DNA from: a virus
Direction: 5' to 3' (one strand)
DNA length: 64,000 nucleotides
Virus record (IMG/VR): IMGVR_UViG_3300021442_000250
Coordinates: 1 to 64,000 of that record
Shown: piece by piece, positions 1 through 64,000 of the stretch
Numbering within the stretch: position 1 is the first letter of the stretch
Layout of the letters: each line of letters opens with the position of its first letter
Position numbers and translations under genes: made by a program
Notes under the pieces: generated by a model
The model's input: the letters and a program-made list of their open reading frames with translations, nothing else
Databases searched by the model: none
Told to the model about the DNA's origin: nothing

Positions 1-1004
1 CTGAATTAAGATTAACACCTATCTTGCAACAACAAGGTAATCAAGTTTTAACAGCAATAACTCAAATGCGAAGTATGACAGAGTTTGGTAAAGGATTAAC
101 TGAAGCTCAAAAAACTCAACAACGATCAATGGAATCTTCCGATAAAGCAATGGCAGGATTAAGACAATCATTCCAAAGACTAGCAAATATATTAATCACT
201 ATGTTAGCACCAGCTATTGAATTTATATCTGGAGGATTTAATCTAATAGCAGGTATGTTAGAAAAAGTTACTAGAGGTGGAGATAATAGTTTACTAGGAT
301 TTGGATTAGCAATAGGTGGAGCAGTTTTAGCCATAAAAGCATTAGGAGTTGCCGCAACATTATTAAAAGGTACGTTCGGTATGCTAGGTCGTCTTGGTGG
401 AATTGGTAGAGCAGGTGGCGGTGCTGGTGCGATGGGAATGACTGGTGCAATGAGAGCCGCTGGAACACCTGGTGGAGCCGCTGGAGTAATAGGCGGTGGT
501 GCGGCAATTGGTGCTGGCGTAGGCTTAATGGGATTATTAGGTGGTGCTGGTATTGGTGCTGGTTTATTTTTAACTGGAAAAGGTTTAGGAGTTGTAGCTG
601 AAGGTTTAGAAAGAATTACAAGTATTAAAAAAGACGATTTAACTCAAATTGTAAAAGATATTGGTTCACTAACAACAACGTTTGTAGATTTAAATGCCAA
701 TTCTGGAGAATTTTCAAGCAATATGGCAACGTTTGCATCTACCATAAATGAAGCGGCAAAAGGACTTGACACAGCTCCAATTGTAGAGTATACTAAAAAC
801 TTAAAGGAATTAGGAGACAAAACTTTGGAAGTTAATTCAAAACTTGCATCTACAACAGCAGGCACCGGGAAGGTTACAGGAGATAAGCTAGATTCGTTAA
901 ATAGTACTATGCTTGAGATCTTAATGGTATTGACAGACAATACAAAGTATGCTAGAATTACTTCTAAGAAAGATTTTGAAGGCAATTTAATGAAAATAGT
1001 ATAA
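1..1004 (+). CDS. tail tape-measure-like protein, 3' part
   Basis: The reading frame is open to the left edge (codons begin at base 3), so the N-terminus lies outside the window. The visible 333 or so residues have a polar helical start, two hydrophobic stretches (around LITMLAPAIEFISGG and LAIGGAVLAIKALGVAATLL), a long Gly/Ala/Met-rich low-complexity region (about 130-195 after the first Met) and a Thr/Ser/Lys-rich helical tail. This helix plus hydrophobic plus Gly-rich make-up is typical of phage tail tape-measure proteins and some membrane-active virion proteins. It ends 4 bases before the portal gene. In T4 itself the tape measure (gp29) is not next to gp20, so the assignment rests on composition only; a pore-forming virion protein is the alternative. 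Confidence 0.45.
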   Translation, partial: ELRLTPILQQQGNQVLTAITQMRSMTEFGKGLTEAQKTQQRSMESSDKAMAGLRQSFQRLANILITMLAPAIEFISGGFNLIAGMLEKVTRGGDNSLLGFGLAIGGAVLAIKALGVAATLLKGTFGMLGRLGGIGRAGGGAGAMGMTGAMRAAGTPGGAAGVIGGGAAIGAGVGLMGLLGGAGIGAGLFLTGKGLGVVAEGLERITSIKKDDLTQIVKDIGSLTTTFVDLNANSGEFSSNMATFASTINEAAKGLDTAPIVEYTKNLKELGDKTLEVNSKLASTTAGTGKVTGDKLDSLNSTMLEILMVLTDNTKYARITSKKDFEGNLMKIV

Positions 1005-1008
1005 TCAT

Positions 1009-2742
1009 ATGAGTTGGAAAAAATATTTTACGCAAGTACCGGTTAGAAATTCACAAACAGGACAAATGAGTCCCGTTGGTAGTTCTTCAGGTATGCCTAC
1101 TGGTCCAGCAAAAACTAATTATTCATCTTTTTTACCTGATGTTTATAGTGGTGCACCTAATAGAATTGAAAGATACGGTCAATATAATGTAATGGATCTT
1201 GATTCTGAAGTTAATGCGGCTTTAGATATTTTAGCAGAATTTTGTTCACAATTAAACAAATCTAATGACGTTCCTTTTATATTTCACTTTAAACAAAAAG
1301 CAACTAGCACAGAAATTCAAATTATAAAACAATACTTACAACAATGGTGTAAATTAAACAACTTTAACAAAAGAATGTTTAAAATATTAAGAAATGTATT
1401 CAAATACGGTGATGCATTTTTTCTTAGAGACCCTGAAACTAAAAAATTGTTTCACGTTGACCCAGCAAAAGTTAGTAAAGTAATTGTAAATGAAAGTACA
1501 GGTAAAGAACCAGAACAATATATTGTTAGAGACATTAATTTTAATTTTAAACATTTAGTTGCTACTACACCTTTTCAAACTACAGGAAATATTACTGGGG
1601 GAGGTAGTGGATACTTAACAGGTGGCGTTAGAGGAATGGTAGGAGCAAACTTCCAAGACTCTCCAGGAACAAGATTTGCTCATGGACAAAGAGAAATTGC
1701 TGTAGGTGCCGAACATATGTTACACTTATCATTAAGTGAAGGTTTAGATAATAACTTTCCATTTGGAAATAGCTTACTTGAATCAATTTTTAAAGTTTAT
1801 AAACAAAAAGAATTACTAGAAGATGCAATTATAATTTATAGAGTACAGAGAGCACCGGAAAGACGGGTATTCTATATTGACGTAGGTAATATGCCAAGTC
1901 ACCTTGCAATGCAATTCGTTGAAAGAGTTAAGACTGAAATTCATCAACGAAGAATTCCATCAGCAACAGGTGGCGGGCAGAACGTCATTGATAGTGCATA
2001 CAATCCTTTATCGATAAATGAGGATTATTTCTTCCCACAAACAGCAGAAGGAAGAGGATCTAAAGTAGAAACACTACCAGGTGGAACTAATTTAGGTGAA
2101 ATAGACGATTTAAAATACTTTACAAACAAACTTGTAAGAGGTTTACGTATTCCTAGCTCATATTTGCCAACAGGTCCTGACGATAGTCAAGCACAACACA
2201 ACGATGGCAGAGTAGGAACAGCATATATTCAAGAATTAAGATTTAACAAGTACTGTGAAAGACTACAAAACTTACTTGCTGAAGATTTTAATCAAGAATT
2301 TAAAAAATATCTATTAGAAAAAGGTGTTAACATAGATATTGCTATGTTTGATATTAAATTTCAAAATCCTATAAATTTTGCAAGTTATAGACAAGCAGAA
2401 GTAGATAATAGTAGAATAGCAACGTATTCTCAGTTAGCAAGTATTCCTTTTATATCTAAAAGATATGCTTTAGCAAGATTTTTAGGTTTAACGCCAGAAG
2501 AAATGGCTGAAAATGAAAGATTATGGCGTGAAGAAAATGAATTAGAAGCACAAATTAAACCAACATCTGCGGCAGGTGAATTAAGAACACAAGGAATTAG
2601 TACAGCAGGTATAGAACAGGATTTAGCAGGAGCAGAAGCAGAGGCTGAAGAACCAGCACCTGAAGGAGGCGCTTCTCCAACACCTCAACAAGGTGGAGCA
2701 CCAGTAACACCACCTGGCGGAACTCCGACGCCTGGCGCATAA
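1009..2742 (+). CDS. 20: portal vertex protein gp20
   Basis: 577 residues, slightly longer than T4 gp20 (about 524). The portal forms the dodecameric ring at the unique head vertex, starts prohead assembly and passes DNA. The N-terminal part (IERYGQYNVMDLDSEVNAAL, about residues 53-72) and the central region around LVRGLRIPSSYLPTGPDDSQ, with the following SxYxxER-like helix (EDFNQEF), match the conserved core of T4-type portals. The C-terminus is a Pro/Gly/Ala-rich tail of about 50 residues that is probably disordered. It is the first gene of the head module: small protein, MptE-like protein, core, protease, scaffold and capsid follow in order. Start ATG at 1009; there is no strong ribosome site, and it lies close behind the preceding stop, which suggests coupling. 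Confidence 0.93.
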   Translation: MSWKKYFTQVPVRNSQTGQMSPVGSSSGMPTGPAKTNYSSFLPDVYSGAPNRIERYGQYNVMDLDSEVNAALDILAEFCSQLNKSNDVPFIFHFKQKATSTEIQIIKQYLQQWCKLNNFNKRMFKILRNVFKYGDAFFLRDPETKKLFHVDPAKVSKVIVNESTGKEPEQYIVRDINFNFKHLVATTPFQTTGNITGGGSGYLTGGVRGMVGANFQDSPGTRFAHGQREIAVGAEHMLHLSLSEGLDNNFPFGNSLLESIFKVYKQKELLEDAIIIYRVQRAPERRVFYIDVGNMPSHLAMQFVERVKTEIHQRRIPSATGGGQNVIDSAYNPLSINEDYFFPQTAEGRGSKVETLPGGTNLGEIDDLKYFTNKLVRGLRIPSSYLPTGPDDSQAQHNDGRVGTAYIQELRFNKYCERLQNLLAEDFNQEFKKYLLEKGVNIDIAMFDIKFQNPINFASYRQAEVDNSRIATYSQLASIPFISKRYALARFLGLTPEEMAENERLWREENELEAQIKPTSAAGELRTQGISTAGIEQDLAGAEAEAEEPAPEGGASPTPQQGGAPVTPPGGTPTPGA

Positions 2743-2745
2743 ATA
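2738..2745 (+). promoter_or_regulatory. late promoter-like octamer CATAAATA
   Basis: Matches the T4 late promoter consensus TATAAATA except for the first base. It overlaps the portal stop codon and lies 8 bases before the next start codon. The same octamer class recurs before many genes in this window, which is the main support. Confidence 0.5.
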
Positions 2746-2753
2746 TTGATACA

Positions 2754-2993
2754 ATGATATTACGAGAGTTATTTTATTTTGATAAAGACACTATGCAACC
2801 TGTAGACAACAAAAGCTACGAGGTAGGAAGTGATGAGTCTGTAATGGGCATTGAAGACACTAGAAAAACTAGACTTTCTTTACGTCAAATTAACAGAGCA
2901 AGAAAAGCCGGAGAGTTTCATAAAGAAGAACAAATGAAAGAGTTAGAACTTGTAAGAAATATGTACGGCGCCGCTAATCAACCAGAGATGTAA
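2754..2993 (+). CDS. small conserved head-module protein (possible gp67-like)
   Basis: 79 residues, highly charged. It begins MILRELFYFDKDTMQPVDNK and has a central DTRKTRLSLRQINRARKAGE segment followed by an acidic/basic helix ending in LELVRNMYG. Small proteins with this pattern sit directly after the portal gene in marine T4-like phages. The position between portal and prohead core genes matches T4 gp67, a small prohead core protein of about 80 residues, but sequence identity with T4 gp67 is not evident to me, so the function is inferred from position. No membrane segment or signal is visible. Confidence 0.6.
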   Translation: MILRELFYFDKDTMQPVDNKSYEVGSDESVMGIEDTRKTRLSLRQINRARKAGEFHKEEQMKELELVRNMYGAANQPEM

Positions 2994-2996
2994 TCT

Positions 2997-3593
2997 ATGT
3001 CCGTTGCTTTTGTATTGGGCAATGGTATCAGTAGAAAAGTAATTCCACTAGAACCATTAAAAAATAAAGGTAAAATATACGGCTGTAATGCCATATATAG
3101 AGATTATCCTGGCTTATGTGACCATATTGTTGCAGTAGACTCTAAAATGGTCTTTGAACTAGTTGAAAATAACATTCCTAATAAAACTCCAGTATGGACA
3201 AACCCCAATAGATCATATAAAAAGTTTCAACACTTAAATTTCTTTGAACCTAGTTTAGGTTGGAGCTCTGGTCCTACTGCTTTACACTTGGCTAGTCTAC
3301 ATAGACACAACCTTATCTACATTTTAGGCTTTGACTTCATGGGTACACCTGAAGGTAAACATAATAATTTGTATTCAGATTCTAAAAATTATAAAAAAAG
3401 TTCTGATGTAGCAACCTACCATGGTAATTGGAATCGACAAACTTGTATCATCTTACAAAAAAATGCCGCGAAAACTTATATTCGTGTGGTTGCCGATCGG
3501 TCAGATCCTACATTTAAGGCTGTAGATCTTAAGAAATTTACAAATTATCATGAATTAAAAGTTTCTGAATTCAAACAAAGATACAATCTATAA
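2997..3593 (+). CDS. MptE/DUF115-like Rossmann-fold protein
   Basis: 198 residues. The N-terminus has a Rossmann-like strand-turn-helix, FVLGNGISRKVIPLEPLK, followed by IYGCNAIYRDYP and HIVAVDSKMV. A second block reads SSGPTALHLAS then IYILGFDFMG. This pattern (LGNGxS, gCNaiyrD, vavD, SGp.al.lA, v.llGfDf) is typical of DUF115/MptE-like proteins and related sugar-transferase-like folds such as GT42 sialyltransferases. Members lie between portal and prohead genes in some marine T4-like phages, although T4 has no counterpart. Possible roles are glycan or pterin-related transferase; nothing in the sequence decides. It starts 3 bases after the previous stop, so it is probably translated from the same message. 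Confidence 0.55.
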   Translation: MSVAFVLGNGISRKVIPLEPLKNKGKIYGCNAIYRDYPGLCDHIVAVDSKMVFELVENNIPNKTPVWTNPNRSYKKFQHLNFFEPSLGWSSGPTALHLASLHRHNLIYILGFDFMGTPEGKHNNLYSDSKNYKKSSDVATYHGNWNRQTCIILQKNAAKTYIRVVADRSDPTFKAVDLKKFTNYHELKVSEFKQRYNL

Positions 3594-3698
3594 TTTTTGT
3601 TCAAAAAAGGGCCTGTTGGGCCTGTTTCGACTAAAAAATAACGATTTTGTGTAAATAAATGGACGGACAGTCTAGAATACACTTAACAGGAGAAAAAA
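3594..3698 (+). other. intergenic leader before prohead core gene
   Basis: 105 bases. It holds a short GGCC-loop-GGCC hairpin near 3609-3622; the T-run belonging to it is on the minus strand, so it may be a weak minus-strand or bidirectional terminator. A late-promoter variant TGTAAATA is at 3650-3657. A good ribosome site AGGAGA is at 3688-3693, six bases before the ATG at 3699. Confidence 0.35.
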
Positions 3699-4784
3699 AT
3701 GTCAGATAAAAAAGAAAATACATCTGTAAAAGCTGAAGCTGTGGAAGGCCCTAGTAAATTTGAGCAAATGCTTGAAAAACTAGTTGCTGATGACAGAACA
3801 GGCGCGGATGATCTATTCCACGAAATAGTGGTAGAAAAATCAAGAAGCATTTACGAAGACCTTTTGGAAGATGATCTTAAAGAAATTGAGACACCAGAGG
3901 CTAGTAAGGACGAAAAAACAGCTGAAGCTGTAACATCTGAAGATAAAAAAGAAGATGACAAAGCAGAAGCTGATGAAGATACAAAAGAAGCTACAAAAGA
4001 AGACGACAAGGAAGAAAAAGTTGAAGAAGTTGCTAAAGAAGATGATAAAAAAGACGAAGTAACTAAAGAAACACTTGTTGACATACAGCCAGTTGAACAA
4101 CCGGCTCCAGAAGTAGCAACAACACCAACTTCAGAAATAGGTATTGGCGGTGACGCAACAGACGACATGGTCGGTGATATTGAAGTAGACGGTGACAAAG
4201 ATAATGGCGACGAAGCGCCTTCAGGTGAAGAAGACCTAGAAGATCGTGTAGTTGACTTAGAAGATGCAATCGATGAGCTAAAAGCTGAATTTGACGCAAT
4301 GATGTCAGATGGTGGCGATGATGCAGAAGCTCCAGCAGACGACGAAGCTGGTGATGACGCAGAAGGCGACGACGATGCAGAGGGAGAAGCAGAAGCTACT
4401 TCCGAACTTGCAGGCAAAGAGCAAGAAATAGGACTACCTAAAGTAGAAAGTAAAACAGTTGAAGCAAAAGCTACAGCAACTCAATCACCTAGAGAGCAAA
4501 TGAGAGAATATGTTAATAAAGTAACAGCATCTAATACAGATGGTACTGATAATAGCAAATCTCCAGTTAATGCAGACGGTGGTAAAGGTTCAACAGCAAC
4601 AGCATCAGCGCCAAGTACTTCTACTAAAGAAGACTCAGGTAGTAAGGCACCTAAAGCAGGTGACTTATCTGGTGGAAATATAAACACACCAGGTTCTAGT
4701 GCAGGCTCTAAATTAAAACCAGCAAAGGCCAACAAAGCTGACGGAACTGATGGTTCTGCTAAGAAATCAGCTATTGGCAGTTAA
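3699..4784 (+). CDS. acidic prohead core protein (gp67/gp68-like)
   Basis: 361 residues. A short ordered N-terminal part (about residues 20-65, including FEQMLEKLVADD and DDLFHEIVVEKSRSIYEDLL) is followed by a long, extremely Asp/Glu-rich tract and a Ser/Thr/Gly/Lys-rich C-terminus. T4-type prohead core proteins lie between gp20 and gp21 and are charged internal scaffold components later cut by gp21; the LFHEIVVEKSRxIYExL segment is the part conserved in marine T4-like phages. The acidic repeats make it far longer than T4 gp67 (80) or gp68 (141). Strong ribosome site. Which of gp67 or gp68 it represents cannot be decided here. Confidence 0.7.
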   Translation: MSDKKENTSVKAEAVEGPSKFEQMLEKLVADDRTGADDLFHEIVVEKSRSIYEDLLEDDLKEIETPEASKDEKTAEAVTSEDKKEDDKAEADEDTKEATKEDDKEEKVEEVAKEDDKKDEVTKETLVDIQPVEQPAPEVATTPTSEIGIGGDATDDMVGDIEVDGDKDNGDEAPSGEEDLEDRVVDLEDAIDELKAEFDAMMSDGGDDAEAPADDEAGDDAEGDDDAEGEAEATSELAGKEQEIGLPKVESKTVEAKATATQSPREQMREYVNKVTASNTDGTDNSKSPVNADGGKGSTATASAPSTSTKEDSGSKAPKAGDLSGGNINTPGSSAGSKLKPAKANKADGTDGSAKKSAIGS

Positions 4785-4814
4785 TAATAATAAGACAAGT
4801 AGGACATAGTATAG

Positions 4815-5447
4815 ATGATATCTTTACGTGAGACACTGACCTTCGACCAAGCTAAGATTGTCGTTGAGTCCAAAGATGAAAAGAGCGGGAAGTCCTTATA
4901 CATGAAGGGCATTTGTATCCAAGGTGGCGTTAAAAACGCTAACCAACGGGTATATCCTGTTAGTGAAATCCAACGGGCTGTCAGTACACTCAACGATCAA
5001 ATAGAAGGTGGTTATTCAGTTCTAGGTGAAGTTGATCATCCTGAAGGTCTTACAATAAATTTGGACCGTGTGTCCCATATGTTATCAAGTATGTGGATGG
5101 ACGGACCTAACGGATACGGAAAACTAAAAGTATTACCTACGCCGATGGGGAAACTAGTTGAAACAATGCTTAACAGCGGAGTTAAATTAGGAGTCTCATC
5201 GCGTGGTAGTGGTAATGTTCAAGAAGACGGCATGGGACCTTATGGTTCAGGTGAAGTTAAAGATTTTGAAATCATTACAGTTGATATCGTAGCTCAACCA
5301 AGTGCTCCGGGAGCCTATCCAACTCCCATTTATGAGCAATTATTGAATACTAGAGGTGGATATAAGGCTTTAAACATGGCAAAAGACAACGAGGCACAAA
5401 ATTATTTAAAGGATTCGTTAATTAACATAATTAACAAACTCCAATAA
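4815..5447 (+). CDS. 21: prohead maturation protease gp21
   Basis: 210 residues, close to T4 gp21 (212). This is the T4-type prohead protease (peptidase S80, herpesvirus assemblin-like fold), which digests the core and trims capsid proteins before DNA packaging. The catalytic His is H75 in GEVDHPE and the Ser is S128 or S129 in LGVSSRGSG; the following FEIITVDIVAQPSAPGAY block is also conserved. AGGA at 4801-4804 precedes the ATG. It sits between its substrates: core protein upstream, scaffold gp22 and capsid gp23 downstream. Confidence 0.93.
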   Translation: MISLRETLTFDQAKIVVESKDEKSGKSLYMKGICIQGGVKNANQRVYPVSEIQRAVSTLNDQIEGGYSVLGEVDHPEGLTINLDRVSHMLSSMWMDGPNGYGKLKVLPTPMGKLVETMLNSGVKLGVSSRGSGNVQEDGMGPYGSGEVKDFEIITVDIVAQPSAPGAYPTPIYEQLLNTRGGYKALNMAKDNEAQNYLKDSLINIINKLQ

Positions 5448-5462
5448 CATAAGGAGAAAATA

Positions 5463-6554
5463 ATGTTAGATGCACTAAAATCACTTTTTGAGAACGAAGC
5501 AATATCAAAAGAGATTAGAGCGGAAATAGAGTCAGCATGGGACAAGAAAGTTAGCGAAAGCCGACTGGAAGTTACTGCGGAACTTAGAGAAGAGTTTGCA
5601 AAGAAGTATGAGCACGATAAAGCAACATTAACTGATGCTGTAAATGCCATGGTTCAAGAAAAACTTGAAAAAGAAATCTCAGAGTTCGCCGATGACCGTA
5701 AACAACTGGCAGAGCAAAAAGCCAAGTATGCGGTTCATATGAAAGAACATTCAGATAATTTGAAAAAGTTTGTTTTCGAACAACTTAAATCTGAAATTGC
5801 TGAACTACACGAAGACCAAAAAGTTATGGCAGGTAATTTTGCTAAACTTGAGGATTTTGTGGTTGACGCTTTATCTAAAGAAATTGCGGAGTTCCACGAA
5901 GACAAGAAAGACGTTGCTGAAACAAAAGTACGTCTAATTCGTGAAGCAAAGGCACATTTTGAAAAAGTAAGACAAAACTTTATTAAGAAAGGCGCTGAAA
6001 AAGTATCGGAAGTAGTTGGTAAACACTTGAAAAAAGAAATTTCCCAACTAAAAGACGATATTGATGCATCACGTAAGAACGACTTTGGTCGTAGATTGTT
6101 TGAGGTTTATGCAGGAGAATATACTAATTCATTCTTGAATAGCAAATCTGAAACATCTAAACTTTTAAAAGTTGTAGATATAACAAAACAACAATTAGAA
6201 GACGCGAAGAAAACAGCCGGAGATAAAGAAAAGATTATCGAATCTAAACAATCAGAAATCGATGGTCTTAAAAATAAGGCTGAAAGAGAATCTGTAGTTA
6301 ATGAGTTAATTACACCATTAAACACAGAACAAAAAGAAATAATGACGAATTTACTGGAGAGCGTAGACACTGGAAAATTGCGTAAGCAATTTGACAAATA
6401 TATGCCCGCTGTAATAAACGGTAGGACGCCAGCGAAAAAGGCAAGCTCAAGTATAGGCACAGAAATAACAGGCGATAAAATTGAAAATAACATTGGTAAT
6501 GTGAGTCAATTCAATAGAAATATTGTAGATATAAAAAGACTCGCAGGAATCTAA
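5463..6554 (+). CDS. 22: prohead core scaffold gp22
   Basis: 363 residues, rich in Lys and Glu with long heptad-like stretches (about residues 15-200 and 235-275), predicted to be almost wholly coiled coil. T4 gp22 is the main scaffold of the prohead and is degraded by gp21. Order 21-22-23, length and the block FGRRLFEVYAGEYTNSFLN (about 208-226) identify it. Ribosome site AAGGAG at 5451-5456, seven bases upstream of the ATG. No enzymatic motif. Confidence 0.88.
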   Translation: MLDALKSLFENEAISKEIRAEIESAWDKKVSESRLEVTAELREEFAKKYEHDKATLTDAVNAMVQEKLEKEISEFADDRKQLAEQKAKYAVHMKEHSDNLKKFVFEQLKSEIAELHEDQKVMAGNFAKLEDFVVDALSKEIAEFHEDKKDVAETKVRLIREAKAHFEKVRQNFIKKGAEKVSEVVGKHLKKEISQLKDDIDASRKNDFGRRLFEVYAGEYTNSFLNSKSETSKLLKVVDITKQQLEDAKKTAGDKEKIIESKQSEIDGLKNKAERESVVNELITPLNTEQKEIMTNLLESVDTGKLRKQFDKYMPAVINGRTPAKKASSSIGTEITGDKIENNIGNVSQFNRNIVDIKRLAGI

Positions 6555-6571
6555 AAAGGAGAAAAAACACA

Positions 6572-7744
6572 ATGTCAGAACTAACAGAAACACGCTGGCA
6601 GGATACAAAGAGTGCGTTACTTGAAGGCCTAGCAGGCAATAAAAAGTCTGTAATGGAAGCAACCTTAGAAAATACTAGAAAGTATTTGGCAGAGGCGGCA
6701 ACAGCTGGAGCAACTTCGGCTGGTAACGTAGCTACTTTAAACAGAGTGATCCTACCGGTAATTAGACGGGTTATGCCGACTGTAATAGCTAACGAATTGG
6801 TTGGAGTTCAACCGATGACTGGCCCAGTTGGTCAAATCCACACACTAAGAGTTAGATATGCTGATGCCAACGACGCAACAGGTGGCGACAATGACGTTAC
6901 TGCAGGCGAAGAGGCATTATCACCATTCAAAATAGGTCAAGCCTATTCTGGAGACAAAACTGCTGGAAAAGGTGGCGGAACAGCCGGCTTAGAAGGTACA
7001 GGTGGTAACAGACTATCAATTCAAATCTTGAAACAGGTTGTAGAAGCCAAAACTAGAAAATTATCAGCTAGATGGACTTTTGAATCTGCTCAAGATGCTC
7101 AAGCACAGCAAGGTGTAGACGTAGAAGCAGAAATTATGGCGGCATTAGCCCAAGAAATTACTGCTGAAATTGATCAAGAAGTAATTAATTCTTTAAGATC
7201 TCTAGCACCTACAGAAGAAGCATATGACCAAGCGGCGGTATCAGGAACTGCTACATTCGTTGGTGATGAACACGCGGCTTTGGCTGTAATGATTAACAGA
7301 GTAGCAAACAAGATAGCTCAACGTACAAGACGTGGTGCTGGTAACTGGACTGTAGTAAGCCCTCACGCTTTAACAGTTCTTCAATCAGCAACAACTTCAG
7401 CGTTCGCAAGAACAACTGAAGGAACTTTCGAAGCACCTACTAACCAAAAAATGGTTGGTACTTTAAATGGTTCAATGAAAGTGTACGCTGACACATACGC
7501 GGCTGACGGAACGGCTGTATTAGTAGGATATAAAGGCTCGTCTGAAGCAGACGCGGCGGCATTCTACTGCCCATACATACCGTTAATGTCAAGTGGTGTT
7601 GTTCTTGATCCAGGTACTTTCGAACCAGTTGTATCTTTTATGACTAGATACGGCTACGTAGAATTGTCAAACACTGCATCATCTTTAGGTAATGCGGCTG
7701 ACTACTTGGGAGAGATCTCTGTTGCGAACGTAACTTTTGCGTAA
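6572..7744 (+). CDS. 23: major capsid protein gp23
   Basis: 390 residues. T4 gp23 builds the hexameric head shell after gp21 removes an N-terminal propeptide. Conserved blocks: VIRRVMPTVIANELVGVQPM (about 65-84), GPVGQIHTLRVRYA, and a C-terminal YIPLMSSGVVLDPGTFEPV. A likely gp21 cleavage site is after E41 (KYLAE|AAT), matching the hydrophobic-x-Glu rule and the T4 IAE|A site. It is clearly shorter than T4 gp23 (521), implying loss of inserted surface regions. AAAGGAG lies upstream of ATG 6572 and a strong terminator follows, so it ends the head operon. Confidence 0.95.
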   Translation: MSELTETRWQDTKSALLEGLAGNKKSVMEATLENTRKYLAEAATAGATSAGNVATLNRVILPVIRRVMPTVIANELVGVQPMTGPVGQIHTLRVRYADANDATGGDNDVTAGEEALSPFKIGQAYSGDKTAGKGGGTAGLEGTGGNRLSIQILKQVVEAKTRKLSARWTFESAQDAQAQQGVDVEAEIMAALAQEITAEIDQEVINSLRSLAPTEEAYDQAAVSGTATFVGDEHAALAVMINRVANKIAQRTRRGAGNWTVVSPHALTVLQSATTSAFARTTEGTFEAPTNQKMVGTLNGSMKVYADTYAADGTAVLVGYKGSSEADAAAFYCPYIPLMSSGVVLDPGTFEPVVSFMTRYGYVELSNTASSLGNAADYLGEISVANVTFA

Positions 7745-7768
7745 TCAACGAGTAGAACAGAATACGAG

Positions 7769-7796
7769 AAAAGGCGGCTTTCGGGTCGCCTTTTTT
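7769..7796 (+). terminator. rho-independent terminator after gp23
   Basis: Stem AAAAGGCG (7769-7776) pairs with CGCCTTTT (7787-7794), extended inward by G-T and C-G pairs around a TTTCGG loop, and runs into six T. It closes the portal-to-capsid unit. From here to 7968 there is no gene; the stretch holds only a late-promoter variant CCTAAATA at 7905-7912. Confidence 0.9.
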
Positions 7797-7968
7797 CACG
7801 ATTAAACTACCTTACAACCTTTAATATCTATACACTTAATAAAACAAACCATTATTTTTGATGTCTGTCAAAAATGTATAGTTTTATCTTTCAGAATACC
7901 TTTACCTAAATAATGACACGTTCCCAAGTTTAGAGGAATGTAATTTAAATTTGTAAAGGAGGTCCACA

Positions 7969-8202
7969 ATGGATATTTTACAAAAAGTTAAAGGATGGGC
8001 AAAAGGAATTGCTGATGTTGGTGTATCTTTCATCGCATTAGGAATTGTTTTAGAAATTCTTTTCAACGGTCAAGGTATTCCGTTCTGGCCAAATGTTTCT
8101 GTGATAGGAAATGTACAGGGCGTACTCTCTGGATTTAGTGATCAAGGATTACTAGGTTTAGTAGCGGTTTGGATACTATATCATATCTTCAATAGAAAAT
8201 AA
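7969..8202 (+). CDS. small two-helix membrane protein
   Basis: 77 residues with two predicted membrane helices, about 17-32 (VGVSFIALGIVLEILF) and 59-74 (GLLGLVAVWILYHIF), joined by a Gly/Pro-rich loop; the termini are basic (KVKGWAKG and FNRK). An excellent ribosome site AAAGGAGG (7955-7962) suggests high expression, and it stands alone after the gp23 terminator. I do not recognise a defined family. Size and topology are compatible with a class II holin-like protein or an envelope-modifying protein, but no lysis gene is adjacent. Confidence 0.6.
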   Translation: MDILQKVKGWAKGIADVGVSFIALGIVLEILFNGQGIPFWPNVSVIGNVQGVLSGFSDQGLLGLVAVWILYHIFNRK

Positions 8203-8228
8203 TATAGATTTAGATAACTTAACCTAAT

Positions 8229-8257
8229 CTTGGGTGGTACTAATGGTGCCACCTAAG
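8229..8257 (+). promoter_or_regulatory. strong intergenic stem-loop
   Basis: CTTGGGTGGTAC (8229-8240) pairs with the reverse of GTGCCACCTAAG (8246-8257), 12 pairs including two G-T, loop TAATG. No T-run follows, so it is not a standard terminator. It may be an mRNA 3' end stabiliser for the membrane-protein gene. A partly similar hairpin lies at 39016-39039. Confidence 0.55.
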
Positions 8258-8265
8258 CAATAACT

Positions 8266-8367
8266 ATGATTACTTTATTCATTTTATCAAAACTTGGAAT
8301 TCAAATATCATTAATCGTAATACTCACCAACATATTCTCTAGCATATTAGGGTTTACTTTTTGGTAA
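8266..8367 (+). CDS. possible 33-residue membrane peptide
   Basis: An ATG-to-TAA frame encodes a very hydrophobic peptide: MITLFILSKLGIQ, then ISLIVILTNIFSSILG, ending in FTFW. One membrane helix would span most of it. There is no clear ribosome site, and the stop codon falls inside a GGTTTAC/GTAAACC hairpin (8351-8370). AT-rich sequence can give such frames by chance, so this is only a candidate; the 207-base gap (8203-8409) otherwise holds hairpins and a promoter. Confidence 0.25.
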   Translation: MITLFILSKLGIQISLIVILTNIFSSILGFTFW

Positions 8368-8375
8368 ACCAAAAC

Positions 8376-8403
8376 TTGACTTTCTACCAAAATACGTTAT
8401 AAT
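8376..8403 (+). promoter_or_regulatory. sigma70-type promoter for lipoprotein-hemB unit
   Basis: TTGACT at 8376-8381 and consensus TATAAT at 8398-8403 with a 16-base spacer. The expected start, seven bases past the -10 box, is base 8410, the A of the lipoprotein ATG, so the message would be leaderless. It differs from the NATAAATA late elements elsewhere, implying host-polymerase, probably early, expression of this island. Confidence 0.75.
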
Positions 8404-8409
8404 GTAAGT

Positions 8410-8601
8410 ATGAAAACAATAGCTATATTTTTTCTTTCGTTGTTTGTATTAACAGCTTGTTCAGTAAAAAATCCTGCATTAGATTTAGGTAAAAGATGTA
8501 TGCAAAAAGGTGACCAAATTGTATATTCTTACCTTTGGGTTTATGACAAAGAAGCTGGAAATAAAGCAACAAAAGAAATGTGCGATCAAATCGCAGAATA
8601 A
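8410..8601 (+). CDS. small phage lipoprotein
   Basis: 63 residues. A lipoprotein signal peptide is plain: MKTIAIFFLSLFVLTAC, with lipobox LTAC and lipidation at Cys17. The mature part is only 46 residues and has Cys30 and Cys58, which could form a disulfide in the periplasm. Phage lipoproteins of this size include superinfection-exclusion proteins and Rz1-like spanins; it is not Pro-rich, which argues against Rz1, and no Rz gene is next to it. It is the first gene behind the sigma70-type promoter and lacks a ribosome site, consistent with leaderless translation. hemB follows six bases after the stop. Confidence 0.65.
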   Translation: MKTIAIFFLSLFVLTACSVKNPALDLGKRCMQKGDQIVYSYLWVYDKEAGNKATKEMCDQIAE

Positions 8602-8607
8602 ACATAA

Positions 8608-9411
8608 ATGGACTTACTCCAGCCGATCTTTGTCAACCAATCTGGTGAAACATATGAAGCTGGATTAGGCCCAGACAATTCAAGTTATAGTCTTAAAGAC
8701 ATTAACAACAGAATTCAAACAGACATAGACTCTGGTCTAGAAGATTTTCTATTATTCATAACACCTAATAAAAAAACTTGGACACCTGATTGGAAATTCC
8801 AAGCAGAAGTTGTAAACAAAATTAAAACAAAATTCCCAAAAATACAATTAAGTGTAGATGTATGTTTATGTTCAACACTACCAGATGGTCATTGTTGCGT
8901 ATTAGATAAACCTGATACTAGTGAACAATTATTAGTAAGTTTAGGAAAACAATTAGAGTCTGCTGGAGCAGATGTTTTAGCACCAAGTGATATGGGAGAA
9001 AATACAGTTAAAAATCTTAAAGCAGAAACATCTAAATTAATAATGGCATATGTAAAATGGAGAAGTGTATTTTATAGTACATTTAGAGATGTATCAGATA
9101 GTAAACCTTCTAGTGAAAGAACTTATCAATTAAATGTTAAAAATGAATGGGGTATGACATCACGATCACATCAATATGTGGCCGATGGTGCAGATGCATT
9201 ATTATTAAAACCTGCAAGTCATAGTATGGATATATTTGGATTAGTTAAAGCAGGAACATACAAACAAGTTGGACTATTTCAAGTATCAGATGAATATGTA
9301 GGACTACCTACCATTGCACATCAATTAGAAATTGCAACAATATACAAAAGGGCTGGTGCGTCCTTTTTAGTGACATATGGCGCTAGAAACCTGGTGAAAA
9401 AGCTGGTATAA
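8608..9411 (+). CDS. hemB: porphobilinogen synthase (delta-aminolevulinate dehydratase), arm-less
   Basis: HemB condenses two 5-aminolevulinates to porphobilinogen, the first common step of heme, chlorophyll and B12 synthesis. Visible signatures: zinc-cysteine motif DVCLC...GHC (C86, C88, C96 or C97); ADVLAPSDM (121-129); first Schiff-base Lys K150 in AYVKWRSVFYSTFRD; TYQLN (172-176); second Schiff-base Lys K201 in DALLLKPASHSMDI; VSDEY (226-230) and the C-terminal TYGAR. All catalytic elements appear intact. At 267 residues it is shorter than usual (about 320-340); it begins at the LxxPIFV strand, so the N-terminal arm used for octamer assembly is absent, and an in-frame TAA directly before the ATG excludes an upstream extension. 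It is co-transcribed with the lipoprotein gene. Confidence 0.88.
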   Translation: MDLLQPIFVNQSGETYEAGLGPDNSSYSLKDINNRIQTDIDSGLEDFLLFITPNKKTWTPDWKFQAEVVNKIKTKFPKIQLSVDVCLCSTLPDGHCCVLDKPDTSEQLLVSLGKQLESAGADVLAPSDMGENTVKNLKAETSKLIMAYVKWRSVFYSTFRDVSDSKPSSERTYQLNVKNEWGMTSRSHQYVADGADALLLKPASHSMDIFGLVKAGTYKQVGLFQVSDEYVGLPTIAHQLEIATIYKRAGASFLVTYGARNLVKKLV

Positions 9412-9434
9412 TTTCATTACTTGTAAATATTTGT

Positions 9435-9716
9435 ATGATAGAAATAGATTCAAATCAATTGTATGATGAGTATTCAGAATACAGAAACAGACTAAAAGTT
9501 TGGAAGAGAAATCATGGCATTTTTATCAAAGATATTCAAAAATTAGAACGAACAGTAGATACATTATTAAATGAAAGATTAGATGAATTAATAATGTTAA
9601 GACAAACTAAAAGACAAATTTACCAAGAACGTGCTGATCTAAAACTACAACAAGCAATTAATTCCTTAAAATATTTCAGTAAAATAGAGCTTTTGGCTTC
9701 CCTCTCAAAAGGATAA
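9435..9716 (+). CDS. coiled-coil protein of unknown function
   Basis: 93 residues, rich in Lys, Arg, Glu and Leu, predicted almost entirely helical with a heptad-like stretch from about residue 10 to 75 (for example LERTVDTLLNERLDELIMLR). No motif or family recognised. A TGTAAATA late-promoter variant lies at 9422-9429 just before the ATG, and its stop overlaps the GATAAATA element of the next unit. It may be a small structural or assembly protein. Confidence 0.55.
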   Translation: MIEIDSNQLYDEYSEYRNRLKVWKRNHGIFIKDIQKLERTVDTLLNERLDELIMLRQTKRQIYQERADLKLQQAINSLKYFSKIELLASLSKG

Positions 9717-9719
9717 ATA
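9712..9719 (+). promoter_or_regulatory. late promoter-like octamer GATAAATA
   Basis: T4-late-like element in front of the 9797 structural gene; the expected start near 9725 gives a leader of about 70 bases that contains two hairpins. Confidence 0.6.
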
Positions 9720-9726
9720 CAATTGA

Positions 9727-9764
9727 ACTAGACACCTTGTCTAGTCTTATGCAGACACAACTGC
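9727..9764 (+). promoter_or_regulatory. structured 5' leader, two hairpins
   Basis: ACTAGACA (9727-9734) pairs perfectly with TGTCTAGT (9738-9745) over a CCT loop. A second hairpin has GCAG (9751-9754) and CTGC (9761-9764) around ACACAA, extendable by flanking TAT/GTA pairs. The ACCTTGT...CAG-loop-CTG order recurs in the leader at 15611-15638. Confidence 0.55.
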
Positions 9765-9796
9765 GTATAACATAGAACGTTAAAGGGAGAAAAAAA

Positions 9797-10162
9797 ATGG
9801 GAAGACCTATCAACAAAAGAAACTTCGGAACTGGTGCAGGCAATATTCAAGTTACATCTTGGAGAAAAGCCGCTGGTGTGGAGTCACAAACAGCTGGTTC
9901 AATCGTCAGACAAAGATCAACTAGAAAATTTATGGTTAATGCCAATGGTGCAGAAGAATTAATGACTCTAGTTAATAAGGCACAAGGTGCTTTAGCGGCG
10001 AGTGAATTTATCATCAATGCTAAAGACGATGGTGGAACTGCTACGCAAGTTACAAAACTTCGTAACAGAACTGTTCAAACAGAAGGAACAGCTAATTTCA
10101 AATATACGTTAAGCGACTCTAATGCGGCTACTTCAGCAGTTAGAACTGTAGACGTAATCTAA
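9797..10162 (+). CDS. small virion protein, MGRP family (copy 1)
   Basis: 121 residues beginning MGRPINKRNFG. It shares the start, the IVRQRSTRKFMVN / IKRQRGSNKFMVD block and a terminal KYxxSDSxxxxSAVRTVDV-like strand with the next gene (10244), so they are paralogues. Composition (Thr, Ala, Asn, no Cys, mostly beta) fits a structural protein. Such MGRP proteins occur in late regions of marine T4-like phages; the exact role (decoration or fibre component) is not known to me. Late promoter upstream, ribosome site AAGGGAG, terminator downstream: an independent late unit, implying abundant product. Confidence 0.65.
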   Translation: MGRPINKRNFGTGAGNIQVTSWRKAAGVESQTAGSIVRQRSTRKFMVNANGAEELMTLVNKAQGALAASEFIINAKDDGGTATQVTKLRNRTVQTEGTANFKYTLSDSNAATSAVRTVDVI

Positions 10163-10186
10163 TAATATAAACTAATAACGCATTGT

Positions 10187-10215
10187 AAGGGGAAGTTTTC
10201 ACGCTTCCCCTTTTT
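10187..10215 (+). terminator. rho-independent terminator
   Basis: AAGGGGAAG (10187-10195) pairs with CTTCCCCTT (10204-10212), nine pairs, eight-base loop, followed by a T-run to 10215. It ends the 9797 unit and is followed two bases later by a new late promoter. Confidence 0.92.
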
Positions 10216-10216
10216 G

Positions 10217-10224
10217 CATAAATA
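10217..10224 (+). promoter_or_regulatory. late promoter-like octamer CATAAATA
   Basis: Directly after the terminator at 10187-10215 and 19 bases before the ATG at 10244. Confidence 0.65.
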
Positions 10225-10243
10225 AGTATAATATAATAAGAAT

Positions 10244-10621
10244 ATGGGTAGACCAGTTAATAAGAAGCATTTTGGGATCGTTAGTGGTTCAGACAACAAT
10301 TTTGTTGTTACTGTGAAAGTGGGTACAAACGCAGTTTCGGCAGTTGGGATCATTAAAAGACAGCGTGGATCTAATAAATTTATGGTAGATGATGCTAATG
10401 ATGATTCCGGAAATGAAGGAATATGTAGGTTAGTTGATAAAGACATTAATAGTTTAAATGATAATGAAATGTCTTTAACAGGTTACATAGGCGGAGCTGG
10501 TGACGGAGTTAGACTTAGAAAAGTGTTTAATAAAACCGCAATTGACTTTTCCGGCGTCCGTTATAAGTGGTCAGTTACAGATGACTCAACGTCTAGCCAA
10601 ATGGTTTTAACTGCGGTATAG
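10244..10621 (+). CDS. small virion protein, MGRP family (copy 2)
   Basis: 125 residues, paralogue of the gene at 9797: MGRPVNKKHFG start, central IIKRQRGSNKFMVDD, and a beta-rich C-terminus ending in YKWSVTDDSTSSQMVLTAV. The middle differs, with an acidic DDANDDSG stretch. Tandem duplication with separate promoters suggests two versions used at different virion sites or in different amounts. Likely a late structural protein; no enzymatic motif. It is followed after nine bases by the fibre gene at 10631. Confidence 0.65.
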   Translation: MGRPVNKKHFGIVSGSDNNFVVTVKVGTNAVSAVGIIKRQRGSNKFMVDDANDDSGNEGICRLVDKDINSLNDNEMSLTGYIGGAGDGVRLRKVFNKTAIDFSGVRYKWSVTDDSTSSQMVLTAV

Positions 10622-10630
10622 GGATTGTAA

Positions 10631-11614
10631 ATGTCAAGATTTATTCAAGTACCAAATGGTGATTATAAAGTAAAAGTCCAATCTGGTGGAGAAATAAAAT
10701 TAGACACTGGTGTTGGCGTAGGTAATACTAGAATAACAGGAAATTTAATTGTTGAAGGAACACAAACTCAAGTAACATCAAATGAATTAACTGTTAAAGA
10801 TAATATTATAGAAGTTAATAGTGGTGAAAATGGTGTAGGTGTTACACTTAATCAAGCAGGAATTAGAGTAGACAGAGGAAGTTTAGTCGATGTCCAAATG
10901 CTATTTGACGAACAATTATCCTGGAATGATCCCGATTCTCAAACAACTAGAACAGGCGCTTTTACATTTGTAGATGTAAACGGAGCATTATTAGGTTTAC
11001 GAACTAATAGTATTAGCACCGGTGGACCAATTTATTTTCAACCAGGTGGTTCAGGTTCTTTAAGAGTTATAAAAACAAGTTATGAAACTTACGTAACAGA
11101 CGATAATGATATTCCTAATAAAAAATATGTTGATACTGAAATAGTTACTCAAATTAATTCTTTAGCACCTGTGTTTATTGGACATAGTGATACAGAAGTA
11201 AGGGTAGCTGATTCTACAGGTGGAGCAAATCCAGTTAGTCAAATTACAATGTCAGTTGATGGTGTTGTAAAAGCTAAAATGAACAGCAATTCTTTTGAAT
11301 TATATAATACTACTGTTGATATTGGTCAAATTAGAATTGAAGATAATATTATATCAAACACCGTAAGTAATGGTGATTTAAAACTAGAAGCACCAGGTAC
11401 AGGAGCAGTAAAAGTTACTGACTCTTTTGTAATTCAACAAACACCAAGCACTTTAGACCCTGCTACAGACCCAGCATATGATACAGAAGGTGTTAAACTA
11501 TATTCAAAAGTTCCAGCAGGAGGCGATACTGGGCTTTATTATGTAAATACAAACGATGCTTATGGAGAAATGATCAGTAAAAATAGATCAATTGTCTTAA
11601 GTATGGTGTTATAA
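10631..11614 (+). CDS. tail fibre-like structural protein
   Basis: 327 residues, beta-rich with no membrane segment. It contains fibre-type repeats such as VGNTRITGNLIVEGTQTQV and LTVKDNIIEVNSG near the N-terminus, IPNKKYVDTEI (about 160), and a C-terminal TGLYYVNTNDAYGEMISKNR ending in SIVLSMVL. The NKKYVD block, also present as NKTYVD in the 43307 gene, is widespread in phage fibre proteins. It is the first of a run of fibre genes on one strand with short spacers. Receptor-binding or fibre-shaft role is inferred. Confidence 0.6.
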   Translation: MSRFIQVPNGDYKVKVQSGGEIKLDTGVGVGNTRITGNLIVEGTQTQVTSNELTVKDNIIEVNSGENGVGVTLNQAGIRVDRGSLVDVQMLFDEQLSWNDPDSQTTRTGAFTFVDVNGALLGLRTNSISTGGPIYFQPGGSGSLRVIKTSYETYVTDDNDIPNKKYVDTEIVTQINSLAPVFIGHSDTEVRVADSTGGANPVSQITMSVDGVVKAKMNSNSFELYNTTVDIGQIRIEDNIISNTVSNGDLKLEAPGTGAVKVTDSFVIQQTPSTLDPATDPAYDTEGVKLYSKVPAGGDTGLYYVNTNDAYGEMISKNRSIVLSMVL

Positions 11615-11622
11615 GGATAAAA

Positions 11623-11958
11623 ATGGCTATTACAAACCACGAAATTACAACAGGACAAACGGTAGATGTGTTATTAGTACCAGCAGGAAAAACTTTTGCA
11701 GTAACAGGTTTATTATTATGTAATACTGCGGCAGTAGATCCAGCAGGAGGAAATGATAGTACGTTTACAATATATGCTGTAGCAAATGGTGAAGCCCCAG
11801 GTAACAAAAATATTATAGTTAACTCAGTAACACTTCCAGGTGCTGAAACCTTTACATTAGATACAGAAAAATTGATTTTAGCCGCAGGCGATAAAGTTAG
11901 AATTTCAGTTGGTGGCGCATCTAATGTTGCTTCGGTTGTAAGCTATCTGGAGGTATAA
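11623..11958 (+). CDS. small beta-sandwich virion protein (family A, copy 1)
   Basis: 111 residues, almost all beta. Pattern: VDVLLVPAGKTFAVTGLLLC near the start, a central hydrophobic strand, LILAAGDKVRISV, and a terminal VVSYLEV. Two other genes (19420 and 34524) have the same size and pattern (strand-rich, LSAG(E/Q)KLxx late in the chain, hydrophobic end). The fold resembles small decoration or fibre-tip proteins. Its stop overlaps the next start (TAATG), so the two are translationally coupled. Confidence 0.55.
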   Translation: MAITNHEITTGQTVDVLLVPAGKTFAVTGLLLCNTAAVDPAGGNDSTFTIYAVANGEAPGNKNIIVNSVTLPGAETFTLDTEKLILAAGDKVRISVGGASNVASVVSYLEV

Positions 11959-12752
11959 TGAAATTTCTAAAAAGACACTCCTCAAATAAAAGAATGATTA
12001 ACGGTAAAGGCGTGGTCTACGATCAATATGAAAATATTAATATTGAATCTGTAGGTTCACTGCAAGTTCCTAAAGGAACAACAGCACAAAGACCTACTTT
12101 ACCTATAGTTGGTCAACTTAGATATAACACAACAACTAAAAACTTTGAAGTTTATGAAGATGTTGGTGGCGGTGGTACAATGTGGAAATCATTTAGATTA
12201 AGTGAACCATTTGGAGTAACAGTTCAATCTTTAGGAAATGGAAATGATACAGAAATAAACTTTGGTGTATTAGATTCAAATGACGGTGGTATGAAACAAG
12301 AACCAGCTACTCCTCAAGCAGTATTAGTAATGGTAGAAAACGTTTTACAAATTCCAACAACAAATTATACACTTATACAAAATCCTTGTAGTGTTAATAG
12401 TATTAAGGTAGCTGTGGTACAAAACTATAATGCTACTGGTGTTGGAGCATTTCAAAGTAAAGATTTAGCATTTGTTGATTGGATAGATAAAGGTTATCAC
12501 GTAGGTCAACAAATTGTAATAACAGGATCAGCTAATAATAATGGAACATATTCAGTTACAGCAGTTACACAAGAATATTTAAGTGCTAATCAATTGCTTG
12601 TTAATGAAACTAACGTAGGAAACGCTCAAATTTTTGTAGACGGTAAAAGTTCAGTAACAACTAATTCATACCCTGTAGGGTTTTATCTTGCATTTGGTAC
12701 ACCTGTACCTACTGGAAAACCAGTAACAGTTATTCATAACTTCGACAAATAA
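11958..12752 (+). CDS. fibre-associated structural protein
   Basis: 264 residues. Near residue 30 it has LQVPKGTTAQRPTLPIVGQL followed by RYNTTTKNFEVYE, a motif (P.GTTAxRP....G.xRYNT....FE.Y) that recurs in the 12793 and 15701 fibres and is common in phage tail fibre proteins. The rest is beta-rich with VLQIPTTNYTL and a terminal KPVTVIHNFDK. It overlaps the preceding gene by one base. Probably part of a multi-protein fibre; no catalytic motif. Confidence 0.6.
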   Translation: MKFLKRHSSNKRMINGKGVVYDQYENINIESVGSLQVPKGTTAQRPTLPIVGQLRYNTTTKNFEVYEDVGGGGTMWKSFRLSEPFGVTVQSLGNGNDTEINFGVLDSNDGGMKQEPATPQAVLVMVENVLQIPTTNYTLIQNPCSVNSIKVAVVQNYNATGVGAFQSKDLAFVDWIDKGYHVGQQIVITGSANNNGTYSVTAVTQEYLSANQLLVNETNVGNAQIFVDGKSSVTTNSYPVGFYLAFGTPVPTGKPVTVIHNFDK

Positions 12753-12769
12753 ATTATTCCCCAAAATAC

Positions 12770-12777
12770 CATAAATA
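12770..12777 (+). promoter_or_regulatory. late promoter-like octamer CATAAATA
   Basis: 16 bases before the ATG at 12793, with ribosome site AAAAGGAG (12781-12788) between. Confidence 0.65.
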
Positions 12778-12792
12778 CGTAAAAGGAGTACT

Positions 12793-15546
12793 ATGCCAAC
12801 AGGTACAACAAATTTAGGTAGAATATCAGGACCATTACTTAAAGAAAATCTGACAAGATCTAGTGATTTAGCTTTTGAAACAGATTTACTTTTCATTGGG
12901 CATACTAATAGTAAAATAGGTATTAGAACAGATGCTCCATCAAAAGATTTAACTATTACAGGAACAACAAAAGTTCCTACAGAATTAACTGCCACAAATA
13001 GTGCTACAATTGGAAATATGGTATGGGACCAAGATGGTATTAGATCTTTATTAGGTCCTATTACAATAACAACTGGTGCAGGCGGGGCCATAACTTATAA
13101 AGAATTAAGAACAGAACATCTTTACTTCACAAATAGTACTATAGGTGCTTATAATACAAATTCAAATATTGAAATTTATCCGGGACCTGGTACTGGAAAA
13201 TTTGTAATTCCTAGTGATTTAAAATCTTACGGAAGTATTCATTCTACAGCAGATATAACATTTGATGGTAGTGTTTTTATAGGTGGAGATTCAGATGAAG
13301 ATACTATAAAATTTGAAGGTGACATAACTTCTAACTTAAATGTAGACCAAACATTAACATTTGATGTAGGTGCAAATTTAAAAAGATGGGGATACTTCCA
13401 CGTAAAAAGTATGCCTGACTTGAATAACATTACTATTGATAACTTTATAAGTTTAAATGGAGTAGCTGTTAATTTAGGTATAACAAACAAATGGTATGTT
13501 ACTACAGATGGTACTGACGCATTATCGGGTACTCATCCTAACTTTGCATTTGGAACTATTAAACATACATTACAAACTATTGAAGAAAGTACAGCAGGAC
13601 CACATGAAGTTCACGTTTTTCCAGGAACATATGAAGAAGTTTTTCCATTAGAAATTCCTGAAAATGTTACTATAAAAGGTATAGGTCAAGGAGCTGTTAT
13701 TATAAAACCAACAGTTGGAACACAAAGTGAATTTGCATTTTTATTAAATGATAGTTGTTCTATACAAAATGTTACTATTACTGGAAGTTTAGGTGGTTTT
13801 AAATTTGCCAATAATGCAACTATTGTAAATCAATCTCCTTATCTAGCAGATATTAAATTAAAATTAGAAGACAGTCTTGCTTACGGTATATCACTTAACG
13901 GAAATATAACTGATACAAACAGTGAAGATAGTGTATCACTTAAAAATGTATCTATAAAATTAAATCATGCTAATTCAGTAGGAATTTATACTACAGGTGC
14001 AGGCGTAAAAGTAGAAGCAATAGAATGTATTATAGAAGGACTAGCTGATAAAGGAATTGAAAATACAGGTGGAGAAGTAAAAGTAATAGGATCTATATTC
14101 CGTAATTTAACTACAGCAATTAGTGGAAATGGAGCTACTACTATAGTCAATGCAATAGGTTGTGCATTTGATAAAGTAACTCAAAATGTAAATCCTGTTA
14201 ATAATGCTAAAATTTATACAAGTTCTTTTGATGAAAAAAATAATTTTGAAGTAGGTGATTTAACAGGAACAAATTATCACTTTGGAATTAATGATAAACA
14301 ATTTAATTTAAAATCTAGTTCAATAACTTTAACTGATTCACAAATTAATTTTACAGGTGGTGATCATACACATCTTGAAGGTGATGAATTAACTGTAGGT
14401 GATTATACTATAACTGATGGTACATTAAAAACTCATACAGGTGATATTAATGTTAAATCTACTGGAACAATTAATTTTAATACTGATACTAAAATTTTAA
14501 ACAATAACAGTATAACAATATCAGGTGATGGAACTATAGCAGGTTCATTAATTAATCTTGGTGATCAACCTACAGACATTGTAGACTTCAATATGGATAT
14601 GACACAAGATTTATTACCAGCTGACAATACAATACGAAATTTGGGTTCCGCAAGTAAGCAATGGTATAAATCTACTTTTTCTACTGTAGATTTTGGTAAT
14701 CTTGTAGTTCATAATAATACTATGAGAACAACAGAATCTAATGCTGACTTAGAATTAAAAGGTAGTGGAACTGGTAATGTTGTTACTGAAGAATTATCAT
14801 TTGGCACAGGAATTTCTTCTGCAAATGATATAGTTTTTGATACAGGAGCATCAACACTTACAGTTAATAGTACAACAGCATTAAACGTTCCTGTAGGAAC
14901 AACTGCACAAAGACCTACACAAGATAGAGGAATAAGATTTGACACTACTAGTTCATTATTTGAAACATTTCACGGAGGAGCAACTCCTTTAGGTGGTGTA
15001 ATAGATGCTGATTTAGACACTAAAATAGATTTAACAAGTAATCAATTTACATTTAAAATAGCTGGATCTAACGTAGGTACTTTAACTGGTACAGAACTAA
15101 CACTTAATAGATTTGGAAGTCAAGATCAAGTTAATATAGATGACAATACTATAACTGTACCTGACGGAGCCGTAAATGCTCAAGCAGGTTTAGAAGCTAA
15201 TGGTACTGGTAAAGTAATATTAGACACATCTAACTTTACTATGTCTGGGGGCACTCTTCTTAATAGTGAAAGTGAAAGCGATATTATTGTTACAGGTACG
15301 GGTTTAAAAGTAGATAGATTTGTTAAAATAGACGCTCCAGCTATCAAATTTCCATATGGTACTTCTGTAGAACAAGAAGGAAAATCCAACAAAAAACAAG
15401 GTGAATTGTTTTGGAATACAGATGTTTCTATACTTCAAGTATGGACTGGAACTGAATGGAAATCTGCTACAGGACAAGCAGAAACAAGCATAACTATAGA
15501 AGATTTAGAAGCAATTAACTTAACATATAACTTAATAATTAATTAA
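12793..15546 (+). CDS. beta-helix tail fibre protein (GRISG family, copy 1)
   Basis: 917 residues. N-terminal anchor LGRISGPLLKENLTR, then LAFETDLLFIGHTNSKIG, is shared with the 15701 fibre. From about residue 233 a KWYVTTDGTDALSG...GTI block leads into VFPGTYEEVFPLEIPENV and TIKGIGQGAVIIKP, the signature of a right-handed parallel beta-helix (pectate-lyase-like) that often binds or cuts polysaccharide; no catalytic residues can be assigned. Later there are fibre-shaft repeats and NVPVGTTAQRPTQ...GIRFDT. The C-terminus LEAINLTYNLIIN parallels the TYAIALG ends of the 15701 and 43307 proteins and may be a trimerisation tip. Own late promoter and ribosome site. Confidence 0.7.
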   Translation: MPTGTTNLGRISGPLLKENLTRSSDLAFETDLLFIGHTNSKIGIRTDAPSKDLTITGTTKVPTELTATNSATIGNMVWDQDGIRSLLGPITITTGAGGAITYKELRTEHLYFTNSTIGAYNTNSNIEIYPGPGTGKFVIPSDLKSYGSIHSTADITFDGSVFIGGDSDEDTIKFEGDITSNLNVDQTLTFDVGANLKRWGYFHVKSMPDLNNITIDNFISLNGVAVNLGITNKWYVTTDGTDALSGTHPNFAFGTIKHTLQTIEESTAGPHEVHVFPGTYEEVFPLEIPENVTIKGIGQGAVIIKPTVGTQSEFAFLLNDSCSIQNVTITGSLGGFKFANNATIVNQSPYLADIKLKLEDSLAYGISLNGNITDTNSEDSVSLKNVSIKLNHANSVGIYTTGAGVKVEAIECIIEGLADKGIENTGGEVKVIGSIFRNLTTAISGNGATTIVNAIGCAFDKVTQNVNPVNNAKIYTSSFDEKNNFEVGDLTGTNYHFGINDKQFNLKSSSITLTDSQINFTGGDHTHLEGDELTVGDYTITDGTLKTHTGDINVKSTGTINFNTDTKILNNNSITISGDGTIAGSLINLGDQPTDIVDFNMDMTQDLLPADNTIRNLGSASKQWYKSTFSTVDFGNLVVHNNTMRTTESNADLELKGSGTGNVVTEELSFGTGISSANDIVFDTGASTLTVNSTTALNVPVGTTAQRPTQDRGIRFDTTSSLFETFHGGATPLGGVIDADLDTKIDLTSNQFTFKIAGSNVGTLTGTELTLNRFGSQDQVNIDDNTITVPDGAVNAQAGLEANGTGKVILDTSNFTMSGGTLLNSESESDIIVTGTGLKVDRFVKIDAPAIKFPYGTSVEQEGKSNKKQGELFWNTDVSILQVWTGTEWKSATGQAETSITIEDLEAINLTYNLIIN

Positions 15547-15585
15547 GCAATATTCTAGCATACTACAACATAAATCCAAAATCAG

Positions 15586-15593
15586 TATAAATA
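15586..15593 (+). promoter_or_regulatory. late promoter TATAAATA
   Basis: Exact T4 late consensus. The start codon is more than 100 bases downstream, leaving an unusually long leader (15594-15700). Confidence 0.7.
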
Positions 15594-15700
15594 CTAATAA
15601 TGTTTAAATCAGACCTTGTTTTAGACAGGACAAACTGTGGTTCAACCCGCAAGGTAATGTGGTTGGTGGGACAAGATCCCCGTGCTAAAGGAGATAGAGA
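15594..15700 (+). promoter_or_regulatory. long structured 5' leader of the 15701 fibre gene
   Basis: More GC-rich than the surroundings. ACCTTG (15613-15618) can pair with CAAGGT (15650-15655), enclosing a hairpin ACAG (15625-15628)/CTGT (15635-15638) with loop GACAAA. A further weak stem joins GTGGG near 15667 with CCCC near 15680. AAAGGAG precedes the ATG. It resembles the leader at 9727-9764. No known riboswitch recognised. Confidence 0.45.
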
Positions 15701-18700
15701 ATGGCCGTAGGTCGAATTTCAGGACAGCTCTTAAAGTCCAACTTACTTCGTAATGGAGTAAACCTGGCCTTCGAGACTGATCTTTTATACATTGATGTTA
15801 ATAATTCTCGAATAGGAGTTAACACTGCTAGTCCCCAGTTTCCATTAGATGTTAATGGAGCAGTACGTACAACAGATTTAGAAGTCACAAATTCAGCAGT
15901 TATTAATAATATTACAATTGGTGCTAATTCAATTACTACAACTGCACCTTCTCTTAATATTACTTCACCAGACGGTATTTTATACAACAATAAACTATTA
16001 ATTGATGATATAGAAATTAGTGGTAACACTATTAAAGCCACAGATTCCAATCAAAATTTTGAAATTCAAACTAGTGGTACAGGTATTGTAGAAGTATTTG
16101 GTGATACTTTAGTTAATGGTAATATTCATGCTACAGGTAATATAAGAGCTGATGGCAATATTCAAATAGGTGACGCAGATACAGATTCAATTTCAATTGC
16201 GGCAGATTTTACAAGTAACATTACTCCAGATTTAACTGACACATATAATATGGGTTCCGCAACAAAAAGGTGGAATGACGTATATGCAAATAACTTAATT
16301 GTAGATAATCTTACATTGAATGGTAACATTACTGTACAAGGTCTTGACTTAACGGCTAGACCAGGAAAAATTTATTATGTTGCAACAAATGGTGATGATG
16401 CTAAAACAGGAACTCACCAAAATGATCCTTTTGCAACAGTTTCAAAAGCATTAACAACTGCAACAGATGGAGATTTAGTTTACATATATCCAGGAACATA
16501 TAATGAAGTTTTACCTTTAACTATTCCTGCTGGAGTTTCAGTAAGAGGTGACGGTATTAGAGCAGTTGTTATTAAACCTCATGGAAGTACACCAAACAAA
16601 GATGTATTCATTCTTAATGGTGAATCTACTGTTGAAGATTTAACTATTGCAGATTTTTATTATAATTCTGGTGCAACAGAAGGACACGCATTTAGATTAG
16701 CCACTGGCGCAGATAGTACATATTTCCAACTTACAAGTGATATACCTTTAATTAAAAATGTTGCTGTAATTACAAAAGGTTCAGTAACTTCAGGTGCAGA
16801 CCCTAGAGGTTTTGACCAAGGAGATGCAGGTAAAGGAGCATTTCTTGATGGACAAGTAGTTGGAGGAATTACTCCAGAAGTTAGAGTTAGATTTCAAAAT
16901 TGTACATTTATTACACCTGGTATGGATGCAATAACAGTAACAAATGGTGTAAGAGTAGATTTTATTAATTCATTTACATATTTTGCAAACAAAGGTATTA
17001 ATGTTACAGATGGTTCATATGGACAAGGTGGGGACGGAAAAACAAGAGTAAACATAGCAGGATTATCAGGATCTTTTCCAGCACCTAGTGAAACTGCAAC
17101 TTATTATGATAAAGATGGATCAACAAAATTAGCTGAAGGAACAATTGAATCTGTAGACGCAGGTAATAATTTAGTTGCATTCGATGGCAAAGTTGGTGCG
17201 TTTGCTTTACCTTCAACAAGACCTACTAAAACAGTTACAGTCACAGGAACTACAATAGATGGAACAACTAAAAAATATGGAAATGGAAGTTTCAAACAAA
17301 CAGCTTCTAGTCATAATTTAAAAGTTGCAGGACATACAGACTTTGGTTTTAGTACTGGAAATTTCCAAATAGAAGGTTGGTTATACCCTACATCAGTACA
17401 AAGTAATACTTTGTTTACTATAGGAAGTTTAGAAATTGATATTCTTAATAACGTTCCTAGAGTTAAACTTGATGGAAATGTAATTGCAACTGAAAGTGCA
17501 GGTTTTAATATTAATGTTTGGACTCACTTTGCTGTAGGAAGACAAAACAATACGTTAAAAATGTTTATTGGCGGAGTTAATGACAGTAACGTAGATGTTT
17601 CTGGTTGGACTGCAGATTTAGGCGGTTCAGATGATGTTTATATTGGAAATAGTAATTCACTTAATAATGCCTTTACTGGTTTTATAGATGACGTTAGAAT
17701 AATCAAAGGTGATATGACATATACAGCAAACTTTACACCACCTAGTGTAGAATTAACAAATACAAATAATAATAATGGTATTACAGCATTAATGTTAAAT
17801 GCTAATAACTTTTTAGATAATTCTAAACTATTTCAAGATATTAGATTCTCAGGCGGTTCAACAGCTAACGAAATTACTTTAGCTGATTATTCAGACTTTG
17901 GATCAGATTTTAGAAGTATATCAAGTGCAAACGTTTATGGAACTTACGGTGTTGTTGCAGATGGTATTGGTGCAAATGTAAATTTAGTTAATCATAATTT
18001 TAACTATGTAGGTTCAGGAAAAAGTTTTGCAAATGATGTAAATGAAGTTGTACAAGCAAATGAAGTTGTTGCTTCTACTAATGCAAAAATAAATTATAAT
18101 TCAGTTGATCAAAGTGGTGGATTTAGACTTGGTGAGCAATTTGCAATAAATCAAGATACTGGTTTAATAGAATTTAAATCTACTGAATTAAAAATAGATA
18201 CTACTTCTCAAATGTCAATTACTAATGGTTCTAATACTACTGTTTTAGATGGTACTAAAGTAGAAACACCTAAATTAAGAATGAGTGGAACTACTATTGA
18301 AAGTTTATCAGGAAATTTAGATTTTAATTCAAGTACAAATGTAATTAATTTATTAAACAATGTTAATGTTACAGGAAATTTAGATGTAACAGGAAATATA
18401 ACAATTGGTGGTAACATAACAATTGGTGATGAAGCTACTGATACAGTTACTATTACTGCTGGAATAGGAAGTGATTTAATTCCTGCAACAGATAATACTT
18501 ACAATTTAGGTAATGATACTAATAGATGGAATACATTATTTGCAAATCAAATACAAGTAGATAGTATTAATCTTACAAATAATGTAATCAAAACAACTGA
18601 TAGTAATGCTGATTTAGAATTAATGGCAAACGGGACTGGCGGGATCAGATTAGAATCATTTAGATTTAATCAAAATATTATTACTAACGATTCAGGAGAT

Positions 18701-19411
18701 ATGACAATTACTCCTGCAACAGGAATAGCAAGAGTTGACGGCACAGGAAGTATTAGAATACCATCAGGTACAACTGCAGAAAGACCTGGAAGTCCTGCAA
18801 ATGGTATGATACGTTACAACACAGATACAAGTTTATTTGAAGGTTATGAAGGAGCAAATTGGTTAGCATTAACAGGTGTATATGATTTAGATAGAGACAC
18901 TTATATTACAGCAGAAGCTACTCCAGGTGCAGATGATGATACTATTAGATTTTATGCTGGTGGAGTTTTAGTAGCAAACGTTAATTCTACTAGATTTGAC
19001 ATAACAAAATTAGTTGTAGATTCCATAGAAATTGATGGAAATACCATAACAACTACAGGTGTAAATCAGGATTTAATATTAAATGCTAATGGAAATGGTA
19101 GCATTAGAATAGAAGACTTTAAATTTGAAGGAAATACGATAACTAATACTATATCGGCTCCAATCGTACTTAAAACGAGCGGAAACGGTTATGTTGATGT
19201 TTCAGATGCTGGTGGATTTGTACTTCCTTCAGGTACTGCATTAGATAGACCTGCTGTAGGTCAGTTGGGTATGACGAGGTACAATACTCAAGATAGCAGG
19301 GTAGAGTTATATGATGGAAGCAATTGGGGATCAATTGCAGGTTCGTCAGGAGCGATAAGCGTACTTGATGCAACTGAAATTTCAATAACATACGCAATTG
19401 CGTTAGGATAA
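15701..19411 (+). CDS. long tail fibre with beta-helix and LamG-like domain (GRISG family, copy 2)
   Basis: 1236 residues, paralogue of the 12793 gene. N-terminus VGRISGQLLKSNLLRNGVN, then LAFETDLLYIDVNNSRIG. A parallel beta-helix begins near residue 223 (KIYYVATNGDDAKTG ... VYIYPGTYNEVLPLTIP ... VSVRGDGIRAVVIKP). At about 525-690 is a LamG/concanavalin-like jelly roll: FSTGNFQIEGWLYP, FNINVWTHFAVGRQNNTLKM, FTGFIDDVRIIKGDMTY. Such domains bind glycans. After this come shaft repeats, two GTTAERP/GTALDRP...RYNT motifs and a C-terminus ISITYAIALG. The LamG domain is absent from the 917-residue paralogue, so it is an insertion or loss. Likely role: recognition of host surface polysaccharide. Confidence 0.72.
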   Translation: MAVGRISGQLLKSNLLRNGVNLAFETDLLYIDVNNSRIGVNTASPQFPLDVNGAVRTTDLEVTNSAVINNITIGANSITTTAPSLNITSPDGILYNNKLLIDDIEISGNTIKATDSNQNFEIQTSGTGIVEVFGDTLVNGNIHATGNIRADGNIQIGDADTDSISIAADFTSNITPDLTDTYNMGSATKRWNDVYANNLIVDNLTLNGNITVQGLDLTARPGKIYYVATNGDDAKTGTHQNDPFATVSKALTTATDGDLVYIYPGTYNEVLPLTIPAGVSVRGDGIRAVVIKPHGSTPNKDVFILNGESTVEDLTIADFYYNSGATEGHAFRLATGADSTYFQLTSDIPLIKNVAVITKGSVTSGADPRGFDQGDAGKGAFLDGQVVGGITPEVRVRFQNCTFITPGMDAITVTNGVRVDFINSFTYFANKGINVTDGSYGQGGDGKTRVNIAGLSGSFPAPSETATYYDKDGSTKLAEGTIESVDAGNNLVAFDGKVGAFALPSTRPTKTVTVTGTTIDGTTKKYGNGSFKQTASSHNLKVAGHTDFGFSTGNFQIEGWLYPTSVQSNTLFTIGSLEIDILNNVPRVKLDGNVIATESAGFNINVWTHFAVGRQNNTLKMFIGGVNDSNVDVSGWTADLGGSDDVYIGNSNSLNNAFTGFIDDVRIIKGDMTYTANFTPPSVELTNTNNNNGITALMLNANNFLDNSKLFQDIRFSGGSTANEITLADYSDFGSDFRSISSANVYGTYGVVADGIGANVNLVNHNFNYVGSGKSFANDVNEVVQANEVVASTNAKINYNSVDQSGGFRLGEQFAINQDTGLIEFKSTELKIDTTSQMSITNGSNTTVLDGTKVETPKLRMSGTTIESLSGNLDFNSSTNVINLLNNVNVTGNLDVTGNITIGGNITIGDEATDTVTITAGIGSDLIPATDNTYNLGNDTNRWNTLFANQIQVDSINLTNNVIKTTDSNADLELMANGTGGIRLESFRFNQNIITNDSGDMTITPATGIARVDGTGSIRIPSGTTAERPGSPANGMIRYNTDTSLFEGYEGANWLALTGVYDLDRDTYITAEATPGADDDTIRFYAGGVLVANVNSTRFDITKLVVDSIEIDGNTITTTGVNQDLILNANGNGSIRIEDFKFEGNTITNTISAPIVLKTSGNGYVDVSDAGGFVLPSGTALDRPAVGQLGMTRYNTQDSRVELYDGSNWGSIAGSSGAISVLDATEISITYAIALG

Positions 19412-19419
19412 AAATTTAA

Positions 19420-19749
19420 ATGGCAACATACTTTAAAAATTCAATAATAAAAAACGTTGGGACAGTTCCAATAACGGTTTATTCACCGCCAATAGGAACT
19501 AACACAATTGTTTTAGGACTTAATCTTGCAAACTTAATTGAAAGTATTGTAAAAGTTACTGTAACATTACAAGATACAACTAGTGTTTCAGGTTATATTG
19601 TTAAAGATGTAATGATTGCCCCTAATTCTAGTTTAAGAATTTTAAGTGCAGGTGAAAAATTAATTATTGCCTCACAAAGTACACTACAAGTGAATGCGGA
19701 TATTGCCGATTCAGTAGATGTTGTAATGAGTTTCGTGGAGTTAACATAA
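19420..19749 (+). CDS. small beta-sandwich virion protein (family A, copy 2)
   Basis: 109 residues, nearly all beta strands. Central VTLQDTTSVSGYIVKDVMIA and SSLRILSAGEKLIIASQSTL correspond to the LILAAGDKVRIS region of the 11623 protein and the VLERSGLVMSAGQKLVVWS region of 34524. It ends in VVMSFVELT. As with 11623 it follows a large fibre gene by a few bases and is itself followed at once by another structural gene, so the family seems to accompany fibre modules. Confidence 0.55.
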   Translation: MATYFKNSIIKNVGTVPITVYSPPIGTNTIVLGLNLANLIESIVKVTVTLQDTTSVSGYIVKDVMIAPNSSLRILSAGEKLIIASQSTLQVNADIADSVDVVMSFVELT

Positions 19750-19750
19750 G

Positions 19751-20209
19751 ATGAGTGATATTGGTCAAAATTTAAAAGCATATATGTTAGCAGGAATTAA
19801 AGATAGATATTTCTATGGTTTAAGAAGAACTATCGATGGAACTTTGTATATGCATAAAATTGATCAAATGAAAGCTGGAGAATCTGTTTCAATTAATGTT
19901 CCAGGTAATCCTGCAGAAAATTATATTGATTTTGATCAAGGAACTGATTTTTATGAAGGTAGAGGACCAAATCATTCTCTAGTTTATGAAAATTTAAAAT
20001 ACGAACAATTTAGATGGGACGATGTTAATCTAAATTATTATGTAAACGATAATGGAGAGTTAGTAGTAAGAATTAATGCTACAAAAGATCAGGGCACTGT
20101 CACTTATCCAGAAACATTAGAAGAAGCTAGTGTCCAGCCTAAGGAATTTACATTTGATAGAGATGTATATTCATTTGATAGTAATGAAAGAACTTGGGAT
20201 AGAACTTAA
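19751..20209 (+). CDS. small virion protein (YFYGLRRT family, copy 1)
   Basis: 152 residues. Shared with 22824: RYFYGLRRT(I/N)xGxxY, a GNY/NYxDFxxGxDFYxGR block, YENLxYEQ(F/Y)xWD and YYxNxxGELVxRxN. This clear paralogue pair suggests a fixed partner for each of the neighbouring fibres. Copy 1 has about 35 extra C-terminal residues (FDRDVYSFDSNERTWDRT). I do not recognise an enzymatic motif. Starts one base after the preceding stop. Confidence 0.6.
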   Translation: MSDIGQNLKAYMLAGIKDRYFYGLRRTIDGTLYMHKIDQMKAGESVSINVPGNPAENYIDFDQGTDFYEGRGPNHSLVYENLKYEQFRWDDVNLNYYVNDNGELVVRINATKDQGTVTYPETLEEASVQPKEFTFDRDVYSFDSNERTWDRT

Positions 20210-20228
20210 AACGTGGGAGTATTAAAAA

Positions 20229-22817
20229 ATGGCTAAAGAAACGATAAATGATGGTATTATACCTAATGATGGTCAAGGAGACAATCTTAGGTTAGGTGCC
20301 CAAAAAATAAATTCGAATTTTGATGAATTATATAATGCATTAGGAAATGGAGATACTTTATCTACTATTTCTTCTAATACAGTTACGGCAACAGGAGGTA
20401 ATAAAATTACTTTCTTCTTTGCAACTGAAGGAGATTTACCTAACGCAACAACGTATGACGGAATGTTCGCCCACGTACATGACGACAATACGAATAGAGT
20501 TGCTCACTCAGGTACTTGGGTTAAATTACTCCAAGAAACTTCTTCTATCGATATGTTATCAGATGTTGAGACTTCTAGTCCAGCACCAGGTGATGGTCAA
20601 GCGTTAGTATGGAATAATGCAAATAGTAGATGGCAGGCAGGAAGTATTGATGCAGGCGCATCAACTTTTGTGTCATTAACTGACACTCCAGCAAACTTTA
20701 GTGGAGCTAGTAGCAAATTTGTATCAATTAATTCTGGTGCAACTGCTATAGAATTTACTTCTCCTAGCATTAATAAAATGTCAGATGTAGATGTAACTAC
20801 TACGCCCCCAACAGCTGGACAAGTTTTAAAATGGAATGGTACAAATTGGATTCCAGGTGTTGATGCAACATCAGGAGGAGCAGGATCAGATGCAGATACT
20901 TTAGATGGTTTAGATAGTACATATTTTTTAAATTATAATAATATTACTAACAAAGGACAAAATTTTAGTAAATCTTTTAGCGTATCAGCGGCAACGTATA
21001 CACCTACAACTGGTGTAATGGAATTAACTATTGGTGCACATAATTTAATAATAGGTAACAAAATTAAGATTTCCCCAAATAGTTTAGGTTTTTCTTGTTC
21101 TTTTGATAATAATGTAGCAACTTCAACTTATCCTAGAGCATCAGGATCAGCGGCGCCGGGTGGAGCAGATTATTTTTACAATAAACCAATAGAAATTACA
21201 GCCGTTTCGGCAACAACAATTACAATGAATGTTGGAACTGGAAATGTTAAATCTTATAATGTATCAAATGCAGTATATACACCAGCAACAGGTAATATGG
21301 TATTAACAATTGGAACACATACTTTAGTAGCTGGTAATCATATTGATATTGCAACAGGTGGTTTAACTTTTAGTTGTGCCCTAGACGGACACGCTACTAA
21401 TACAGCATATCCAAGAGCATCTGGAAGTGCGGCACCTGGTGGTTACGATTACTTTTATAACAAACCATGTCAAATTACATCAGTAGGTGCAACAACAATT
21501 ACAATGAATGTTGGTATATCAAGTAATACAACAACACATACTTTTGTAAGTGCTATTAATGGTGCTATAACAAATTCAAATTCACATACATTTATAAGTG
21601 CTTCTGCTGATTGTGTAACATTTTCACAAACTTTTGTAGACTTATCAGACACTCCTTCAGATTATACAGGAGCGGCAGATAGATTTGTTAAAGTTAATTC
21701 ATCAGCTGATGGAATAGTATTTGCTGTTGGTACTTCAGGTGATAGTAATTTATCAGAACTTTCTGATGTAACAACAATAGGAGATTATTACAATGTATCA
21801 AATGCAGTATACACACCTGCATCAGGAGTAATTGTATTAACTATTGGATTACATAGTTTACAAGTTGGTCACAATATAAAAATTGCTTCAAACAGTTTAA
21901 CATTTACTTGTGCAATGGATAGTAATGCAACAGAACATACATATCCAAGAGGAAGTGGATCAGCTTACGCAGGTGGAAAAGATCCTGCATATACTTCAAC
22001 ATCTGCAATTACGGCAGTAGGTACAGATTCAATTACTGTAAATGTTGGTATATCTAGTAATACAACAGCACACACTTTTGTAAGAGCTAGTGACAATTGT
22101 ATATCAGTTACTGAAAAAACTTATAGTACATCAGCGGCAACATACACACCAGCAACTGGAGTAATGCAATTAACAATAGGAACCCATGCTATTAAGTCTG
22201 GACATTCTGTTATGATTGCGGCAAATAGTTTGACGTTTACGTGTGCAATGGATAGTCATAATACACAACATACATATCCAAGATCATCTGGCGGAAACGC
22301 ACCTGATGGAGTAGATTATGTATATAATAAACCAGTTTTAGTTACATCAACAACATCAACGACAATTACAATGAATGTTGGTGTATCTAGTAATACAACA
22401 GCACATACTTTTATAAGTGCTAATGCAAATAATGTAAAAGTTGCACCAACACATGGTGATTCATTATATTTCAATGGAGTATCTTGGGTAAAACAAAACG
22501 GACCAATATCAAGATATGAAATTACAAATGATGGAAACAACAATTATGTTTGGGAAGGACCTGGTTTTACAACTGGAACTAATGATCCAGTAATGTATAT
22601 GAACAGAGGTCATACATACGTCTTGAATAATAATTCGGGCGGCAGTCATTCATTTGAAATAAGAGTTAGTAATGGTGGTTCAGCATATACTAGTGGAGTA
22701 ACAGGTGATAAAACAAATACGCAAGTATTTAGAGTACCAATGGATGCACCTAGTACATTGTATTATCAATGTACAACTCATACAGCAATGGGTAACACAA
22801 TTAACATAGTGAGCTAA
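20229..22817 (+). CDS. repeat fibre protein with cupredoxin-like C-terminus
   Basis: 862 residues. The N-terminus INDGIIPNDGQGDNLRLGAQ then KINSNFDELYNALG is a typical phage fibre/baseplate attachment start. Four copies of a roughly 100-residue repeat follow (about 250-340, 343-442, 520-622, 632-731) with consensus YTPxTGxMxLTIGxHxL, TFTCAMD, YPRxSG, TTITMNVG and SSNTTAHTFxSA. The last 75 residues look like a cupredoxin: RGHTYVLNNNSGGSHSFEIR, FRVPMDAPSTLYYQCTTHTA, with potential type-1 copper ligands H807, C848, H851 and M854 (M spaced two residues after H instead of the usual four). Located among fibre genes; probably a fibre with a host-facing tip. Confidence 0.68.
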   Translation: MAKETINDGIIPNDGQGDNLRLGAQKINSNFDELYNALGNGDTLSTISSNTVTATGGNKITFFFATEGDLPNATTYDGMFAHVHDDNTNRVAHSGTWVKLLQETSSIDMLSDVETSSPAPGDGQALVWNNANSRWQAGSIDAGASTFVSLTDTPANFSGASSKFVSINSGATAIEFTSPSINKMSDVDVTTTPPTAGQVLKWNGTNWIPGVDATSGGAGSDADTLDGLDSTYFLNYNNITNKGQNFSKSFSVSAATYTPTTGVMELTIGAHNLIIGNKIKISPNSLGFSCSFDNNVATSTYPRASGSAAPGGADYFYNKPIEITAVSATTITMNVGTGNVKSYNVSNAVYTPATGNMVLTIGTHTLVAGNHIDIATGGLTFSCALDGHATNTAYPRASGSAAPGGYDYFYNKPCQITSVGATTITMNVGISSNTTTHTFVSAINGAITNSNSHTFISASADCVTFSQTFVDLSDTPSDYTGAADRFVKVNSSADGIVFAVGTSGDSNLSELSDVTTIGDYYNVSNAVYTPASGVIVLTIGLHSLQVGHNIKIASNSLTFTCAMDSNATEHTYPRGSGSAYAGGKDPAYTSTSAITAVGTDSITVNVGISSNTTAHTFVRASDNCISVTEKTYSTSAATYTPATGVMQLTIGTHAIKSGHSVMIAANSLTFTCAMDSHNTQHTYPRSSGGNAPDGVDYVYNKPVLVTSTTSTTITMNVGVSSNTTAHTFISANANNVKVAPTHGDSLYFNGVSWVKQNGPISRYEITNDGNNNYVWEGPGFTTGTNDPVMYMNRGHTYVLNNNSGGSHSFEIRVSNGGSAYTSGVTGDKTNTQVFRVPMDAPSTLYYQCTTHTAMGNTINIVS
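20977..22422 (+). repeat. four copies of the YTP/TFTC domain repeat
   Basis: Approximate copies: 20977-21250, 21256-21557, 21787-22095 and 22123-22422. They share long nucleotide stretches (for example TCAGCGGCAACATA and AGTAATACAACAGCACA), and further copies are in the genes at 28407 and 45171, so the repeats are related at DNA level and not just at fold level. Confidence 0.85.
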
Positions 22818-22823
22818 TAATTT

Positions 22824-23180
22824 ATGGCACAAAACGAACTTGGAATAGGTATAGAAGAATTAACAAATACACTTGGAGACTCTAGGTATTTTTATGGACT
22901 TAGAAGAACTAATACAGGTGAAGTATATCTTTCTAAAGTAGATTTATTAGAACTAAATGATGGTGTACAAATTAATAGACCCGGTGCTACACCAGGAAAT
23001 TATAAAGACTTTACAAGAGGTGAAGACTTTTATGATGGTAGAGACTCCCAACATAAAAAAACTTATGAAAATTTAGTATACGAACAATATAAATGGGACG
23101 GTAGAAATATTAATTATTATATTAACAATGAAGGTGAATTAGTATTAAGAGTTAATGAACAATATGTATACAATACATAA
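22824..23180 (+). CDS. small virion protein (YFYGLRRT family, copy 2)
   Basis: 118 residues, paralogue of 19751: RYFYGLRRTNTGEVYLSKVD, PGNYKDFTRGEDFYDGR, TYENLVYEQYKWDGRNINYY and a C-terminal GELVLRVN. It lacks the longer acidic tail of copy 1. It lies between two large fibre genes, six bases after the first, and its stop merges with the late promoter of the next unit. Function unknown; the position suggests a linker or cap for the adjoining fibre. Confidence 0.6.
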   Translation: MAQNELGIGIEELTNTLGDSRYFYGLRRTNTGEVYLSKVDLLELNDGVQINRPGATPGNYKDFTRGEDFYDGRDSQHKKTYENLVYEQYKWDGRNINYYINNEGELVLRVNEQYVYNT

Positions 23181-23188
23181 AATAAATA
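23181..23188 (+). promoter_or_regulatory. late promoter-like octamer AATAAATA
   Basis: Directly behind the previous stop and 16 bases before the ATG at 23205. Confidence 0.6.
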
Positions 23189-23204
23189 CTAGTAATTAGG
23201 ACTT

Positions 23205-26200
23205 ATGGCAGATTTTAAAATAGATAGAATACGTTTTAAATGGAAAGGTGACTGGCTAGCTGGCACTCAGTACGTTAAAGATGATATCGTAAGATATGGT
23301 GCAAAAGTTTATACTTGCGTGGAAGTCCACTTCGCTGACTCCAATTTTTATAATGACTTAGATAACGCTACACCAAGATGGTCTCAAATGATGGACGGTC
23401 AGTCTTGGACTGGAAACTGGCAACCTAATAAATTTTATAAAATAGGTGAAATAGCAAAAGTTGGTGCAACACTTTATAAAGTTACTCAAGGTCACTTATC
23501 AAATGCAGATGCAAATAATGGAATATTAGGTGATGAATCTAAATGGGAATACTTTGCAAGAGGTGAAAAATGGACATCTATTTGGCAACCTAGTACACTT
23601 TATAGTGTAGGTGAAACAGTTGTTTATGGTGGATCAGTTTGGAGATGCGTTTCAGCACACACATCATCTACAGCGGTAGCTGGATTAGAATCTCATCAAG
23701 CTAATTGGATACAATATCATAGATCAGACAATTACAGAGGCTATTGGACACCTAACACAAGATATTATCCAGATGATATTGCAAGATATGGTGGTACAGT
23801 TTATAGAGCTTTATCTGGACATACTTCTGCTCCACATGATAGTTGGACAGGATTTACATCAGCAGATTATTCTACAAATTCTGCCAATGGTGCAGGTGCA
23901 ATTTTAAATATTTTCAAAGTTGATTCAACTTTTTATGCAAAATTTACAAATACAGGAACAAACTTTTCTGCTACAAATACTATTACTTTAGTAGGTAGTA
24001 AAGTTGGCGGTAATGATGGTGCAAATGATCTAGTAATAACAATTAGTACCGTAGATGGTAGCGGAGCAATTTCTACTTTTACTGTAAATGGTACAGCGGT
24101 TGCTGGAACTAATGGTTTAGAAGCCGATCAAGCTAAATGGCAAACAGTAATTGAAGGTATAGATTATATAGGCCATTGGGCAGAAGGAACAAAATATAAT
24201 AAAGGTTCATTAGTATCTTGGAGTCCGGGAATTTGGAAAGTAACAACTGATCACTGGTCAACAACTCCACACATGAATGAAACTAATTTTTCATTGTGGG
24301 TACCAGGTGCAGAATATGAAGGTTCTTGGGATTCTAATACATATTATCAAAAAGGTGATGTTGTACAATTTGGTGGATACAGTTATTCTGCTTTATTAAG
24401 CAATACAAATATTCAACCAGGTGTAACAGATAGTACAAATACTTGGGAATTATTAGCCGCAGGTTATAACCATCGTGGTGAATGGGATAGTACAGCTTCA
24501 TATAAAACTGGAGATATAGTTAGAGCAGGTGGTAATTTATTCATAGCAGTACAAGTTAACACAAATCAAGATCCAATTACAACTTTTGTTTATGATCCAG
24601 GTAGTGATGCTCCTGATCCTTGGCAATTATTAGTAACAGGTAAAGCATTTAAAGGTCCTTGGAAAGAAAGTGATACTAATGGAGCAATTACTTACTATGT
24701 AGGTGATGTAGTTACAGAAAAAGCAGACTTATATGCTTGTATAGAAACTCATGTTGCAACTTCTTCAGATGCTAAACCAACTTTAGACGAAGAAAGTGAC
24801 GAGGTTGGACCACTTTGGATTAGATTGGCACAAGGTGCTACAGGTAACATATTAGAAATAGATGGAGATTTAAAATCTCATTCTGGATCTGACGCAACAA
24901 GAATTGCAATAGGAACTTTTGGACAATTATTCAAAGTTAATGACGCTAATGATTATGGAATATGGGGAGATCATGATGTAGTTGCTAAAGTATTTTATGT
25001 TTCACCTTATGGAACAGATACACTAACAAGTGGTAAAAGTGTTGCAGGTCCATTTAGAACAATCAAATATGCTTGTGATTTTGTTCAACAAGATTTGGCA
25101 AATAGAACACCAGCTACTATAATTGTTAAAACAGGTGTTTATGAAGAAATTTTACCTATAACAGTTCCAGCAAAAGTTCATATTTGGGGAGACTTTACAA
25201 GACGTGGTGCAAACGTTAGACCTAAAACAGGTTACGAAGGAACAGATATGTGGCGTTTACGTGATGCAACAGGACTTGCAAATATAACAATGCAAGGTTT
25301 AACTGGTTCTTTAGGTTCTGAAAATCAATATGGAACAAAAAGACCAACAGGTGGAGCATATGTTTCTTTAGATCCAGGAAGTGGACCAGGTGATGGAACA
25401 GTTTGGATTACTTCTAAATCTCCTTATATTAAAAATTGTTCAATATTTGGGACAGGTTGTACAGGATTAAAAGTAGATGGTGACTTACATAATGGCGGAT
25501 ATAAATCTTTTGTTGCAAATGATTGTACACACTTTATTGAAAATGGTGTTGCGGCTTGGGTTAATGGAGATGCTAGAGTAGAATTTGTTTCAGTATTTGC
25601 TTATTGGGCCCATATAGGATATCTAGCAACAGCTGGTGGAAAATTTAGAGCAACAAATGGTAACTGTTCATATGGAGATTTTGGTGCAGTTGCAGAAGGA
25701 CTTTTAGCAAGTGAAAGTCCTTTAACAGGAAAAGTTAATAACCAATCACAAGAAGCACACATAGACAAAGTATATAATGATGAAAATGAAATTTTTGCTT
25801 TTGCTTTTGATCACGCTGGACAAAATTATACTTCAGCAAGTATAACAATTTCAGGATCAGGTGAAGGTGCGGCAGGAGCCATACGTTGGCCACAAATAAG
25901 AAATGGTGCAGTAAACAAAATTAGAGTTACAGGTAATAATGATTCTACAACACCAGGTGGTACAAATTATACCGAAGTATTAGGAAATGCTCAAATTGGT
26001 ACAAGTAAAGAAATTACGTTAGCACCTCAATATGCCGGAACAACAAATAATACTGTTGGACAAAGAATTTATATTTGGGAAGGTGCAGGTAGAGGACAAT
26101 ACGGATATATTTCTGGTTACAATTCTACAACAAAAGTTGCAACTGTTAAAAAAGAATTTGACGATACAGATGGTTGGCAACACTTCATGGGTGGTTACCC

Positions 26201-28358
26201 AATTGAAAGAATATTAGATGCATCTACAAAATATTCAATAGAACCTAGAATTACTATTTCTCCTACAGCTGGAAGTAGAAGTAATGTTAGCTATGGTTCA
26301 ACAGGAGAAATGCTATTAGGTGCTTCAGGAAAAATTGGAGCATCGGATATTACAACTGTAATAGGAAATGGTGTAGGTAATAGAACTACTGATGGTACAA
26401 GTTGGCTTGCCGCAGGTGGTATTCCTTCTAAAGATTGGAATAGTATTACTAAAACAAATAATTATTTTATAGCAACCGCGGCTGATGGAACAGTAATTAG
26501 ATCAGCTGATGGACAAAACTGGACAGATATTAGTGCAAATATTCCTTCAGATGTATTAAGAGCATCTGCTTGGGACGTTACTGAAGAAATTTTAATTATA
26601 GCATCTGAAACAGGAATGATATACAGATCAACAGATGAAGGTGCTACATTTAATTCAATTCAAGTTGAACTTTATGATGGTTCAACTCAAGTGTTTACAC
26701 AACTTGCTTGTGGTAATGGATTATTCATAGCCGCAAATGCATCAGGACAAACTTGGGAAAGTATGGGTGGTGGAACAACTTGGACTAAAGCCTCTAATAT
26801 GGGTGACTTTTTAATGGATACTAATTCTGGTTTACAAACAGTTCATAGATATAATTTGAAAAAATTAATGTTTGGTGGTGGTAAATTTATCGCATCAGTA
26901 CAAGATGCACCTGGTGATGAAAGTACAGTTGCTAATAAATTTTTAATATCAAATGCTAACGCGGCACAATCACAAACGTCATCTTCTTATAGTTGGTCAG
27001 AAAGTGATACGCCTCCACACGCAGGACCATATAATGATGTTGCATATTCTCAAGGAGTTTATGTTGCAATAACTGATGGTGGTGACCATGCATATAGTTT
27101 TGATGCATTTTCTTGGAAACAATTAGATTCAGCATTGGCAGGATCTTATAATGGTATAGTAGCTGGAAGAAATTCTACAGGCGGATACTTTATTCCATTA
27201 CGAACTGGTTCTCAGTCTGGTGCAGAAAAAATTCTAAAAGGTGCTACACCTTTAGCTAAAGTAGTTACAAATTCTTCAGCAATTAATAATATACAAATTT
27301 TAGATCCAGGTAGTGGATATTCTTCAGAACCTACAGTTACTATTACTGATAATTTAAACACTGCTGACGCAACATTTAAATCATTTGTACATAATGGAGT
27401 ACTTTCTCAACCAGAATTTACAAACAGAGGTACAGGATTTATAAATGTAACTGCAACTTTAAGTGGTGATGGTTTTGCAGATGAATATCAAACTGGAAGT
27501 TATTTAGAAGTTAAAGAAATGACAGGCAAACCAGGACCAGGAGCAATTTTATATATAGATGGAATTGATGACCAAGTTTATAGAATTACTCAGATTAATA
27601 AAATAACAGGAAGTTCTCCAAACATTGCCGCTCAGTTTAGAGTAACACCTAAAATAAAAGCAAATGAATCACCTGCTAATGATATAGCTATAACAATAAG
27701 AGAAAAATATTCTCAAGTTAGATTAACAGGTCATGATTTCTTAGATGTTGGAACTGGTAATAAATCTACAACTAATTATCCAGGTTTATACACTAGTGGT
27801 TATACACCAGGTTATGAACTTAAACAACGAAATGAAACAGTATCAAATGGAGGTGGAAGAGTATTTTATACTTCTACTGACCAAGATGGAAATTACAGAG
27901 TTGGAGAATTATTTGAAGTAGAACAGGCAACTGGAATAGTAACTCTAAATGCTGATTTATTTGACTTATCAGGTTTAACTGAATTAAGTTTGGGTGGAAT
28001 TGTAATAGGTGGAACTGAAGTTAGAATTGAAGAATTTAGTACTGATGGAACAATGGCGGCTAATAGTGATAGTGTTATTCCAACACAAAGAGCTATTTCT
28101 TTATACATAGGTTCTAAAGTTTCTGGCGGTGGAGCAAATCTTTCAACAAATGAAGTAAGAGCAGGACAAATTAAATTAAGAAATACAGAAATATTTAATG
28201 AAGCATATCCTACAAATGGAAAAGTTGTATTTTCTGGAGCGGTTTCTATAGCGTCTGTAAGTGGTAGTATCGTAGCAACTTCGTACTTTTTAGGGGCAGG
28301 ACCGGCTGAATTTTTAAATGAAGGTGGACCTGAAAGAGACGCATTATATGGTGAATAA
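23205..28358 (+). CDS. giant tail fibre with eight CBM-like repeats, beta-helix and propeller
   Basis: 1717 residues. Eight N-terminal repeats of about 50-55 residues (1-540), pattern FxWKGxWxxxTxYxxDDIVRYG then xVYxCxxxH, resemble chitin/cellulose-binding (CBM5/12-like) modules. Repeat 4 is interrupted by an inserted module (about 229-301). A parallel beta-helix follows (FYVSPYGTDTLTSGKS ... TGVYEEILPITVPAKV ... GTKRPTGGAYVSLDPGSGPG). At about nt 26380-27240 is a BNR/Asp-box-like propeller segment (RSADGQNW, RSTDEGATF, SMGGGTTW, SFDAFSW). The C-terminal domain (YSQVRLTGHDFLDVGTGN ... DQDGNYRVGELFEVEQATG ... STDGTMAANSDSVIPTQRA) is shared with the next gene. Probably a host-recognition fibre; catalysis not shown. 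Confidence 0.72.
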   Translation: MADFKIDRIRFKWKGDWLAGTQYVKDDIVRYGAKVYTCVEVHFADSNFYNDLDNATPRWSQMMDGQSWTGNWQPNKFYKIGEIAKVGATLYKVTQGHLSNADANNGILGDESKWEYFARGEKWTSIWQPSTLYSVGETVVYGGSVWRCVSAHTSSTAVAGLESHQANWIQYHRSDNYRGYWTPNTRYYPDDIARYGGTVYRALSGHTSAPHDSWTGFTSADYSTNSANGAGAILNIFKVDSTFYAKFTNTGTNFSATNTITLVGSKVGGNDGANDLVITISTVDGSGAISTFTVNGTAVAGTNGLEADQAKWQTVIEGIDYIGHWAEGTKYNKGSLVSWSPGIWKVTTDHWSTTPHMNETNFSLWVPGAEYEGSWDSNTYYQKGDVVQFGGYSYSALLSNTNIQPGVTDSTNTWELLAAGYNHRGEWDSTASYKTGDIVRAGGNLFIAVQVNTNQDPITTFVYDPGSDAPDPWQLLVTGKAFKGPWKESDTNGAITYYVGDVVTEKADLYACIETHVATSSDAKPTLDEESDEVGPLWIRLAQGATGNILEIDGDLKSHSGSDATRIAIGTFGQLFKVNDANDYGIWGDHDVVAKVFYVSPYGTDTLTSGKSVAGPFRTIKYACDFVQQDLANRTPATIIVKTGVYEEILPITVPAKVHIWGDFTRRGANVRPKTGYEGTDMWRLRDATGLANITMQGLTGSLGSENQYGTKRPTGGAYVSLDPGSGPGDGTVWITSKSPYIKNCSIFGTGCTGLKVDGDLHNGGYKSFVANDCTHFIENGVAAWVNGDARVEFVSVFAYWAHIGYLATAGGKFRATNGNCSYGDFGAVAEGLLASESPLTGKVNNQSQEAHIDKVYNDENEIFAFAFDHAGQNYTSASITISGSGEGAAGAIRWPQIRNGAVNKIRVTGNNDSTTPGGTNYTEVLGNAQIGTSKEITLAPQYAGTTNNTVGQRIYIWEGAGRGQYGYISGYNSTTKVATVKKEFDDTDGWQHFMGGYPIERILDASTKYSIEPRITISPTAGSRSNVSYGSTGEMLLGASGKIGASDITTVIGNGVGNRTTDGTSWLAAGGIPSKDWNSITKTNNYFIATAADGTVIRSADGQNWTDISANIPSDVLRASAWDVTEEILIIASETGMIYRSTDEGATFNSIQVELYDGSTQVFTQLACGNGLFIAANASGQTWESMGGGTTWTKASNMGDFLMDTNSGLQTVHRYNLKKLMFGGGKFIASVQDAPGDESTVANKFLISNANAAQSQTSSSYSWSESDTPPHAGPYNDVAYSQGVYVAITDGGDHAYSFDAFSWKQLDSALAGSYNGIVAGRNSTGGYFIPLRTGSQSGAEKILKGATPLAKVVTNSSAINNIQILDPGSGYSSEPTVTITDNLNTADATFKSFVHNGVLSQPEFTNRGTGFINVTATLSGDGFADEYQTGSYLEVKEMTGKPGPGAILYIDGIDDQVYRITQINKITGSSPNIAAQFRVTPKIKANESPANDIAITIREKYSQVRLTGHDFLDVGTGNKSTTNYPGLYTSGYTPGYELKQRNETVSNGGGRVFYTSTDQDGNYRVGELFEVEQATGIVTLNADLFDLSGLTELSLGGIVIGGTEVRIEEFSTDGTMAANSDSVIPTQRAISLYIGSKVSGGGANLSTNEVRAGQIKLRNTEIFNEAYPTNGKVVFSGAVSIASVSGSIVATSYFLGAGPAEFLNEGGPERDALYGE

Positions 28359-28373
28359 GGATTTAATAGTAAT

Positions 28374-28381
28374 GATAAATA
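28374..28381 (+). promoter_or_regulatory. late promoter-like octamer GATAAATA
   Basis: 26 bases before the ATG at 28407; AAAGGA lies between. Confidence 0.65.
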
Positions 28382-28406
28382 AAAGATATAAAAGGATTTA
28401 ACAAAA

Positions 28407-31400
28407 ATGGCTGAGTTTAAACTAGGTAGAATTAAGTTTGTTTGGAAAGGTTCCTGGGCAACTACTACAACTTATTATGTTGATGACGTAATAAGATATG
28501 GTGGTAGAACTTACAATTGCGTAACTAATCACACATCTGGTACATTTCAAACTGATTTAGGTGCTGTAAAATGGCAACTAATGTCAGATGGTATAGAGTG
28601 GAAAAGTGAGTGGGTTGCAAATACAACTTATAAACCAAATGATGTAGTAAAATACGGTGGTTACATTTATCTTGCTAACACTGGACATACCTCAGCGGCA
28701 ACAGAAGCTTTAGGATTAGAAGCTGATCAATCTAAATGGGATTTATTCATAGAAGGTTTTGATTGGAAATCTGATTGGACAATTTCTACAAGATATAAGA
28801 AAAACGATTTAGTAAAATATGGTGGTTCAGTTTATCTTTGTATAACAGAACACACATCAGATAACACAACAGCAGTTGGTCTAGAAGGTCAACAAGCTAA
28901 ATGGGAAATTTTTGGAAAAGGTTTTGTTTGGTCAGGCGACTGGGCAATCAATTCTAGATATAAAGTTAATGACACCGTTAGATATGGTGGACAAATTTAC
29001 GTTGCTATAACTGGACATACTTCAGCGGCAACTGAAGCAGATGGTTTAGAAGCCAACCAAGGACAATGGCAAGCCTTACACAAAGGAATTGAATTCAAAG
29101 GTGACCATGCAACAGCAACAAGATATAAAGTAAATGATGTTGTAAAATATGGTGCAAACATTTGGATTTGTATAACACAACATACATCATCAGGAATTTT
29201 ATCAGCCGACGAAGCAAAATGGAATGTTTTAATTCCAGGTATTGAATTTGAAGATACTTGGAGCAACTCTACAAATTATCAACCAGGTGACTTTGTTACT
29301 TACGGTGGATATAGTTATGTTGCAGATAGAAATAATATTAATAAACTTCCACCTGATGAATCAGACGACTGGACTTTATTCGTAACAGGATTTAATTTAA
29401 GAGGTGACTATAATGGCGCAACTGCATACAAACAAGGTGACGTTGTTAGAGTTGGCGGTTTCACTTACCTTGCAATTGCAGATACTACAGGTAATAGACC
29501 ACCTAATGTAACTAAATGGGACAAACTTAACGAAGGTTTATATTGGAAAGGTGCTTGGACAAATGCAACTGACTATGACAAAGGAGATATAGTAAGAGGT
29601 ACAACAAACACTACTACAAGTTATCTTTGTATAACAGAAAACACATCAAATAATGTTGGTCCATCAACAATTAATCAACCAGACTATCCACCAGGAGCAG
29701 GTGTTGATACTAGTGCATGGCAATTATTGTCAGGTGGAGCAGAAACTACTGTATTATCTACAAAAGGTGACATTTTAATTTATGGTCAATCAGGTCCAGC
29801 AAGATTACCAATTGGTAAAGCAGGACAAACTTTAGTTGTAAACTCAGCAGGTGACTTACCTGAATGGGGATACTTTGGTTCAATCGATCAAGTTTATTAT
29901 GTAGGACCTGCTGGACAAGACAAACCTTCTCCAGATGCAGGAACAACTCTTGATAAACCTTGGAAATCTTTAAGATATGCTTTACATGGCATTGAACAAG
30001 GACCAAGAAATCCTCAAGGAACTTATTTGTTAGAAAGAAACAAAGCATTCATTCAAGAAGAAACTTTAGCTTGGATTAATGCACAAATTTCAGGAAATAC
30101 TTCACCATTTACAAATGCTTACACATACGACGCTGTTAAATGTAGAAGAGATGCAGGATTTATGTTAGATGCACTTTTATATGATTTAAGACATGGTGGA
30201 AATGAAAAATCAAGATATGCAACAATTAAAATTTCAACTCAAACTGAATTTGCAAATCATAAAGATGAATTAACAGCTTATCTTAATAGATTAGTTTATA
30301 TTTCACAACAAGTTGTAGCCAATAATGCAGGCTACTCTGCTTTACAAGCCACAGTTCCTCATTATATTAATAATGATTATGTATCTGAAGCGGCTGTATC
30401 AGGTGAAATTGCAAGTTATGTAAAAATTGCAACAGATTGTCTTGCGGCAGGAAATATAGCAGGAGTACCTGCAGAAGAAGTTCCACAAACTACATTGTTT
30501 GCTAAAAGCGGAACATATGAAGAAGTATTACCTCTTTCAGTTAAAAAAGGATTAGCAATTGTAGGAGATGAATTAAGATCAACAATTGTTAAACCAGCAG
30601 GTCAAGTTACAGGTTCAAGCGATACAGTATTCACTTTAGCAGGTATTGGAAGAATGCAGGCTATTATATCTGATATAGTTACAAATGCTTCTGTAACACC
30701 AACACCAGTAGGCGGAGTTATATCTTTTACAACACCAGCACCAGATTTAGGTTTTGTTAACGGAACTTATACTAACGTTGCATTAACAGGTGGTAGTGGT
30801 TCTGGATGTACAATGGATGTAACTGTATTATCATACACAATTACATCTCTTACTATTAATAATCCAGGACAAAATTATGCAATTAATGATAACTTAACAA
30901 TTCCAGCGGCAACAATTGGTGCAGATGGTATAACAGTAGTTGGTAGTATTACAACAGGAAATAATTTAACACAAAATACATCCAACCCAGCAGGTTCAGG
31001 TGCGGCAGGAACAGCGGCGGCGGCAATTGCACAAAATATTTACGATCATATAGATTTCAAAGTTAATGCAAATGGAGCCGATCCAACATTAACAGGTACA
31101 AATACTGCTCAAGCAGATGCAGGTTATTCAGATGCAAGATTAAGATTATTAGCAAATATGGATTTTGTTGCATTAGAAGTTGCAGAATTTGTACAAAGAG
31201 CAAATCCATCTCATAGTAACTTTAAAACTAAATGTTTGGCAGATGTTAAAATTTATCTTCAAGCAATTATGGATGACTTACAATATACTGGAAATTACAA
31301 ATCATTAAAAGCATCAGATGCCTATATTAATTCTAGACTTTCTACTGGTTCAAGTGCAAGTGATATGTTCTATTGCAGAAATGCAACTGGAATTAGAAAT

Positions 31401-34400
31401 ATGACAGTTCAAGGTTTAATAGGAACATTAGGAACAGATCAATATAGCACATCAGCGGCAACATATACACCTGCAACAGGAGAAATGGTATTAACTATAG
31501 GAAGCCATAGTATTCCTGTAGGGGAATCTGTTATGATTGCATCAAATAGTTTAACATTTACTTGTGCTGAAGATAGTCATGCTACTCAACATAGCTATCC
31601 AAGATCATCTGATCCTTATTACAATAAAGCAATTTTAATTACGGCTGTAGCCGCAACAACAATTACAGTAAACGTTGGTATATCAAGTAATACAACAGCA
31701 CATACTTTTGTAAATGCTACTGAGGAAAATGTAACATTAGCTTCTGCAAATGAATTTGGTACAAAAAGACCAACAGGTGGTTCTTTTGTATCATTAGATC
31801 CAGGCTGGGGACCAACACACGAAGAAGTATGGATTACTTCTAAATCACCTTATATTCAAAACGTAACAACATTCGGAACAGGATGTACTGGATTAAAAGT
31901 AGACGGTGCATTACACGATGGTGGTTTTGATTCTGTTGTTGCAAATGACTTTACGCAATTATGCGATGATGGTATAGGTGCATGGATTACAAATTTAGGT
32001 AGAGTAGAACTTGTATCAGTATTTTCTTATTACGCACACATTGGTTATCTATCAGAAAATGGTGGAAAACTTCGTGCTACAAACGGTAACTCATCTTATG
32101 GAGATTTTGGTTGCGTGGCAGAAGGAGTTGATTCAGCAGAAACTCCTACAACAGCAACAATTGATAACCATAGTGAAGATGCAGATGTTGCCAATGTAAT
32201 GACAGACGGTCAAGGAATATTAGCATTTGAATATAAAAATGCTGGAAGACAATATTCTAGTGCTACACTTTCTATATCAGGAGATGGTTATGGAATTACA
32301 GGAGAAACTCCAACTTATAATACTGGTGGTGTTTATAAAATTAGATTATTAGAAACTAATACAGTAACAAGTAACCTTGGTGGTGCGACATATATGTCTG
32401 CTACTAACAATGGACAAACAGGTTCAGCTACACAAATTACAATAGCTAACGCAGATAGTAATGCCAGTGGTGCATACACAGGTATGGCAATTTGGATTAC
32501 AAAAGGTAAAGGAGTTGGTCAATACGCATATATTGATGCTTATGATTCTGCAAGTAAAGTCGCAACTGTTAAAAAATATTCAGATGGTTTAGCAGGTTGG
32601 GAAAGACTTGGCGGATTATCAGTTGAAACTCTTTTAGATGCTACAACAGAATATACTATAGAACCTAGAGTAGTTATTGGTGCTCCACAAAACGATGGAA
32701 GTACAACAGTTAGACAAGCAGTTGCAAGAGCAATTGTAACTTCTGAAAAGATTTCTTCAATAAGAATTATAGATTGTGGTGCAAGTTATACTTCAGCACC
32801 AACAGTAACATTTACTGATCCTAATAATACTATAGATGCTCCAGTACAATCATTCATAGATGATGGTGTATTAGGTCAACCTACTTTCTCTGCATATGGA
32901 ACAGCTTATGATACTGCAAGTGTAACAATTACAGAATCACCTACAGGTAAAAACATAACAGGTATTACACAAGGAACTGTTGCTGTTGTTACATCAGCAG
33001 GACACAATTTAGTTTCAGGAACTAAAGTAACGTTTACAGGTGTTGTTGGAATGACAGAATTAAACACTGGTGTATGGTATTACATTAAAACATTAACAGT
33101 AGACACATTTGGAGTTTACACTAATGATGATTTAACTGCTGGATTAAACACTACAAACTTTACAGCATATAGTTCAGGTGGAGTTGCAACACCACAAGGT
33201 GGATTTAGAGATGAATTCCAAACAGGAAGATATATTCAAGTAGAAGGTATGTCAGATGTTCCACAAACAGGATCAAATGTAGAATTTGATGGAATTTCAA
33301 CTACAACATATCCTTATGCATATACACTTTTAACTGCAAACAAAGAATACATGAAAGATGAAGTAATAGCATGGTTTAATACAACTTATCCAGGAATACA
33401 CAACGCCGCTCAAAATACTAAATGCGAAAGAGATGTTGGATATGAAATTGATGCAATGGCATTCGATATAAAATATGGTGGTAATACAGAAACTATAAGA
33501 ATTGCTAAAGCATACTGGCAAGGTGTTACTTCTCAATTAGCGGCAGGCGAACAAGTATACGCAGTTGCAGTTAATAATAAATTAAAAGAAATGATTAATG
33601 ATTACATTATGGATAATGTAGCCTGGTCAACAACACAAAGTCCAGTCGTTACATCACAAACAACTAATTCTAATAATGGTGAGTTAGGTGTAAAAGACAA
33701 ATTTACAAATTTAACTAAAACTTTAAATGATGTAATTGAAAATGGTTTAACTTCTGTACCAACTACACAAGGATTAAACAATCCTTACTTTAAATTAGTA
33801 AGTGTACAAAAATTACGAGGTACTCAAGCACCATATTCAGCATTATTACAAATTAGTCCACAGATGTCAACAGCTCAAGCTCTAGCACATGGTACTGGGA
33901 TAACAGTTAAACTTAGATATTCTCAAGTTAGATTAACAGGACATGACTTCTTAGATGTAGGAACTGGTAATCAAGCATTGACAAATTATCCTGGAACGCC
34001 AAACAGAACTAACGATCAAGAAAGAGAAAGTGTTGAAAGAGGTGGTGGTAGAGTATTCTTTACTGCAACTGATCAAGACGGTAACTTTAGAGTTGGTGAC
34101 TTGTTCTCAGTACAACAGGCGACTGGTATTGCATCATTAAATGCAGATGCATTTAACATTTCAGGATTACAAGAACTTCAGTTAGGAGATTTAACATTAG
34201 GTGGAACTTCTGCCTCTGTTAACGAATTCTCTACTGACGGTACATTTGCGGCAAATAGTGACAAAATTGTACCAACACAAAGAGCGATAAGAACATATGT
34301 TTCTTCACAAATTGGTGGCGGAGCAAGTGCAATTAACGTAAATACTATTACTGCTGGTCAAATTGTGATCACAGCTAATACTATAAATACAACAACAGGT

Positions 34401-34487
34401 GCAAGTATTCAAATAAATAGTGGTGTGCAATTCAAGAAAGGTGTTGCAGGAGCACCACTGGCAATGAATTACTTGATACATAGTTAA
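28407..34487 (+). CDS. giant tail fibre, paralogue of the 23205 fibre with inserted modules
   Basis: 2026 residues. Same plan as the preceding gene: eight CBM-like repeats (about 1-445), beta-helix (VYYVGPAGQDKPSPDAG ... SGTYEEVLPLSVKKGL ... GTKRPTGGSFVSLDPGWGP), then the shared C-terminal domain (YSQVRLTGHDFLDVGTGN ... DQDGNFRVGDLFSVQQATG). It is longer because of in-frame additions: helical modules (NKAFIQEETLAWINAQ ... CRRDAGFMLDALLYDLRHGG and NKEYMKDEVIAWFN ... CERDVGYEIDAMAFDIKYGG), a mixed module near nt 30660-31340, and one YTP repeat at 31443-31752. It lacks the propeller of its neighbour. Binding of host surface glycans is inferred from the repeats. Confidence 0.72.
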   Translation: MAEFKLGRIKFVWKGSWATTTTYYVDDVIRYGGRTYNCVTNHTSGTFQTDLGAVKWQLMSDGIEWKSEWVANTTYKPNDVVKYGGYIYLANTGHTSAATEALGLEADQSKWDLFIEGFDWKSDWTISTRYKKNDLVKYGGSVYLCITEHTSDNTTAVGLEGQQAKWEIFGKGFVWSGDWAINSRYKVNDTVRYGGQIYVAITGHTSAATEADGLEANQGQWQALHKGIEFKGDHATATRYKVNDVVKYGANIWICITQHTSSGILSADEAKWNVLIPGIEFEDTWSNSTNYQPGDFVTYGGYSYVADRNNINKLPPDESDDWTLFVTGFNLRGDYNGATAYKQGDVVRVGGFTYLAIADTTGNRPPNVTKWDKLNEGLYWKGAWTNATDYDKGDIVRGTTNTTTSYLCITENTSNNVGPSTINQPDYPPGAGVDTSAWQLLSGGAETTVLSTKGDILIYGQSGPARLPIGKAGQTLVVNSAGDLPEWGYFGSIDQVYYVGPAGQDKPSPDAGTTLDKPWKSLRYALHGIEQGPRNPQGTYLLERNKAFIQEETLAWINAQISGNTSPFTNAYTYDAVKCRRDAGFMLDALLYDLRHGGNEKSRYATIKISTQTEFANHKDELTAYLNRLVYISQQVVANNAGYSALQATVPHYINNDYVSEAAVSGEIASYVKIATDCLAAGNIAGVPAEEVPQTTLFAKSGTYEEVLPLSVKKGLAIVGDELRSTIVKPAGQVTGSSDTVFTLAGIGRMQAIISDIVTNASVTPTPVGGVISFTTPAPDLGFVNGTYTNVALTGGSGSGCTMDVTVLSYTITSLTINNPGQNYAINDNLTIPAATIGADGITVVGSITTGNNLTQNTSNPAGSGAAGTAAAAIAQNIYDHIDFKVNANGADPTLTGTNTAQADAGYSDARLRLLANMDFVALEVAEFVQRANPSHSNFKTKCLADVKIYLQAIMDDLQYTGNYKSLKASDAYINSRLSTGSSASDMFYCRNATGIRNMTVQGLIGTLGTDQYSTSAATYTPATGEMVLTIGSHSIPVGESVMIASNSLTFTCAEDSHATQHSYPRSSDPYYNKAILITAVAATTITVNVGISSNTTAHTFVNATEENVTLASANEFGTKRPTGGSFVSLDPGWGPTHEEVWITSKSPYIQNVTTFGTGCTGLKVDGALHDGGFDSVVANDFTQLCDDGIGAWITNLGRVELVSVFSYYAHIGYLSENGGKLRATNGNSSYGDFGCVAEGVDSAETPTTATIDNHSEDADVANVMTDGQGILAFEYKNAGRQYSSATLSISGDGYGITGETPTYNTGGVYKIRLLETNTVTSNLGGATYMSATNNGQTGSATQITIANADSNASGAYTGMAIWITKGKGVGQYAYIDAYDSASKVATVKKYSDGLAGWERLGGLSVETLLDATTEYTIEPRVVIGAPQNDGSTTVRQAVARAIVTSEKISSIRIIDCGASYTSAPTVTFTDPNNTIDAPVQSFIDDGVLGQPTFSAYGTAYDTASVTITESPTGKNITGITQGTVAVVTSAGHNLVSGTKVTFTGVVGMTELNTGVWYYIKTLTVDTFGVYTNDDLTAGLNTTNFTAYSSGGVATPQGGFRDEFQTGRYIQVEGMSDVPQTGSNVEFDGISTTTYPYAYTLLTANKEYMKDEVIAWFNTTYPGIHNAAQNTKCERDVGYEIDAMAFDIKYGGNTETIRIAKAYWQGVTSQLAAGEQVYAVAVNNKLKEMINDYIMDNVAWSTTQSPVVTSQTTNSNNGELGVKDKFTNLTKTLNDVIENGLTSVPTTQGLNNPYFKLVSVQKLRGTQAPYSALLQISPQMSTAQALAHGTGITVKLRYSQVRLTGHDFLDVGTGNQALTNYPGTPNRTNDQERESVERGGGRVFFTATDQDGNFRVGDLFSVQQATGIASLNADAFNISGLQELQLGDLTLGGTSASVNEFSTDGTFAANSDKIVPTQRAIRTYVSSQIGGGASAINVNTITAGQIVITANTINTTTGASIQINSGVQFKKGVAGAPLAMNYLIHS
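31443..31752 (+). repeat. YTP/TFTC domain repeat inserted in beta-helix
   Basis: One copy of the repeat described at 20977-22422. In the paralogous fibre (23205) the flanks GSLG-xxQ and YGTKRPTGG are contiguous; here GTLGTDQ and EFGTKRPTGG are separated by this copy, so it is an insertion. Confidence 0.85.
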
Positions 34488-34523
34488 TAATATAAAAAAG
34501 TAAAAAAAAAGGAGATAAAACAC

Positions 34524-34841
34524 ATGGCTTCAGGAAGATTAGGTAAAGCAGACTTGGTAGCCAGTACCGATACCGTAGTTTACACGGTCCCTGCGGCGAC
34601 TTTTACCGTAGCTACTGTGTCTATCTGCAACAGAGGTAACCAAGTAGTCACTATCAAAATGGCAGTGGCAGATGCGGCAACTCCAGACGCTTCAGAATAC
34701 GTTGAACATAACGTTGAAATTCTGTCAGCAGGAGTTTTAGAACGTTCAGGTTTAGTGATGTCAGCTGGTCAAAAACTAGTTGTATGGTCATCAGGGGCTA
34801 ACGTAGCCGCGGTTGCAATGGGTATTGAAACTGGAATATAG
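34524..34841 (+). CDS. small beta-sandwich virion protein (family A, copy 3)
   Basis: 105 residues, beta-rich, no Cys except one in ATVSICNRGN. Order of features as in the 11623 and 19420 proteins: VVYTVPAATFTVATVSICN, a mid-chain VEHNVEILSAG, SAGQKLVVWSS, and a hydrophobic end. Strong purine-rich ribosome site AAAAAGGAGATAAA upstream. Codon usage is less AT-rich than in the giant fibre upstream, which together with the strong site suggests a highly expressed structural protein. Confidence 0.55.
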   Translation: MASGRLGKADLVASTDTVVYTVPAATFTVATVSICNRGNQVVTIKMAVADAATPDASEYVEHNVEILSAGVLERSGLVMSAGQKLVVWSSGANVAAVAMGIETGI

Positions 34842-34867
34842 ACTAAAACGAAAAACAGTCTAAAATG

Positions 34868-34875
34868 CATAAATA
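34868..34875 (+). promoter_or_regulatory. late promoter-like octamer CATAAATA
   Basis: 29 bases before the ATG at 34904. A small TAGACT/AGTCTA hairpin (34839-34862) lies just upstream and overlaps the previous stop. Confidence 0.65.
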
Positions 34876-34903
34876 ATTAAAATAAGGAAAAAAGGACAAA
34901 AAA

Positions 34904-35236
34904 ATGGGAAGATATATTTCAACAACTGGAACTGCTGGAGTAGTAACAAAAGAAGTTTCTACTACTTACAGTGCCGCTGTTAATGATAGAATTCTTGCTG
35001 ATTCTACTGGTGGAGCATTTACAATTACTCTACCATTAAGTACAGGTTTGTTAGTCAATGATACAATACAACTTATTGACGCAACATCTCAAGCAGGAAC
35101 TAATAACATAACAGTTGGAAGAAATGGTGCTCTTATCCAAGGTTCAGCAGAAGATTTAACTGTCGATTTAGCAGGTGCTATCATGACATTAATCTATACT
35201 GGTGCGACTTATGGATGGATAGTAGGTGCTGTATAA
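34904..35236 (+). CDS. small fibre-type beta protein
   Basis: 110 residues. Sequence type (DSTGGAFTITLPLSTGLLVN, IQLIDATSQAGTNNITVGRN, then a terminal LIYTGATYGWIVGAV) matches the short beta-prism or knob segments common in phage tail fibres, in which GG(A/T)FTITLP is a recurring strand motif. No signal or membrane segment. Own late promoter. The 63 bases after it hold only an AT hairpin and the ribosome site of the Cys-rich gene that follows. Confidence 0.6.
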   Translation: MGRYISTTGTAGVVTKEVSTTYSAAVNDRILADSTGGAFTITLPLSTGLLVNDTIQLIDATSQAGTNNITVGRNGALIQGSAEDLTVDLAGAIMTLIYTGATYGWIVGAV

Positions 35237-35299
35237 TATTTTTATTATATAACACTTAACCATTAAAATTTTGTAAGGAGTTTTTAAAAAGGTAAAGGT

Positions 35300-36280
35300 A
35301 TGCCAGCAACAAGTCTAAGAGGATTATTGGGAACTAAACAAGACACGTTTGTCGCGTTCGGTGAAGAAAATCTTGAGAAAGGCAGAATATATGTTTACAC
35401 TCAAGGAGCAAACTATTCGAGATTATGGTGCGGATTTTGTTTTCACCCAGGAGTGGCAGGAACGGCTACGATAGAAGTTTGGGGAGCTGGCGGTAGTGGC
35501 GCAAAAATGTGCTGTTGCGGTTTTGGCTTACCAGGTAATTCTGCGGCATACGCCAAAAGAACTATATCATTAGCGGCTAATGGTTATGTTTGCGGATGTA
35601 CTGGTCAATCATGTGGTAATGGAGATACATTATGTCACAGAGGTTGCTCTGAACCAACTTTCATGAATATTTCCAAAGATGGCACAGCAGGTGGATGTAC
35701 TTGTATTTGTGCTCAAGGTGGAGCAGGTGGAGTTTCTTATTGTTCTACAAACGAATCATTTTATTGTTGTTATAAAGCAAACGGTTTTTGTATTACAAAA
35801 ACTGAAAACGATCACTGCGGTATTGTATGTAATATGTGTGATGGAAAACATATAGCTTCGGCATATTGCGGAAATGTAATGTGTCCAGGAAGAACTTCTT
35901 GTGTATCAGCATTTGGCTGTCACCCAAGTTGTCCTTGTCAATTTACTTGGCACAATCCAACTCCAGCAGGAATGTTTAGTGAAGACGGAGCATATATTAC
36001 TTACAATACAGAAAATGGTAATGGATTTTCAGAATGGTCAGGCAACGGAGGTCACCAATTAGAAGCGGCACTAGGTGCTGGAAGATTTCCAACTGGTGGA
36101 ATACCTTGGTCAACTTGCTGGGGAGCAAGTAAGGCTTGTAACTGTTATGAAGCAGATCCATGTATACCACACGTTCCAGTAGGAATGGGAGGTCACGGAC
36201 CAATGCCTTGTGATGGAGTAAGAGATCACGGTAACAGAGGTGGCCATGGTGGAGTTAGAATTAAATGGATAACAGCATAG
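35300..36280 (+). CDS. cysteine-rich, glycine-rich virion protein (copy 1 of 3)
   Basis: 326 residues with 31 Cys (about 9.5%), extraordinary for a phage protein. N-terminal EENLEKGRIYVYTQG, then IEVWGAGGSGAKMCCCGFGL, PGNSAAYAKR, many CxC and CC pairs (for example GGCTCICAQGG, FYCCYKANGFC, HPSCPCQF), and a C-terminus DGVRDHGNRGGHGGVRIKWI. The WGAGGSG start and GGHGGVRI end resemble glycine-rich tail fibre tips. Three such genes stand in tandem with similar Cys positions. The Cys could form a metal-binding or disulfide lattice; there is no signal peptide, so oxidation would occur after assembly or release. Confidence 0.65.
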   Translation: MPATSLRGLLGTKQDTFVAFGEENLEKGRIYVYTQGANYSRLWCGFCFHPGVAGTATIEVWGAGGSGAKMCCCGFGLPGNSAAYAKRTISLAANGYVCGCTGQSCGNGDTLCHRGCSEPTFMNISKDGTAGGCTCICAQGGAGGVSYCSTNESFYCCYKANGFCITKTENDHCGIVCNMCDGKHIASAYCGNVMCPGRTSCVSAFGCHPSCPCQFTWHNPTPAGMFSEDGAYITYNTENGNGFSEWSGNGGHQLEAALGAGRFPTGGIPWSTCWGASKACNCYEADPCIPHVPVGMGGHGPMPCDGVRDHGNRGGHGGVRIKWITA

Positions 36281-36288
36281 GATAAATT

Positions 36289-37293
36289 ATGGCATCATTA
36301 ACAACATTATTGCAAACAAAATATGATGGGATAGCGGCTGGAGAAACTAACCTGGAAAAAGGTACAATTTATACTTTTTATCCTGCCAACGATTATACAA
36401 ACTTCCAATGTCACATATGTTGGAAACCACCTGCCAACGGTACAGCACAATTAGAAGTGTGGGGAGCGGCTGGATCAGGTGCAGAAATGTGTTGTTGCGG
36501 TGGAGGATTACCAGGTAACCCAGGCGGTTATGCTAAAAAACAACTAGCGGCTTTTGGTGCAAGTTGGACAGATTGTTTTGTTTGTTCAGTTATTGGTTTA
36601 TCATGCGGTAACTCAGATACTTTAAGTCACAGAGGACGTTCAGAACCAACTCAAGTTTGTTGGTTTGCCAACGACGCAGATGGATGTATTTGTTCTGAAG
36701 GTGGACAAGGAGGATGTTCTATTTGTTCTACTGGTAATGCATTGTATTGTTGTTTTGTAGCACAAAATTATTGTCATACACAAGGTGGAAGCACTTATTG
36801 TGGAATAATTTGTAATTATAGAGATGATGGTGGAAACAGTTATGACGGTGCAGATTATTGTGCATTTGCTTATGGCGGAGATGTAAACTGTTATGGTGGA
36901 TTTAGTTGTCATTACTTTAGAGGATGTCAACCAAACTGTAACTGTAGATATATTACAGTAATTAAAGTTCCACCTGGAATGGTTTCAGAGTGCGGTGGAG
37001 AAGTTCAGTACGCACAAGATGAAGATAGTGAAAAAGTTTATCACTCAGGTTCAGGCGGAATTATGGGAGTTATGGAACCACTTAATTTAATGACAAGACA
37101 ACCAACTCAAGGTTCACCTTATAATGCTTGTTGGACAGGTAATGACTCTTGTGGTTGTTATGATTTCCAAGGATGTACTCACTTCTTTCCAGGAGGAATA
37201 CCAGGACAAGGACCAACACCGTGCGATGGATATAGAGATCACGCATGGAGAGGTGGAAACGGAATATTAAGGATTAAATTTATAGCTTCATAA
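36289..37293 (+). CDS. cysteine-rich, glycine-rich virion protein (copy 2 of 3)
   Basis: 334 residues, 30 Cys. Conserved with its neighbours: ETNLEKGTIYTFYPA, LEVWGAAGSGAEMCCCGGGL, PGNPGGYAKKQ, a SCGNSDTLSHRG block, ALYCCFVAQNYC, NCNCRY, SCGCYDFQGC and the end PCDGYRDHAWRGGNGILRIK. Most Cys positions are kept among the copies while the residues between them vary, which argues for structural selection on the Cys. Starts eight bases after copy 1, preceded by a GATAAATT sequence. Confidence 0.65.
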   Translation: MASLTTLLQTKYDGIAAGETNLEKGTIYTFYPANDYTNFQCHICWKPPANGTAQLEVWGAAGSGAEMCCCGGGLPGNPGGYAKKQLAAFGASWTDCFVCSVIGLSCGNSDTLSHRGRSEPTQVCWFANDADGCICSEGGQGGCSICSTGNALYCCFVAQNYCHTQGGSTYCGIICNYRDDGGNSYDGADYCAFAYGGDVNCYGGFSCHYFRGCQPNCNCRYITVIKVPPGMVSECGGEVQYAQDEDSEKVYHSGSGGIMGVMEPLNLMTRQPTQGSPYNACWTGNDSCGCYDFQGCTHFFPGGIPGQGPTPCDGYRDHAWRGGNGILRIKFIAS

Positions 37294-37308
37294 GGAGTAA
37301 ATAGTATT

Positions 37309-38280
37309 ATGGCATCATTAAAATCAATATTGACAACAAGACAACCGGCAAGTATGTCAGAAGATAACCTAGAAAAAGGTTACATTTATGCATATTCTCC
37401 GGGTACTCAGTTTGCCAATTTTTGTAATGGTGTTTGTTGGACAGCCCTTGCAGATGGAAAAGCTATTATAGAAATTTGGGGAGCTGGTGGATCTGGTTCT
37501 CGTATGTGTTGTTGCGGAGATGGATTACCAGGTAATGCAGGAGCATATTCTAAAAAAACAATTCAAGTTAATCAAGGTGATACGTTGACAGGTACTTTAG
37601 GAATGGCTTGTAATGCTCACCCACTATGTCACGTAGGATGTAGTGATCCAACTCAAATATGTTATATAACAACTACTGCAAGTACGCATGGTTGTATGTG
37701 TGCAAGAGGTGGATATGGTGGAAAATCTATGTGTACAACTGGTACATCTTTCTACTGTTGTTACAATGCAGAAGGTTTTTGTACTGTAAGATGTAACAAT
37801 GATAATTGTGGAATGACTTGTAACTGGTGTAATGGTGCATGGGAAGCCTTAGCATATGGTGGAGATATAAATTGTTGTGGAGAAATTGGCTGTACTAGTT
37901 GGTTCGGCTGTTGCCCTCACTGTAAATGTTTCTTCCAAAGACACGCTCCTGTACCTTCAGGACTTTTTGCAGAAAATGGAGCATTAATTACGTTCCAAAC
38001 AGAATCAGATGGAACACCTATGTCGCAATGGTCAGGTAACCAATTATTCCAATATTATGCGGCTCTTAATTTGGCTACTAAATCACCAAGACAAGGTAAC
38101 CCAAGATCTTATTGTTGGAGATCAGACAGATCTTGCGGTTGTTATGAATCACAAGGATGTGCTAATTTCTTACCAACAGGATCAGGTGGACTACCACCAA
38201 ATGCTTGTCCAGAAGTTAGAGACCATGGAATCCGTGGAGGACACGGAGGAGTTAGAATTAAGTTTATAGCTTCGGCATAA
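37309..38280 (+). CDS. cysteine-rich, glycine-rich virion protein (copy 3 of 3)
   Basis: 323 residues, 31 Cys. EDNLEKGYIYAYSPG, IEIWGAGGSGSRMCCCGDGL, PGNAGAYSKK, FYCCYNAEGFC, GCCPHCKCFF, SCGCYESQGCANF and a C-terminus RDHGIRGGHGGVRIKFIA. Closest to copy 1 in its ends. It follows copy 2 by 15 bases that include AGTAAATA, a late-promoter variant (37296-37303). The function of the trio is unknown; a stabilised fibre tip or metal-binding virion surface is possible. Confidence 0.65.
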   Translation: MASLKSILTTRQPASMSEDNLEKGYIYAYSPGTQFANFCNGVCWTALADGKAIIEIWGAGGSGSRMCCCGDGLPGNAGAYSKKTIQVNQGDTLTGTLGMACNAHPLCHVGCSDPTQICYITTTASTHGCMCARGGYGGKSMCTTGTSFYCCYNAEGFCTVRCNNDNCGMTCNWCNGAWEALAYGGDINCCGEIGCTSWFGCCPHCKCFFQRHAPVPSGLFAENGALITFQTESDGTPMSQWSGNQLFQYYAALNLATKSPRQGNPRSYCWRSDRSCGCYESQGCANFLPTGSGGLPPNACPEVRDHGIRGGHGGVRIKFIASA

Positions 38281-38295
38281 TAATTGCAGGAGTAG

Positions 38296-38303
38296 GATAA
38301 ATA
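38296..38303 (+). promoter_or_regulatory. late promoter-like octamer GATAAATA
   Basis: 24 bases before the ATG at 38327, after the cysteine-rich trio; AAAGGA lies between. Confidence 0.65.
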
Positions 38304-38326
38304 GTTAAAACAAAGGAACAAAGATT

Positions 38327-38980
38327 ATGATAACAACAGCGTTTAACATAGCATTACCAAATAAACCATACGTGGACAACTTTTCAGATAATACTGTTCA
38401 TGGTTCAAATTATGTTGGTTTTAAATTTATTAAAGTAATAGTAGATGCTAATGGCTGGGTAGTAAATGCAGTTTCAGAAGCTGATACTATGGATGAAATA
38501 AACGCTCAAGCTAGTCCAGTTCCAGCAGGTTGCAGTGCAGTTGTAGTAGACGGTTCAGCAAATCCTTTTGAAGCGGCTTTTATTACAGGAAGATATACAA
38601 CTGGTGCAGTTGCGGCTTATGAAGAATCATTAGGAACAAATGATGCTAACGGTGACCCAGAAGTTTGGACATATACTTGGGGAGAAGATGGCGTTTTAAA
38701 CCAAATTTATTTACATGGTACATTGAAATACGTAGACGGGGCTTTCGTTGCGCCACAAATGAGAACACACGCACTAACTAGACAAATGTTCTTAGATTCA
38801 TTAGCACCTATGTCACAAGGTTTAACAGACGCTCTTACGGCAGATGATGCAAATACTGTTTATACAGCGGCTGAAAGACAAGCAATTGTTGATCATAAAA
38901 CATACGTAGACAATATTTCTACAAAATATGCGGCAGTTGACCATTGGAAGATTCCATTCTTACCAATGCCTAAAATATAA
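38327..38980 (+). CDS. fibre-cluster protein, possible assembly factor
   Basis: 217 residues. N-terminal part (1-60) has beta strands around VGFKFIKVIVDANGWVVNAV; the middle is mixed; the C-terminal third is helical (LTADDANTVYTAAERQAIVD, HKTYVDNISTKYAAV) and ends DHWKIPFLPMPKI. An ending of helix plus (W)xxPxxP is seen in tail fibre assembly chaperones, which would fit a gene following fibre genes, but the rest does not clearly match. It could equally be a structural protein. Own late promoter. Confidence 0.45.
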   Translation: MITTAFNIALPNKPYVDNFSDNTVHGSNYVGFKFIKVIVDANGWVVNAVSEADTMDEINAQASPVPAGCSAVVVDGSANPFEAAFITGRYTTGAVAAYEESLGTNDANGDPEVWTYTWGEDGVLNQIYLHGTLKYVDGAFVAPQMRTHALTRQMFLDSLAPMSQGLTDALTADDANTVYTAAERQAIVDHKTYVDNISTKYAAVDHWKIPFLPMPKI

Positions 38981-39015
38981 TAAACTAATACTTTTCAAAT
39001 TATAACTCAAGAATT

Positions 39016-39052
39016 TTAGGTTACACTATTGGTACCTAATAAGTAATAGTGT
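39016..39052 (+). promoter_or_regulatory. two mutually exclusive hairpins before the glycan module
   Basis: Hairpin 1: TTAGGTTAC (39016-39024) with GTACCTAA (39032-39039), one bulged T. Hairpin 2: ACACTATT (39023-39030) with AATAGTGT (39045-39052), eight perfect pairs. They share bases and cannot form together. No T-run follows. The ATG at 39063 is ten bases downstream. Confidence 0.5.
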
Positions 39053-39062
39053 TAATCTAACT

Positions 39063-40040
39063 ATGACTGAAAATAATCCTATAACAAGACCAAAAGCATT
39101 TTTTTTAAATGGGGGAATGGGTAGAATTATCTGTGCTATTCCGGCCCTTGAAAAATACTATGAAGAATCTATCGACAAAGATTTTATAATAGTAGTAGAA
39201 GGTATTCAAAATATTTTAGATGGTCATCCTACATTAGATTCTAAAACATTTGACTATGGTCATAAAAATTTATTCCACACTAAACTTGTAAAAATGGATG
39301 TGGTAAGTTTAGAACCATATAGAATATGGGAATATTATAATCAAAAATGTAATATAACTCAAGCGTTTGATATTTTAATTAATAATAAAGGTGTTAGAGA
39401 ATTACCTAAACCTACAATTAATTTAAGTCAAGAAGAATTACTTGCAGGAAAAAAAGCAGTTAAAGATATTAAAGATAAACTTAAAAAAGAAAAAGTAATT
39501 GTTTTACAACCTTTTGGACGAGGGATTCAACAAATAGACAATAGTTTTGTAGATAAAACTTGTCGAAGTATGGAATTTAAAAATATAAAAAACTTAATAA
39601 GAAAATTACAAGCAGAAGATTATGCAATTATATTAATGGCAGAATTTGGAATTGATTTAAAAGGTGAAAAATATCCAGATGAAATAGCAATGCCTGAAGG
39701 AATTGACTTAAGAAAATGGTTAGCAATTATAAAAAATAGTGATCATTTTTTAGGTTGTGATAGTGTAGGTCAACATTTAGCCTATATAGGTGAAACAGAT
39801 GCAACAGTAGTAACTGGTGCAACGTTCCCAGTTAATACATCATATCCTAAAACAAAAGGAATTAATATTATAGATATGGGACAAATAGATAGAGAATATG
39901 ATCCAATAAGAATAACAAACGATGAACAAGTTAGTAGACATAATGAAAAATTAATGTGGATGACAGATGAAGTAGAAAATTATATTATAAATGTTGTATT
40001 AGGAAAACAAAAAATTGACGAGGAAGATAAAGATGAGTAA
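39063..40040 (+). CDS. GT9-like glycosyltransferase (copy 1)
   Basis: 325 residues. Start FFLNGGMGRIICAIPALEKY resembles the gGxGDxxxxxPxLxxL start of GT9 (heptosyltransferase-type, GT-B) enzymes; the second half has VIVLQPFGRGI and HFLGCDSVGQHLAYIG, corresponding to the donor-side PG...D(S/T)xxxHxA region of that family. It is shorter than bacterial heptosyltransferases (about 320-350, so only slightly) and has an acidic C-terminus EEDKDE. Paralogue of the 41831 gene. The two flank a carbamoyltransferase, with an eight-base overlap here. Likely transfers a sugar, perhaps a heptose made by the 52.9-56 kb cassette; donor specificity is inferred only. Confidence 0.55.
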   Translation: MTENNPITRPKAFFLNGGMGRIICAIPALEKYYEESIDKDFIIVVEGIQNILDGHPTLDSKTFDYGHKNLFHTKLVKMDVVSLEPYRIWEYYNQKCNITQAFDILINNKGVRELPKPTINLSQEELLAGKKAVKDIKDKLKKEKVIVLQPFGRGIQQIDNSFVDKTCRSMEFKNIKNLIRKLQAEDYAIILMAEFGIDLKGEKYPDEIAMPEGIDLRKWLAIIKNSDHFLGCDSVGQHLAYIGETDATVVTGATFPVNTSYPKTKGINIIDMGQIDREYDPIRITNDEQVSRHNEKLMWMTDEVENYIINVVLGKQKIDEEDKDE

Positions 40041-41844
40041 ATCAGGTTATATTGCGGCAATAGCCAGAGGACATAATGCAGGTATATGTCTATTAAAAGA
40101 TGGAGAAATTGTTTTTGCAATAGAAGAAGAAAGATTATCTAGACACAAATACGATGGTGGTCCATATCGTTCAATGATGGAAATATTAAAATATACGGAC
40201 AAAATAGATTATCTAGTTGTAGCTCATACACAACCATTAGATGATCCTACTACTGGTAAAGTTGATTATACTCATGATGATGTATACACAGGGTTAGCAA
40301 GAAAATTAGGTTTAATAGATAGAAAAGCAGATTTACAACAACACCCACAAGTAATTGACCTAAGTCATATCCATCATAAGTTACACGCCGGTTGTGCTTT
40401 TTATAGATCAGGATTTGATAAAGCCTGTTCAGTTATTGTTGATGGAGCAGGAACTTTTATGCCTGTTAATAATCAACTTACAGGAGATTTATGGATGTTT
40501 GAAATTGAATCTATTTTTGATTGCTCATATCCTAATAATATAACAACTGTATGGAAACATTACGGTACTGGTTCTGCATCTCCAGGAGCATTTATAAAAA
40601 AACATCCTTCAGATAAAATGGGAGAACCAGGTAAAACTCATGAATGTTTATTTTCAGATGTAGCAGGAATTGTTAAAGTTTATGAAGCAATTACTCAATA
40701 CTGTGGATTCTCTGCCATTGAAGCAGGAAAAACAATGGGATTATTTCCTTATGGAAAAGCTAATGATAGAATTCCTCCATTATTTCATGATGAAGTAAAA
40801 TATATGTCTTTGTCTAATAGACATTTAATAATTCCTACATATCCTAATGCGGCAATAGTAAATGAAGGCATTTATGATTACTTAGATGATACACCTGCAG
40901 ATTGTCCTGATGTTACTAAACTAGATAATAGAAGAGATTTAGCATATTCTTGTCAAACAGAAACTCAAGCAGAAGTTTTAAAATTAATTTATAAAGCTGT
41001 AGAAATGACAGGTCAAAAAAATGTTGTATTATCTGGTGGATATGGATTAAATTGTGTAGCAAATTATTGGTATCTTGAGTCTTTAAGAAAAGATGGAATT
41101 AATTTATTTGTTGAACCAGTATCAAATGACGCCGGAACAGCCATTGGAGCGGCTCTTTTATTTTATTATGGTATAACAGAAGATATGACAAAAAGACCAC
41201 TTACTACATTATGTCAAGGTCTAGAAAGAAAATATACATTAGAAGAAATAGAAAAATTAGCAAATAAATCAGGCATTGAATTAATGGACGCAAATGATAA
41301 AGATGTAGTTAAATTAATGATAGAAAAAAATATTATTTCTATGTTTCAAGGAAAATCAGAAAGTGGTCCAAGGGCATTAGGTAACAGAAGTATTTTATTT
41401 GATCCTACATTTAAAGATGGTAAAGATTTTGTTAATATAGTTAAACGTAGAGAATATTTTAGACCTTTTGCAGGATCTATATTACATGAACACGTACACG
41501 AATGGTTTGATTTAAGAGGAATGGAAGAAAGTCCTTATATGATGTATGCTGTAAATTGTCAAGAAGGAATAGCAGAAAAAATTCCTAGTATTATACACGT
41601 AGATGGTACTTGTAGAATACAAACAGTTAAAGAAGAACAAAATCCATTGTATTATAAATTAATTAAAGAGTTTTATAATCAAACAAAAATACCAATTGTG
41701 TTTAATACGTCATTTAATTTGGCTGGAGAACCACTTGTAGAAACATTAGAAGACGCTATATGGACTCTTGAAGAATCTCTTTTAGAATATTTGTATCTTC
41801 CAGAATATGGAAAAATGTTAAAGGTGAAAAATGTCAAGAAATAG
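40033..41844 (+). CDS. carbamoyltransferase, NodU/CmcH family
   Basis: 603 residues from the ATG at 40033 (a TTG at 40015 is in frame, but the ATG overlapping the previous stop as ATGAGTAA is more plausible). NodU-type enzymes use carbamoyl phosphate and ATP to O-carbamoylate sugars or antibiotics. N-terminal Kae1-like domain: AIARGHNAGICLLKDG, EEERLSRHK, HIHHKLHAGCAFY (metal His) and VDGAGTF. C-terminal domain: SESGPRALGNRSILFDP, RREYFRPFAGSIL, NTSFNLAGEPLVET. All family landmarks are present, so probably active. Between two glycosyltransferase-like genes it would decorate the same glycan. Homologues are known in marine T4-like phages. Confidence 0.85.
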   Translation: MSKSGYIAAIARGHNAGICLLKDGEIVFAIEEERLSRHKYDGGPYRSMMEILKYTDKIDYLVVAHTQPLDDPTTGKVDYTHDDVYTGLARKLGLIDRKADLQQHPQVIDLSHIHHKLHAGCAFYRSGFDKACSVIVDGAGTFMPVNNQLTGDLWMFEIESIFDCSYPNNITTVWKHYGTGSASPGAFIKKHPSDKMGEPGKTHECLFSDVAGIVKVYEAITQYCGFSAIEAGKTMGLFPYGKANDRIPPLFHDEVKYMSLSNRHLIIPTYPNAAIVNEGIYDYLDDTPADCPDVTKLDNRRDLAYSCQTETQAEVLKLIYKAVEMTGQKNVVLSGGYGLNCVANYWYLESLRKDGINLFVEPVSNDAGTAIGAALLFYYGITEDMTKRPLTTLCQGLERKYTLEEIEKLANKSGIELMDANDKDVVKLMIEKNIISMFQGKSESGPRALGNRSILFDPTFKDGKDFVNIVKRREYFRPFAGSILHEHVHEWFDLRGMEESPYMMYAVNCQEGIAEKIPSIIHVDGTCRIQTVKEEQNPLYYKLIKEFYNQTKIPIVFNTSFNLAGEPLVETLEDAIWTLEESLLEYLYLPEYGKMLKVKNVKK

Positions 41845-42778
41845 TGCTATCTTTTTAAATGGTGGAGCAGGAAGAATGATTAGTTCTATACCTGCATTAG
41901 AAAATTTTGCAAAAGAAAATCCCAATGATGATTTTGTAATAATTTGTGAAGGCGGTACGGATGTTTTAAAAGGTCATCCAACATTATATTATAAAACATA
42001 TGACAATTGGCATAAAGGACTTTTTAAAGAATTAATAAAAGATAGAAATTGTATTAATCCTGAGCCATATAGAGTATGGGAATACTACACTCAAAAGTGT
42101 AGTCTTGCTCAAGCATATGATATTGCAATTAATAATAAAGGTATAAGAGAATTAAAAAAACCTACAATAAAATTAAGCAAAGATGAATTATTATATGCTC
42201 GAAAAATGTTATCAGAAGTAAAAGAAAAATGCAAAAAAGACAAATTAATTGTTATTCAACCCTTTGGAAGAGGTGTTAGAAAAGAAGATAAAGACATAGT
42301 TGACATTACAGGTAGAAGTATGGAAACTAAAAATCTTTATAATATAGTAAGAAAGTTATCTAAAAAATATGCTGTAATGATTATGACTGAAACACCATTA
42401 GAATTTAATAAGCATATGTCAGCACCAGTGGCTACGCCACAAAATGTACATATAAGAATATGGATGGGTGTAATTAAACAATGTGATCACTTTTTAGGTT
42501 GTGATAGTGTAGGGCAACATATGGCTTATGTTTTCGACACAACTACAACATCAGTAATAGGATCTACATTTCCTATTAATGTATCATTCCCAAACAATGA
42601 AAAATTCAATATTATTGATTTAGGTAAAGAAGATCGTGTTTATAGTCCTATAAGAGTTACCGTAGATGAGTTCTCAGACCGTATAAATGAGGGTATTATG
42701 GAGATGGATGACCAACAAGAGCAACAAGTTATTGCATCAGTCAATAGAATGATAAAACACGGTAAAAATACCCAATAA
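41831..42778 (+). CDS. GT9-like glycosyltransferase (copy 2)
   Basis: 315 residues, paralogue of 39063: AIFLNGGAGRMISSIPALEN, EPYRVWEYYTQKCSLAQAYD, LIVIQPFGRGVRK and HFLGCDSVGQHMAY. The block EPYRxWEYYxQKC is shared by both copies. Overlaps the carbamoyltransferase by 14 bases, so the three genes form one translational unit. Divergence between copies suggests two different linkages or acceptors. C-terminus is Gln-rich and helical. Confidence 0.55.
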   Translation: MSRNSAIFLNGGAGRMISSIPALENFAKENPNDDFVIICEGGTDVLKGHPTLYYKTYDNWHKGLFKELIKDRNCINPEPYRVWEYYTQKCSLAQAYDIAINNKGIRELKKPTIKLSKDELLYARKMLSEVKEKCKKDKLIVIQPFGRGVRKEDKDIVDITGRSMETKNLYNIVRKLSKKYAVMIMTETPLEFNKHMSAPVATPQNVHIRIWMGVIKQCDHFLGCDSVGQHMAYVFDTTTTSVIGSTFPINVSFPNNEKFNIIDLGKEDRVYSPIRVTVDEFSDRINEGIMEMDDQQEQQVIASVNRMIKHGKNTQ

Positions 42779-42844
42779 GCCCAATATCTACAGAAACTCT
42801 ATCCTAATAAAATTGGTAAATACACTTAAAGAAGGAATCTTTAT

Positions 42845-43267
42845 ATGTTTGATGTATCAAAACTCTTTGGAAAAGGCGATAAAAATACGCTATTAATGAA
42901 AAATGGATTAAATTTTTCATACAATGGCCCATCTGCCACTGTAGAAGAAGGATTAGTTTTAGACAGATTTCACCTTGCAACTTTTTGTTCTGCAGAATAT
43001 ACAATATCTATAGACTATGATACTAATAATAAAGAAATTATTAGAGCATTAGTAGTAGGTGCTCCATTAAATAGTTCTGTTACAATTTACGGTAGATCAA
43101 ATTTGGGAAATAATTTAGTAAAATTAACTAGTACAGTTACTGATTCTTTTGTAGAATTAAAACTAGATCCAGAAAATAAAACAGCAACAACAAAATATAA
43201 CGGTTCAAAAGCTATCTTTAAGGCAACATATTTTCAAACAATGAATGCTTTATTAGGTGGTGTATAA
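42845..43267 (+). CDS. small structural protein of unknown function
   Basis: 140 residues. Begins MFDVSKLFGKGDKNTLLM, then beta-rich sequence with HLATFCSAEYTISIDYD and VTIYGRSNLGNNLVKLTSTV, ending in YFQTMNALLGGV. Its position at the start of the next fibre block, after a GGTAAATA late-promoter variant (42815-42822), fits a late virion protein. No family recognised. The 66-base gap upstream shows nothing else. Confidence 0.5.
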   Translation: MFDVSKLFGKGDKNTLLMKNGLNFSYNGPSATVEEGLVLDRFHLATFCSAEYTISIDYDTNNKEIIRALVVGAPLNSSVTIYGRSNLGNNLVKLTSTVTDSFVELKLDPENKTATTKYNGSKAIFKATYFQTMNALLGGV

Positions 43268-43283
43268 TATGAAATTAAATTTT

Positions 43284-43291
43284 GATAAATA
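43284..43291 (+). promoter_or_regulatory. late promoter-like octamer GATAAATA
   Basis: 16 bases before the ATG at 43307, the first gene of the fibre pair 43307/45171. Confidence 0.6.
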
Positions 43292-43306
43292 TAGAGTATA
43301 GATAAA

Positions 43307-45163
43307 ATGGCAGTAAATTATAAACAGTTTGAAGCAAACTACGGATTTAAAAGCCCAGGATTTACGGTTGATAATCTTGGTAATGTATCTGTTAGAACAA
43401 TTACTAATACATATACTCCGACTGCATCTGATTCCATAGATTATACAGTTACAGAACAAACCAATAATTTTTCTATTGTAGATAAAGATAGTAATAATTT
43501 AGGATCAAACCCAGCTCTTGATTTAAAAAGAGGTACAACTTATGTTTTTGACCTTAATACTACATCTATTACATGGAATATTTTTTCACCAGATACAAAT
43601 AATAATGCAGTTGCTGGAGTTTCTTATAGTACTGGGTTATCGCATACTACAAGTATCAATGGACAAAACCTTGCAACTGATACATGGACAGTTGCACAAA
43701 CTTGGCAACAAGAATCTTCATCTTATAGTAGACCTGTAACTGTTGTTGTTCCTAATACTACCGGAACACCATTACAAGGCAAACAAATTCCAGTAATTAT
43801 AACTTTACACAATGCAAATCAATCGGCTGGAAATGCTATTACAAATTTAAATTATCTAACAGATAAAATTATAATTGCTCCTCAGGGTTACAGTAAAGAA
43901 TGGAATACAGGATATACTACTACTAAAGCAGATGATATAGCATACCTTGATGCAATAATAGATAAGTTAGCGGATTATGACAATGTAGATTTAAGAGAAA
44001 TTTCAATTCATGGTAAAGGACTTGGTGGACAAATGGCACACCAATACGCTTTACAAACAACAAAAACAAATATTAAAAATGTAATCATTGAATCAGCATT
44101 ATTCAATGAAGACCAATACAGAGAAAATACAGGTATTTTTTACAAAATGGCTTTAGCTAATTTAGGAGATTCAACAGCAGTTTCTTGGGCACCAGTAACG
44201 CCTTTATCTAAAGCAAAAGTTATAATGTTTCATGGTGAAGAAGATTTAGCATATCCATTTAATGGTGGAGTTGTAGCTGGTCAAACTATTTTAACAGCGG
44301 CATCTACAATATATGGCTGGGCAAAAGCAAATAGTACTATAGAAAATAAATTATTATCTGGTGTACTTCAATTAGATGGTTCTAATTTATATTCTTATAA
44401 TTCAGGTAATGTGTCGCTATATGCTTATTCTAATGTAGCACAAACTTGGGAAGGAAGTGTATTAACAAGCGTTCAAACAAGAGTAAATGAGACAGCTACT
44501 CCTTCTTCATATGTAGATATTCCAACAGCTTCTACTGTAACTGGAGAAGATGCTTTAGCAAAATCTAAAGGACTTTTAAGTTTTGTAGTACCAATTGATG
44601 CTCCAGATAAACTATTTTATGGTGATGCAGATAGAGTTCCTAGTGCGGCAATTAATATAACTAATCCTACAGTAACAGGAATTGGATCATTTAGTTCTAT
44701 TCTTAATACAGGAAATTTAATAAGTTCAGGTGCAGATGCAATTATAACAATTAGTCCTACAGGTACTGGTACAGTAAATATTAATCCAGCTGGTGGTGGT
44801 ACTATAAACAATGTAAATATTAATGCAACAAATTTAACAACATCTGGTGAAGTATCTATAACACCTAATTCAGATGTAACTATAAGCCCACAATTAAGTG
44901 GTACACTAACAGTAAACCCTTCAGCAACAGGATCTTTAAATAATGTGTCCGTTGGACAATCTGTTCCTAAAGCAGGAGCTTTTACTACTCTCATTTCGAC
45001 GTCAGGAACGTTAAATAGTACTACAATTGGTACAACGACACCTGCCAATGCTGGATTTTTATCCGCAACGGGCGAAAGTACGCCTACAACAGGTAAACAC
45101 TTGACCAATAAAACTTATGTAGACGCAACTAGTATGGCATATTCTATTGCGTTAGGGGTATAA
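43307..45163 (+). CDS. fibre protein with inactive-looking esterase domain inside a split cupredoxin-like domain
   Basis: 618 residues. Residues about 68-85 (NPALDLKRGTTYVFDLN) and 422-438 (GLLSFVVPIDAPDKLFYG) are the two halves of the cupredoxin-like fibre domain seen intact at the end of the 20229 protein; here its copper-type ligands are lost. Between them (about 142-400) lies an alpha/beta-hydrolase of the PHB-depolymerase/LpqC esterase type: IPVIITLHNA, DKIIIAPQGYSKEWNTG, DDIAYLDAIIDKLADYDNVD, IHGKGLGGQMAHQYA and VIMFHGEEDLAYPFNGG. The nucleophile elbow reads GKGLGG where GxSxGG is expected, so the catalytic Ser (position 238) is Gly. C-terminal fibre-shaft repeats contain TNKTYVDATSMAYSIALG, as in other fibres here. 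Confidence 0.65.
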   Translation: MAVNYKQFEANYGFKSPGFTVDNLGNVSVRTITNTYTPTASDSIDYTVTEQTNNFSIVDKDSNNLGSNPALDLKRGTTYVFDLNTTSITWNIFSPDTNNNAVAGVSYSTGLSHTTSINGQNLATDTWTVAQTWQQESSSYSRPVTVVVPNTTGTPLQGKQIPVIITLHNANQSAGNAITNLNYLTDKIIIAPQGYSKEWNTGYTTTKADDIAYLDAIIDKLADYDNVDLREISIHGKGLGGQMAHQYALQTTKTNIKNVIIESALFNEDQYRENTGIFYKMALANLGDSTAVSWAPVTPLSKAKVIMFHGEEDLAYPFNGGVVAGQTILTAASTIYGWAKANSTIENKLLSGVLQLDGSNLYSYNSGNVSLYAYSNVAQTWEGSVLTSVQTRVNETATPSSYVDIPTASTVTGEDALAKSKGLLSFVVPIDAPDKLFYGDADRVPSAAINITNPTVTGIGSFSSILNTGNLISSGADAIITISPTGTGTVNINPAGGGTINNVNINATNLTTSGEVSITPNSDVTISPQLSGTLTVNPSATGSLNNVSVGQSVPKAGAFTTLISTSGTLNSTTIGTTTPANAGFLSATGESTPTTGKHLTNKTYVDATSMAYSIALGV

Positions 45164-45170
45164 AAATTAA

Positions 45171-48100
45171 ATGGCTAAAAAGAAATTAAACAATTATATA
45201 TTTCAAACAGGAATTCCTAAAAACGGGAATAATTATCCTGTAGCTCATAATCTTATCGATAAAAATAAAGAGTGGATTAAAGATGAAATGATGGGTTATA
45301 TCGCTGAGAAAACATCTCAAGATACAGCCGCTGATTTATATCCTAATATATCTAACAGAATTACAAACAATAAAACTTTTATTAAAGATGAAGTATGGGC
45401 CTGGGTGGCGGCACAAGTTGCAGGTAACATTGCTCCATTTGCCGGTTATACTAAAACTGAAGACACTGTAGAAACAGATGTAGAAGCAGTAGTAGAAGCT
45501 ATTGCACGTGACGTTAGATATGGTGGAAATGAAAATTTAAGACTTCAATCAGGTACATATTTTATAGATGGTGTACTCCAATTAGCTAACAGTGGAGATC
45601 CTGAAATCGCATATTGGGGTTATATGCGAACACTTATAAAAGATTCTATTTTACCTGGAGGTGCATTTGGTACTTTACAAACTAGTACATCTTACACTCC
45701 TACAGGAGCAACATATACGCCAACAACTGGTGATATGATTTTAACTATTGGTGCTCACACTTTAACAGTTGGACAATCTGTTAGAATTAGTACACTTGGT
45801 TTAACTTTTACGTGTGCAATGGACAACAATGCAACAAATCACAGTTATCCAAGAGCATCTGGTTCAGCCGCACCCGGTGGTGCTGATTTTTTTTATAATA
45901 AACCAGTTAAAGTTACAGCTAAAGATTCAGTATCAATTACTATAAACGTAGGAGTATCAAGTAATACAACAGCACATACTTTTGTAAGTGCTACTTCTGG
46001 TAGTGTACAAAGTGGAACAGTACAAGATTTAACAGGAACAAATGCTGAAAGTGCCGGTGTTACTGACTTTGATACAAAATTAGGACAATTAATTGAAACA
46101 GTTGACAATGGAATTGTTCAATTACCTGCTCTTACAAGTAGTTCTTATGTATTTGAAAATTTTACTTATAATTCAGATAAGTGCGATAGAGATTATGATT
46201 TTATTCTTGATGCATATCTTAATGATTTACGTTACAATGGTAACAAACAAACAAGATTTATTGCTTCTAAATTCTGGGTAGGAACAACTCCTCAAATAGA
46301 TGGAGATAGACAACCAGAAGTTGCCGCAACAGATTGGGTTAGAGATTTATTAATTAATTACGTTTTACCAAATAAATCTGTAACTTTCACACCAACAAAT
46401 GTAGTATACACTCCGACAACTGGAGTAATGGTATTAACTATTGGATCTCATCCTATGTTGGTTAATGAATATATTAGAATTAATACAAACAGTTTAACAT
46501 TTACTTGTGCAATGGATAGTCATGCGACTAACCATACATATCCTAGAGCGTCTGGATCAAATGCACCTGGTGGGGCTGACTATGCCTATAATGAACCAGT
46601 TAAAATTACATCAGTAAGTGCAACATCAATTACTGTAAACGTAGGAACATCAACTAATACATCAGCACATACTTTTATAAGTGCTACTACAGGTGCAGTA
46701 ACACAATCAAAACAAAATCCAGTTGTTACTACTCAATTTACAGATGGAAATAATTCTGAATCAAACGCGACAAATAGAATAGTAACATTGTCAAATATTA
46801 TTTCTGATGTAAAAGCAAATGGTTTAGATAATTTACCAGCATTAGAAAAAAATGAAGTATCTAGTTTAAAAGTTGTTAATCCAGGTGGACAAATTAATCA
46901 TGAAGATATTTTATTAATTACTAACACTACAAGAAATACTGTATTATATAATTTTGCTGATGCAAGTCTTGGCTGTACAGTTGAATATGAAAAAGAAACT
47001 GACGATGATTTTAAAGCATTCTTACACGGTAGTGATACTGTAACTACAATATTTTTAAATGCTGATACTTCTAGCCATACAGTTGATGATGCAGTATCAA
47101 TTTTTGTAGAAGGCGGCGAACTTAGAACAAGACCATTTGATTTTGGTACTGACGCAATTGAAAGATTTAGAATTGCAAAACCACAATCAATGATAGATGC
47201 TGACTTTGAATATGGTCTTCAGCCAACCAAGTGGCAAGCAATTGGAACACAAAGAGGTTATCCATCAATTTACGAAGTACCGGGAACAGATATAGATATC
47301 GCATCAGTAACAACTGACGCATCAACTGGTACAGCAGGAATAGGTGCATCATTAATAACTGTAACAACAGTTGGCCCTCACGCCATGTTATCAGGTGATC
47401 CTTTAACTATTATAGGTTTTGCAGGATCAGGTGTAGAAGGGGCAGGTAGAGCACAAGGTTCATTTGTTGTAAATTCTGTAACATCTAATAAAATTTTTAC
47501 TTACTATGCAAAAGCAAAAGTAGGAACAGCAAACGGTCAAACAATATCAACTAAATTTACTCAAATGCGTAAAGGTGCATTTTATACTGGAGCAGATTTA
47601 GGAGAACCATCGTTCTCTGTTGTATCACAAGGATCAAGTGGAGCAGTTGCAACTTCATTAAAAGTATTAGCAGGACAATCAATTGTTCCATTTACAGGAG
47701 CAACTCCTCCAACAGGAGCTCCAGTTACAGGAACAGGTATCGCAACAGGTACTCAAATTACAGCAATTACTGGTACAGGTGGAGCTTTAGTTAGTCCAAA
47801 AATTAAAGGAGATTATGCTTCAGGTGTAACTCAAGTTGAAGTTGTAGATCCGGCAGGTATATTACAAAATTCTGTATTGGATAGAGGAGATGGTTTTGGT
47901 ACAAATATTATAAACGTTAATGGAGCAGTATTAACTTTATCAAGTCCTTTACAATCAAGTTTAGTAGGTGATCAAACAGTTTATTCAAATGTTGCTGGAT
48001 TAAACAGATCACCAAATGGTACAAGTGCAACTTGGCAAATAAGTTGGACAGGTGGTGCTTATACTGTTGTACAAGGAATAACTGGAACAAATTATCAACT

Positions 48101-51100
48101 TGGTGATGCAATAACAATTCTTGGAACGGCTTTAGGTGCATCATCTCCAGCAAATGATGTAACAATTAATATAGACAGTGTAGATACTGGAGGAGAAATT
48201 CTTACTTTCAGTTATTCAGGAACTGCATTTGATGGTACAGGATCAGCTTCAGACATTACTGGTAGCGTACCAGGTGGCGTAGGCACAGGTGGAGAATTTA
48301 ATATTACTAAAACTAATACTTCATATGCGGTAGCATTAGCAAGTCAAACCTTTACACTTTTAAATCCTCAATATGCAGGTGGCGGTGGTACTGGATCTAT
48401 TTGGGACATAACATTCACAAATGGTGTTTATAATACTGTTACAATGTCAAACGGTGGATCTGGTTTTATTGTTAATGATACAATTAGAATTGCAGGAACA
48501 GAATTTGGTGGACAAGGCGATCTGAATGAATTATTAATTAGAGTTACTGGTGTAAGTTCAGGAGTAATAACAAGTCATTCATCTGCAGGTACGGCTCCAG
48601 ATGCAACAGTAATATATACAAATCCAGCATTTACTACAAGTGGTTCAGGTACATTAGCAACATTTAGCGTAACTAGAACAGGAACGGCTTATACAGCAAT
48701 TATTACAGCGCCAGGAACTAATTATGGAGTTTCTGATACTATAACAATTGATGGTGGAAATTTAGGTGGTGCATCAACAACAAATGACTGTACATTAACC
48801 GTTGCAACTATTGATGGTTCAGGTGGAATAACAAGTGTAACTCCTACTGGTTTAGCTGTTAATACAAAGACTATTGCTGGAATAACATCAGGTAATAACT
48901 ACGTAGGTTCAAATGCTCAATTTAGTGTTACTAATCCAGTGGGTGGTAGCTATACTAGTATTACAGCAACAAATGTAGGACAACATTATACATTAGGTCA
49001 AGAATTAACAATATTAGGAACACAATTAGGAGGTTTATCTCCTACACACGATTTAACAATTACATTGGCAACAGCGTTAGGAGCCAATGATGCAATTGTA
49101 CAAGGTAATTGGACTATTTCTGGTAATGCTACAGATGGTCCCGGTACATTAAATTATGTAGCAAATGACATATTAAAAATTAACGGTACAGCATTAGGCG
49201 GAGCTAATATTACAAATGATGCATACGTTAGGGTGTCTAGCGTAGACGCAGAAGGGTCGATTACAGGAGTAGCTGTCACTGGAACCGGAACAGATGGTGA
49301 TGTAACATATACAGAAGTACCAGAATGGGATGGATCAACTATACCAGGATGGACTACAAGTTTAGCAGGAACAGGTGCAACATTTACAATTCAAAGAATA
49401 GGAACGGCTTATACAGCTACAGTAGTAGCAACAGGTTCGGGATTTGTAGGGACAGAAGCAATAACAATTTTAGGAACACATTTAGGTGGTGCAACACCAG
49501 CCAATGATGCTTCATTTACAATTGATACTGTTAATGCAGGAGCAGTTGCTACTATAAGTGCAGTAACTGGAACAGCGGCTAATACTCAATTATACACAAA
49601 CGCACCTACAGAAAAAAGAGTAGGTCAAGGTGAAGCATTTGATATTAGTATCACAGGTGGAAATTATACTGTAGATCAAATTTCACAGGCAGGTACAAAT
49701 TTCTGGGTAGGACAAATAGTAGTAATTCCTGGAACATCTTTATTTGGTTCTTCACCAGCAAATGATTGTTCAATAGAAATTACATCAGTAGATGCAGTAT
49801 CAACTGGTGGAATTACAGGTACAACTGTAACTGGAAGTGCTAACACTGGTACAGGTGCCGCAGGAACAATGTTAATTGGTACTAATAGACCACAAACAGG
49901 TATTGGAGCAGTATTCTATATAACTAGATCATACACAGACGATTCATCAACTACATATACAGAAGCAACAGTTTCTAGTTTAGGAACAGGTTATAATGTA
50001 GGAGATCAAATTGTTGTTAGTGGAACAGCATTAGGCGGAGGAACTCCTGCACATGATTGTAATGTTACTGTTCAAGCTATAAATTCATCAGGTGGTATAT
50101 CACAATGTACTCACTCAGGTAGTGCAGTAACAGGAACAGGTGTAACAGTTTATTCATCTCTTACTTTATCAGATGTAACTACGCAAGTTTTACCAGCATC
50201 ATCTACAATAACTTATAGTGCAATAGCAACTATACAAGTACAATTTTTAACTCCACATGGTTTAGTTCCAGGAGATGGTTTCTTAGTAACTATTGGATCT
50301 GATGATGGAAGTAATAATCACTTATTAGCATCAGGACCATTCCTTGTTACAGAACTTCCAGCAACTAATCAATTAAGATTTCAAGCTAGATCACCAGGAC
50401 AAATTACAGATCTTAACTGGTCTGGATTCGTATATGTTAGACCAGATTCATTCTTTGTACATAGACCATTTGATGGAGGAGTACAATTAGGAACAGGTGG
50501 ACCACAACACGGTGCACAGGCAATAAGACAATCTAAAAAATATATTAGATATCAATCAGGTAAAGGTATCATGTATACAACAGGTGCCTTGTTTGCTCCA
50601 TCTTATGATATTTTAAATGTTGTAGCAGATGGTAAAACAGTTGGATCTGTAATATCTGTTACTACAGATGAAGTTGACCACGGATTACAAGTTGGTGCAA
50701 CTATAACATTAATTGGAATAGCACAACAAGAATTTAATGATGATTATATAGTAATTCAAATTGTAAATGAAAGAACATTTAAAGTTACTGCTAATAGTTC
50801 TTTAAGTATGTTAACTCCAGAATTTAAAGATCAACCACAAGTATCATTAAAATATTGGAATGGTGCAACTGTAAGATCAGGTATATTTGATGATCAAAAT
50901 GGAATTTTCTGGGAATATGATGGTGTAAACTTAAATCTTTGTCAAAGAACAGCTACAAGACAATTAGCAGGAACAATTTCAGTAAATCCTGATTCTAATA
51001 CAATTACAGGACTAGGAACAAGATTTAGAGAACAATTAAAAGCAGGTGATAGAATAGTAATAAGAGGTATGACTCACGTTGTATCTAATGTTGCAGATAA

Positions 51101-52883
51101 TTTAACAATGAATGTTACTCCAGACTATAGAGGAGTTAATCCAGCCGCTGGTGTTAAAAGTTGTTTAGTATTTGATAAAAAAGTTAAACAAGAAAATTGG
51201 AATTTAGACCCTGTCAATGGAACTGGACCTAGTGGATATGATTTAAATGTATCTAAGATGCAGATGATAGGTCTACAAATGTCCTGGTACGGAGCAGGAT
51301 TTATCGATTACATGACAAGAGGTGGTGATGGTAACTTTATTTTCTGTCACAGAATGAGAAATTCTAACATTAATACAGAAGCATATATGAGAACAGGTAA
51401 CCAACCTGTGCGTTATGAAGTTACTAATGAAGGTCCAAATGGTAAACTTTCAGATAATATAAATGCTGGAGATACAACAATAAGATTAGTAGATGCTTCT
51501 TTCTTTCCACCAAATGGCGGAACGCTTTATATAGATAATGAAATTATAACATACACAACTGTTACTGGTAATAAATTAACAGGTGTTACTAGAGCAACTC
51601 AATTAACTAACTTTTCTTCAGGAGCCACTAGATCATATACAGCAGGTCCGGCGGCTGAACACTATAGAAATACTGGAGTTGTATTAATTAGTAACACGGC
51701 AAGTCCAATTATATCTCACTGGGGATCATCTTACATAACAGATGGTGACTTTGATGAAGAACGTGGATATTTGTTTAGTTATGCGGCAACGAATACAGAA
51801 TTAGAAACTACGAAAAAAACTGTGTTCCTAATAAGATTAGCACCATCAGTTGCTAACGCTTTAACAGGAGACCTTGGAGATAGAGACTTGCTTAACAGAG
51901 CCCAGTTGCTACTTGAAGGTATAGAAATTACAACAGAACCTATGGCTAGTAACCCAGGTTCACTGGTCTTACAAGGAGTGCTTAATCCTCAAAACTATCC
52001 ATTAGATCCAAGTGATATAGGTTGGACGGGACTGTCAGGAACTGCACAAGGTGGTCAACCATCGTTTGCTCAAATAGCGGCAGGTGGTTCGGTTAACTGG
52101 AACGGTGGAGCTACTCAGGTTACTGCAACAGCAGACACATCGGCGGCAATTTCAACTCAAGTTACAAACAACTGGTGGAATATGGGTAGTTGGTATAACA
52201 ATTATTCATACTGGTTAAAAGAAGATGGTCCAGGAAACAACAATGGTTTTGATGGCAGAGATATTAAAGTAGGAGATTCAGTAAGTGGTGGTAGTTTCCC
52301 AGCAGGCACAATTATTACAGAGCTTTATGAATATTCTTATTACTATCTAGCATACTACAGTAATAATCACGGTGGTATTCCGATGGGAACAGCAATTACG
52401 TTTTCTATGGGAGGTACATTAACTAATACAAACTACTTGTACATGGATCCAACTTCATGGGAAGCTTCAAATGCCACACAAGGTACAGAATTACAAGACA
52501 CTAATTTTCCATCTGGTACATCTGTTATTAGTGTAGACCCATTAGGAAGATATGGTCCAGTTGCTACTGGTACAACTTATTATAAAGTAACGTTTTCACA
52601 AACATCAACAGCGGCTATTGCCGCAGGTGCAAGTGTAACGTTCTTATTTGGTAATCCACCATATGCACAACCAGGTGAAATGATCTTTTCATTCGTTGCA
52701 CAACCAGGTGAAAGAGCAACATTATCTCTTGCTCCGATCAAGGAATTGACTAATACTACATTAGGTGGAAGAGGAACATTTCCTAATGGTCCAGATGTGT
52801 TAGCAATTAACGTATATAGAACAGGTGGAACTGGAGCAGTTAACGGTACAGTTACACTGCGTTGGTCAGAAGCTCAAGCGTAA
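45171..52883 (+). CDS. 2570-residue structural protein with tandem domain repeats
   Basis: Largest gene in the window. N-terminus has two helical modules (NKEWIKDEMMGYIAEK; NKTFIKDEVWAWVAAQVAGN; later CDRDYDFILDAYLNDLRYNG) related to those inserted in the 28407 fibre, and two YTP repeats (about nt 45690-46000 and 46381-46690). About nt 48025-50150 encodes eight tandem repeats of roughly 65-100 residues: xTxYTVxxxGTxYxVGDxI, TIxGTxLGGxSPANDxTI and a terminal TGTA. The C-terminal part (SSYITDGDFDEERGYLFSYA; GDLGDRDLLNRAQLLLEGI; then Trp/Tyr/Asn-rich loops and TGAVNGTVTLRWSEAQA) is a distinct domain. Probably a very long virion fibre or baseplate-attached structure. It meets the minus-strand operon end to end at 52883/52884. 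Confidence 0.6.
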   Translation: MAKKKLNNYIFQTGIPKNGNNYPVAHNLIDKNKEWIKDEMMGYIAEKTSQDTAADLYPNISNRITNNKTFIKDEVWAWVAAQVAGNIAPFAGYTKTEDTVETDVEAVVEAIARDVRYGGNENLRLQSGTYFIDGVLQLANSGDPEIAYWGYMRTLIKDSILPGGAFGTLQTSTSYTPTGATYTPTTGDMILTIGAHTLTVGQSVRISTLGLTFTCAMDNNATNHSYPRASGSAAPGGADFFYNKPVKVTAKDSVSITINVGVSSNTTAHTFVSATSGSVQSGTVQDLTGTNAESAGVTDFDTKLGQLIETVDNGIVQLPALTSSSYVFENFTYNSDKCDRDYDFILDAYLNDLRYNGNKQTRFIASKFWVGTTPQIDGDRQPEVAATDWVRDLLINYVLPNKSVTFTPTNVVYTPTTGVMVLTIGSHPMLVNEYIRINTNSLTFTCAMDSHATNHTYPRASGSNAPGGADYAYNEPVKITSVSATSITVNVGTSTNTSAHTFISATTGAVTQSKQNPVVTTQFTDGNNSESNATNRIVTLSNIISDVKANGLDNLPALEKNEVSSLKVVNPGGQINHEDILLITNTTRNTVLYNFADASLGCTVEYEKETDDDFKAFLHGSDTVTTIFLNADTSSHTVDDAVSIFVEGGELRTRPFDFGTDAIERFRIAKPQSMIDADFEYGLQPTKWQAIGTQRGYPSIYEVPGTDIDIASVTTDASTGTAGIGASLITVTTVGPHAMLSGDPLTIIGFAGSGVEGAGRAQGSFVVNSVTSNKIFTYYAKAKVGTANGQTISTKFTQMRKGAFYTGADLGEPSFSVVSQGSSGAVATSLKVLAGQSIVPFTGATPPTGAPVTGTGIATGTQITAITGTGGALVSPKIKGDYASGVTQVEVVDPAGILQNSVLDRGDGFGTNIINVNGAVLTLSSPLQSSLVGDQTVYSNVAGLNRSPNGTSATWQISWTGGAYTVVQGITGTNYQLGDAITILGTALGASSPANDVTINIDSVDTGGEILTFSYSGTAFDGTGSASDITGSVPGGVGTGGEFNITKTNTSYAVALASQTFTLLNPQYAGGGGTGSIWDITFTNGVYNTVTMSNGGSGFIVNDTIRIAGTEFGGQGDLNELLIRVTGVSSGVITSHSSAGTAPDATVIYTNPAFTTSGSGTLATFSVTRTGTAYTAIITAPGTNYGVSDTITIDGGNLGGASTTNDCTLTVATIDGSGGITSVTPTGLAVNTKTIAGITSGNNYVGSNAQFSVTNPVGGSYTSITATNVGQHYTLGQELTILGTQLGGLSPTHDLTITLATALGANDAIVQGNWTISGNATDGPGTLNYVANDILKINGTALGGANITNDAYVRVSSVDAEGSITGVAVTGTGTDGDVTYTEVPEWDGSTIPGWTTSLAGTGATFTIQRIGTAYTATVVATGSGFVGTEAITILGTHLGGATPANDASFTIDTVNAGAVATISAVTGTAANTQLYTNAPTEKRVGQGEAFDISITGGNYTVDQISQAGTNFWVGQIVVIPGTSLFGSSPANDCSIEITSVDAVSTGGITGTTVTGSANTGTGAAGTMLIGTNRPQTGIGAVFYITRSYTDDSSTTYTEATVSSLGTGYNVGDQIVVSGTALGGGTPAHDCNVTVQAINSSGGISQCTHSGSAVTGTGVTVYSSLTLSDVTTQVLPASSTITYSAIATIQVQFLTPHGLVPGDGFLVTIGSDDGSNNHLLASGPFLVTELPATNQLRFQARSPGQITDLNWSGFVYVRPDSFFVHRPFDGGVQLGTGGPQHGAQAIRQSKKYIRYQSGKGIMYTTGALFAPSYDILNVVADGKTVGSVISVTTDEVDHGLQVGATITLIGIAQQEFNDDYIVIQIVNERTFKVTANSSLSMLTPEFKDQPQVSLKYWNGATVRSGIFDDQNGIFWEYDGVNLNLCQRTATRQLAGTISVNPDSNTITGLGTRFREQLKAGDRIVIRGMTHVVSNVADNLTMNVTPDYRGVNPAAGVKSCLVFDKKVKQENWNLDPVNGTGPSGYDLNVSKMQMIGLQMSWYGAGFIDYMTRGGDGNFIFCHRMRNSNINTEAYMRTGNQPVRYEVTNEGPNGKLSDNINAGDTTIRLVDASFFPPNGGTLYIDNEIITYTTVTGNKLTGVTRATQLTNFSSGATRSYTAGPAAEHYRNTGVVLISNTASPIISHWGSSYITDGDFDEERGYLFSYAATNTELETTKKTVFLIRLAPSVANALTGDLGDRDLLNRAQLLLEGIEITTEPMASNPGSLVLQGVLNPQNYPLDPSDIGWTGLSGTAQGGQPSFAQIAAGGSVNWNGGATQVTATADTSAAISTQVTNNWWNMGSWYNNYSYWLKEDGPGNNNGFDGRDIKVGDSVSGGSFPAGTIITELYEYSYYYLAYYSNNHGGIPMGTAITFSMGGTLTNTNYLYMDPTSWEASNATQGTELQDTNFPSGTSVISVDPLGRYGPVATGTTYYKVTFSQTSTAAIAAGASVTFLFGNPPYAQPGEMIFSFVAQPGERATLSLAPIKELTNTTLGGRGTFPNGPDVLAINVYRTGGTGAVNGTVTLRWSEAQA
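48025..50150 (+). repeat. eight tandem LGG/SPAND protein-coding repeats
   Basis: Successive units share ITILGTxLGGxSPANDxTI followed by a variable strand and a TGTA-type end. A ninth, isolated unit is inserted in CBM-like repeat 4 of the 23205 fibre (nt about 23889-24107: GTNFSATNTITLVGSKVGG, then NDGANDLVITISTVDGSG). Confidence 0.8.
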
Positions 52884-53276
52884 TTATTTCTTTTCAGGAT
52901 TGTCTTTTTTTGATTGGCTATCGCCTTTTATAACTCTATAATTATCTTCGGAATGATCAGGTGTGCTAACTTCGGATACGCTACCATGATCAGATACTAA
53001 TTCTAATTGGTGAGGCATTAATGGTGGATTATACCAAGTTTCTCCTTCTTTAAAATCTTTAGTATATAAAGTTGCATCTTTAGTATCAATCCAATGTAAT
53101 TTAAATGTTCCACTATTGCAAAACCATGTTTCATCTTTATCTTTATGAAAATGCATACTAAATTTTGCACCTTTTTTAGTAAACACCATAATTTTTCCAC
53201 AGTATTTGTCGCTAGAAGCCCATATTAATTCATAGCCCCAACCCATTTCTCTTTTACCTAGTTTATTGATCATCAA
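52884..53276 (-). CDS. cupin (mannose-6-phosphate isomerase-like) protein
   Basis: 130 residues, one beta-barrel cupin. Motif 1 FSMHFHKDKDETWF supplies metal ligands (H, H, E), motif 2 PPLMPHQLE the third His. The start MGWGYELIWAS and end SEVSTPDHSEDNYRV match the small sugar-phosphate isomerase-type cupins found in polysaccharide loci. Last gene of the minus-strand operon, overlapping hldD by 14 bases. Probably isomerises, epimerises or binds a sugar phosphate or nucleotide sugar in the heptose cassette; the substrate cannot be read from sequence. Confidence 0.75.
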   Translation of the reverse strand: MMINKLGKREMGWGYELIWASSDKYCGKIMVFTKKGAKFSMHFHKDKDETWFCNSGTFKLHWIDTKDATLYTKDFKEGETWYNPPLMPHQLELVSDHGSVSEVSTPDHSEDNYRVIKGDSQSKKDNPEKK

Positions 53277-54084
53277 TAAATTCCTTAATTGTTTTCCAAT
53301 TAATGTTTATATGTTTATTTAATTTTGTTAAATCGGCGCAAGTATAAGTTTGATATTGTTTGCTTAAATTTAATGGCATAGGTATTGTTTCTAACTTGGC
53401 ATTGTATTTTTCAGCAATAATTTTAGCTACTCTTAAAAAACTAGTAGATTTACCAGTACCTACATTAAAAATACCACTAATATCTTGCTCTAACATTTGT
53501 TGATGTACTTTACATACATCACTAACACAAACAAAATCTCTAAGATAATTTTCACTATTTTCAAAAATTTTAATTGATTTATTTTCTTTAGCTTGTTTTG
53601 TAAATTTAGTTATAGGAGATGCTTGATCTTTTTTATCTTCTTCATGATGACCATACACATTAAAATATCTAAATCCTTGTACAAGAATTTGAAATCCATC
53701 TTTATCTACAGATTCTATAAAACGATCAAAGAAATATTTGCTCCATGCATAAGCATTCATTGGGTACACAGGACCTTCTTCATTAAAATTACCTGTAGTT
53801 CCATATACACTAGCAGAGCTGGCATATTGAAAATTTGTTCCCATACTATCACATAATTGTAATAATCTCATACTGAAATCATAATTTTGTTTCATTATTT
53901 TGTTTACATCGGTTTCAGTAGTTGTAGAAATTGCTCCTAAATGAATTATCCAATCATATTTTGATGGATCTGGAAAAGAATTTTCTATATAATCATAACC
54001 TTCTACAGTATGTCCTTTGGTTTGTAAATGTGCAAACAAATTACGTCCTATAAATCCTTTATATCCTGTTATTAAAATATTCAT
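53263..54084 (-). CDS. hldD: ADP-glyceromanno-heptose 6-epimerase-like (HldD) SDR
   Basis: 273 residues from the ATG at 54084, which overlaps the preceding stop as TAATG; an upstream in-frame Met seven codons earlier is less likely. Extended SDR epimerase: NAD-binding MNILITGYKGFIGRN (GxxGxxG), DWIIHLGAISTTTE, YASSASVYG, catalytic YAWSK (Tyr and Lys), FRYFNVYGHHE, RDFVCVSDV and GIFNVGTGKS. The HLGAxSTTTE and FRYFNVYG blocks are characteristic of HldD, which converts ADP-D-glycero- to ADP-L-glycero-D-manno-heptose, the LPS inner-core donor. HldD proteins are usually about 310-330 residues, so this copy is compact. It is paired with HldE two genes upstream. Confidence 0.82.
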   Translation of the reverse strand: MNILITGYKGFIGRNLFAHLQTKGHTVEGYDYIENSFPDPSKYDWIIHLGAISTTTETDVNKIMKQNYDFSMRLLQLCDSMGTNFQYASSASVYGTTGNFNEEGPVYPMNAYAWSKYFFDRFIESVDKDGFQILVQGFRYFNVYGHHEEDKKDQASPITKFTKQAKENKSIKIFENSENYLRDFVCVSDVCKVHQQMLEQDISGIFNVGTGKSTSFLRVAKIIAEKYNAKLETIPMPLNLSKQYQTYTCADLTKLNKHININWKTIKEFIDDQ

Positions 54085-54683
54085 TAGTATCCGTCTGTTT
54101 GCCAATCTCTAGTTAATTTACATATTTCTTCTGGTATAGACAAATAAGAATATTTGCTATCTGGAATTGGTACAAAATTAATATTAATTGCTATTCTAAC
54201 TTTTTCATCTGTACAAGTAGAACCTGAATGATTTAGATAGCTAGGAAAAATAACCATTGAATTTGCAACACTAGGTATTTGTACACCATTTTTAAATTCA
54301 GTATATCCATTATTAGTATTAACATAAAATATTGCTGTAAGTGAGCAAGGATGAATAGTATCTACATGGTATCCGTGAACAACTACTTTATCGGCTTTTG
54401 GAACAAGATTAGCTTTAATTCTAACAAAGTTTATTGGATCTAAAACTGCAAAAATTGGCATTAAAATTTCCCAATTTTCTCCTTGTGTAACAATTTTACT
54501 AAATTCTTGAAATTGATGTACAAATTGTTGTTGATATTCTGATGTACCTGGTTTTGCAGTGGCCTCACCTACAACATAATCATAGTAATACCAAGGAAAA
54601 CTTTTATCCATTATTCTATTTCTTAATTTTTCAAAATCTTCAGTACTTAATACATCATTAACAGTTATAATTTTATCTTTCAT
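54084..54683 (-). CDS. 2OG-Fe(II) oxygenase
   Basis: 199 residues. Iron ligands H106 and D108 (HGYHVDTIHPCS) and H152 (FPSYLNHSGS), with 2-oxoglutarate-binding R163 (KVRIAININF), form the standard HxD...H...R set of the double-stranded beta-helix oxygenases. Such enzymes are common in marine T4-like phages, but the substrate is usually unknown. Here it is sandwiched between hldE and hldD with an 11-base and a one-base overlap, which suggests it may hydroxylate or oxidise the sugar or a glycosylated product, although a protein or nucleotide substrate is possible. Confidence 0.82.
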   Translation of the reverse strand: MKDKIITVNDVLSTEDFEKLRNRIMDKSFPWYYYDYVVGEATAKPGTSEYQQQFVHQFQEFSKIVTQGENWEILMPIFAVLDPINFVRIKANLVPKADKVVVHGYHVDTIHPCSLTAIFYVNTNNGYTEFKNGVQIPSVANSMVIFPSYLNHSGSTCTDEKVRIAININFVPIPDSKYSYLSIPEEICKLTRDWQTDGY

Positions 54684-55914
54684 TTTTAATTTTCTCTATT
54701 ATATCACTTGTAGAATGTCCTTCTATTCTTGAAAAAATTTTAACTTCTGCAAGTTCATTTCCTATTACTGTTTCTACAGTCCAATCACCACCTTTTACTA
54801 TAATATCTGGCATAATTTCTTGCATAAGATTGTGTGGATTATCTTCTTCAAAAACTTTAACTTCATCTACCCACGGTAACATCATTAATTGTTTAATTCT
54901 TTTATCAACATCATTAATAGGTCTATCAGGACCTTTTATTTTTTTAACACTAGCATCACTATTAATTCCAACAATTAATTTTTTACCTAAACTTTTTGCA
55001 TATTTTAATAACTCTAAATGACCTATATGTAAAATATCAAATACTCCATTAGTAAAAATAACTCCTTTTTGTAAATCATTTAAAGTAACAGGAACAACAC
55101 CACGTTGTTCTACATTTCTAGCTGATGCCATACACGCCAATTTACAACATTCAAATATATTAATATCTTTGGATATACCATAAGCTAATACACTTAAAAA
55201 TGTATCTCCTGCGCCTGTAACATCAGCAACATCTTTTGCTTTTTCTTTTAATAATTGATATTCACCTGTAGTAGATAATACATGAGCACCATTACTACCA
55301 TCTGTAACTATTAACCATGTCCATTGATGATCTCGCATAAATTTAAGAGCATCACTAATTGAAAATACACCATTCCATTCTTTGTATTCTTTCATATTAG
55401 GTTTAACAATATAGGCACCATCATAGGTATCTGCACTTTGTTTTGGATCTATTATTACATATTTTGTTTTTTCTAATAATTTAGATATTGTATCTTTTTT
55501 AATAACACCTTTACTATAATCACTAACAATTACTATATCATTTTCATTACAATCAACGGTAATTTCATTAGAATAGTTTTCTTCTTTATCTAATCTTAAA
55601 ACGTGTTTACCACCTTGACCTATTATTCTTGTTTTAGTAGTTGTAATAGAATGGTTATAATTTAATTTAGGATGTATATCTTTATTCAAAAATAATTTTA
55701 TTAATTTTTTACCTGCTTCATCTTGCCCTACTGCACCATATAATTCGCAAGGTACTTTTAAATTTGCAATATTAACTGCAACATTTCCAGCACCACCTAT
55801 ACTATATCTTTTATTATGTTCTTTTAAAACTAATACAGGACCTTCAGGTGAAACTCTGTTAGCTTGACCTTCTATCCATACATCTAGCATAATATCGCCT
55901 ATTATTTTAATCAT
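54673..55914 (-). CDS. hldE: bifunctional heptose-phosphate kinase/adenylyltransferase HldE
   Basis: 413 residues against about 477 in E. coli. HldE phosphorylates D-glycero-D-manno-heptose 7-phosphate at C1 and later adenylylates it to ADP-heptose. PfkB-type kinase domain (1-280): GDIMLDVWIEG, SIGGAGNVAVNIA (39-51), DVTGAGDTFL (231-240, catalytic Asp in GAGD). Nucleotidyltransferase domain (285-413): FTNGVFDILHIGHLELL with HIGH at 296-299, VGINSD, and the C-terminus EGHSTSDIIEKI like bacterial HldE. Both active sites look intact. It overlaps the Nudix gene by four bases (ATGA). GmhA and GmhB are not in the window, so heptose phosphate would have to come from the host or from genes elsewhere. 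Confidence 0.9.
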   Translation of the reverse strand: MIKIIGDIMLDVWIEGQANRVSPEGPVLVLKEHNKRYSIGGAGNVAVNIANLKVPCELYGAVGQDEAGKKLIKLFLNKDIHPKLNYNHSITTTKTRIIGQGGKHVLRLDKEENYSNEITVDCNENDIVIVSDYSKGVIKKDTISKLLEKTKYVIIDPKQSADTYDGAYIVKPNMKEYKEWNGVFSISDALKFMRDHQWTWLIVTDGSNGAHVLSTTGEYQLLKEKAKDVADVTGAGDTFLSVLAYGISKDINIFECCKLACMASARNVEQRGVVPVTLNDLQKGVIFTNGVFDILHIGHLELLKYAKSLGKKLIVGINSDASVKKIKGPDRPINDVDKRIKQLMMLPWVDEVKVFEEDNPHNLMQEIMPDIIVKGGDWTVETVIGNELAEVKIFSRIEGHSTSDIIEKIKNER

Positions 55915-56345
55915 GTTATAAATTTAATCATTTTAAAAACTGTTTCTAATTTTGTTTGATTAGTTTTATTTTGTAGTGTTTTTCTTAATCCTTGGTGCAA
56001 AGGTTTAGGCCATCTACCAAAAGTTACCCAAGAATAACCATCATGTTCTTGATTTAATTTAGGTATAAATTCATTTTTAACTAAACAGAGATATGTGTGA
56101 TATAAGAAATTTTCATCATTACTGATAAAAGTTTCCATAGGAATTGTTTTAATAATTTTTTGATCGCCTATTTCTTCTTTAATTTCTCTTTTCAAACCTT
56201 CCCACGCATTAGAATCAGTAGTAGTTGTTCCACCAACTAAACCCCATACGTGATTTTGTTTACTTTGTGTTCTATGTAATAATAAAAAACGTTGGGTGTC
56301 TAAAGTATAGAAAAGTGCTCCGCAACCAATTATTCTCTGGGTCAT
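55911..56345 (-). CDS. Nudix hydrolase
   Basis: 144 residues. The Nudix helix is REIKEEIGD, preceded by HVWGLVGGTTTTDSNAWEGL. The usual GxxxxxE spacing is altered: the Glu normally eight residues before the Arg is Ser, with a Thr-rich loop instead, while the metal-binding REIKEE core is complete. Start IGCGALFYTLDTQRFLLLHR is typical of this fold. Within this operon it may hydrolyse a nucleotide sugar or another NDP-X; substrate unknown. It lies between gp15 (13 bases upstream) and hldE. Confidence 0.78.
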   Translation of the reverse strand: MTQRIIGCGALFYTLDTQRFLLLHRTQSKQNHVWGLVGGTTTTDSNAWEGLKREIKEEIGDQKIIKTIPMETFISNDENFLYHTYLCLVKNEFIPKLNQEHDGYSWVTFGRWPKPLHQGLRKTLQNKTNQTKLETVFKMIKFIT

Positions 56346-56358
56346 GTAAATAATTATC

Positions 56359-57819
56359 TTAAAGAGAGATGTTCCAGGTTCCTTTACGATATTCGCCTTC
56401 GAAACTTAATAACCAATTTATACCATCCCATTTATATTGAATACCTGTGTTGAGATTGGTAATATAGGTAGGTGAAAATGCTGTAGAATCGTCTAAATTA
56501 TTAGCACTTGCATTAAAAATTATTGTCCAATCTGTTCCATTCCATTCTATAATATCATTAGCTTGAGCTATCAAGTCTCCTGCACCACCTTTCCATGCAT
56601 CTGGTCCGTCTGTATTTTCTGTATCGCCTATAGGTCCTAATAACAATAATCTTTGACCTGCTACTTTTGTAGTTGATGGATTATAAGAAATAGGATCTAT
56701 TACAAAATCTACTGTACCTCTTGCATCTGCATAGCCTTGAATAACGGAATCAGTAGGAATAGAATCCGTGTCCCAATTTATAATTAATTGATTTTCATTT
56801 AAAGTGTTTACTGCAAACGTTCCAGTAATTCTTGTACTAACATCTTTTCTATTCAGATATATTGTACTAATTCCTGCTTGGTAACTACCTGGTAATCTTT
56901 CTAATAAAGAATTCCAATTCACATTTCCAACAACACCTTTTTGTATTATTTGTGCAATATTATTCATTACAAGTATATCATATTGAATACCTGTAGTTCC
57001 TACAACACTATCAACATCTGCTTTGAAAGTTTCACTAGTATCAATTGTTCCATCTGCTGTTTTAACAATGTCTGCTTTAATACTTTTAGAATAATCGTCT
57101 TGATATGCTTGTAATTCAGGCATAGACTGACTAAGGTCAATGTTACCTGTTTTTTCATTATATATACTAGTAATAATTTGTGTTACTACTCCTAATTTTT
57201 TAACCTTAGTTGGAGGACTTATCCAAATAGGCGTTGTAAATCCTAAAGTAGCTACATCTATTTCACTCTCTGTTCCAGTTGGAATTGTTCTTCCACTAAA
57301 AATAACACTTGTTAAATCTACTACACTTAAACTAGTCCAATCAACATAATTGTCTGTAGTTTGTATTTCTAAACTTGGATTGAACAACATCATAACTTGT
57401 TCTAAAATTTGTAATTTTTGTTCTGTGTTTGTAGACCATATATCACAACTTACTCCTAATGTATAAGGTGTAGGCATTAAACGTTCTACTGTATAATTTT
57501 GTCCTTGTGTATTTAGGTATTCTTTTCCTGCTTCATCATATTGTCTTTCTCTTACATGAATTTTACTAATATAAGTAGCATCTGCTAATCTATCTCTAGC
57601 CATTTCTAAATTAGTAATGTATATTGCCATTCTTGGAGCTGATGGAATTTTATTTTCTGAATTATCTCTAATAATATGAGCAACTTGTCTAGTCATATCA
57701 CCGTACATAACAGGTATTTGTCTTAAAACACCATCGCCATCTTTATAGCTAAAATTACTCATTAGTCTAATAATTTGAGTTATGTATCGTCTAATTTGTC
57801 CGTCGTAAAAAAATTGCAT
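56359..57819 (-). CDS. 15: tail sheath terminator/stabiliser gp15
   Basis: 486 residues. T4 gp15 caps the tail, joining sheath and tube to the neck. N-terminal FFYDGQIRRYITQIIRLMSN then IPVMYGDMTRQ matches the T4 FYNSSFRRY...IPITYA start; the core PTPYTLGVSCDIWSTNTEQK...ILEQVMMLFNPSLEI and GFTTPIWISPPTK correspond to the T4 SPIKMIYELSIFTR...VEQILPYFQP and NGWMYPP blocks. It is much longer than T4 gp15 (272), with a C-terminal extension of about 230 residues carrying two GxDWTI/GINWLLSFEGEYRKG-type beta repeats. Start overlaps the 52-residue gene (TAATG). Confidence 0.82.
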   Translation of the reverse strand: MQFFYDGQIRRYITQIIRLMSNFSYKDGDGVLRQIPVMYGDMTRQVAHIIRDNSENKIPSAPRMAIYITNLEMARDRLADATYISKIHVRERQYDEAGKEYLNTQGQNYTVERLMPTPYTLGVSCDIWSTNTEQKLQILEQVMMLFNPSLEIQTTDNYVDWTSLSVVDLTSVIFSGRTIPTGTESEIDVATLGFTTPIWISPPTKVKKLGVVTQIITSIYNEKTGNIDLSQSMPELQAYQDDYSKSIKADIVKTADGTIDTSETFKADVDSVVGTTGIQYDILVMNNIAQIIQKGVVGNVNWNSLLERLPGSYQAGISTIYLNRKDVSTRITGTFAVNTLNENQLIINWDTDSIPTDSVIQGYADARGTVDFVIDPISYNPSTTKVAGQRLLLLGPIGDTENTDGPDAWKGGAGDLIAQANDIIEWNGTDWTIIFNASANNLDDSTAFSPTYITNLNTGIQYKWDGINWLLSFEGEYRKGTWNISL

Positions 57820-57977
57820 TATTTCTTCTCTGTTTTTTCTAGTTTAGATGGATAATTTTTTTTCACTGGCTCATAAAAAGTTCTAACTTTACCCATCCAA
57901 TTTCGAGTAACTTTTTTAAGTCCTACTGCTTTTTCTGTACCAGGTATAGGTATTCCAAAAAATTCTTTAATTCTCAT
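57819..57977 (-). CDS. 52-residue basic protein between gp14 and gp15
   Basis: Too short for most gene callers but well supported by its neighbours: its ATG (57977-57975) overlaps the gp14 stop as TAATG and its TAA overlaps the gp15 ATG the same way. Sequence starts MRIKEFFGIPIPGTEKAVG and continues KKVTRNWMGKVRTFYEP, ending in Lys/Glu-rich KLEKTEKK. Very basic and possibly a single helix. Function unknown; the coupling suggests a neck or tail-completion role. Confidence 0.7.
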   Translation of the reverse strand: MRIKEFFGIPIPGTEKAVGLKKVTRNWMGKVRTFYEPVKKNYPSKLEKTEKK

Positions 57978-59134
57978 TAACCATCCGCCTTAGGTTTAAG
58001 TGCTTTAGATAAACTTTGTCTTTCAGTTACATCTTTTCCACCTATTGTATTAGTTGCTGTATTATTAACAAAACCAGTTTTCATAGTATTTCTTGTATCT
58101 GTATTTGTTAATGTCATACGTAATGAATCTTCCATTTTAACCCATCTAGCACCATCAAATCTAAATAATCTATTTGGTAAAAAGTCTGTTCTTAAATAAT
58201 AGTCACCATTAATAGATCCTAATGGGAAAGTAATTCCATGACCAAACACTTCTCCGTTAGGTGCAAGTCCATCACCTATTAAGTATCCATCATATCCTTC
58301 TCTTTCAGGTGTTTGTTGTACTCTATCTGCTAATTCATTTTGTGTACTAGCATCTAGTGTATTTGTATCTGTTGTAACAAGTTCTGTTCTTCCTTGTTTA
58401 TCTACTTGTAATGTATATAAATGGCTAGTTTCGTATCCGCTTTTTTTAGTATCTGCTTCTGCTTGAGCAACAACGGCAGTATTAATTTGCATTTCTGCTT
58501 CATAAGTGGATAATACATCTCTTAATGTTTGACTAGATCCTTCTTCTGCAGGTAAATCTAGTATACCTTTAAATTCTTGACTGTCTACTATTTGTTTTAA
58601 TTTTACTCTATATAAATGAGGATACCACGATACACTAAATCCTTCTGCCGCCCTACTTATATCTTCTACTACATAGTATCTTTTTAACGCTAAATTAAAA
58701 TCATTAAGAGCGTGTTCATCTTTAAGATGTGGTAATTCGAATACATCTCCTGGCATGACTTTTCTACCTAAAGTTTCTACAGATGTAGATATAGGAATAG
58801 TCATAAACAACGTATCATTTTGTAAAAATAATCCAAATTGACTCATATCAAAGTCAATATCTTGTACGTTGTAAATGCCTCTTAATTGATAAATGCTAGA
58901 ATCATATTTTCTATCCCTATTTTCAAGGAATAACATATCTTGAATATTTGTTTCTTTAACAGCATCATACCTTGGTTGGCTAGATGTTGCGTCTGCTTCT
59001 TCAGGATTCTTAGGACCAAGGTATTTGTGTACAAATACGTCAGTACCTCCCACGGTAAACATCTCATTAACCGTCCTATCTAGAAACGCATAGTCATGAC
59101 CCTTCTCTGGTTTATATAGACTTATTCTTGGCAT
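57977..59134 (-). CDS. 14: neck protein gp14
   Basis: 385 residues. T4 gp14 (256 residues) is part of the neck that closes the filled head and accepts the tail. N-terminus PRISLYKPEKGHDYAFLDRT then TDVFVHKYLGP, followed by MLFLENRDRKYDSSIYQLRG (T4: ESIQMRGVECYY type), FGLFLQNDTLFMTI and the MPGDVFELPHLKDEHAL...FEI/V region corresponding to T4 GDLIYFPMDNSLFEI. About 130 extra residues at the C-terminus are Thr/Asn-rich. First gene of the minus operon; late octamer AATAAATA (59148-59141) stands seven bases from its ATG. Identification rests on pattern and on gp13 being divergent next door. Confidence 0.78.
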   Translation of the reverse strand: MPRISLYKPEKGHDYAFLDRTVNEMFTVGGTDVFVHKYLGPKNPEEADATSSQPRYDAVKETNIQDMLFLENRDRKYDSSIYQLRGIYNVQDIDFDMSQFGLFLQNDTLFMTIPISTSVETLGRKVMPGDVFELPHLKDEHALNDFNLALKRYYVVEDISRAAEGFSVSWYPHLYRVKLKQIVDSQEFKGILDLPAEEGSSQTLRDVLSTYEAEMQINTAVVAQAEADTKKSGYETSHLYTLQVDKQGRTELVTTDTNTLDASTQNELADRVQQTPEREGYDGYLIGDGLAPNGEVFGHGITFPLGSINGDYYLRTDFLPNRLFRFDGARWVKMEDSLRMTLTNTDTRNTMKTGFVNNTATNTIGGKDVTERQSLSKALKPKADG

Positions 59135-59140
59135 ATGTTA

Positions 59141-59148
59141 TATTTATT
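59141..59148 (-). promoter_or_regulatory. late promoter-like octamer AATAAATA, minus strand
   Basis: Reads on the minus strand toward gp14; the expected transcript would start within a base or two of the gp14 ATG (59134). It forms a back-to-back pair with the + strand element at 59164. Confidence 0.55.
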
Positions 59149-59163
59149 CATAGGCAGGTACTT

Positions 59164-59171
59164 GATAAATA
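59164..59171 (+). promoter_or_regulatory. late promoter-like octamer GATAAATA
   Basis: 18 bases before the gp13 ATG; divergent partner of 59141-59148. Confidence 0.62.
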
Positions 59172-59189
59172 TCTATAGAGAAGTATTAT

Positions 59190-59948
59190 ATGGCAGATTT
59201 AGCTACACAAAAACAGGAAATCTTTGACTACGTATACAATATGCTAGGTGGTGGCATGGTAGAAGTAGAGCTAGATCCACCACATTATGAAACAGCTTTA
59301 CAAGATTCTCTTGATAGATTTAGACAAAGATCCGACAATTCAGTAGAAGAAAGCTATATGTTTCTCCCTACTGTAATAGACCAAAACGCATATACTTTAG
59401 GGCAAGAAGTAATAGAAGTTAAAAAGATATACAGACGATCAATTGGTTCTAGAACAGGCGGTGGAGACGGTGGTACATTATTTGAACCATTTAATTTAGC
59501 ATATACAAATACCTACTTACTAGCAAGTACAAATATGGGTGGGTTATCAACTTATAACTTGTTTACACAATATCAAGAACTTGTAGGAAGAATGTTTGGT
59601 AGCTTTATTGAATTTAAATGGAATACTACTACTAAAGAATTAACATTACTACAAAGACCTAGAGCAGAAGAAGAAATTCTATTATATTGCTACAATTATA
59701 GACCAGCTACAGAATTATTAAGAGATTATCTTGCTAAAGAATGGCTTAAAAGATATACTCTAGCATTATGCAAAATGGCGCTAGGACAAGCAAGATCTAA
59801 ATTTACCACAATTGCAGGCCCACAAGGTGGAGCCGCTTTAAATGGTACGGCACTAATCGCAGAAGGACAATCCGAAATAGAAAAACTTGACGAAGAACTT
59901 AAATTACAAGTTGCTGGCGGTCAAGGATATCACTTCACAATTGGTTAA
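59190..59948 (+). CDS. 13: neck protein gp13
   Basis: 252 residues, shorter than T4 gp13 (309). gp13 with gp14 forms the neck/head-completion complex. Recognised by the N-terminal helical block (QEIFDYVYNMLGGGMVEVEL then HYETALQDSLDRFRQRS), ESYMFLPTVIDQNAYTLG, and the C-terminal helical region (LAKEWLKRYTLALCKMALGQ, ARSKFTT) leading to EGQSEIEKLDEELKLQ. This pattern is characteristic of gp13 in marine T4-like phages. It is on the + strand, divergent from gp14, unlike the adjacent same-strand arrangement in T4. Confidence 0.82.
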   Translation: MADLATQKQEIFDYVYNMLGGGMVEVELDPPHYETALQDSLDRFRQRSDNSVEESYMFLPTVIDQNAYTLGQEVIEVKKIYRRSIGSRTGGGDGGTLFEPFNLAYTNTYLLASTNMGGLSTYNLFTQYQELVGRMFGSFIEFKWNTTTKELTLLQRPRAEEEILLYCYNYRPATELLRDYLAKEWLKRYTLALCKMALGQARSKFTTIAGPQGGAALNGTALIAEGQSEIEKLDEELKLQVAGGQGYHFTIG

Positions 59949-59957
59949 TAAAAACAT

Positions 59958-59986
59958 TTGACATTAGTACTATTATCCGTTATAGT
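59958..59986 (+). promoter_or_regulatory. sigma70-type promoter for dNMP kinase
   Basis: TTGACA (59958-59963), 17-base spacer, TATAGT (59981-59986). The expected start is base 59993, the A of the kinase ATG, again implying a leaderless message. Confidence 0.78.
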
Positions 59987-59992
59987 ATTAAA

Positions 59993-60586
59993 ATGATCAT
60001 CGGTATTTGTGGATTAATGGGTAGTGGTAAAGATACAATAGCTAACCATCTTATTCAAAAACATCAATTTAAAAAAATTTCATTCGCAGATAAATTAAAA
60101 GAATCTGTTGCTACAATGTTTGATTGGGATAGAACTATGCTTGACGGTCAAACAGATGAAAGTAGACAATGGCGAGAAAAACCAGATGAATATTGGTCTA
60201 AAGAAGTAGGTCAATCTATTACTCCAAGATTTGTATTACAAAAATTTGGTACAGAATGTATGCGTGATAATTTTTATGACGGTATATGGGTTAGTATGAC
60301 TAAAAAGAAAATTTTAGATAATCCTAATACTAACTGGGTTGTTCCTGATGTTAGATTTGAAAATGAAGTTAAAATGATTAAAAGTATTAGTGGTCAAGTA
60401 TGGTGGGTAAAAAGAGGTGAATTACCTACATGGTTTAGAGTTTATCAAGACATAGGTGTTGAACCTAAAGACGTACATCCTAGTGAATGGTCTTGGGCAA
60501 AAGCTAATTTTGATAAAATTTTAGACAATGATTCTACTGTAGATAATCTTAGAAATCAGGTACAAGATCACCTTGTTTCCATTTAA
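59993..60586 (+). CDS. 1: deoxynucleoside monophosphate kinase (T4 gp1-like)
   Basis: 197 residues. Converts dNMPs to dNDPs for phage DNA synthesis. P-loop at the very start, IIGICGLMGSGKDTIANHL (GxxGSGKD, residues 6-14), then ISFADKLKE, FGTECMRDNFYDGIWV (substrate side), VVPDVRFENE (Walker-B-like Asp with Arg) and HPSEWSW. These are the landmarks of the phage dNMP kinase family (T4 gp1, 241 residues), so it is a compact version. It is an early-type metabolic gene set among late genes with its own sigma70-type promoter and no ribosome site. Its 3' end overlaps the convergent HNH gene by 38 bases. Confidence 0.88.
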   Translation: MIIGICGLMGSGKDTIANHLIQKHQFKKISFADKLKESVATMFDWDRTMLDGQTDESRQWREKPDEYWSKEVGQSITPRFVLQKFGTECMRDNFYDGIWVSMTKKKILDNPNTNWVVPDVRFENEVKMIKSISGQVWWVKRGELPTWFRVYQDIGVEPKDVHPSEWSWAKANFDKILDNDSTVDNLRNQVQDHLVSI

Positions 60587-60890
60587 ATCCATGTTTGTGT
60601 AAAGTTCTTTGACAGTTAGCACATACCGTTTTAAGGTTTTTAAAATTACAATTAGTTAAATGTCCGTCTATATGATAGACGTTAAACTGCTCTGATAGAT
60701 CACTTTTATATCCACATTTATCGCATTTTGCTTTCATACGATATCCTGCATTAAACCATTTAGGCATTCCATGACTTGTTCCGCCATACCTAATACAAGC
60801 CTCACATTTTTTTCTATAAAACGTTATATCCTTTTTATGATAGTTAATTGCACAAGGATTCTTACGACAATGGTTACATAAAGGTCTCAT
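60549..60890 (-). CDS. HNH endonuclease
   Basis: 113 residues. Zinc-ribbon-like Cys pairs CNHC, CEAC and CDKC, followed by the HNH core YHIDGHLTNCNFKNLKTVC then ANCQRTLH, in which the His-Asn-His triad and the C-x2-C metal site can be seen. Such free-standing HNH enzymes are usually homing endonucleases that spread by cutting phage genomes lacking them. It sits between dNMP kinase and gp18, antisense to both, and overlaps the kinase 3' end. A GGTAAATA sequence (60904-60897, minus strand) could be a weak late promoter. Confidence 0.8.
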   Translation of the reverse strand: MRPLCNHCRKNPCAINYHKKDITFYRKKCEACIRYGGTSHGMPKWFNAGYRMKAKCDKCGYKSDLSEQFNVYHIDGHLTNCNFKNLKTVCANCQRTLHKHGFKWKQGDLVPDF

Positions 60891-60960
60891 ATAACGTATT
60901 TACCTGCCCTTTTCAGACCCTTTTGTAGACTTAATTATAGCTTACATTTCTTTGATATAG

Positions 60961-60968
60961 TATAAATA
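60961..60968 (+). promoter_or_regulatory. late promoter TATAAATA
   Basis: Exact T4 late consensus, 36 bases before the gp18 ATG; ribosome site CAGGAG at 60991-60996. Confidence 0.72.
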
Positions 60969-61004
60969 ACGTTAACAAAGGAATTATAAGCAGGAGATTA
61001 TAAA

Positions 61005-64000
61005 ATGGCATTAGTTTCACCAGGAGTACAAGTAAGCGTAATAGACGAAAGTTTCTATACACCGGCCGAACCAGGCACGGTGCCAATGATATTTGTGGCA
61101 ACAGCACAAGATAAAACATCAAGTTCAGGTACAGGTACAGCACAAGGTACATTAGCCGCAAACAGTGGTACAGTTTATCTTATGACATCACAAAGAGAAT
61201 TAGCTGAAACATTTGGTGATCCAATTTTCAAAAAAGATGCAAATAATAATCCTATACACGCAGGTGAACTTAACGAATACGGTTTACAAGCGGCTTACTC
61301 ATACTTAGGTGTAGCCAATAGAGCATATGTAACAAGAGCGGCAATTAATACAGCTGAACTAGAAGCAAGTGCTACAACGGCAACTGCAAATCCTGAATCA
61401 GGAACTTACTGGATGGATACTGCAACTACAAAATATGGTATATTTACTTGGAATAGTAATGCATCATCTACTACAGGTGGTCAAACATTTACAAACATTA
61501 TTCCAACAGTATTAACTGATACTACACATCTTTCAGGTGGAGCAGGTTCAATTCCTAAAACTTCATTTGGTGCACAAGGTGATTATGTAGTTAATGCTAC
61601 AACTACGTACAATGATTTTTACTTCAAAGACTATGATAATTCTTGGGTTAATATAGGATCAGCGGCTTGGAAAAAAGCCAATGCTACAGTAACAAGTACA
61701 ATAGCAAATCCAACAGTTACAAATAGTAAAACAATGCTTATTAACAATACTCCAGTAACATCAGGTGGTACAGATGTTGCGGCAGTTGTTACGGCAATTA
61801 CTGGTAATGTTACAGGAATTACTGCTAGAGCAGTAGCAGGTAAATTAGAAATTTACAGTGACGGAACAGATGGTTCTTATGCAGATACAGTTGTTATAGC
61901 AAACGGTGGTGGTACTCCAGGATTAGAAATAGAATTAGGAATTACAGCAAGTACTTACAATATGCCTCAATATAAAGATCAAGCTCATACTAGTGTTCCA
62001 GATTTCAAAAATCCAGCAGGTGGAAATGGTGCTTCAACAGGAAGACCAACAGGTTCTATTTGGCTTAAAACAACAACTCCTAATTTAGGAGCTGATGCAG
62101 AAATTAAAAAATTTAATGGTACTACTAAATTATGGGAAGATATAACAGCAACTTTACATTCAAGTGGTAACAATGCTATCTACAATTTAGATAGATCTGG
62201 TGGCGGAAATAGTCTTGCTGTTGGTACAATATATTTAAATCATAATAATGGTACAACAGAATCAGACCTAAGACCATACAGAAGAGCAAATTCAGGTAAC
62301 ACATCAATTACTTCAAGTGTAATTGCAACGCAAGTAACAGGCGGTACATACGCATTTAATATTGCTGAATCAATAGTTGGTCAAGATGCAATGTCATCTG
62401 CGTCTACTATTTCAGTAACAACTACAGCGGCTACAACAGATGCTGATATTATTGCGGCAGGAATTAATGGTGCAGGAATGGTTAACGTTAGTGCAACTGT
62501 TGACAGTTTAAACAGAGTTGTAATTTCACACAATGACGGTGGTGAAATGCATATTACTGATACTGGCGGAGTGTTAGCACTTGCTGGTTTCTCAAGCACA
62601 ACAACTAATATGGAATATGAGCCAGGTACAGATGCGGCAACAAATCCTAAACAATGGAGAGCTTCTAACTGGAAAGTATTAACATATACAGCTTCAGCAA
62701 CGGCTCCTACAGCACTTGCGGCAGATGGTCAACTTTGGTATTCTTCAATAATTGATTCCGTTGATATAATGGAACACACTGGTTCTAAATGGGATGGATA
62801 TTTAACTGTAAATGCAGGAACAGATCCAGCAGGACCACAAGTAAAAGCTACAGCACCTACTACACAATCAGATGACACAGTACTTGTAGCAGGAGATATT
62901 TGGATTGATTCATCAGACTTAGAAAATTATCCTAAAATTAATAAATGGAATACAACTTCTCTTAAATGGGTTGCAGTAGATAACAGCGATCAAACAACAG
63001 AAGATGGAGTAGTATTTGCAGATGCTAGAAGTTCAACTGCAGGTGCAGATACAACAGATGCTACAATTGTTGCTTTATTAACAAGTGATTATGTAGATAC
63101 TGATGCTCCAGATCCAGCATTATATCCAAAAGGAACATTACTAGTCAACTTACGTAGAAGTGGATTTAATGTTAAGAGATTTGCAAGAAATTATGTAGAT
63201 ACTACAGCTAGTAACGTTAGAATGGCTAACGCATCAATGAGTGGTTACTATGCTCACAGATGGGTTACAGAATCAGCTAATAATTCAGATGGTTCTGGTG
63301 CATTTGGACGACACTCACAAAGAAAAGTTGTTGTACAATCACTTCAAGCAATGGTTAATAGCAACCAAGATATTAGAGATGATGAATCTAGAATATTCAA
63401 TTTAGTTGCGGCTCCAGGTTATCCAGAATTAATTGGAGAACTAGTTAGCTTGAATACTGACAGAGGATTATCAGCATTTATAGTTGGTGATGCTCCATTT
63501 AGATTATCTTCAGATTCAACATCATTAAGTAATTGGGCAACAAACATTAACTCAGCAACTGAAGACAACGACAAAGGTCTTGTAACTTCAAATGATTATC
63601 TTGGAGTATTTTATCCATCAGGATTTACAAGCGATAACTTCGGTAAAAATGTAACTGTTCCAGCAAGTCACATGATGCTTAGAACGATTGCTTTAAGCGA
63701 TCAAGTTTCTTTCCCATGGTTTGCTCCAGCAGGAACTAGAAGAGGTACTATTACAAATGCTACTTCAACTGGTTATATTAATAGCGAAGGTGAATTTACT
63801 TCATCAGCATTAAATGAAGGTCAAAGAGATACATTATATTCTAATAATGTTAATCCAATTACTTTCATAACAGGTGCAGGTTTAGTTAACTATGGACAAA
63901 AAACTAGATCAGGTGCAACATCATCTTTAGACAGAATTAATGTTTCAAGATTAGTAATTTACATTAGAAGTCAATTAAACAAATTGGCTAGACCTTTTGT
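61005..64000 (+). CDS. 18: tail sheath protein gp18, 5' part
   Basis: The frame is open from the ATG to the right edge (998 complete codons), so the protein is longer than this and far longer than T4 gp18 (659). gp18 forms the contractile sheath. N-terminus ALVSPGVQVSVIDESFYTPA is the typical sheath start (SPGV.v.E.d). The C-terminal part in view, NNVNPITFITGAGLVNYGQK, SSLDRINVSRLVIYIRSQLN and KLARPFV, matches the conserved sheath domain (NPI...G.G...G.kT, DRINVRRL). The middle, about residues 110-700, is Thr/Ala/Ser-rich beta sequence with surface-domain character. Late promoter and CAGGAG ribosome site upstream. Confidence 0.93.
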   Translation, partial: MALVSPGVQVSVIDESFYTPAEPGTVPMIFVATAQDKTSSSGTGTAQGTLAANSGTVYLMTSQRELAETFGDPIFKKDANNNPIHAGELNEYGLQAAYSYLGVANRAYVTRAAINTAELEASATTATANPESGTYWMDTATTKYGIFTWNSNASSTTGGQTFTNIIPTVLTDTTHLSGGAGSIPKTSFGAQGDYVVNATTTYNDFYFKDYDNSWVNIGSAAWKKANATVTSTIANPTVTNSKTMLINNTPVTSGGTDVAAVVTAITGNVTGITARAVAGKLEIYSDGTDGSYADTVVIANGGGTPGLEIELGITASTYNMPQYKDQAHTSVPDFKNPAGGNGASTGRPTGSIWLKTTTPNLGADAEIKKFNGTTKLWEDITATLHSSGNNAIYNLDRSGGGNSLAVGTIYLNHNNGTTESDLRPYRRANSGNTSITSSVIATQVTGGTYAFNIAESIVGQDAMSSASTISVTTTAATTDADIIAAGINGAGMVNVSATVDSLNRVVISHNDGGEMHITDTGGVLALAGFSSTTTNMEYEPGTDAATNPKQWRASNWKVLTYTASATAPTALAADGQLWYSSIIDSVDIMEHTGSKWDGYLTVNAGTDPAGPQVKATAPTTQSDDTVLVAGDIWIDSSDLENYPKINKWNTTSLKWVAVDNSDQTTEDGVVFADARSSTAGADTTDATIVALLTSDYVDTDAPDPALYPKGTLLVNLRRSGFNVKRFARNYVDTTASNVRMANASMSGYYAHRWVTESANNSDGSGAFGRHSQRKVVVQSLQAMVNSNQDIRDDESRIFNLVAAPGYPELIGELVSLNTDRGLSAFIVGDAPFRLSSDSTSLSNWATNINSATEDNDKGLVTSNDYLGVFYPSGFTSDNFGKNVTVPASHMMLRTIALSDQVSFPWFAPAGTRRGTITNATSTGYINSEGEFTSSALNEGQRDTLYSNNVNPITFITGAGLVNYGQKTRSGATSSLDRINVSRLVIYIRSQLNKLARPF

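Follow-up and report, generated by a model that had tools for sequence, protein, structure and literature searches.

The locus analysed here raises the question of how two neighbouring giant tail fibres of a single phage came to differ by large blocks, and whether these blocks are inserted, lost or exchanged. The stretch examined, hereafter the window, covers 64,000 nucleotides (positions 1 to 64,000) of an 88,030-base virus record (IMG/VR record IMGVR_UViG_3300021442_000250) and corresponds to a part of a marine T4-like myovirus genome that encodes structural proteins. The fibres are flanked there by T4-like structural matches, i.e., portal, major head protein, baseplate wedge, connector and tail sheath. 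The best matches of the portal were found in jumbo phages (Agrobacterium phage Atu_ph07 and Pseudomonas phage PA5oct, about 48-53% identity). Given this kinship, the 88-kb record probably represents part of a longer genome. An original prediction had described the two fibres as differing by clean in-frame domain insertions and had proposed a domain-swapping system for host-range change. Our analysis favours, with a probability of roughly 0.78, a reading in which old sister fibres share one scaffold and modules have been gained, lost and copied among four virion genes through ordinary recombination.

The pair of fibre genes is common to about 80 related loci in IMG/VR, with empty and filled sites among them. 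Because megablast of the 20-40 kb region against isolate phages returned 0 matches, the comparison relies on IMG/VR contigs. Blocks were compared between the window sequences and 15 fibre A and 18 fibre B relatives, a diverged and reorganised locus (L052) being set aside. All relatives are metagenome contigs, in which repeated modules may be misassembled.

Two sister fibres on one scaffold

Fibre A (P0002, 1717 aa; 23205..28358, + strand) and fibre B (P0001, 2026 aa; 28407..34487, + strand) each carry eight CBM5/12 repeats, a beta-helix and a C-terminal domain, to which a propeller is added in A and several inserted modules in B. Both matched the tail fiber protein profile phrog_9851 (E = 8e-178 for A and 7.5e-194 for B). 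The two proteins could be aligned from end to end, with large gaps between conserved stretches. The beta-helix core (fibre A residues 706-1018, 25320..26258; this and all fibre modules below lie on the same + strand) was 51% identical between A and B, and the C-terminal YSQVRLTGH domain (27705..28136 in A, 33915..34328 in B) 50-64% identical. Within the clade, identity of the C-terminal domain reached 97-99%. The gaps that correspond to blocks recurred among relatives with nearly identical edges. The alignments confirmed the open reading frames, repeats and gaps, and with them the claim that A and B differ by discrete in-frame blocks on a common scaffold; gradual divergence without blocks is ruled out.

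Each of the predicted blocks was recovered by pairwise alignment. In fibre A, these were the LGG module within CBM repeat 4 (residues 212-304, 23838..24116) and the BNR/Ycf48-type beta-propeller (about residues 1019-1345, 26259..27239). In fibre B, they comprised helical module 1 (about residues 532-704, 30000..30518), a mixed block (about residues 729-985, 30591..31361) made of an SGSG beta unit (767-849) and a helical unit (about 851-985), the YTP module (residues 1010-1112, 103 aa, 31434..31742) and helical module 2 (residues 1631-1790, 33297..33776). The YTP, LGG and SGSG units were left unmatched by a Pfam search. An 87-aa FCCH-like module of fibre B (residues 1512-1598, 32940..33200; Pfam E1_FCCH, E = 1.5e-11), which has no relative elsewhere within the window, had been overlooked in the original prediction.

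The scaffold itself followed two lines of inheritance, the N- and C-terminal regions of each fibre B being nearer to other fibre B proteins than to the fibre A of the same genome. This clustering by fibre type provides a vertically inherited background on which the modules change place.

Filled and empty sites among relatives

When the same loci were compared in related phages, as had been proposed, empty and filled sites were found among close relatives. The LGG module was replaced by a clean gap in the fibre A of L062, L041, L079, L060 and L049. Likewise, the fibre B of L062, L041, L065, L060, L087 and L049 showed clean gaps of 83 aa at the SGSG unit and of 87 aa at the FCCH-like module. Helical module 2 was present in the window, L013, L011, L070 and L065, most relatives having a clean 160-aa gap. 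Other units were constant: no well-aligned fibre B relative lacked helical module 1 or the helical unit of the mixed block, and all full-length fibre A proteins had a segment of 300-405 aa at the propeller site, identifiable as a propeller except in L049. LGG, SGSG, YTP, the FCCH-like module and helical module 2 thus vary among relatives, whereas the propeller is old in A, and helical module 1 and the mixed-helical unit are fixed in B. Judging from these alignments, a block carried by one sister only is not always a recent insertion.

Such constant segments are what would be expected if the blocks were ancestral and the differences between A and B reflected mainly differential loss after duplication, with little or no module movement. 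Some gaps, such as that of YTP in L011, may indeed be losses, the outgroup L070 having the YTP block. However, a single family occupies different scaffold points, YTP being found after GSLG, after VWI or within the propeller and SGSG units at several points among relatives, which goes beyond what loss alone can produce, and the fibre B propeller of L041 is nearest to the fibre A propeller of its own genome. Differential loss is thus unlikely to account for most of the pattern. Altogether, nine module families were found at more than 20 positions across fibres A and B. For instance, the fibre A of L048 carries a helical block at the helical module 1 site of fibre B and an SGSG unit in the GTKRP loop, and LGG, FCCH or DQSD modules lie between the CBM repeats in the fibre A of L065, L079 and L049.

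Alleles, sites and possible origin of the YTP module

The fibre B of L011 and L009 was 91% identical to that of the window, the sole large gap corresponding exactly to the 103 residues of YTP. The fibre B of L014 and L015 had the same length as in L011 and L009 (1923 aa) and likewise lacked the module. The surrounding 26 kb were syntenic, with roughly 83-99% DNA identity and a dip to 72-88% that coincides with the connector's own YTP array. Scanning for the empty-site sequence identified four contigs from four metagenomes, and scanning for the filled right edge four contigs from three metagenomes. As each state was observed in several contigs and metagenomes, neither rests on a single assembly.

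The position of the module also varied. In fibre B of the window type, YTP follows GSLG; in L016, L025 and L051, which form a separate clade, it follows ...VWI, some 30-40 scaffold residues past the site used in the window, and the near relatives L028 and L035 have a plain loop at the VWI site. The propeller of fibre A is split in L070 and L032 by an array of 558 aa made of five YTP copies. On the tree, YTP at residue 1010 needs two changes, and either gain or loss would fit several blocks.

The best candidate donor of the fibre B module in the window was YTP copy 4 of the connector (20229-22817), with 77% DNA identity. It was rejected as a recent donor, this value being no closer than that between copy 4 of the window and copy 4 of L070. 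The L070 array aligns with the copy 1-copy 2 pair of the connector, and its copies 2 and 4 group with connector copy 1 (support 100/99). An origin of the array within its own genome was also rejected, its copies being no closer to the connector of L070 than to that of the window. The LGG module of fibre A shared 35-38% identity with the copies in 45171-52883. At the sequence level, most blocks are too diverged for a donor to be named.

Modules shared with other virion proteins

It had been predicted that most blocks have relatives elsewhere in the window, and these were retrieved in two further virion genes. The baseplate wedge/tail-fibre connector (20229..22817, + strand, 862 aa; phrog_677, T4 gp9/10 N domain) contains four YTP modules, and a 2570-aa virion protein (45171..52883, + strand; phrog_5838) contains two YTP, eight LGG and two helical modules. 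Further helical relatives lie within fibre B itself, and none was found in the window for the propeller. The YTP, LGG and helical modules also vary outside the fibres, in the connector, the 2570-aa virion gene or both. Close relatives have connectors with 4, 2 or 1 YTP copies, corresponding to versions of 862, 642 or 530 aa. Module numbers of the 2570-aa protein also differ among relatives, the L098 version (64% identity) lacking both YTP modules and having one extra helical unit. Modules are thus present or absent as discrete units, each at several sites and in several genes. Discrete edges, domains common to proteins of different function and high identity outside the block were all observed, as in a domain mosaic. 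For giant virion proteins of this kind, length and annotation are poor guides to orthology.

A more ambitious proposal is that these four virion genes draw on a within-genome module pool, the sister fibres being refitted repeatedly by intragenomic recombination. If true, surface binding could change fast without genes being acquired from other phages. We regard this proposal as tentative and on balance doubtful. 

Among the observations behind the preferred reading is the propeller of L041. In the window, the fibre A propeller was related by profile to Ycf48 and BNR-repeat hydrolases (E about 6e-6), and Foldseek placed Ycf48 structures first (E = 6e-12, TM-score by target length 0.66). In L041, fibre B has a propeller as well, at the propeller site of fibre A, with 57% identity to the fibre A propeller of its own genome, none of the other propellers compared exceeding 35%. 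Tree support for this pair was moderate (81/85). The A-B identity of L041 exceeded that of all other pairs compared in the core (64% against 45-58%) and in the strand domain (58% against 26-48%), and was ordinary in the CBM repeats (47%). Such a profile has the appearance expected of a conversion tract covering core, propeller and strand. The L041 propeller was therefore probably copied between sister fibres within the genome, as read from these identities. This evidence is good, and comes from a single lineage. A trace of exchange between the sisters may also lie just 3' of YTP, where the YTP-bearing fibre B alleles have a fibre-A-like stretch of about 12 codons (AAT...AGA CCA ACA GGT) at which most other listed fibre B alleles differ. 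This resemblance, although short, is suggestive of an exchange with fibre A.

Insertion points and probable route of exchange

The AlphaFold model of fibre A covers residues 590-1510, with a mean pLDDT of 78. For fibre B, the helical units were modelled with a pLDDT of about 80 and the SGSG and YTP beta modules poorly, with a pLDDT under 50. Due to this weakness in the beta modules, insertion points were read off the fibre A model. The sites of helical module 1, the mixed block, the second YTP site (pLDDT under 50) and the L070 array fell in loops, and the first YTP site corresponded to a short predicted strand. The plug-in points would thus be mostly predicted loops, in a mapping that reads a few sites rather than testing them statistically.

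Clean module edges, together with a 7-bp direct repeat (ACATTAG) that brackets YTP in the fibre B of the window and L070, might evoke a dedicated mechanism moving the modules, such as a diversity-generating retroelement, an invertase or a site-specific recombinase cassette. However, edges vary by module and by site, no recurring target site was seen at module edges, and ACATTAG is one 7-bp case. Moreover, families of reverse transcriptase (PF00078), resolvase/invertase and tyrosine recombinase were unmatched in the 88-kb record, itself a fragment, with positive controls. A dedicated mechanism is therefore highly improbable. The repeats in the 20-53 kb region resemble diverged protein-coding modules. 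Short homologies at the block edges had been proposed as a check; ACATTAG flanks YTP, but no common sequence stood out when the edges of the other junctions were inspected by eye, and we give the repeat little weight as evidence of short-homology joining. What remains of the proposed domain-swapping system is the insertion or loss of modules at tolerated points and their reuse; no dedicated machinery was found in the 88-kb record, general recombination being sufficient.

Under the preferred reading of ordinary recombination on an inherited scaffold, A and B would keep the N-terminal CBM5/12 repeats, the beta-helix stalk, the strand domain and the C-terminal domain, and small self-contained domains would plug into a limited set of scaffold points. 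Modules would turn over among the two fibres, the baseplate connector upstream of them and the 2570-aa virion protein. As for the route, we infer that homologous exchange through the scaffold flanks would pass alleles with or without a module from phage to phage, and at times from one sister gene to the other, and that rarer short-homology joining would create new insertion sites.

Possible role of the modules

Judging from the families to which they belong, the modules may act as accessory surface-binding or spacer domains, whose turnover would tune adsorption to changing hosts. The change of host range put forward in the original prediction is likewise suggested by analogy with the protein class, i.e., a tail fibre with CBM repeats. 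A less favoured but serious possibility is that turnover is real and the modules are neutral or structural spacers, host range being determined by another part of the phage, such as the small genes with tail fibre matches directly after fibre B (34524-35236). The mid-fibre variation and conserved C-terminal domain seen here, the reverse of the conserved N-terminus and variable C-terminus usual in receptor-binding proteins, would agree with this possibility. Against it, CBM5/12 repeats and BNR/Ycf48-like propellers are typical of binding proteins.

Comparison with known systems

The PHROG 9851 matches to both fibres span several stretches (E below 1e-177), and isolate relatives annotated as tail fibres occur in Prochlorococcus phage P-SSM2, Synechococcus phages S-CAM1 and S-CAM3 and Pelagibacter phage Mosig. 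The profile has 1092 positions, whereas the window fibres reach 1717 and 2026 aa through added modules, and no isolate phage covering 80% of fibre A or B was found. A literature search on carbohydrate-binding or propeller-bearing fibres of jumbo phages yielded nothing specific. Accretion of Ig-like domains is known for many virion proteins, on which these small beta domains are often proposed to be adhesive; in contrast, YTP, LGG and SGSG sit inside the beta-helix or the CBM array and not at protein ends.

That phage receptor-binding proteins are domain mosaics is established. In tail fibres and baseplate proteins, domains are common in varied combinations and shuffling is ongoing (Smug et al., 2023; PMC10684548). 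The sections of that article considered here deal with representative protein profiles across phages, within-genome twins being untreated in them and the word "paralog" absent, whereas the present case concerns filled and empty sites in genes of about 91% identity and one instance of probable copying from sister to sister. Related marine T4-like phages, the pelagimyophages and cyanomyophages, are likewise known to have a hypervariable region, described as a host recognition cluster with variable tail-fibre and sugar genes (PMC7029224). This is in line with the window, which combines the fibres with carbamoyltransferase and sugar-epimerase genes. However, the variation described in those phages affects whole genes or cassettes, whereas in the window it affects domains inside genes, and the window portal is nearest to that of jumbo phages such as Atu_ph07. 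In comparison with these systems, what is new here is the resolution: genes of high similarity are seen with and without a module, predicted plug-in points are defined on a shared beta-helix scaffold, four virion genes have modules in common, and the sister fibres show one instance of probable copying. Close counterparts that differ by a single domain at a known position constitute natural before/after pairs, through which the role of a single domain, the stalk points that accept inserts and the movement of modules within a genome can be addressed directly.

Allelic variation of the fibre genes

Directly 3' of the YTP module of fibre B, the YTP-bearing alleles of this tail-fibre gene carry fibre-A-like codons at 31743-31778 (AAT..AGA CCA ACA GGT), while most other fibre B alleles read AAC..CGT CCA NNN GCA at this position. 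These codons are possibly a trace of exchange with the sister gene, fibre A. In the contig IMGVR_UViG_3300003937_000005, the fibre B region (9007-14854) is 99.97-100% identical to fibre B of the window outside one 233-bp deletion, by which most of the YTP module is lost and the frame is disrupted, yielding 1037 + 762 aa. This deletion represents either a broken allele or an assembly artefact.

Two further contigs come from one source metagenome: IMGVR_UViG_3300031886_000025, which has the same sequence as the window in these genes, and IMGVR_UViG_3300031886_000033, a relative whose fibre A contains a 558-aa YTP array. Therefore, differing module sets may coexist in a single sample.

Genes surrounding the fibres

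Small genes matching phrog_8997 (unknown function) precede both the baseplate wedge/tail-fibre connector gene (19751-20209) and fibre A (22824-23180). From their position, they are possibly fibre assembly factors. Shortly downstream of the fibre genes, three paralogues with products of 323-334 aa stand in tandem (35300-38280). They are marked by a 123-nt repeat, and the first two match phrog_4205 (unknown function). Further on, a 129-nt direct repeat with 81% identity (39312-39440 and 42062-42190) connects the genes at 39063 and 41831, between which lies a Nol-like carbamoyltransferase (40015-41844). Finally, a nucleotide-sugar epimerase and a protein matching a bifunctional heptose kinase/adenyltransferase are encoded on the minus strand at 53263-55914, the same arrangement as in marine T4-like host-recognition islands, where sugar genes adjoin virion genes.

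Follow-up and report, generated by a model that had tools for sequence, protein, structure and literature searches.

What do three adjacent genes that encode proteins dense in cysteine contribute to a virus, and why are there three of them? The question is raised by a locus in a 64,000-nucleotide stretch of DNA (positions 1 to 64,000 of IMG/VR record IMGVR_UViG_3300021442_000250; hereafter, the window), which belongs to a virus record of 88,030 bases. This marine, jumbo-type phage has T4-like proteins for its portal, major head, and baseplate wedge; the major head protein is nearest (65–69%) to those of jumbo phages including PA5oct, Vibrio 2.275.O, Sinorhizobium Phosso, and Serratia BF; contigs with related arrays reach 364 kb. 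We favour, with moderate confidence, a reading in which the three proteins (A, B, and C) are receptor-binding subunits of a fibre tip—probably joined as an A:B:C heterotrimer, served by one chaperone, and hardened by their cysteines.

Three cysteine-rich genes and their relatives

An earlier note on this DNA, made from the sequence alone, had described three tandem open reading frames with 30–31 cysteines each and had called a cysteine content of about 9–10% extreme. Both statements are borne out (Table 1): cysteine makes up 9.5% of A, 9.0% of B, and 9.6% of C, compared with 0.55% across the remaining forward structural genes of the window (87 cysteines in 15,879 aa; maximum no higher than 2%), and at that 0.55% background the binomial probability of at least 30 cysteines in 326 aa is about 7e-27. 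Identity to copy A (copy 1) is 44–49%, and the cysteine motifs that the note had picked out as conserved among diverged copies are invariant across all three—CCC after WGA(A/G)GSG, YCC, and C(N/G)C (280/282)—as is CxC (211/213).

Table 1 Features of the fibre cassette in the window
Feature	Coordinates	Strand	Basis and remarks
Long fibre protein (1717 aa)	23205..28358	+	phrog_9851 tail fiber, E 8e-178; kept upstream of the Cys genes
Long fibre protein (2026 aa), candidate for the shaft that bears the tip	28407..34487	+	phrog_9851 tail fiber, E 8e-194; kept upstream
Small conserved protein (105 aa)	34524..34841	+	phrog_11338 tail fiber protein, E 1e-9; position shared with S-CAM1, S-CAM3, P-SSM2, and window-type phages
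Small conserved protein (110 aa)	34904..35236	+	Segment matches to phage tail/tailspike families; position shared with S-CAM1, S-CAM3, and window-type phages
Putative Cys-rich TNF-like/glycine-rich tip paralogue A (326 aa, 31 Cys)	35300..36280	+	phrog_4205, E 1e-10
Putative Cys-rich tip paralogue B (334 aa, 30 Cys)	36289..37293	+	phrog_4205, E 1e-7
Putative Cys-rich tip paralogue C (323 aa, 31 Cys), the copy modelled	37309..38280	+	phrog_4205, E 4e-16
Candidate fibre-assembly chaperone (217 aa; N-terminal beta-sandwich, C-terminal helical hairpin)	38327..38980	+	Position, HH homology, model

Scans of IMG/VR returned 77, then 78 loci of the cysteine-rich family. Among 153 distinct relatives, cysteine is the residue type with the highest conservation, with about 23 cysteine columns invariant or nearly so (at least 92%); the earlier note had named a lack of such conservation in homologues as one finding that would count against it. 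Around 10 of these positions recur in three other, far more distant lineages, which we term the S-CAM, S-SSM7, and P-SSM2 types. Cultured cyanophages carry related cysteine-rich genes in the same kind of cassette: S-CAM1 (36/31/25 cysteines per copy), S-CAM3 (36/35/24), S-SSM7 (29/28/30), Sf-FS3 (28/28/25), and P-SSM2, which has two copies (36/36). All of these proteins are annotated as hypothetical.

The sole sequence-library match for A, B, and C was PHROG 4205, a family of unknown function, and a profile search of the PDB returned no sequence relatives of the cysteine family. A tblastn search with the window copies against 50,697 phage records gave no match; a relative from a phage with a split array, used as the query, led to S-CAM1 and P-SSM2, so the blank with the window copies does not reflect a true absence. 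Our literature search found neither a published function for PHROG 4205 or the cyanophage cysteine-rich proteins nor any cysteine-rich phage tip. Virion proteomes mentioned in papers belong to other cyanophages (S-SM1, S-PM2, Syn9, S-SCSM1, and S-CREM2), and the glycine-rich proteins of the Syn9 fibre region are not cysteine-rich; at that Syn9 locus (L357, with gp36, gp38, and gp39), gp39 apparently contains a repeat of a gp38-like domain. The only match in bacterial or archaeal genome collections, L188 (PAOW01000006.1), comes from a metagenome-assembled genome labelled Euryarchaeota that probably holds a binned phage contig, and we did not accept it as host evidence.

Predicted fold and fibre cassette

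We modelled copy C as a monomer with AlphaFold2 from a 40-row alignment and placed A and B by homology. The model (pLDDT 77, pTM 0.77) is weak at residues 11–21, 234–238, and 265–278, and begins with a short, low-confidence helix (residues 4–9); P-SSM2-type copies have a longer N-terminal segment. Its best structural match was the fibre protein gp24 of cyanophage Pam3 (7ypx, Z 16.1; 7yfw, Z 15.6; over about 200 residues). Next came the tail tip of Bxb1 (Z 12.1), then ALK/LTK, matched in their TNF-like and glycine-rich domains (Z 8–9.4), and below these, weakly, C1q/TNF domains. Relatives from S-CAM1 and S-SSM7 score above the cut-off of the Pfam family Gly_rich_2 (PF21722), which window copy C (E 0.67) and the best window-type member (0.0036) do not reach. 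On this model, A, B, and C are each predicted to be a TNF-like beta-sandwich carrying a glycine-rich lattice, and 24 of the 31 cysteines of copy C sit in the glycine-rich insert.

Pam3 gp24 is a trimeric fibre tip built from the same pair of TNF-like and glycine-rich domains, with gp25 as its chaperone (PMC9608196). It differs from the proteins described here in being a homotrimer encoded by one gene rather than three paralogues, in its longer N-terminal helical domain, and in chemistry—the Pam3 paper (PMC9608196) mentions no cysteine or disulfide, compared with 30–31 cysteines per copy in the window. ALK and LTK share the two-domain fold in their extracellular parts, a likeness of fold only, as these are animal receptor kinases. 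The long-tail-fibre adhesin gp38 of T4-like phages (S16, PP01) is also a separate gene for a glycine-rich receptor-binding tip, although a single one, and we know of no cysteine-rich lattice in it. Where the TNF-like middle domain would be, gp38 has a beta-helix (PMC9608196). We regard the cysteine-rich variant of the TNF-like/glycine-rich tip, which is not described in the papers that we found, as a real and strongly conserved feature.

The genes stand in a conserved order: two long fibre genes, the 105-aa and 110-aa proteins, the cysteine-rich genes, the ~217-aa protein, a GT-like protein, and a Nol-like carbamoyltransferase. In window-type arrays not cut by contig ends, the 217-aa gene follows the last cysteine-rich gene. 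Similarly, one chaperone-like gene follows the three copies in 78/78 S-SSM7-type and 73/77 S-CAM-type loci and lies between the two copies in 54/56 P-type loci, such that it adjoins the cysteine-rich genes in almost all arrays and usually occurs once per set. Some window-type phages (L010, L011, L021, and others) have two such genes in tandem, the second of them diverged.

The model of the 217-aa protein is confident (pLDDT 96). Profile comparison shows it to be homologous to the corresponding proteins of the S-CAM, S-SSM7, and P-SSM2 lineages (HH probability 95.9–99.8%). The S-SSM7 and Sf-FS3 proteins score above cut-off against Pfam PF16778 (Phage_tail_APC; 1e-9 and 5e-11); the window's own protein has no Pfam match, PF16778 included. 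A PDB fold search with the model found no convincing kin and no match to gp25/Tfa, and Hsp70-lid-like helix hairpins were judged to be chance resemblances. The name chaperone thus draws on homology, architecture, and position, from which the protein is a candidate dedicated fibre-assembly chaperone. Together with the predicted fold and the conserved fibre cassette, this neighbour supports the fibre-tip reading that the earlier note had offered, and we consider the identity of A, B, and C as tip adhesins well supported.

Several genes nearby may act on the fibre or its target. Right after the chaperone-like gene (39063–42778), two similar proteins of ~320 aa, one of them a phrog_8954 match, lie on either side of the carbamoyltransferase; this enzyme, found downstream of the cysteine-rich genes in cyanophage lineages too, might serve fibre modification or host-glycan mimicry. 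Loci L196, L197, L198, and L194 (S-SSM7, S-CAM3, Sf-FS3, and P-SSM2) have 2OG-Fe(II)/prolyl 4-hydroxylase, cysteine dioxygenase, or cupin annotations downstream, for which fibre modification is again possible. In the window's fibre region, a 618-aa protein (43307–45163) contains a weak alpha/beta-hydrolase segment (Peptidase_S9-like, E 0.0017) and is perhaps, judging from this segment, a virion-borne esterase.

Copy number and descent of the trios

Copies were counted at the best-scoring loci of each scan, which are not an unbiased sample, with contig-cut arrays left out. On this basis, three copies were present in all uncut arrays of the S-CAM type (67/67) and the S-SSM7 type (42/42), while window-type arrays had three in tandem or a split arrangement of 1+2, about 22 kb apart; P-SSM2-type loci had exactly two. 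De-duplication of these best-scoring loci left 48, 55, and 36 distinct trios, 139 in all, in three lineages. In the split type, the lone copy lies between baseplate-wedge-like genes (L047, L050, L068, L071, and others) and the remaining pair stays in the fibre cassette. Whole split-type records (n = 7) total three copies, one of which, in G003, has an in-frame stop; these totals led us to reject an initial impression of phages with just one or two copies. An overly strict search motif had made five S-CAM-type arrays look two-copy; all of them have three, and the P-type locus L389, a single-copy candidate, contains a second, shorter cysteine-rich ORF.

Within window-type phages, copies 1, 2, and 3 group largely by position: copy A forms its own clade across phages as the first copy, and copy B sits in a second-copy clade from which three deep second copies are excluded. 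These position-wise clades indicate that the trio is old and its order kept. A tree spanning all lineages recovers the window-type copies as a single clade (support 100, stem 1.34), with the S-SSM7-type copies in a separate one (support 100, stem 1.28). AU tests that placed window copy A with S-CAM-type copies 1–3 or S-SSM7-type copies 1–2 rejected a single shared triplication (p <1e-28), and together with the separate clades this implies that the trios were triplicated or homogenised separately; gene conversion could imitate independent triplication. None of the possible correspondences of A, B, and C to the split-type copies was favoured by the tests (all p >0.2). In 28 diverse window-type genomes, distance matrices computed for A, B, and C are correlated (r 0.92); removal of two flanking genes leaves a correlation of 0.68–0.72. 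This co-divergence is tighter than that with any neighbour gene tested.

The earlier note had left the triplication open between alternative tips and a heterotrimer. If the trimer were mixed and obligate, one would predict a fixed number of copies, separate origins, and co-divergence, and the observed combination of these features argues, indirectly, for a heterotrimer of A, B, and C. On the other hand, the two copies of P-SSM2-type phages and the relocated split-type copy keep the heterotrimer from being firm. With two copies, a mixed trimer would have to be 2:1, or the copies would form separate homotrimers, and the relocated copy might serve another structure.

Phage fibre tips are generally known to be homotrimers or single caps, and large phages often carry several receptor-binding proteins (RBPs). 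As in multi-RBP phages, A, B, and C could form three separate homotrimeric tips, one paralogue per fibre or subset of fibres, with three receptor specificities. The prevalence of several RBPs in large phages, the baseplate-region location of the third split-type copy, the longer N-terminal segment that each P-SSM2-type copy has of its own, and the homotrimeric state of Pam3 gp24 (PMC9608196) all speak for this arrangement. We nonetheless think it rather unlikely: lineages that triplicated separately would not be expected to halt their RBP number at exactly three; the window-type array has no separate shaft gene for each copy and usually one chaperone per set; copies within a lineage have an N-terminal motif in common; and A, B, and C co-diverge tightly. 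The broader proposition is a phage counterpart of C1q: an obligate A:B:C heterotrimeric tip, laced with disulfides, that evolved repeatedly from tandem paralogues among marine T4-like phages and gives each fibre end three different binding faces. We put it forward tentatively, as somewhat short of an even prospect.

Cysteine chemistry and the proposed tip

Optional cysteines are gained or lost in matched pairs—164/207, 93/179, 51/94, and 96/193—although each pair represents a single event on one branch, and cysteine totals show no even or odd preference, per protein or per trio. These two limits leave room for metal binding. The same tip might hold Zn, Fe, or Cu through metallothionein-like CCC, CxC, and CC motifs in place of disulfides, a reading that fits the motif make-up, the lack of an even-cysteine preference, and synthesis in a reducing cytoplasm. 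We hold it to be unlikely, slightly more so than the separate homotrimers, as the exact pairing of optional cysteines, single events notwithstanding, is what disulfides predict, and the cysteines are scattered over the long glycine-rich insert and the C-terminal stretch, without one compact motif. The earlier note's disulfide-hardened or metal-loaded tip is plausible; the paired changes fit disulfides, but neither they nor cysteine parity decided between the two options.

A far less probable alternative—that the proteins sit on the head or another virion surface as decoration, or have no structural role—can draw on the wide occurrence of TNF/C1q-like folds among proteins and on the fact that fold and genome position are what lead us to infer that A, B, and C are virion proteins, but the top fold matches are phage fibre or tail-tip proteins and the genes sit in a fibre cassette with a homologue of tail-assembly chaperones.

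Returning to the heterotrimeric tip, we infer its place in the virion, its A:B:C stoichiometry, its binding of receptors, and the chemical state of its cysteines as follows. In this T4-like, jumbo-type phage, A, B, and C would form the distal receptor-binding tip of a tail fibre. Each subunit would comprise a beta-sandwich of the trimerising, TNF/C1q-like kind, preceded by a short N-terminal segment, and a glycine-rich lattice with exposed loops, packed with conserved cysteines. Most likely, one A, one B, and one C would assemble into a heterotrimeric fibre cap, their folding aided by the product of the neighbouring chaperone-like gene, and this mixed tip would present three distinct binding surfaces simultaneously. 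The proteins, synthesised in the cytoplasm with their cysteines reduced, would later have the lattice locked by those cysteines, most simply through disulfides that form, possibly between chains, once lysis has exposed them to oxygenated water. C1q offers a parallel from animal immunity, in which three neighbouring paralogous genes give an A:B:C heterotrimer with TNF/C1q-type heads on a collagen stalk; if the heterotrimer is right, the likeness would be one of working, and we claim no homology.

If true, the separate emergence, in several lineages, of a tip that mixes three paralogues would alter our view of the receptor recognition and host range of abundant marine phages, and would provide a clear case of paralogues turned into an obligate complex. 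The cysteine density also poses a chemical question, namely how a protein with 9–10% cysteine emerges from a reducing cytoplasm to become a rigid, exposed tip. As related cassettes are carried by the cultured phages S-CAM1, S-CAM3, S-SSM7, Sf-FS3, and P-SSM2, the reading is testable now.
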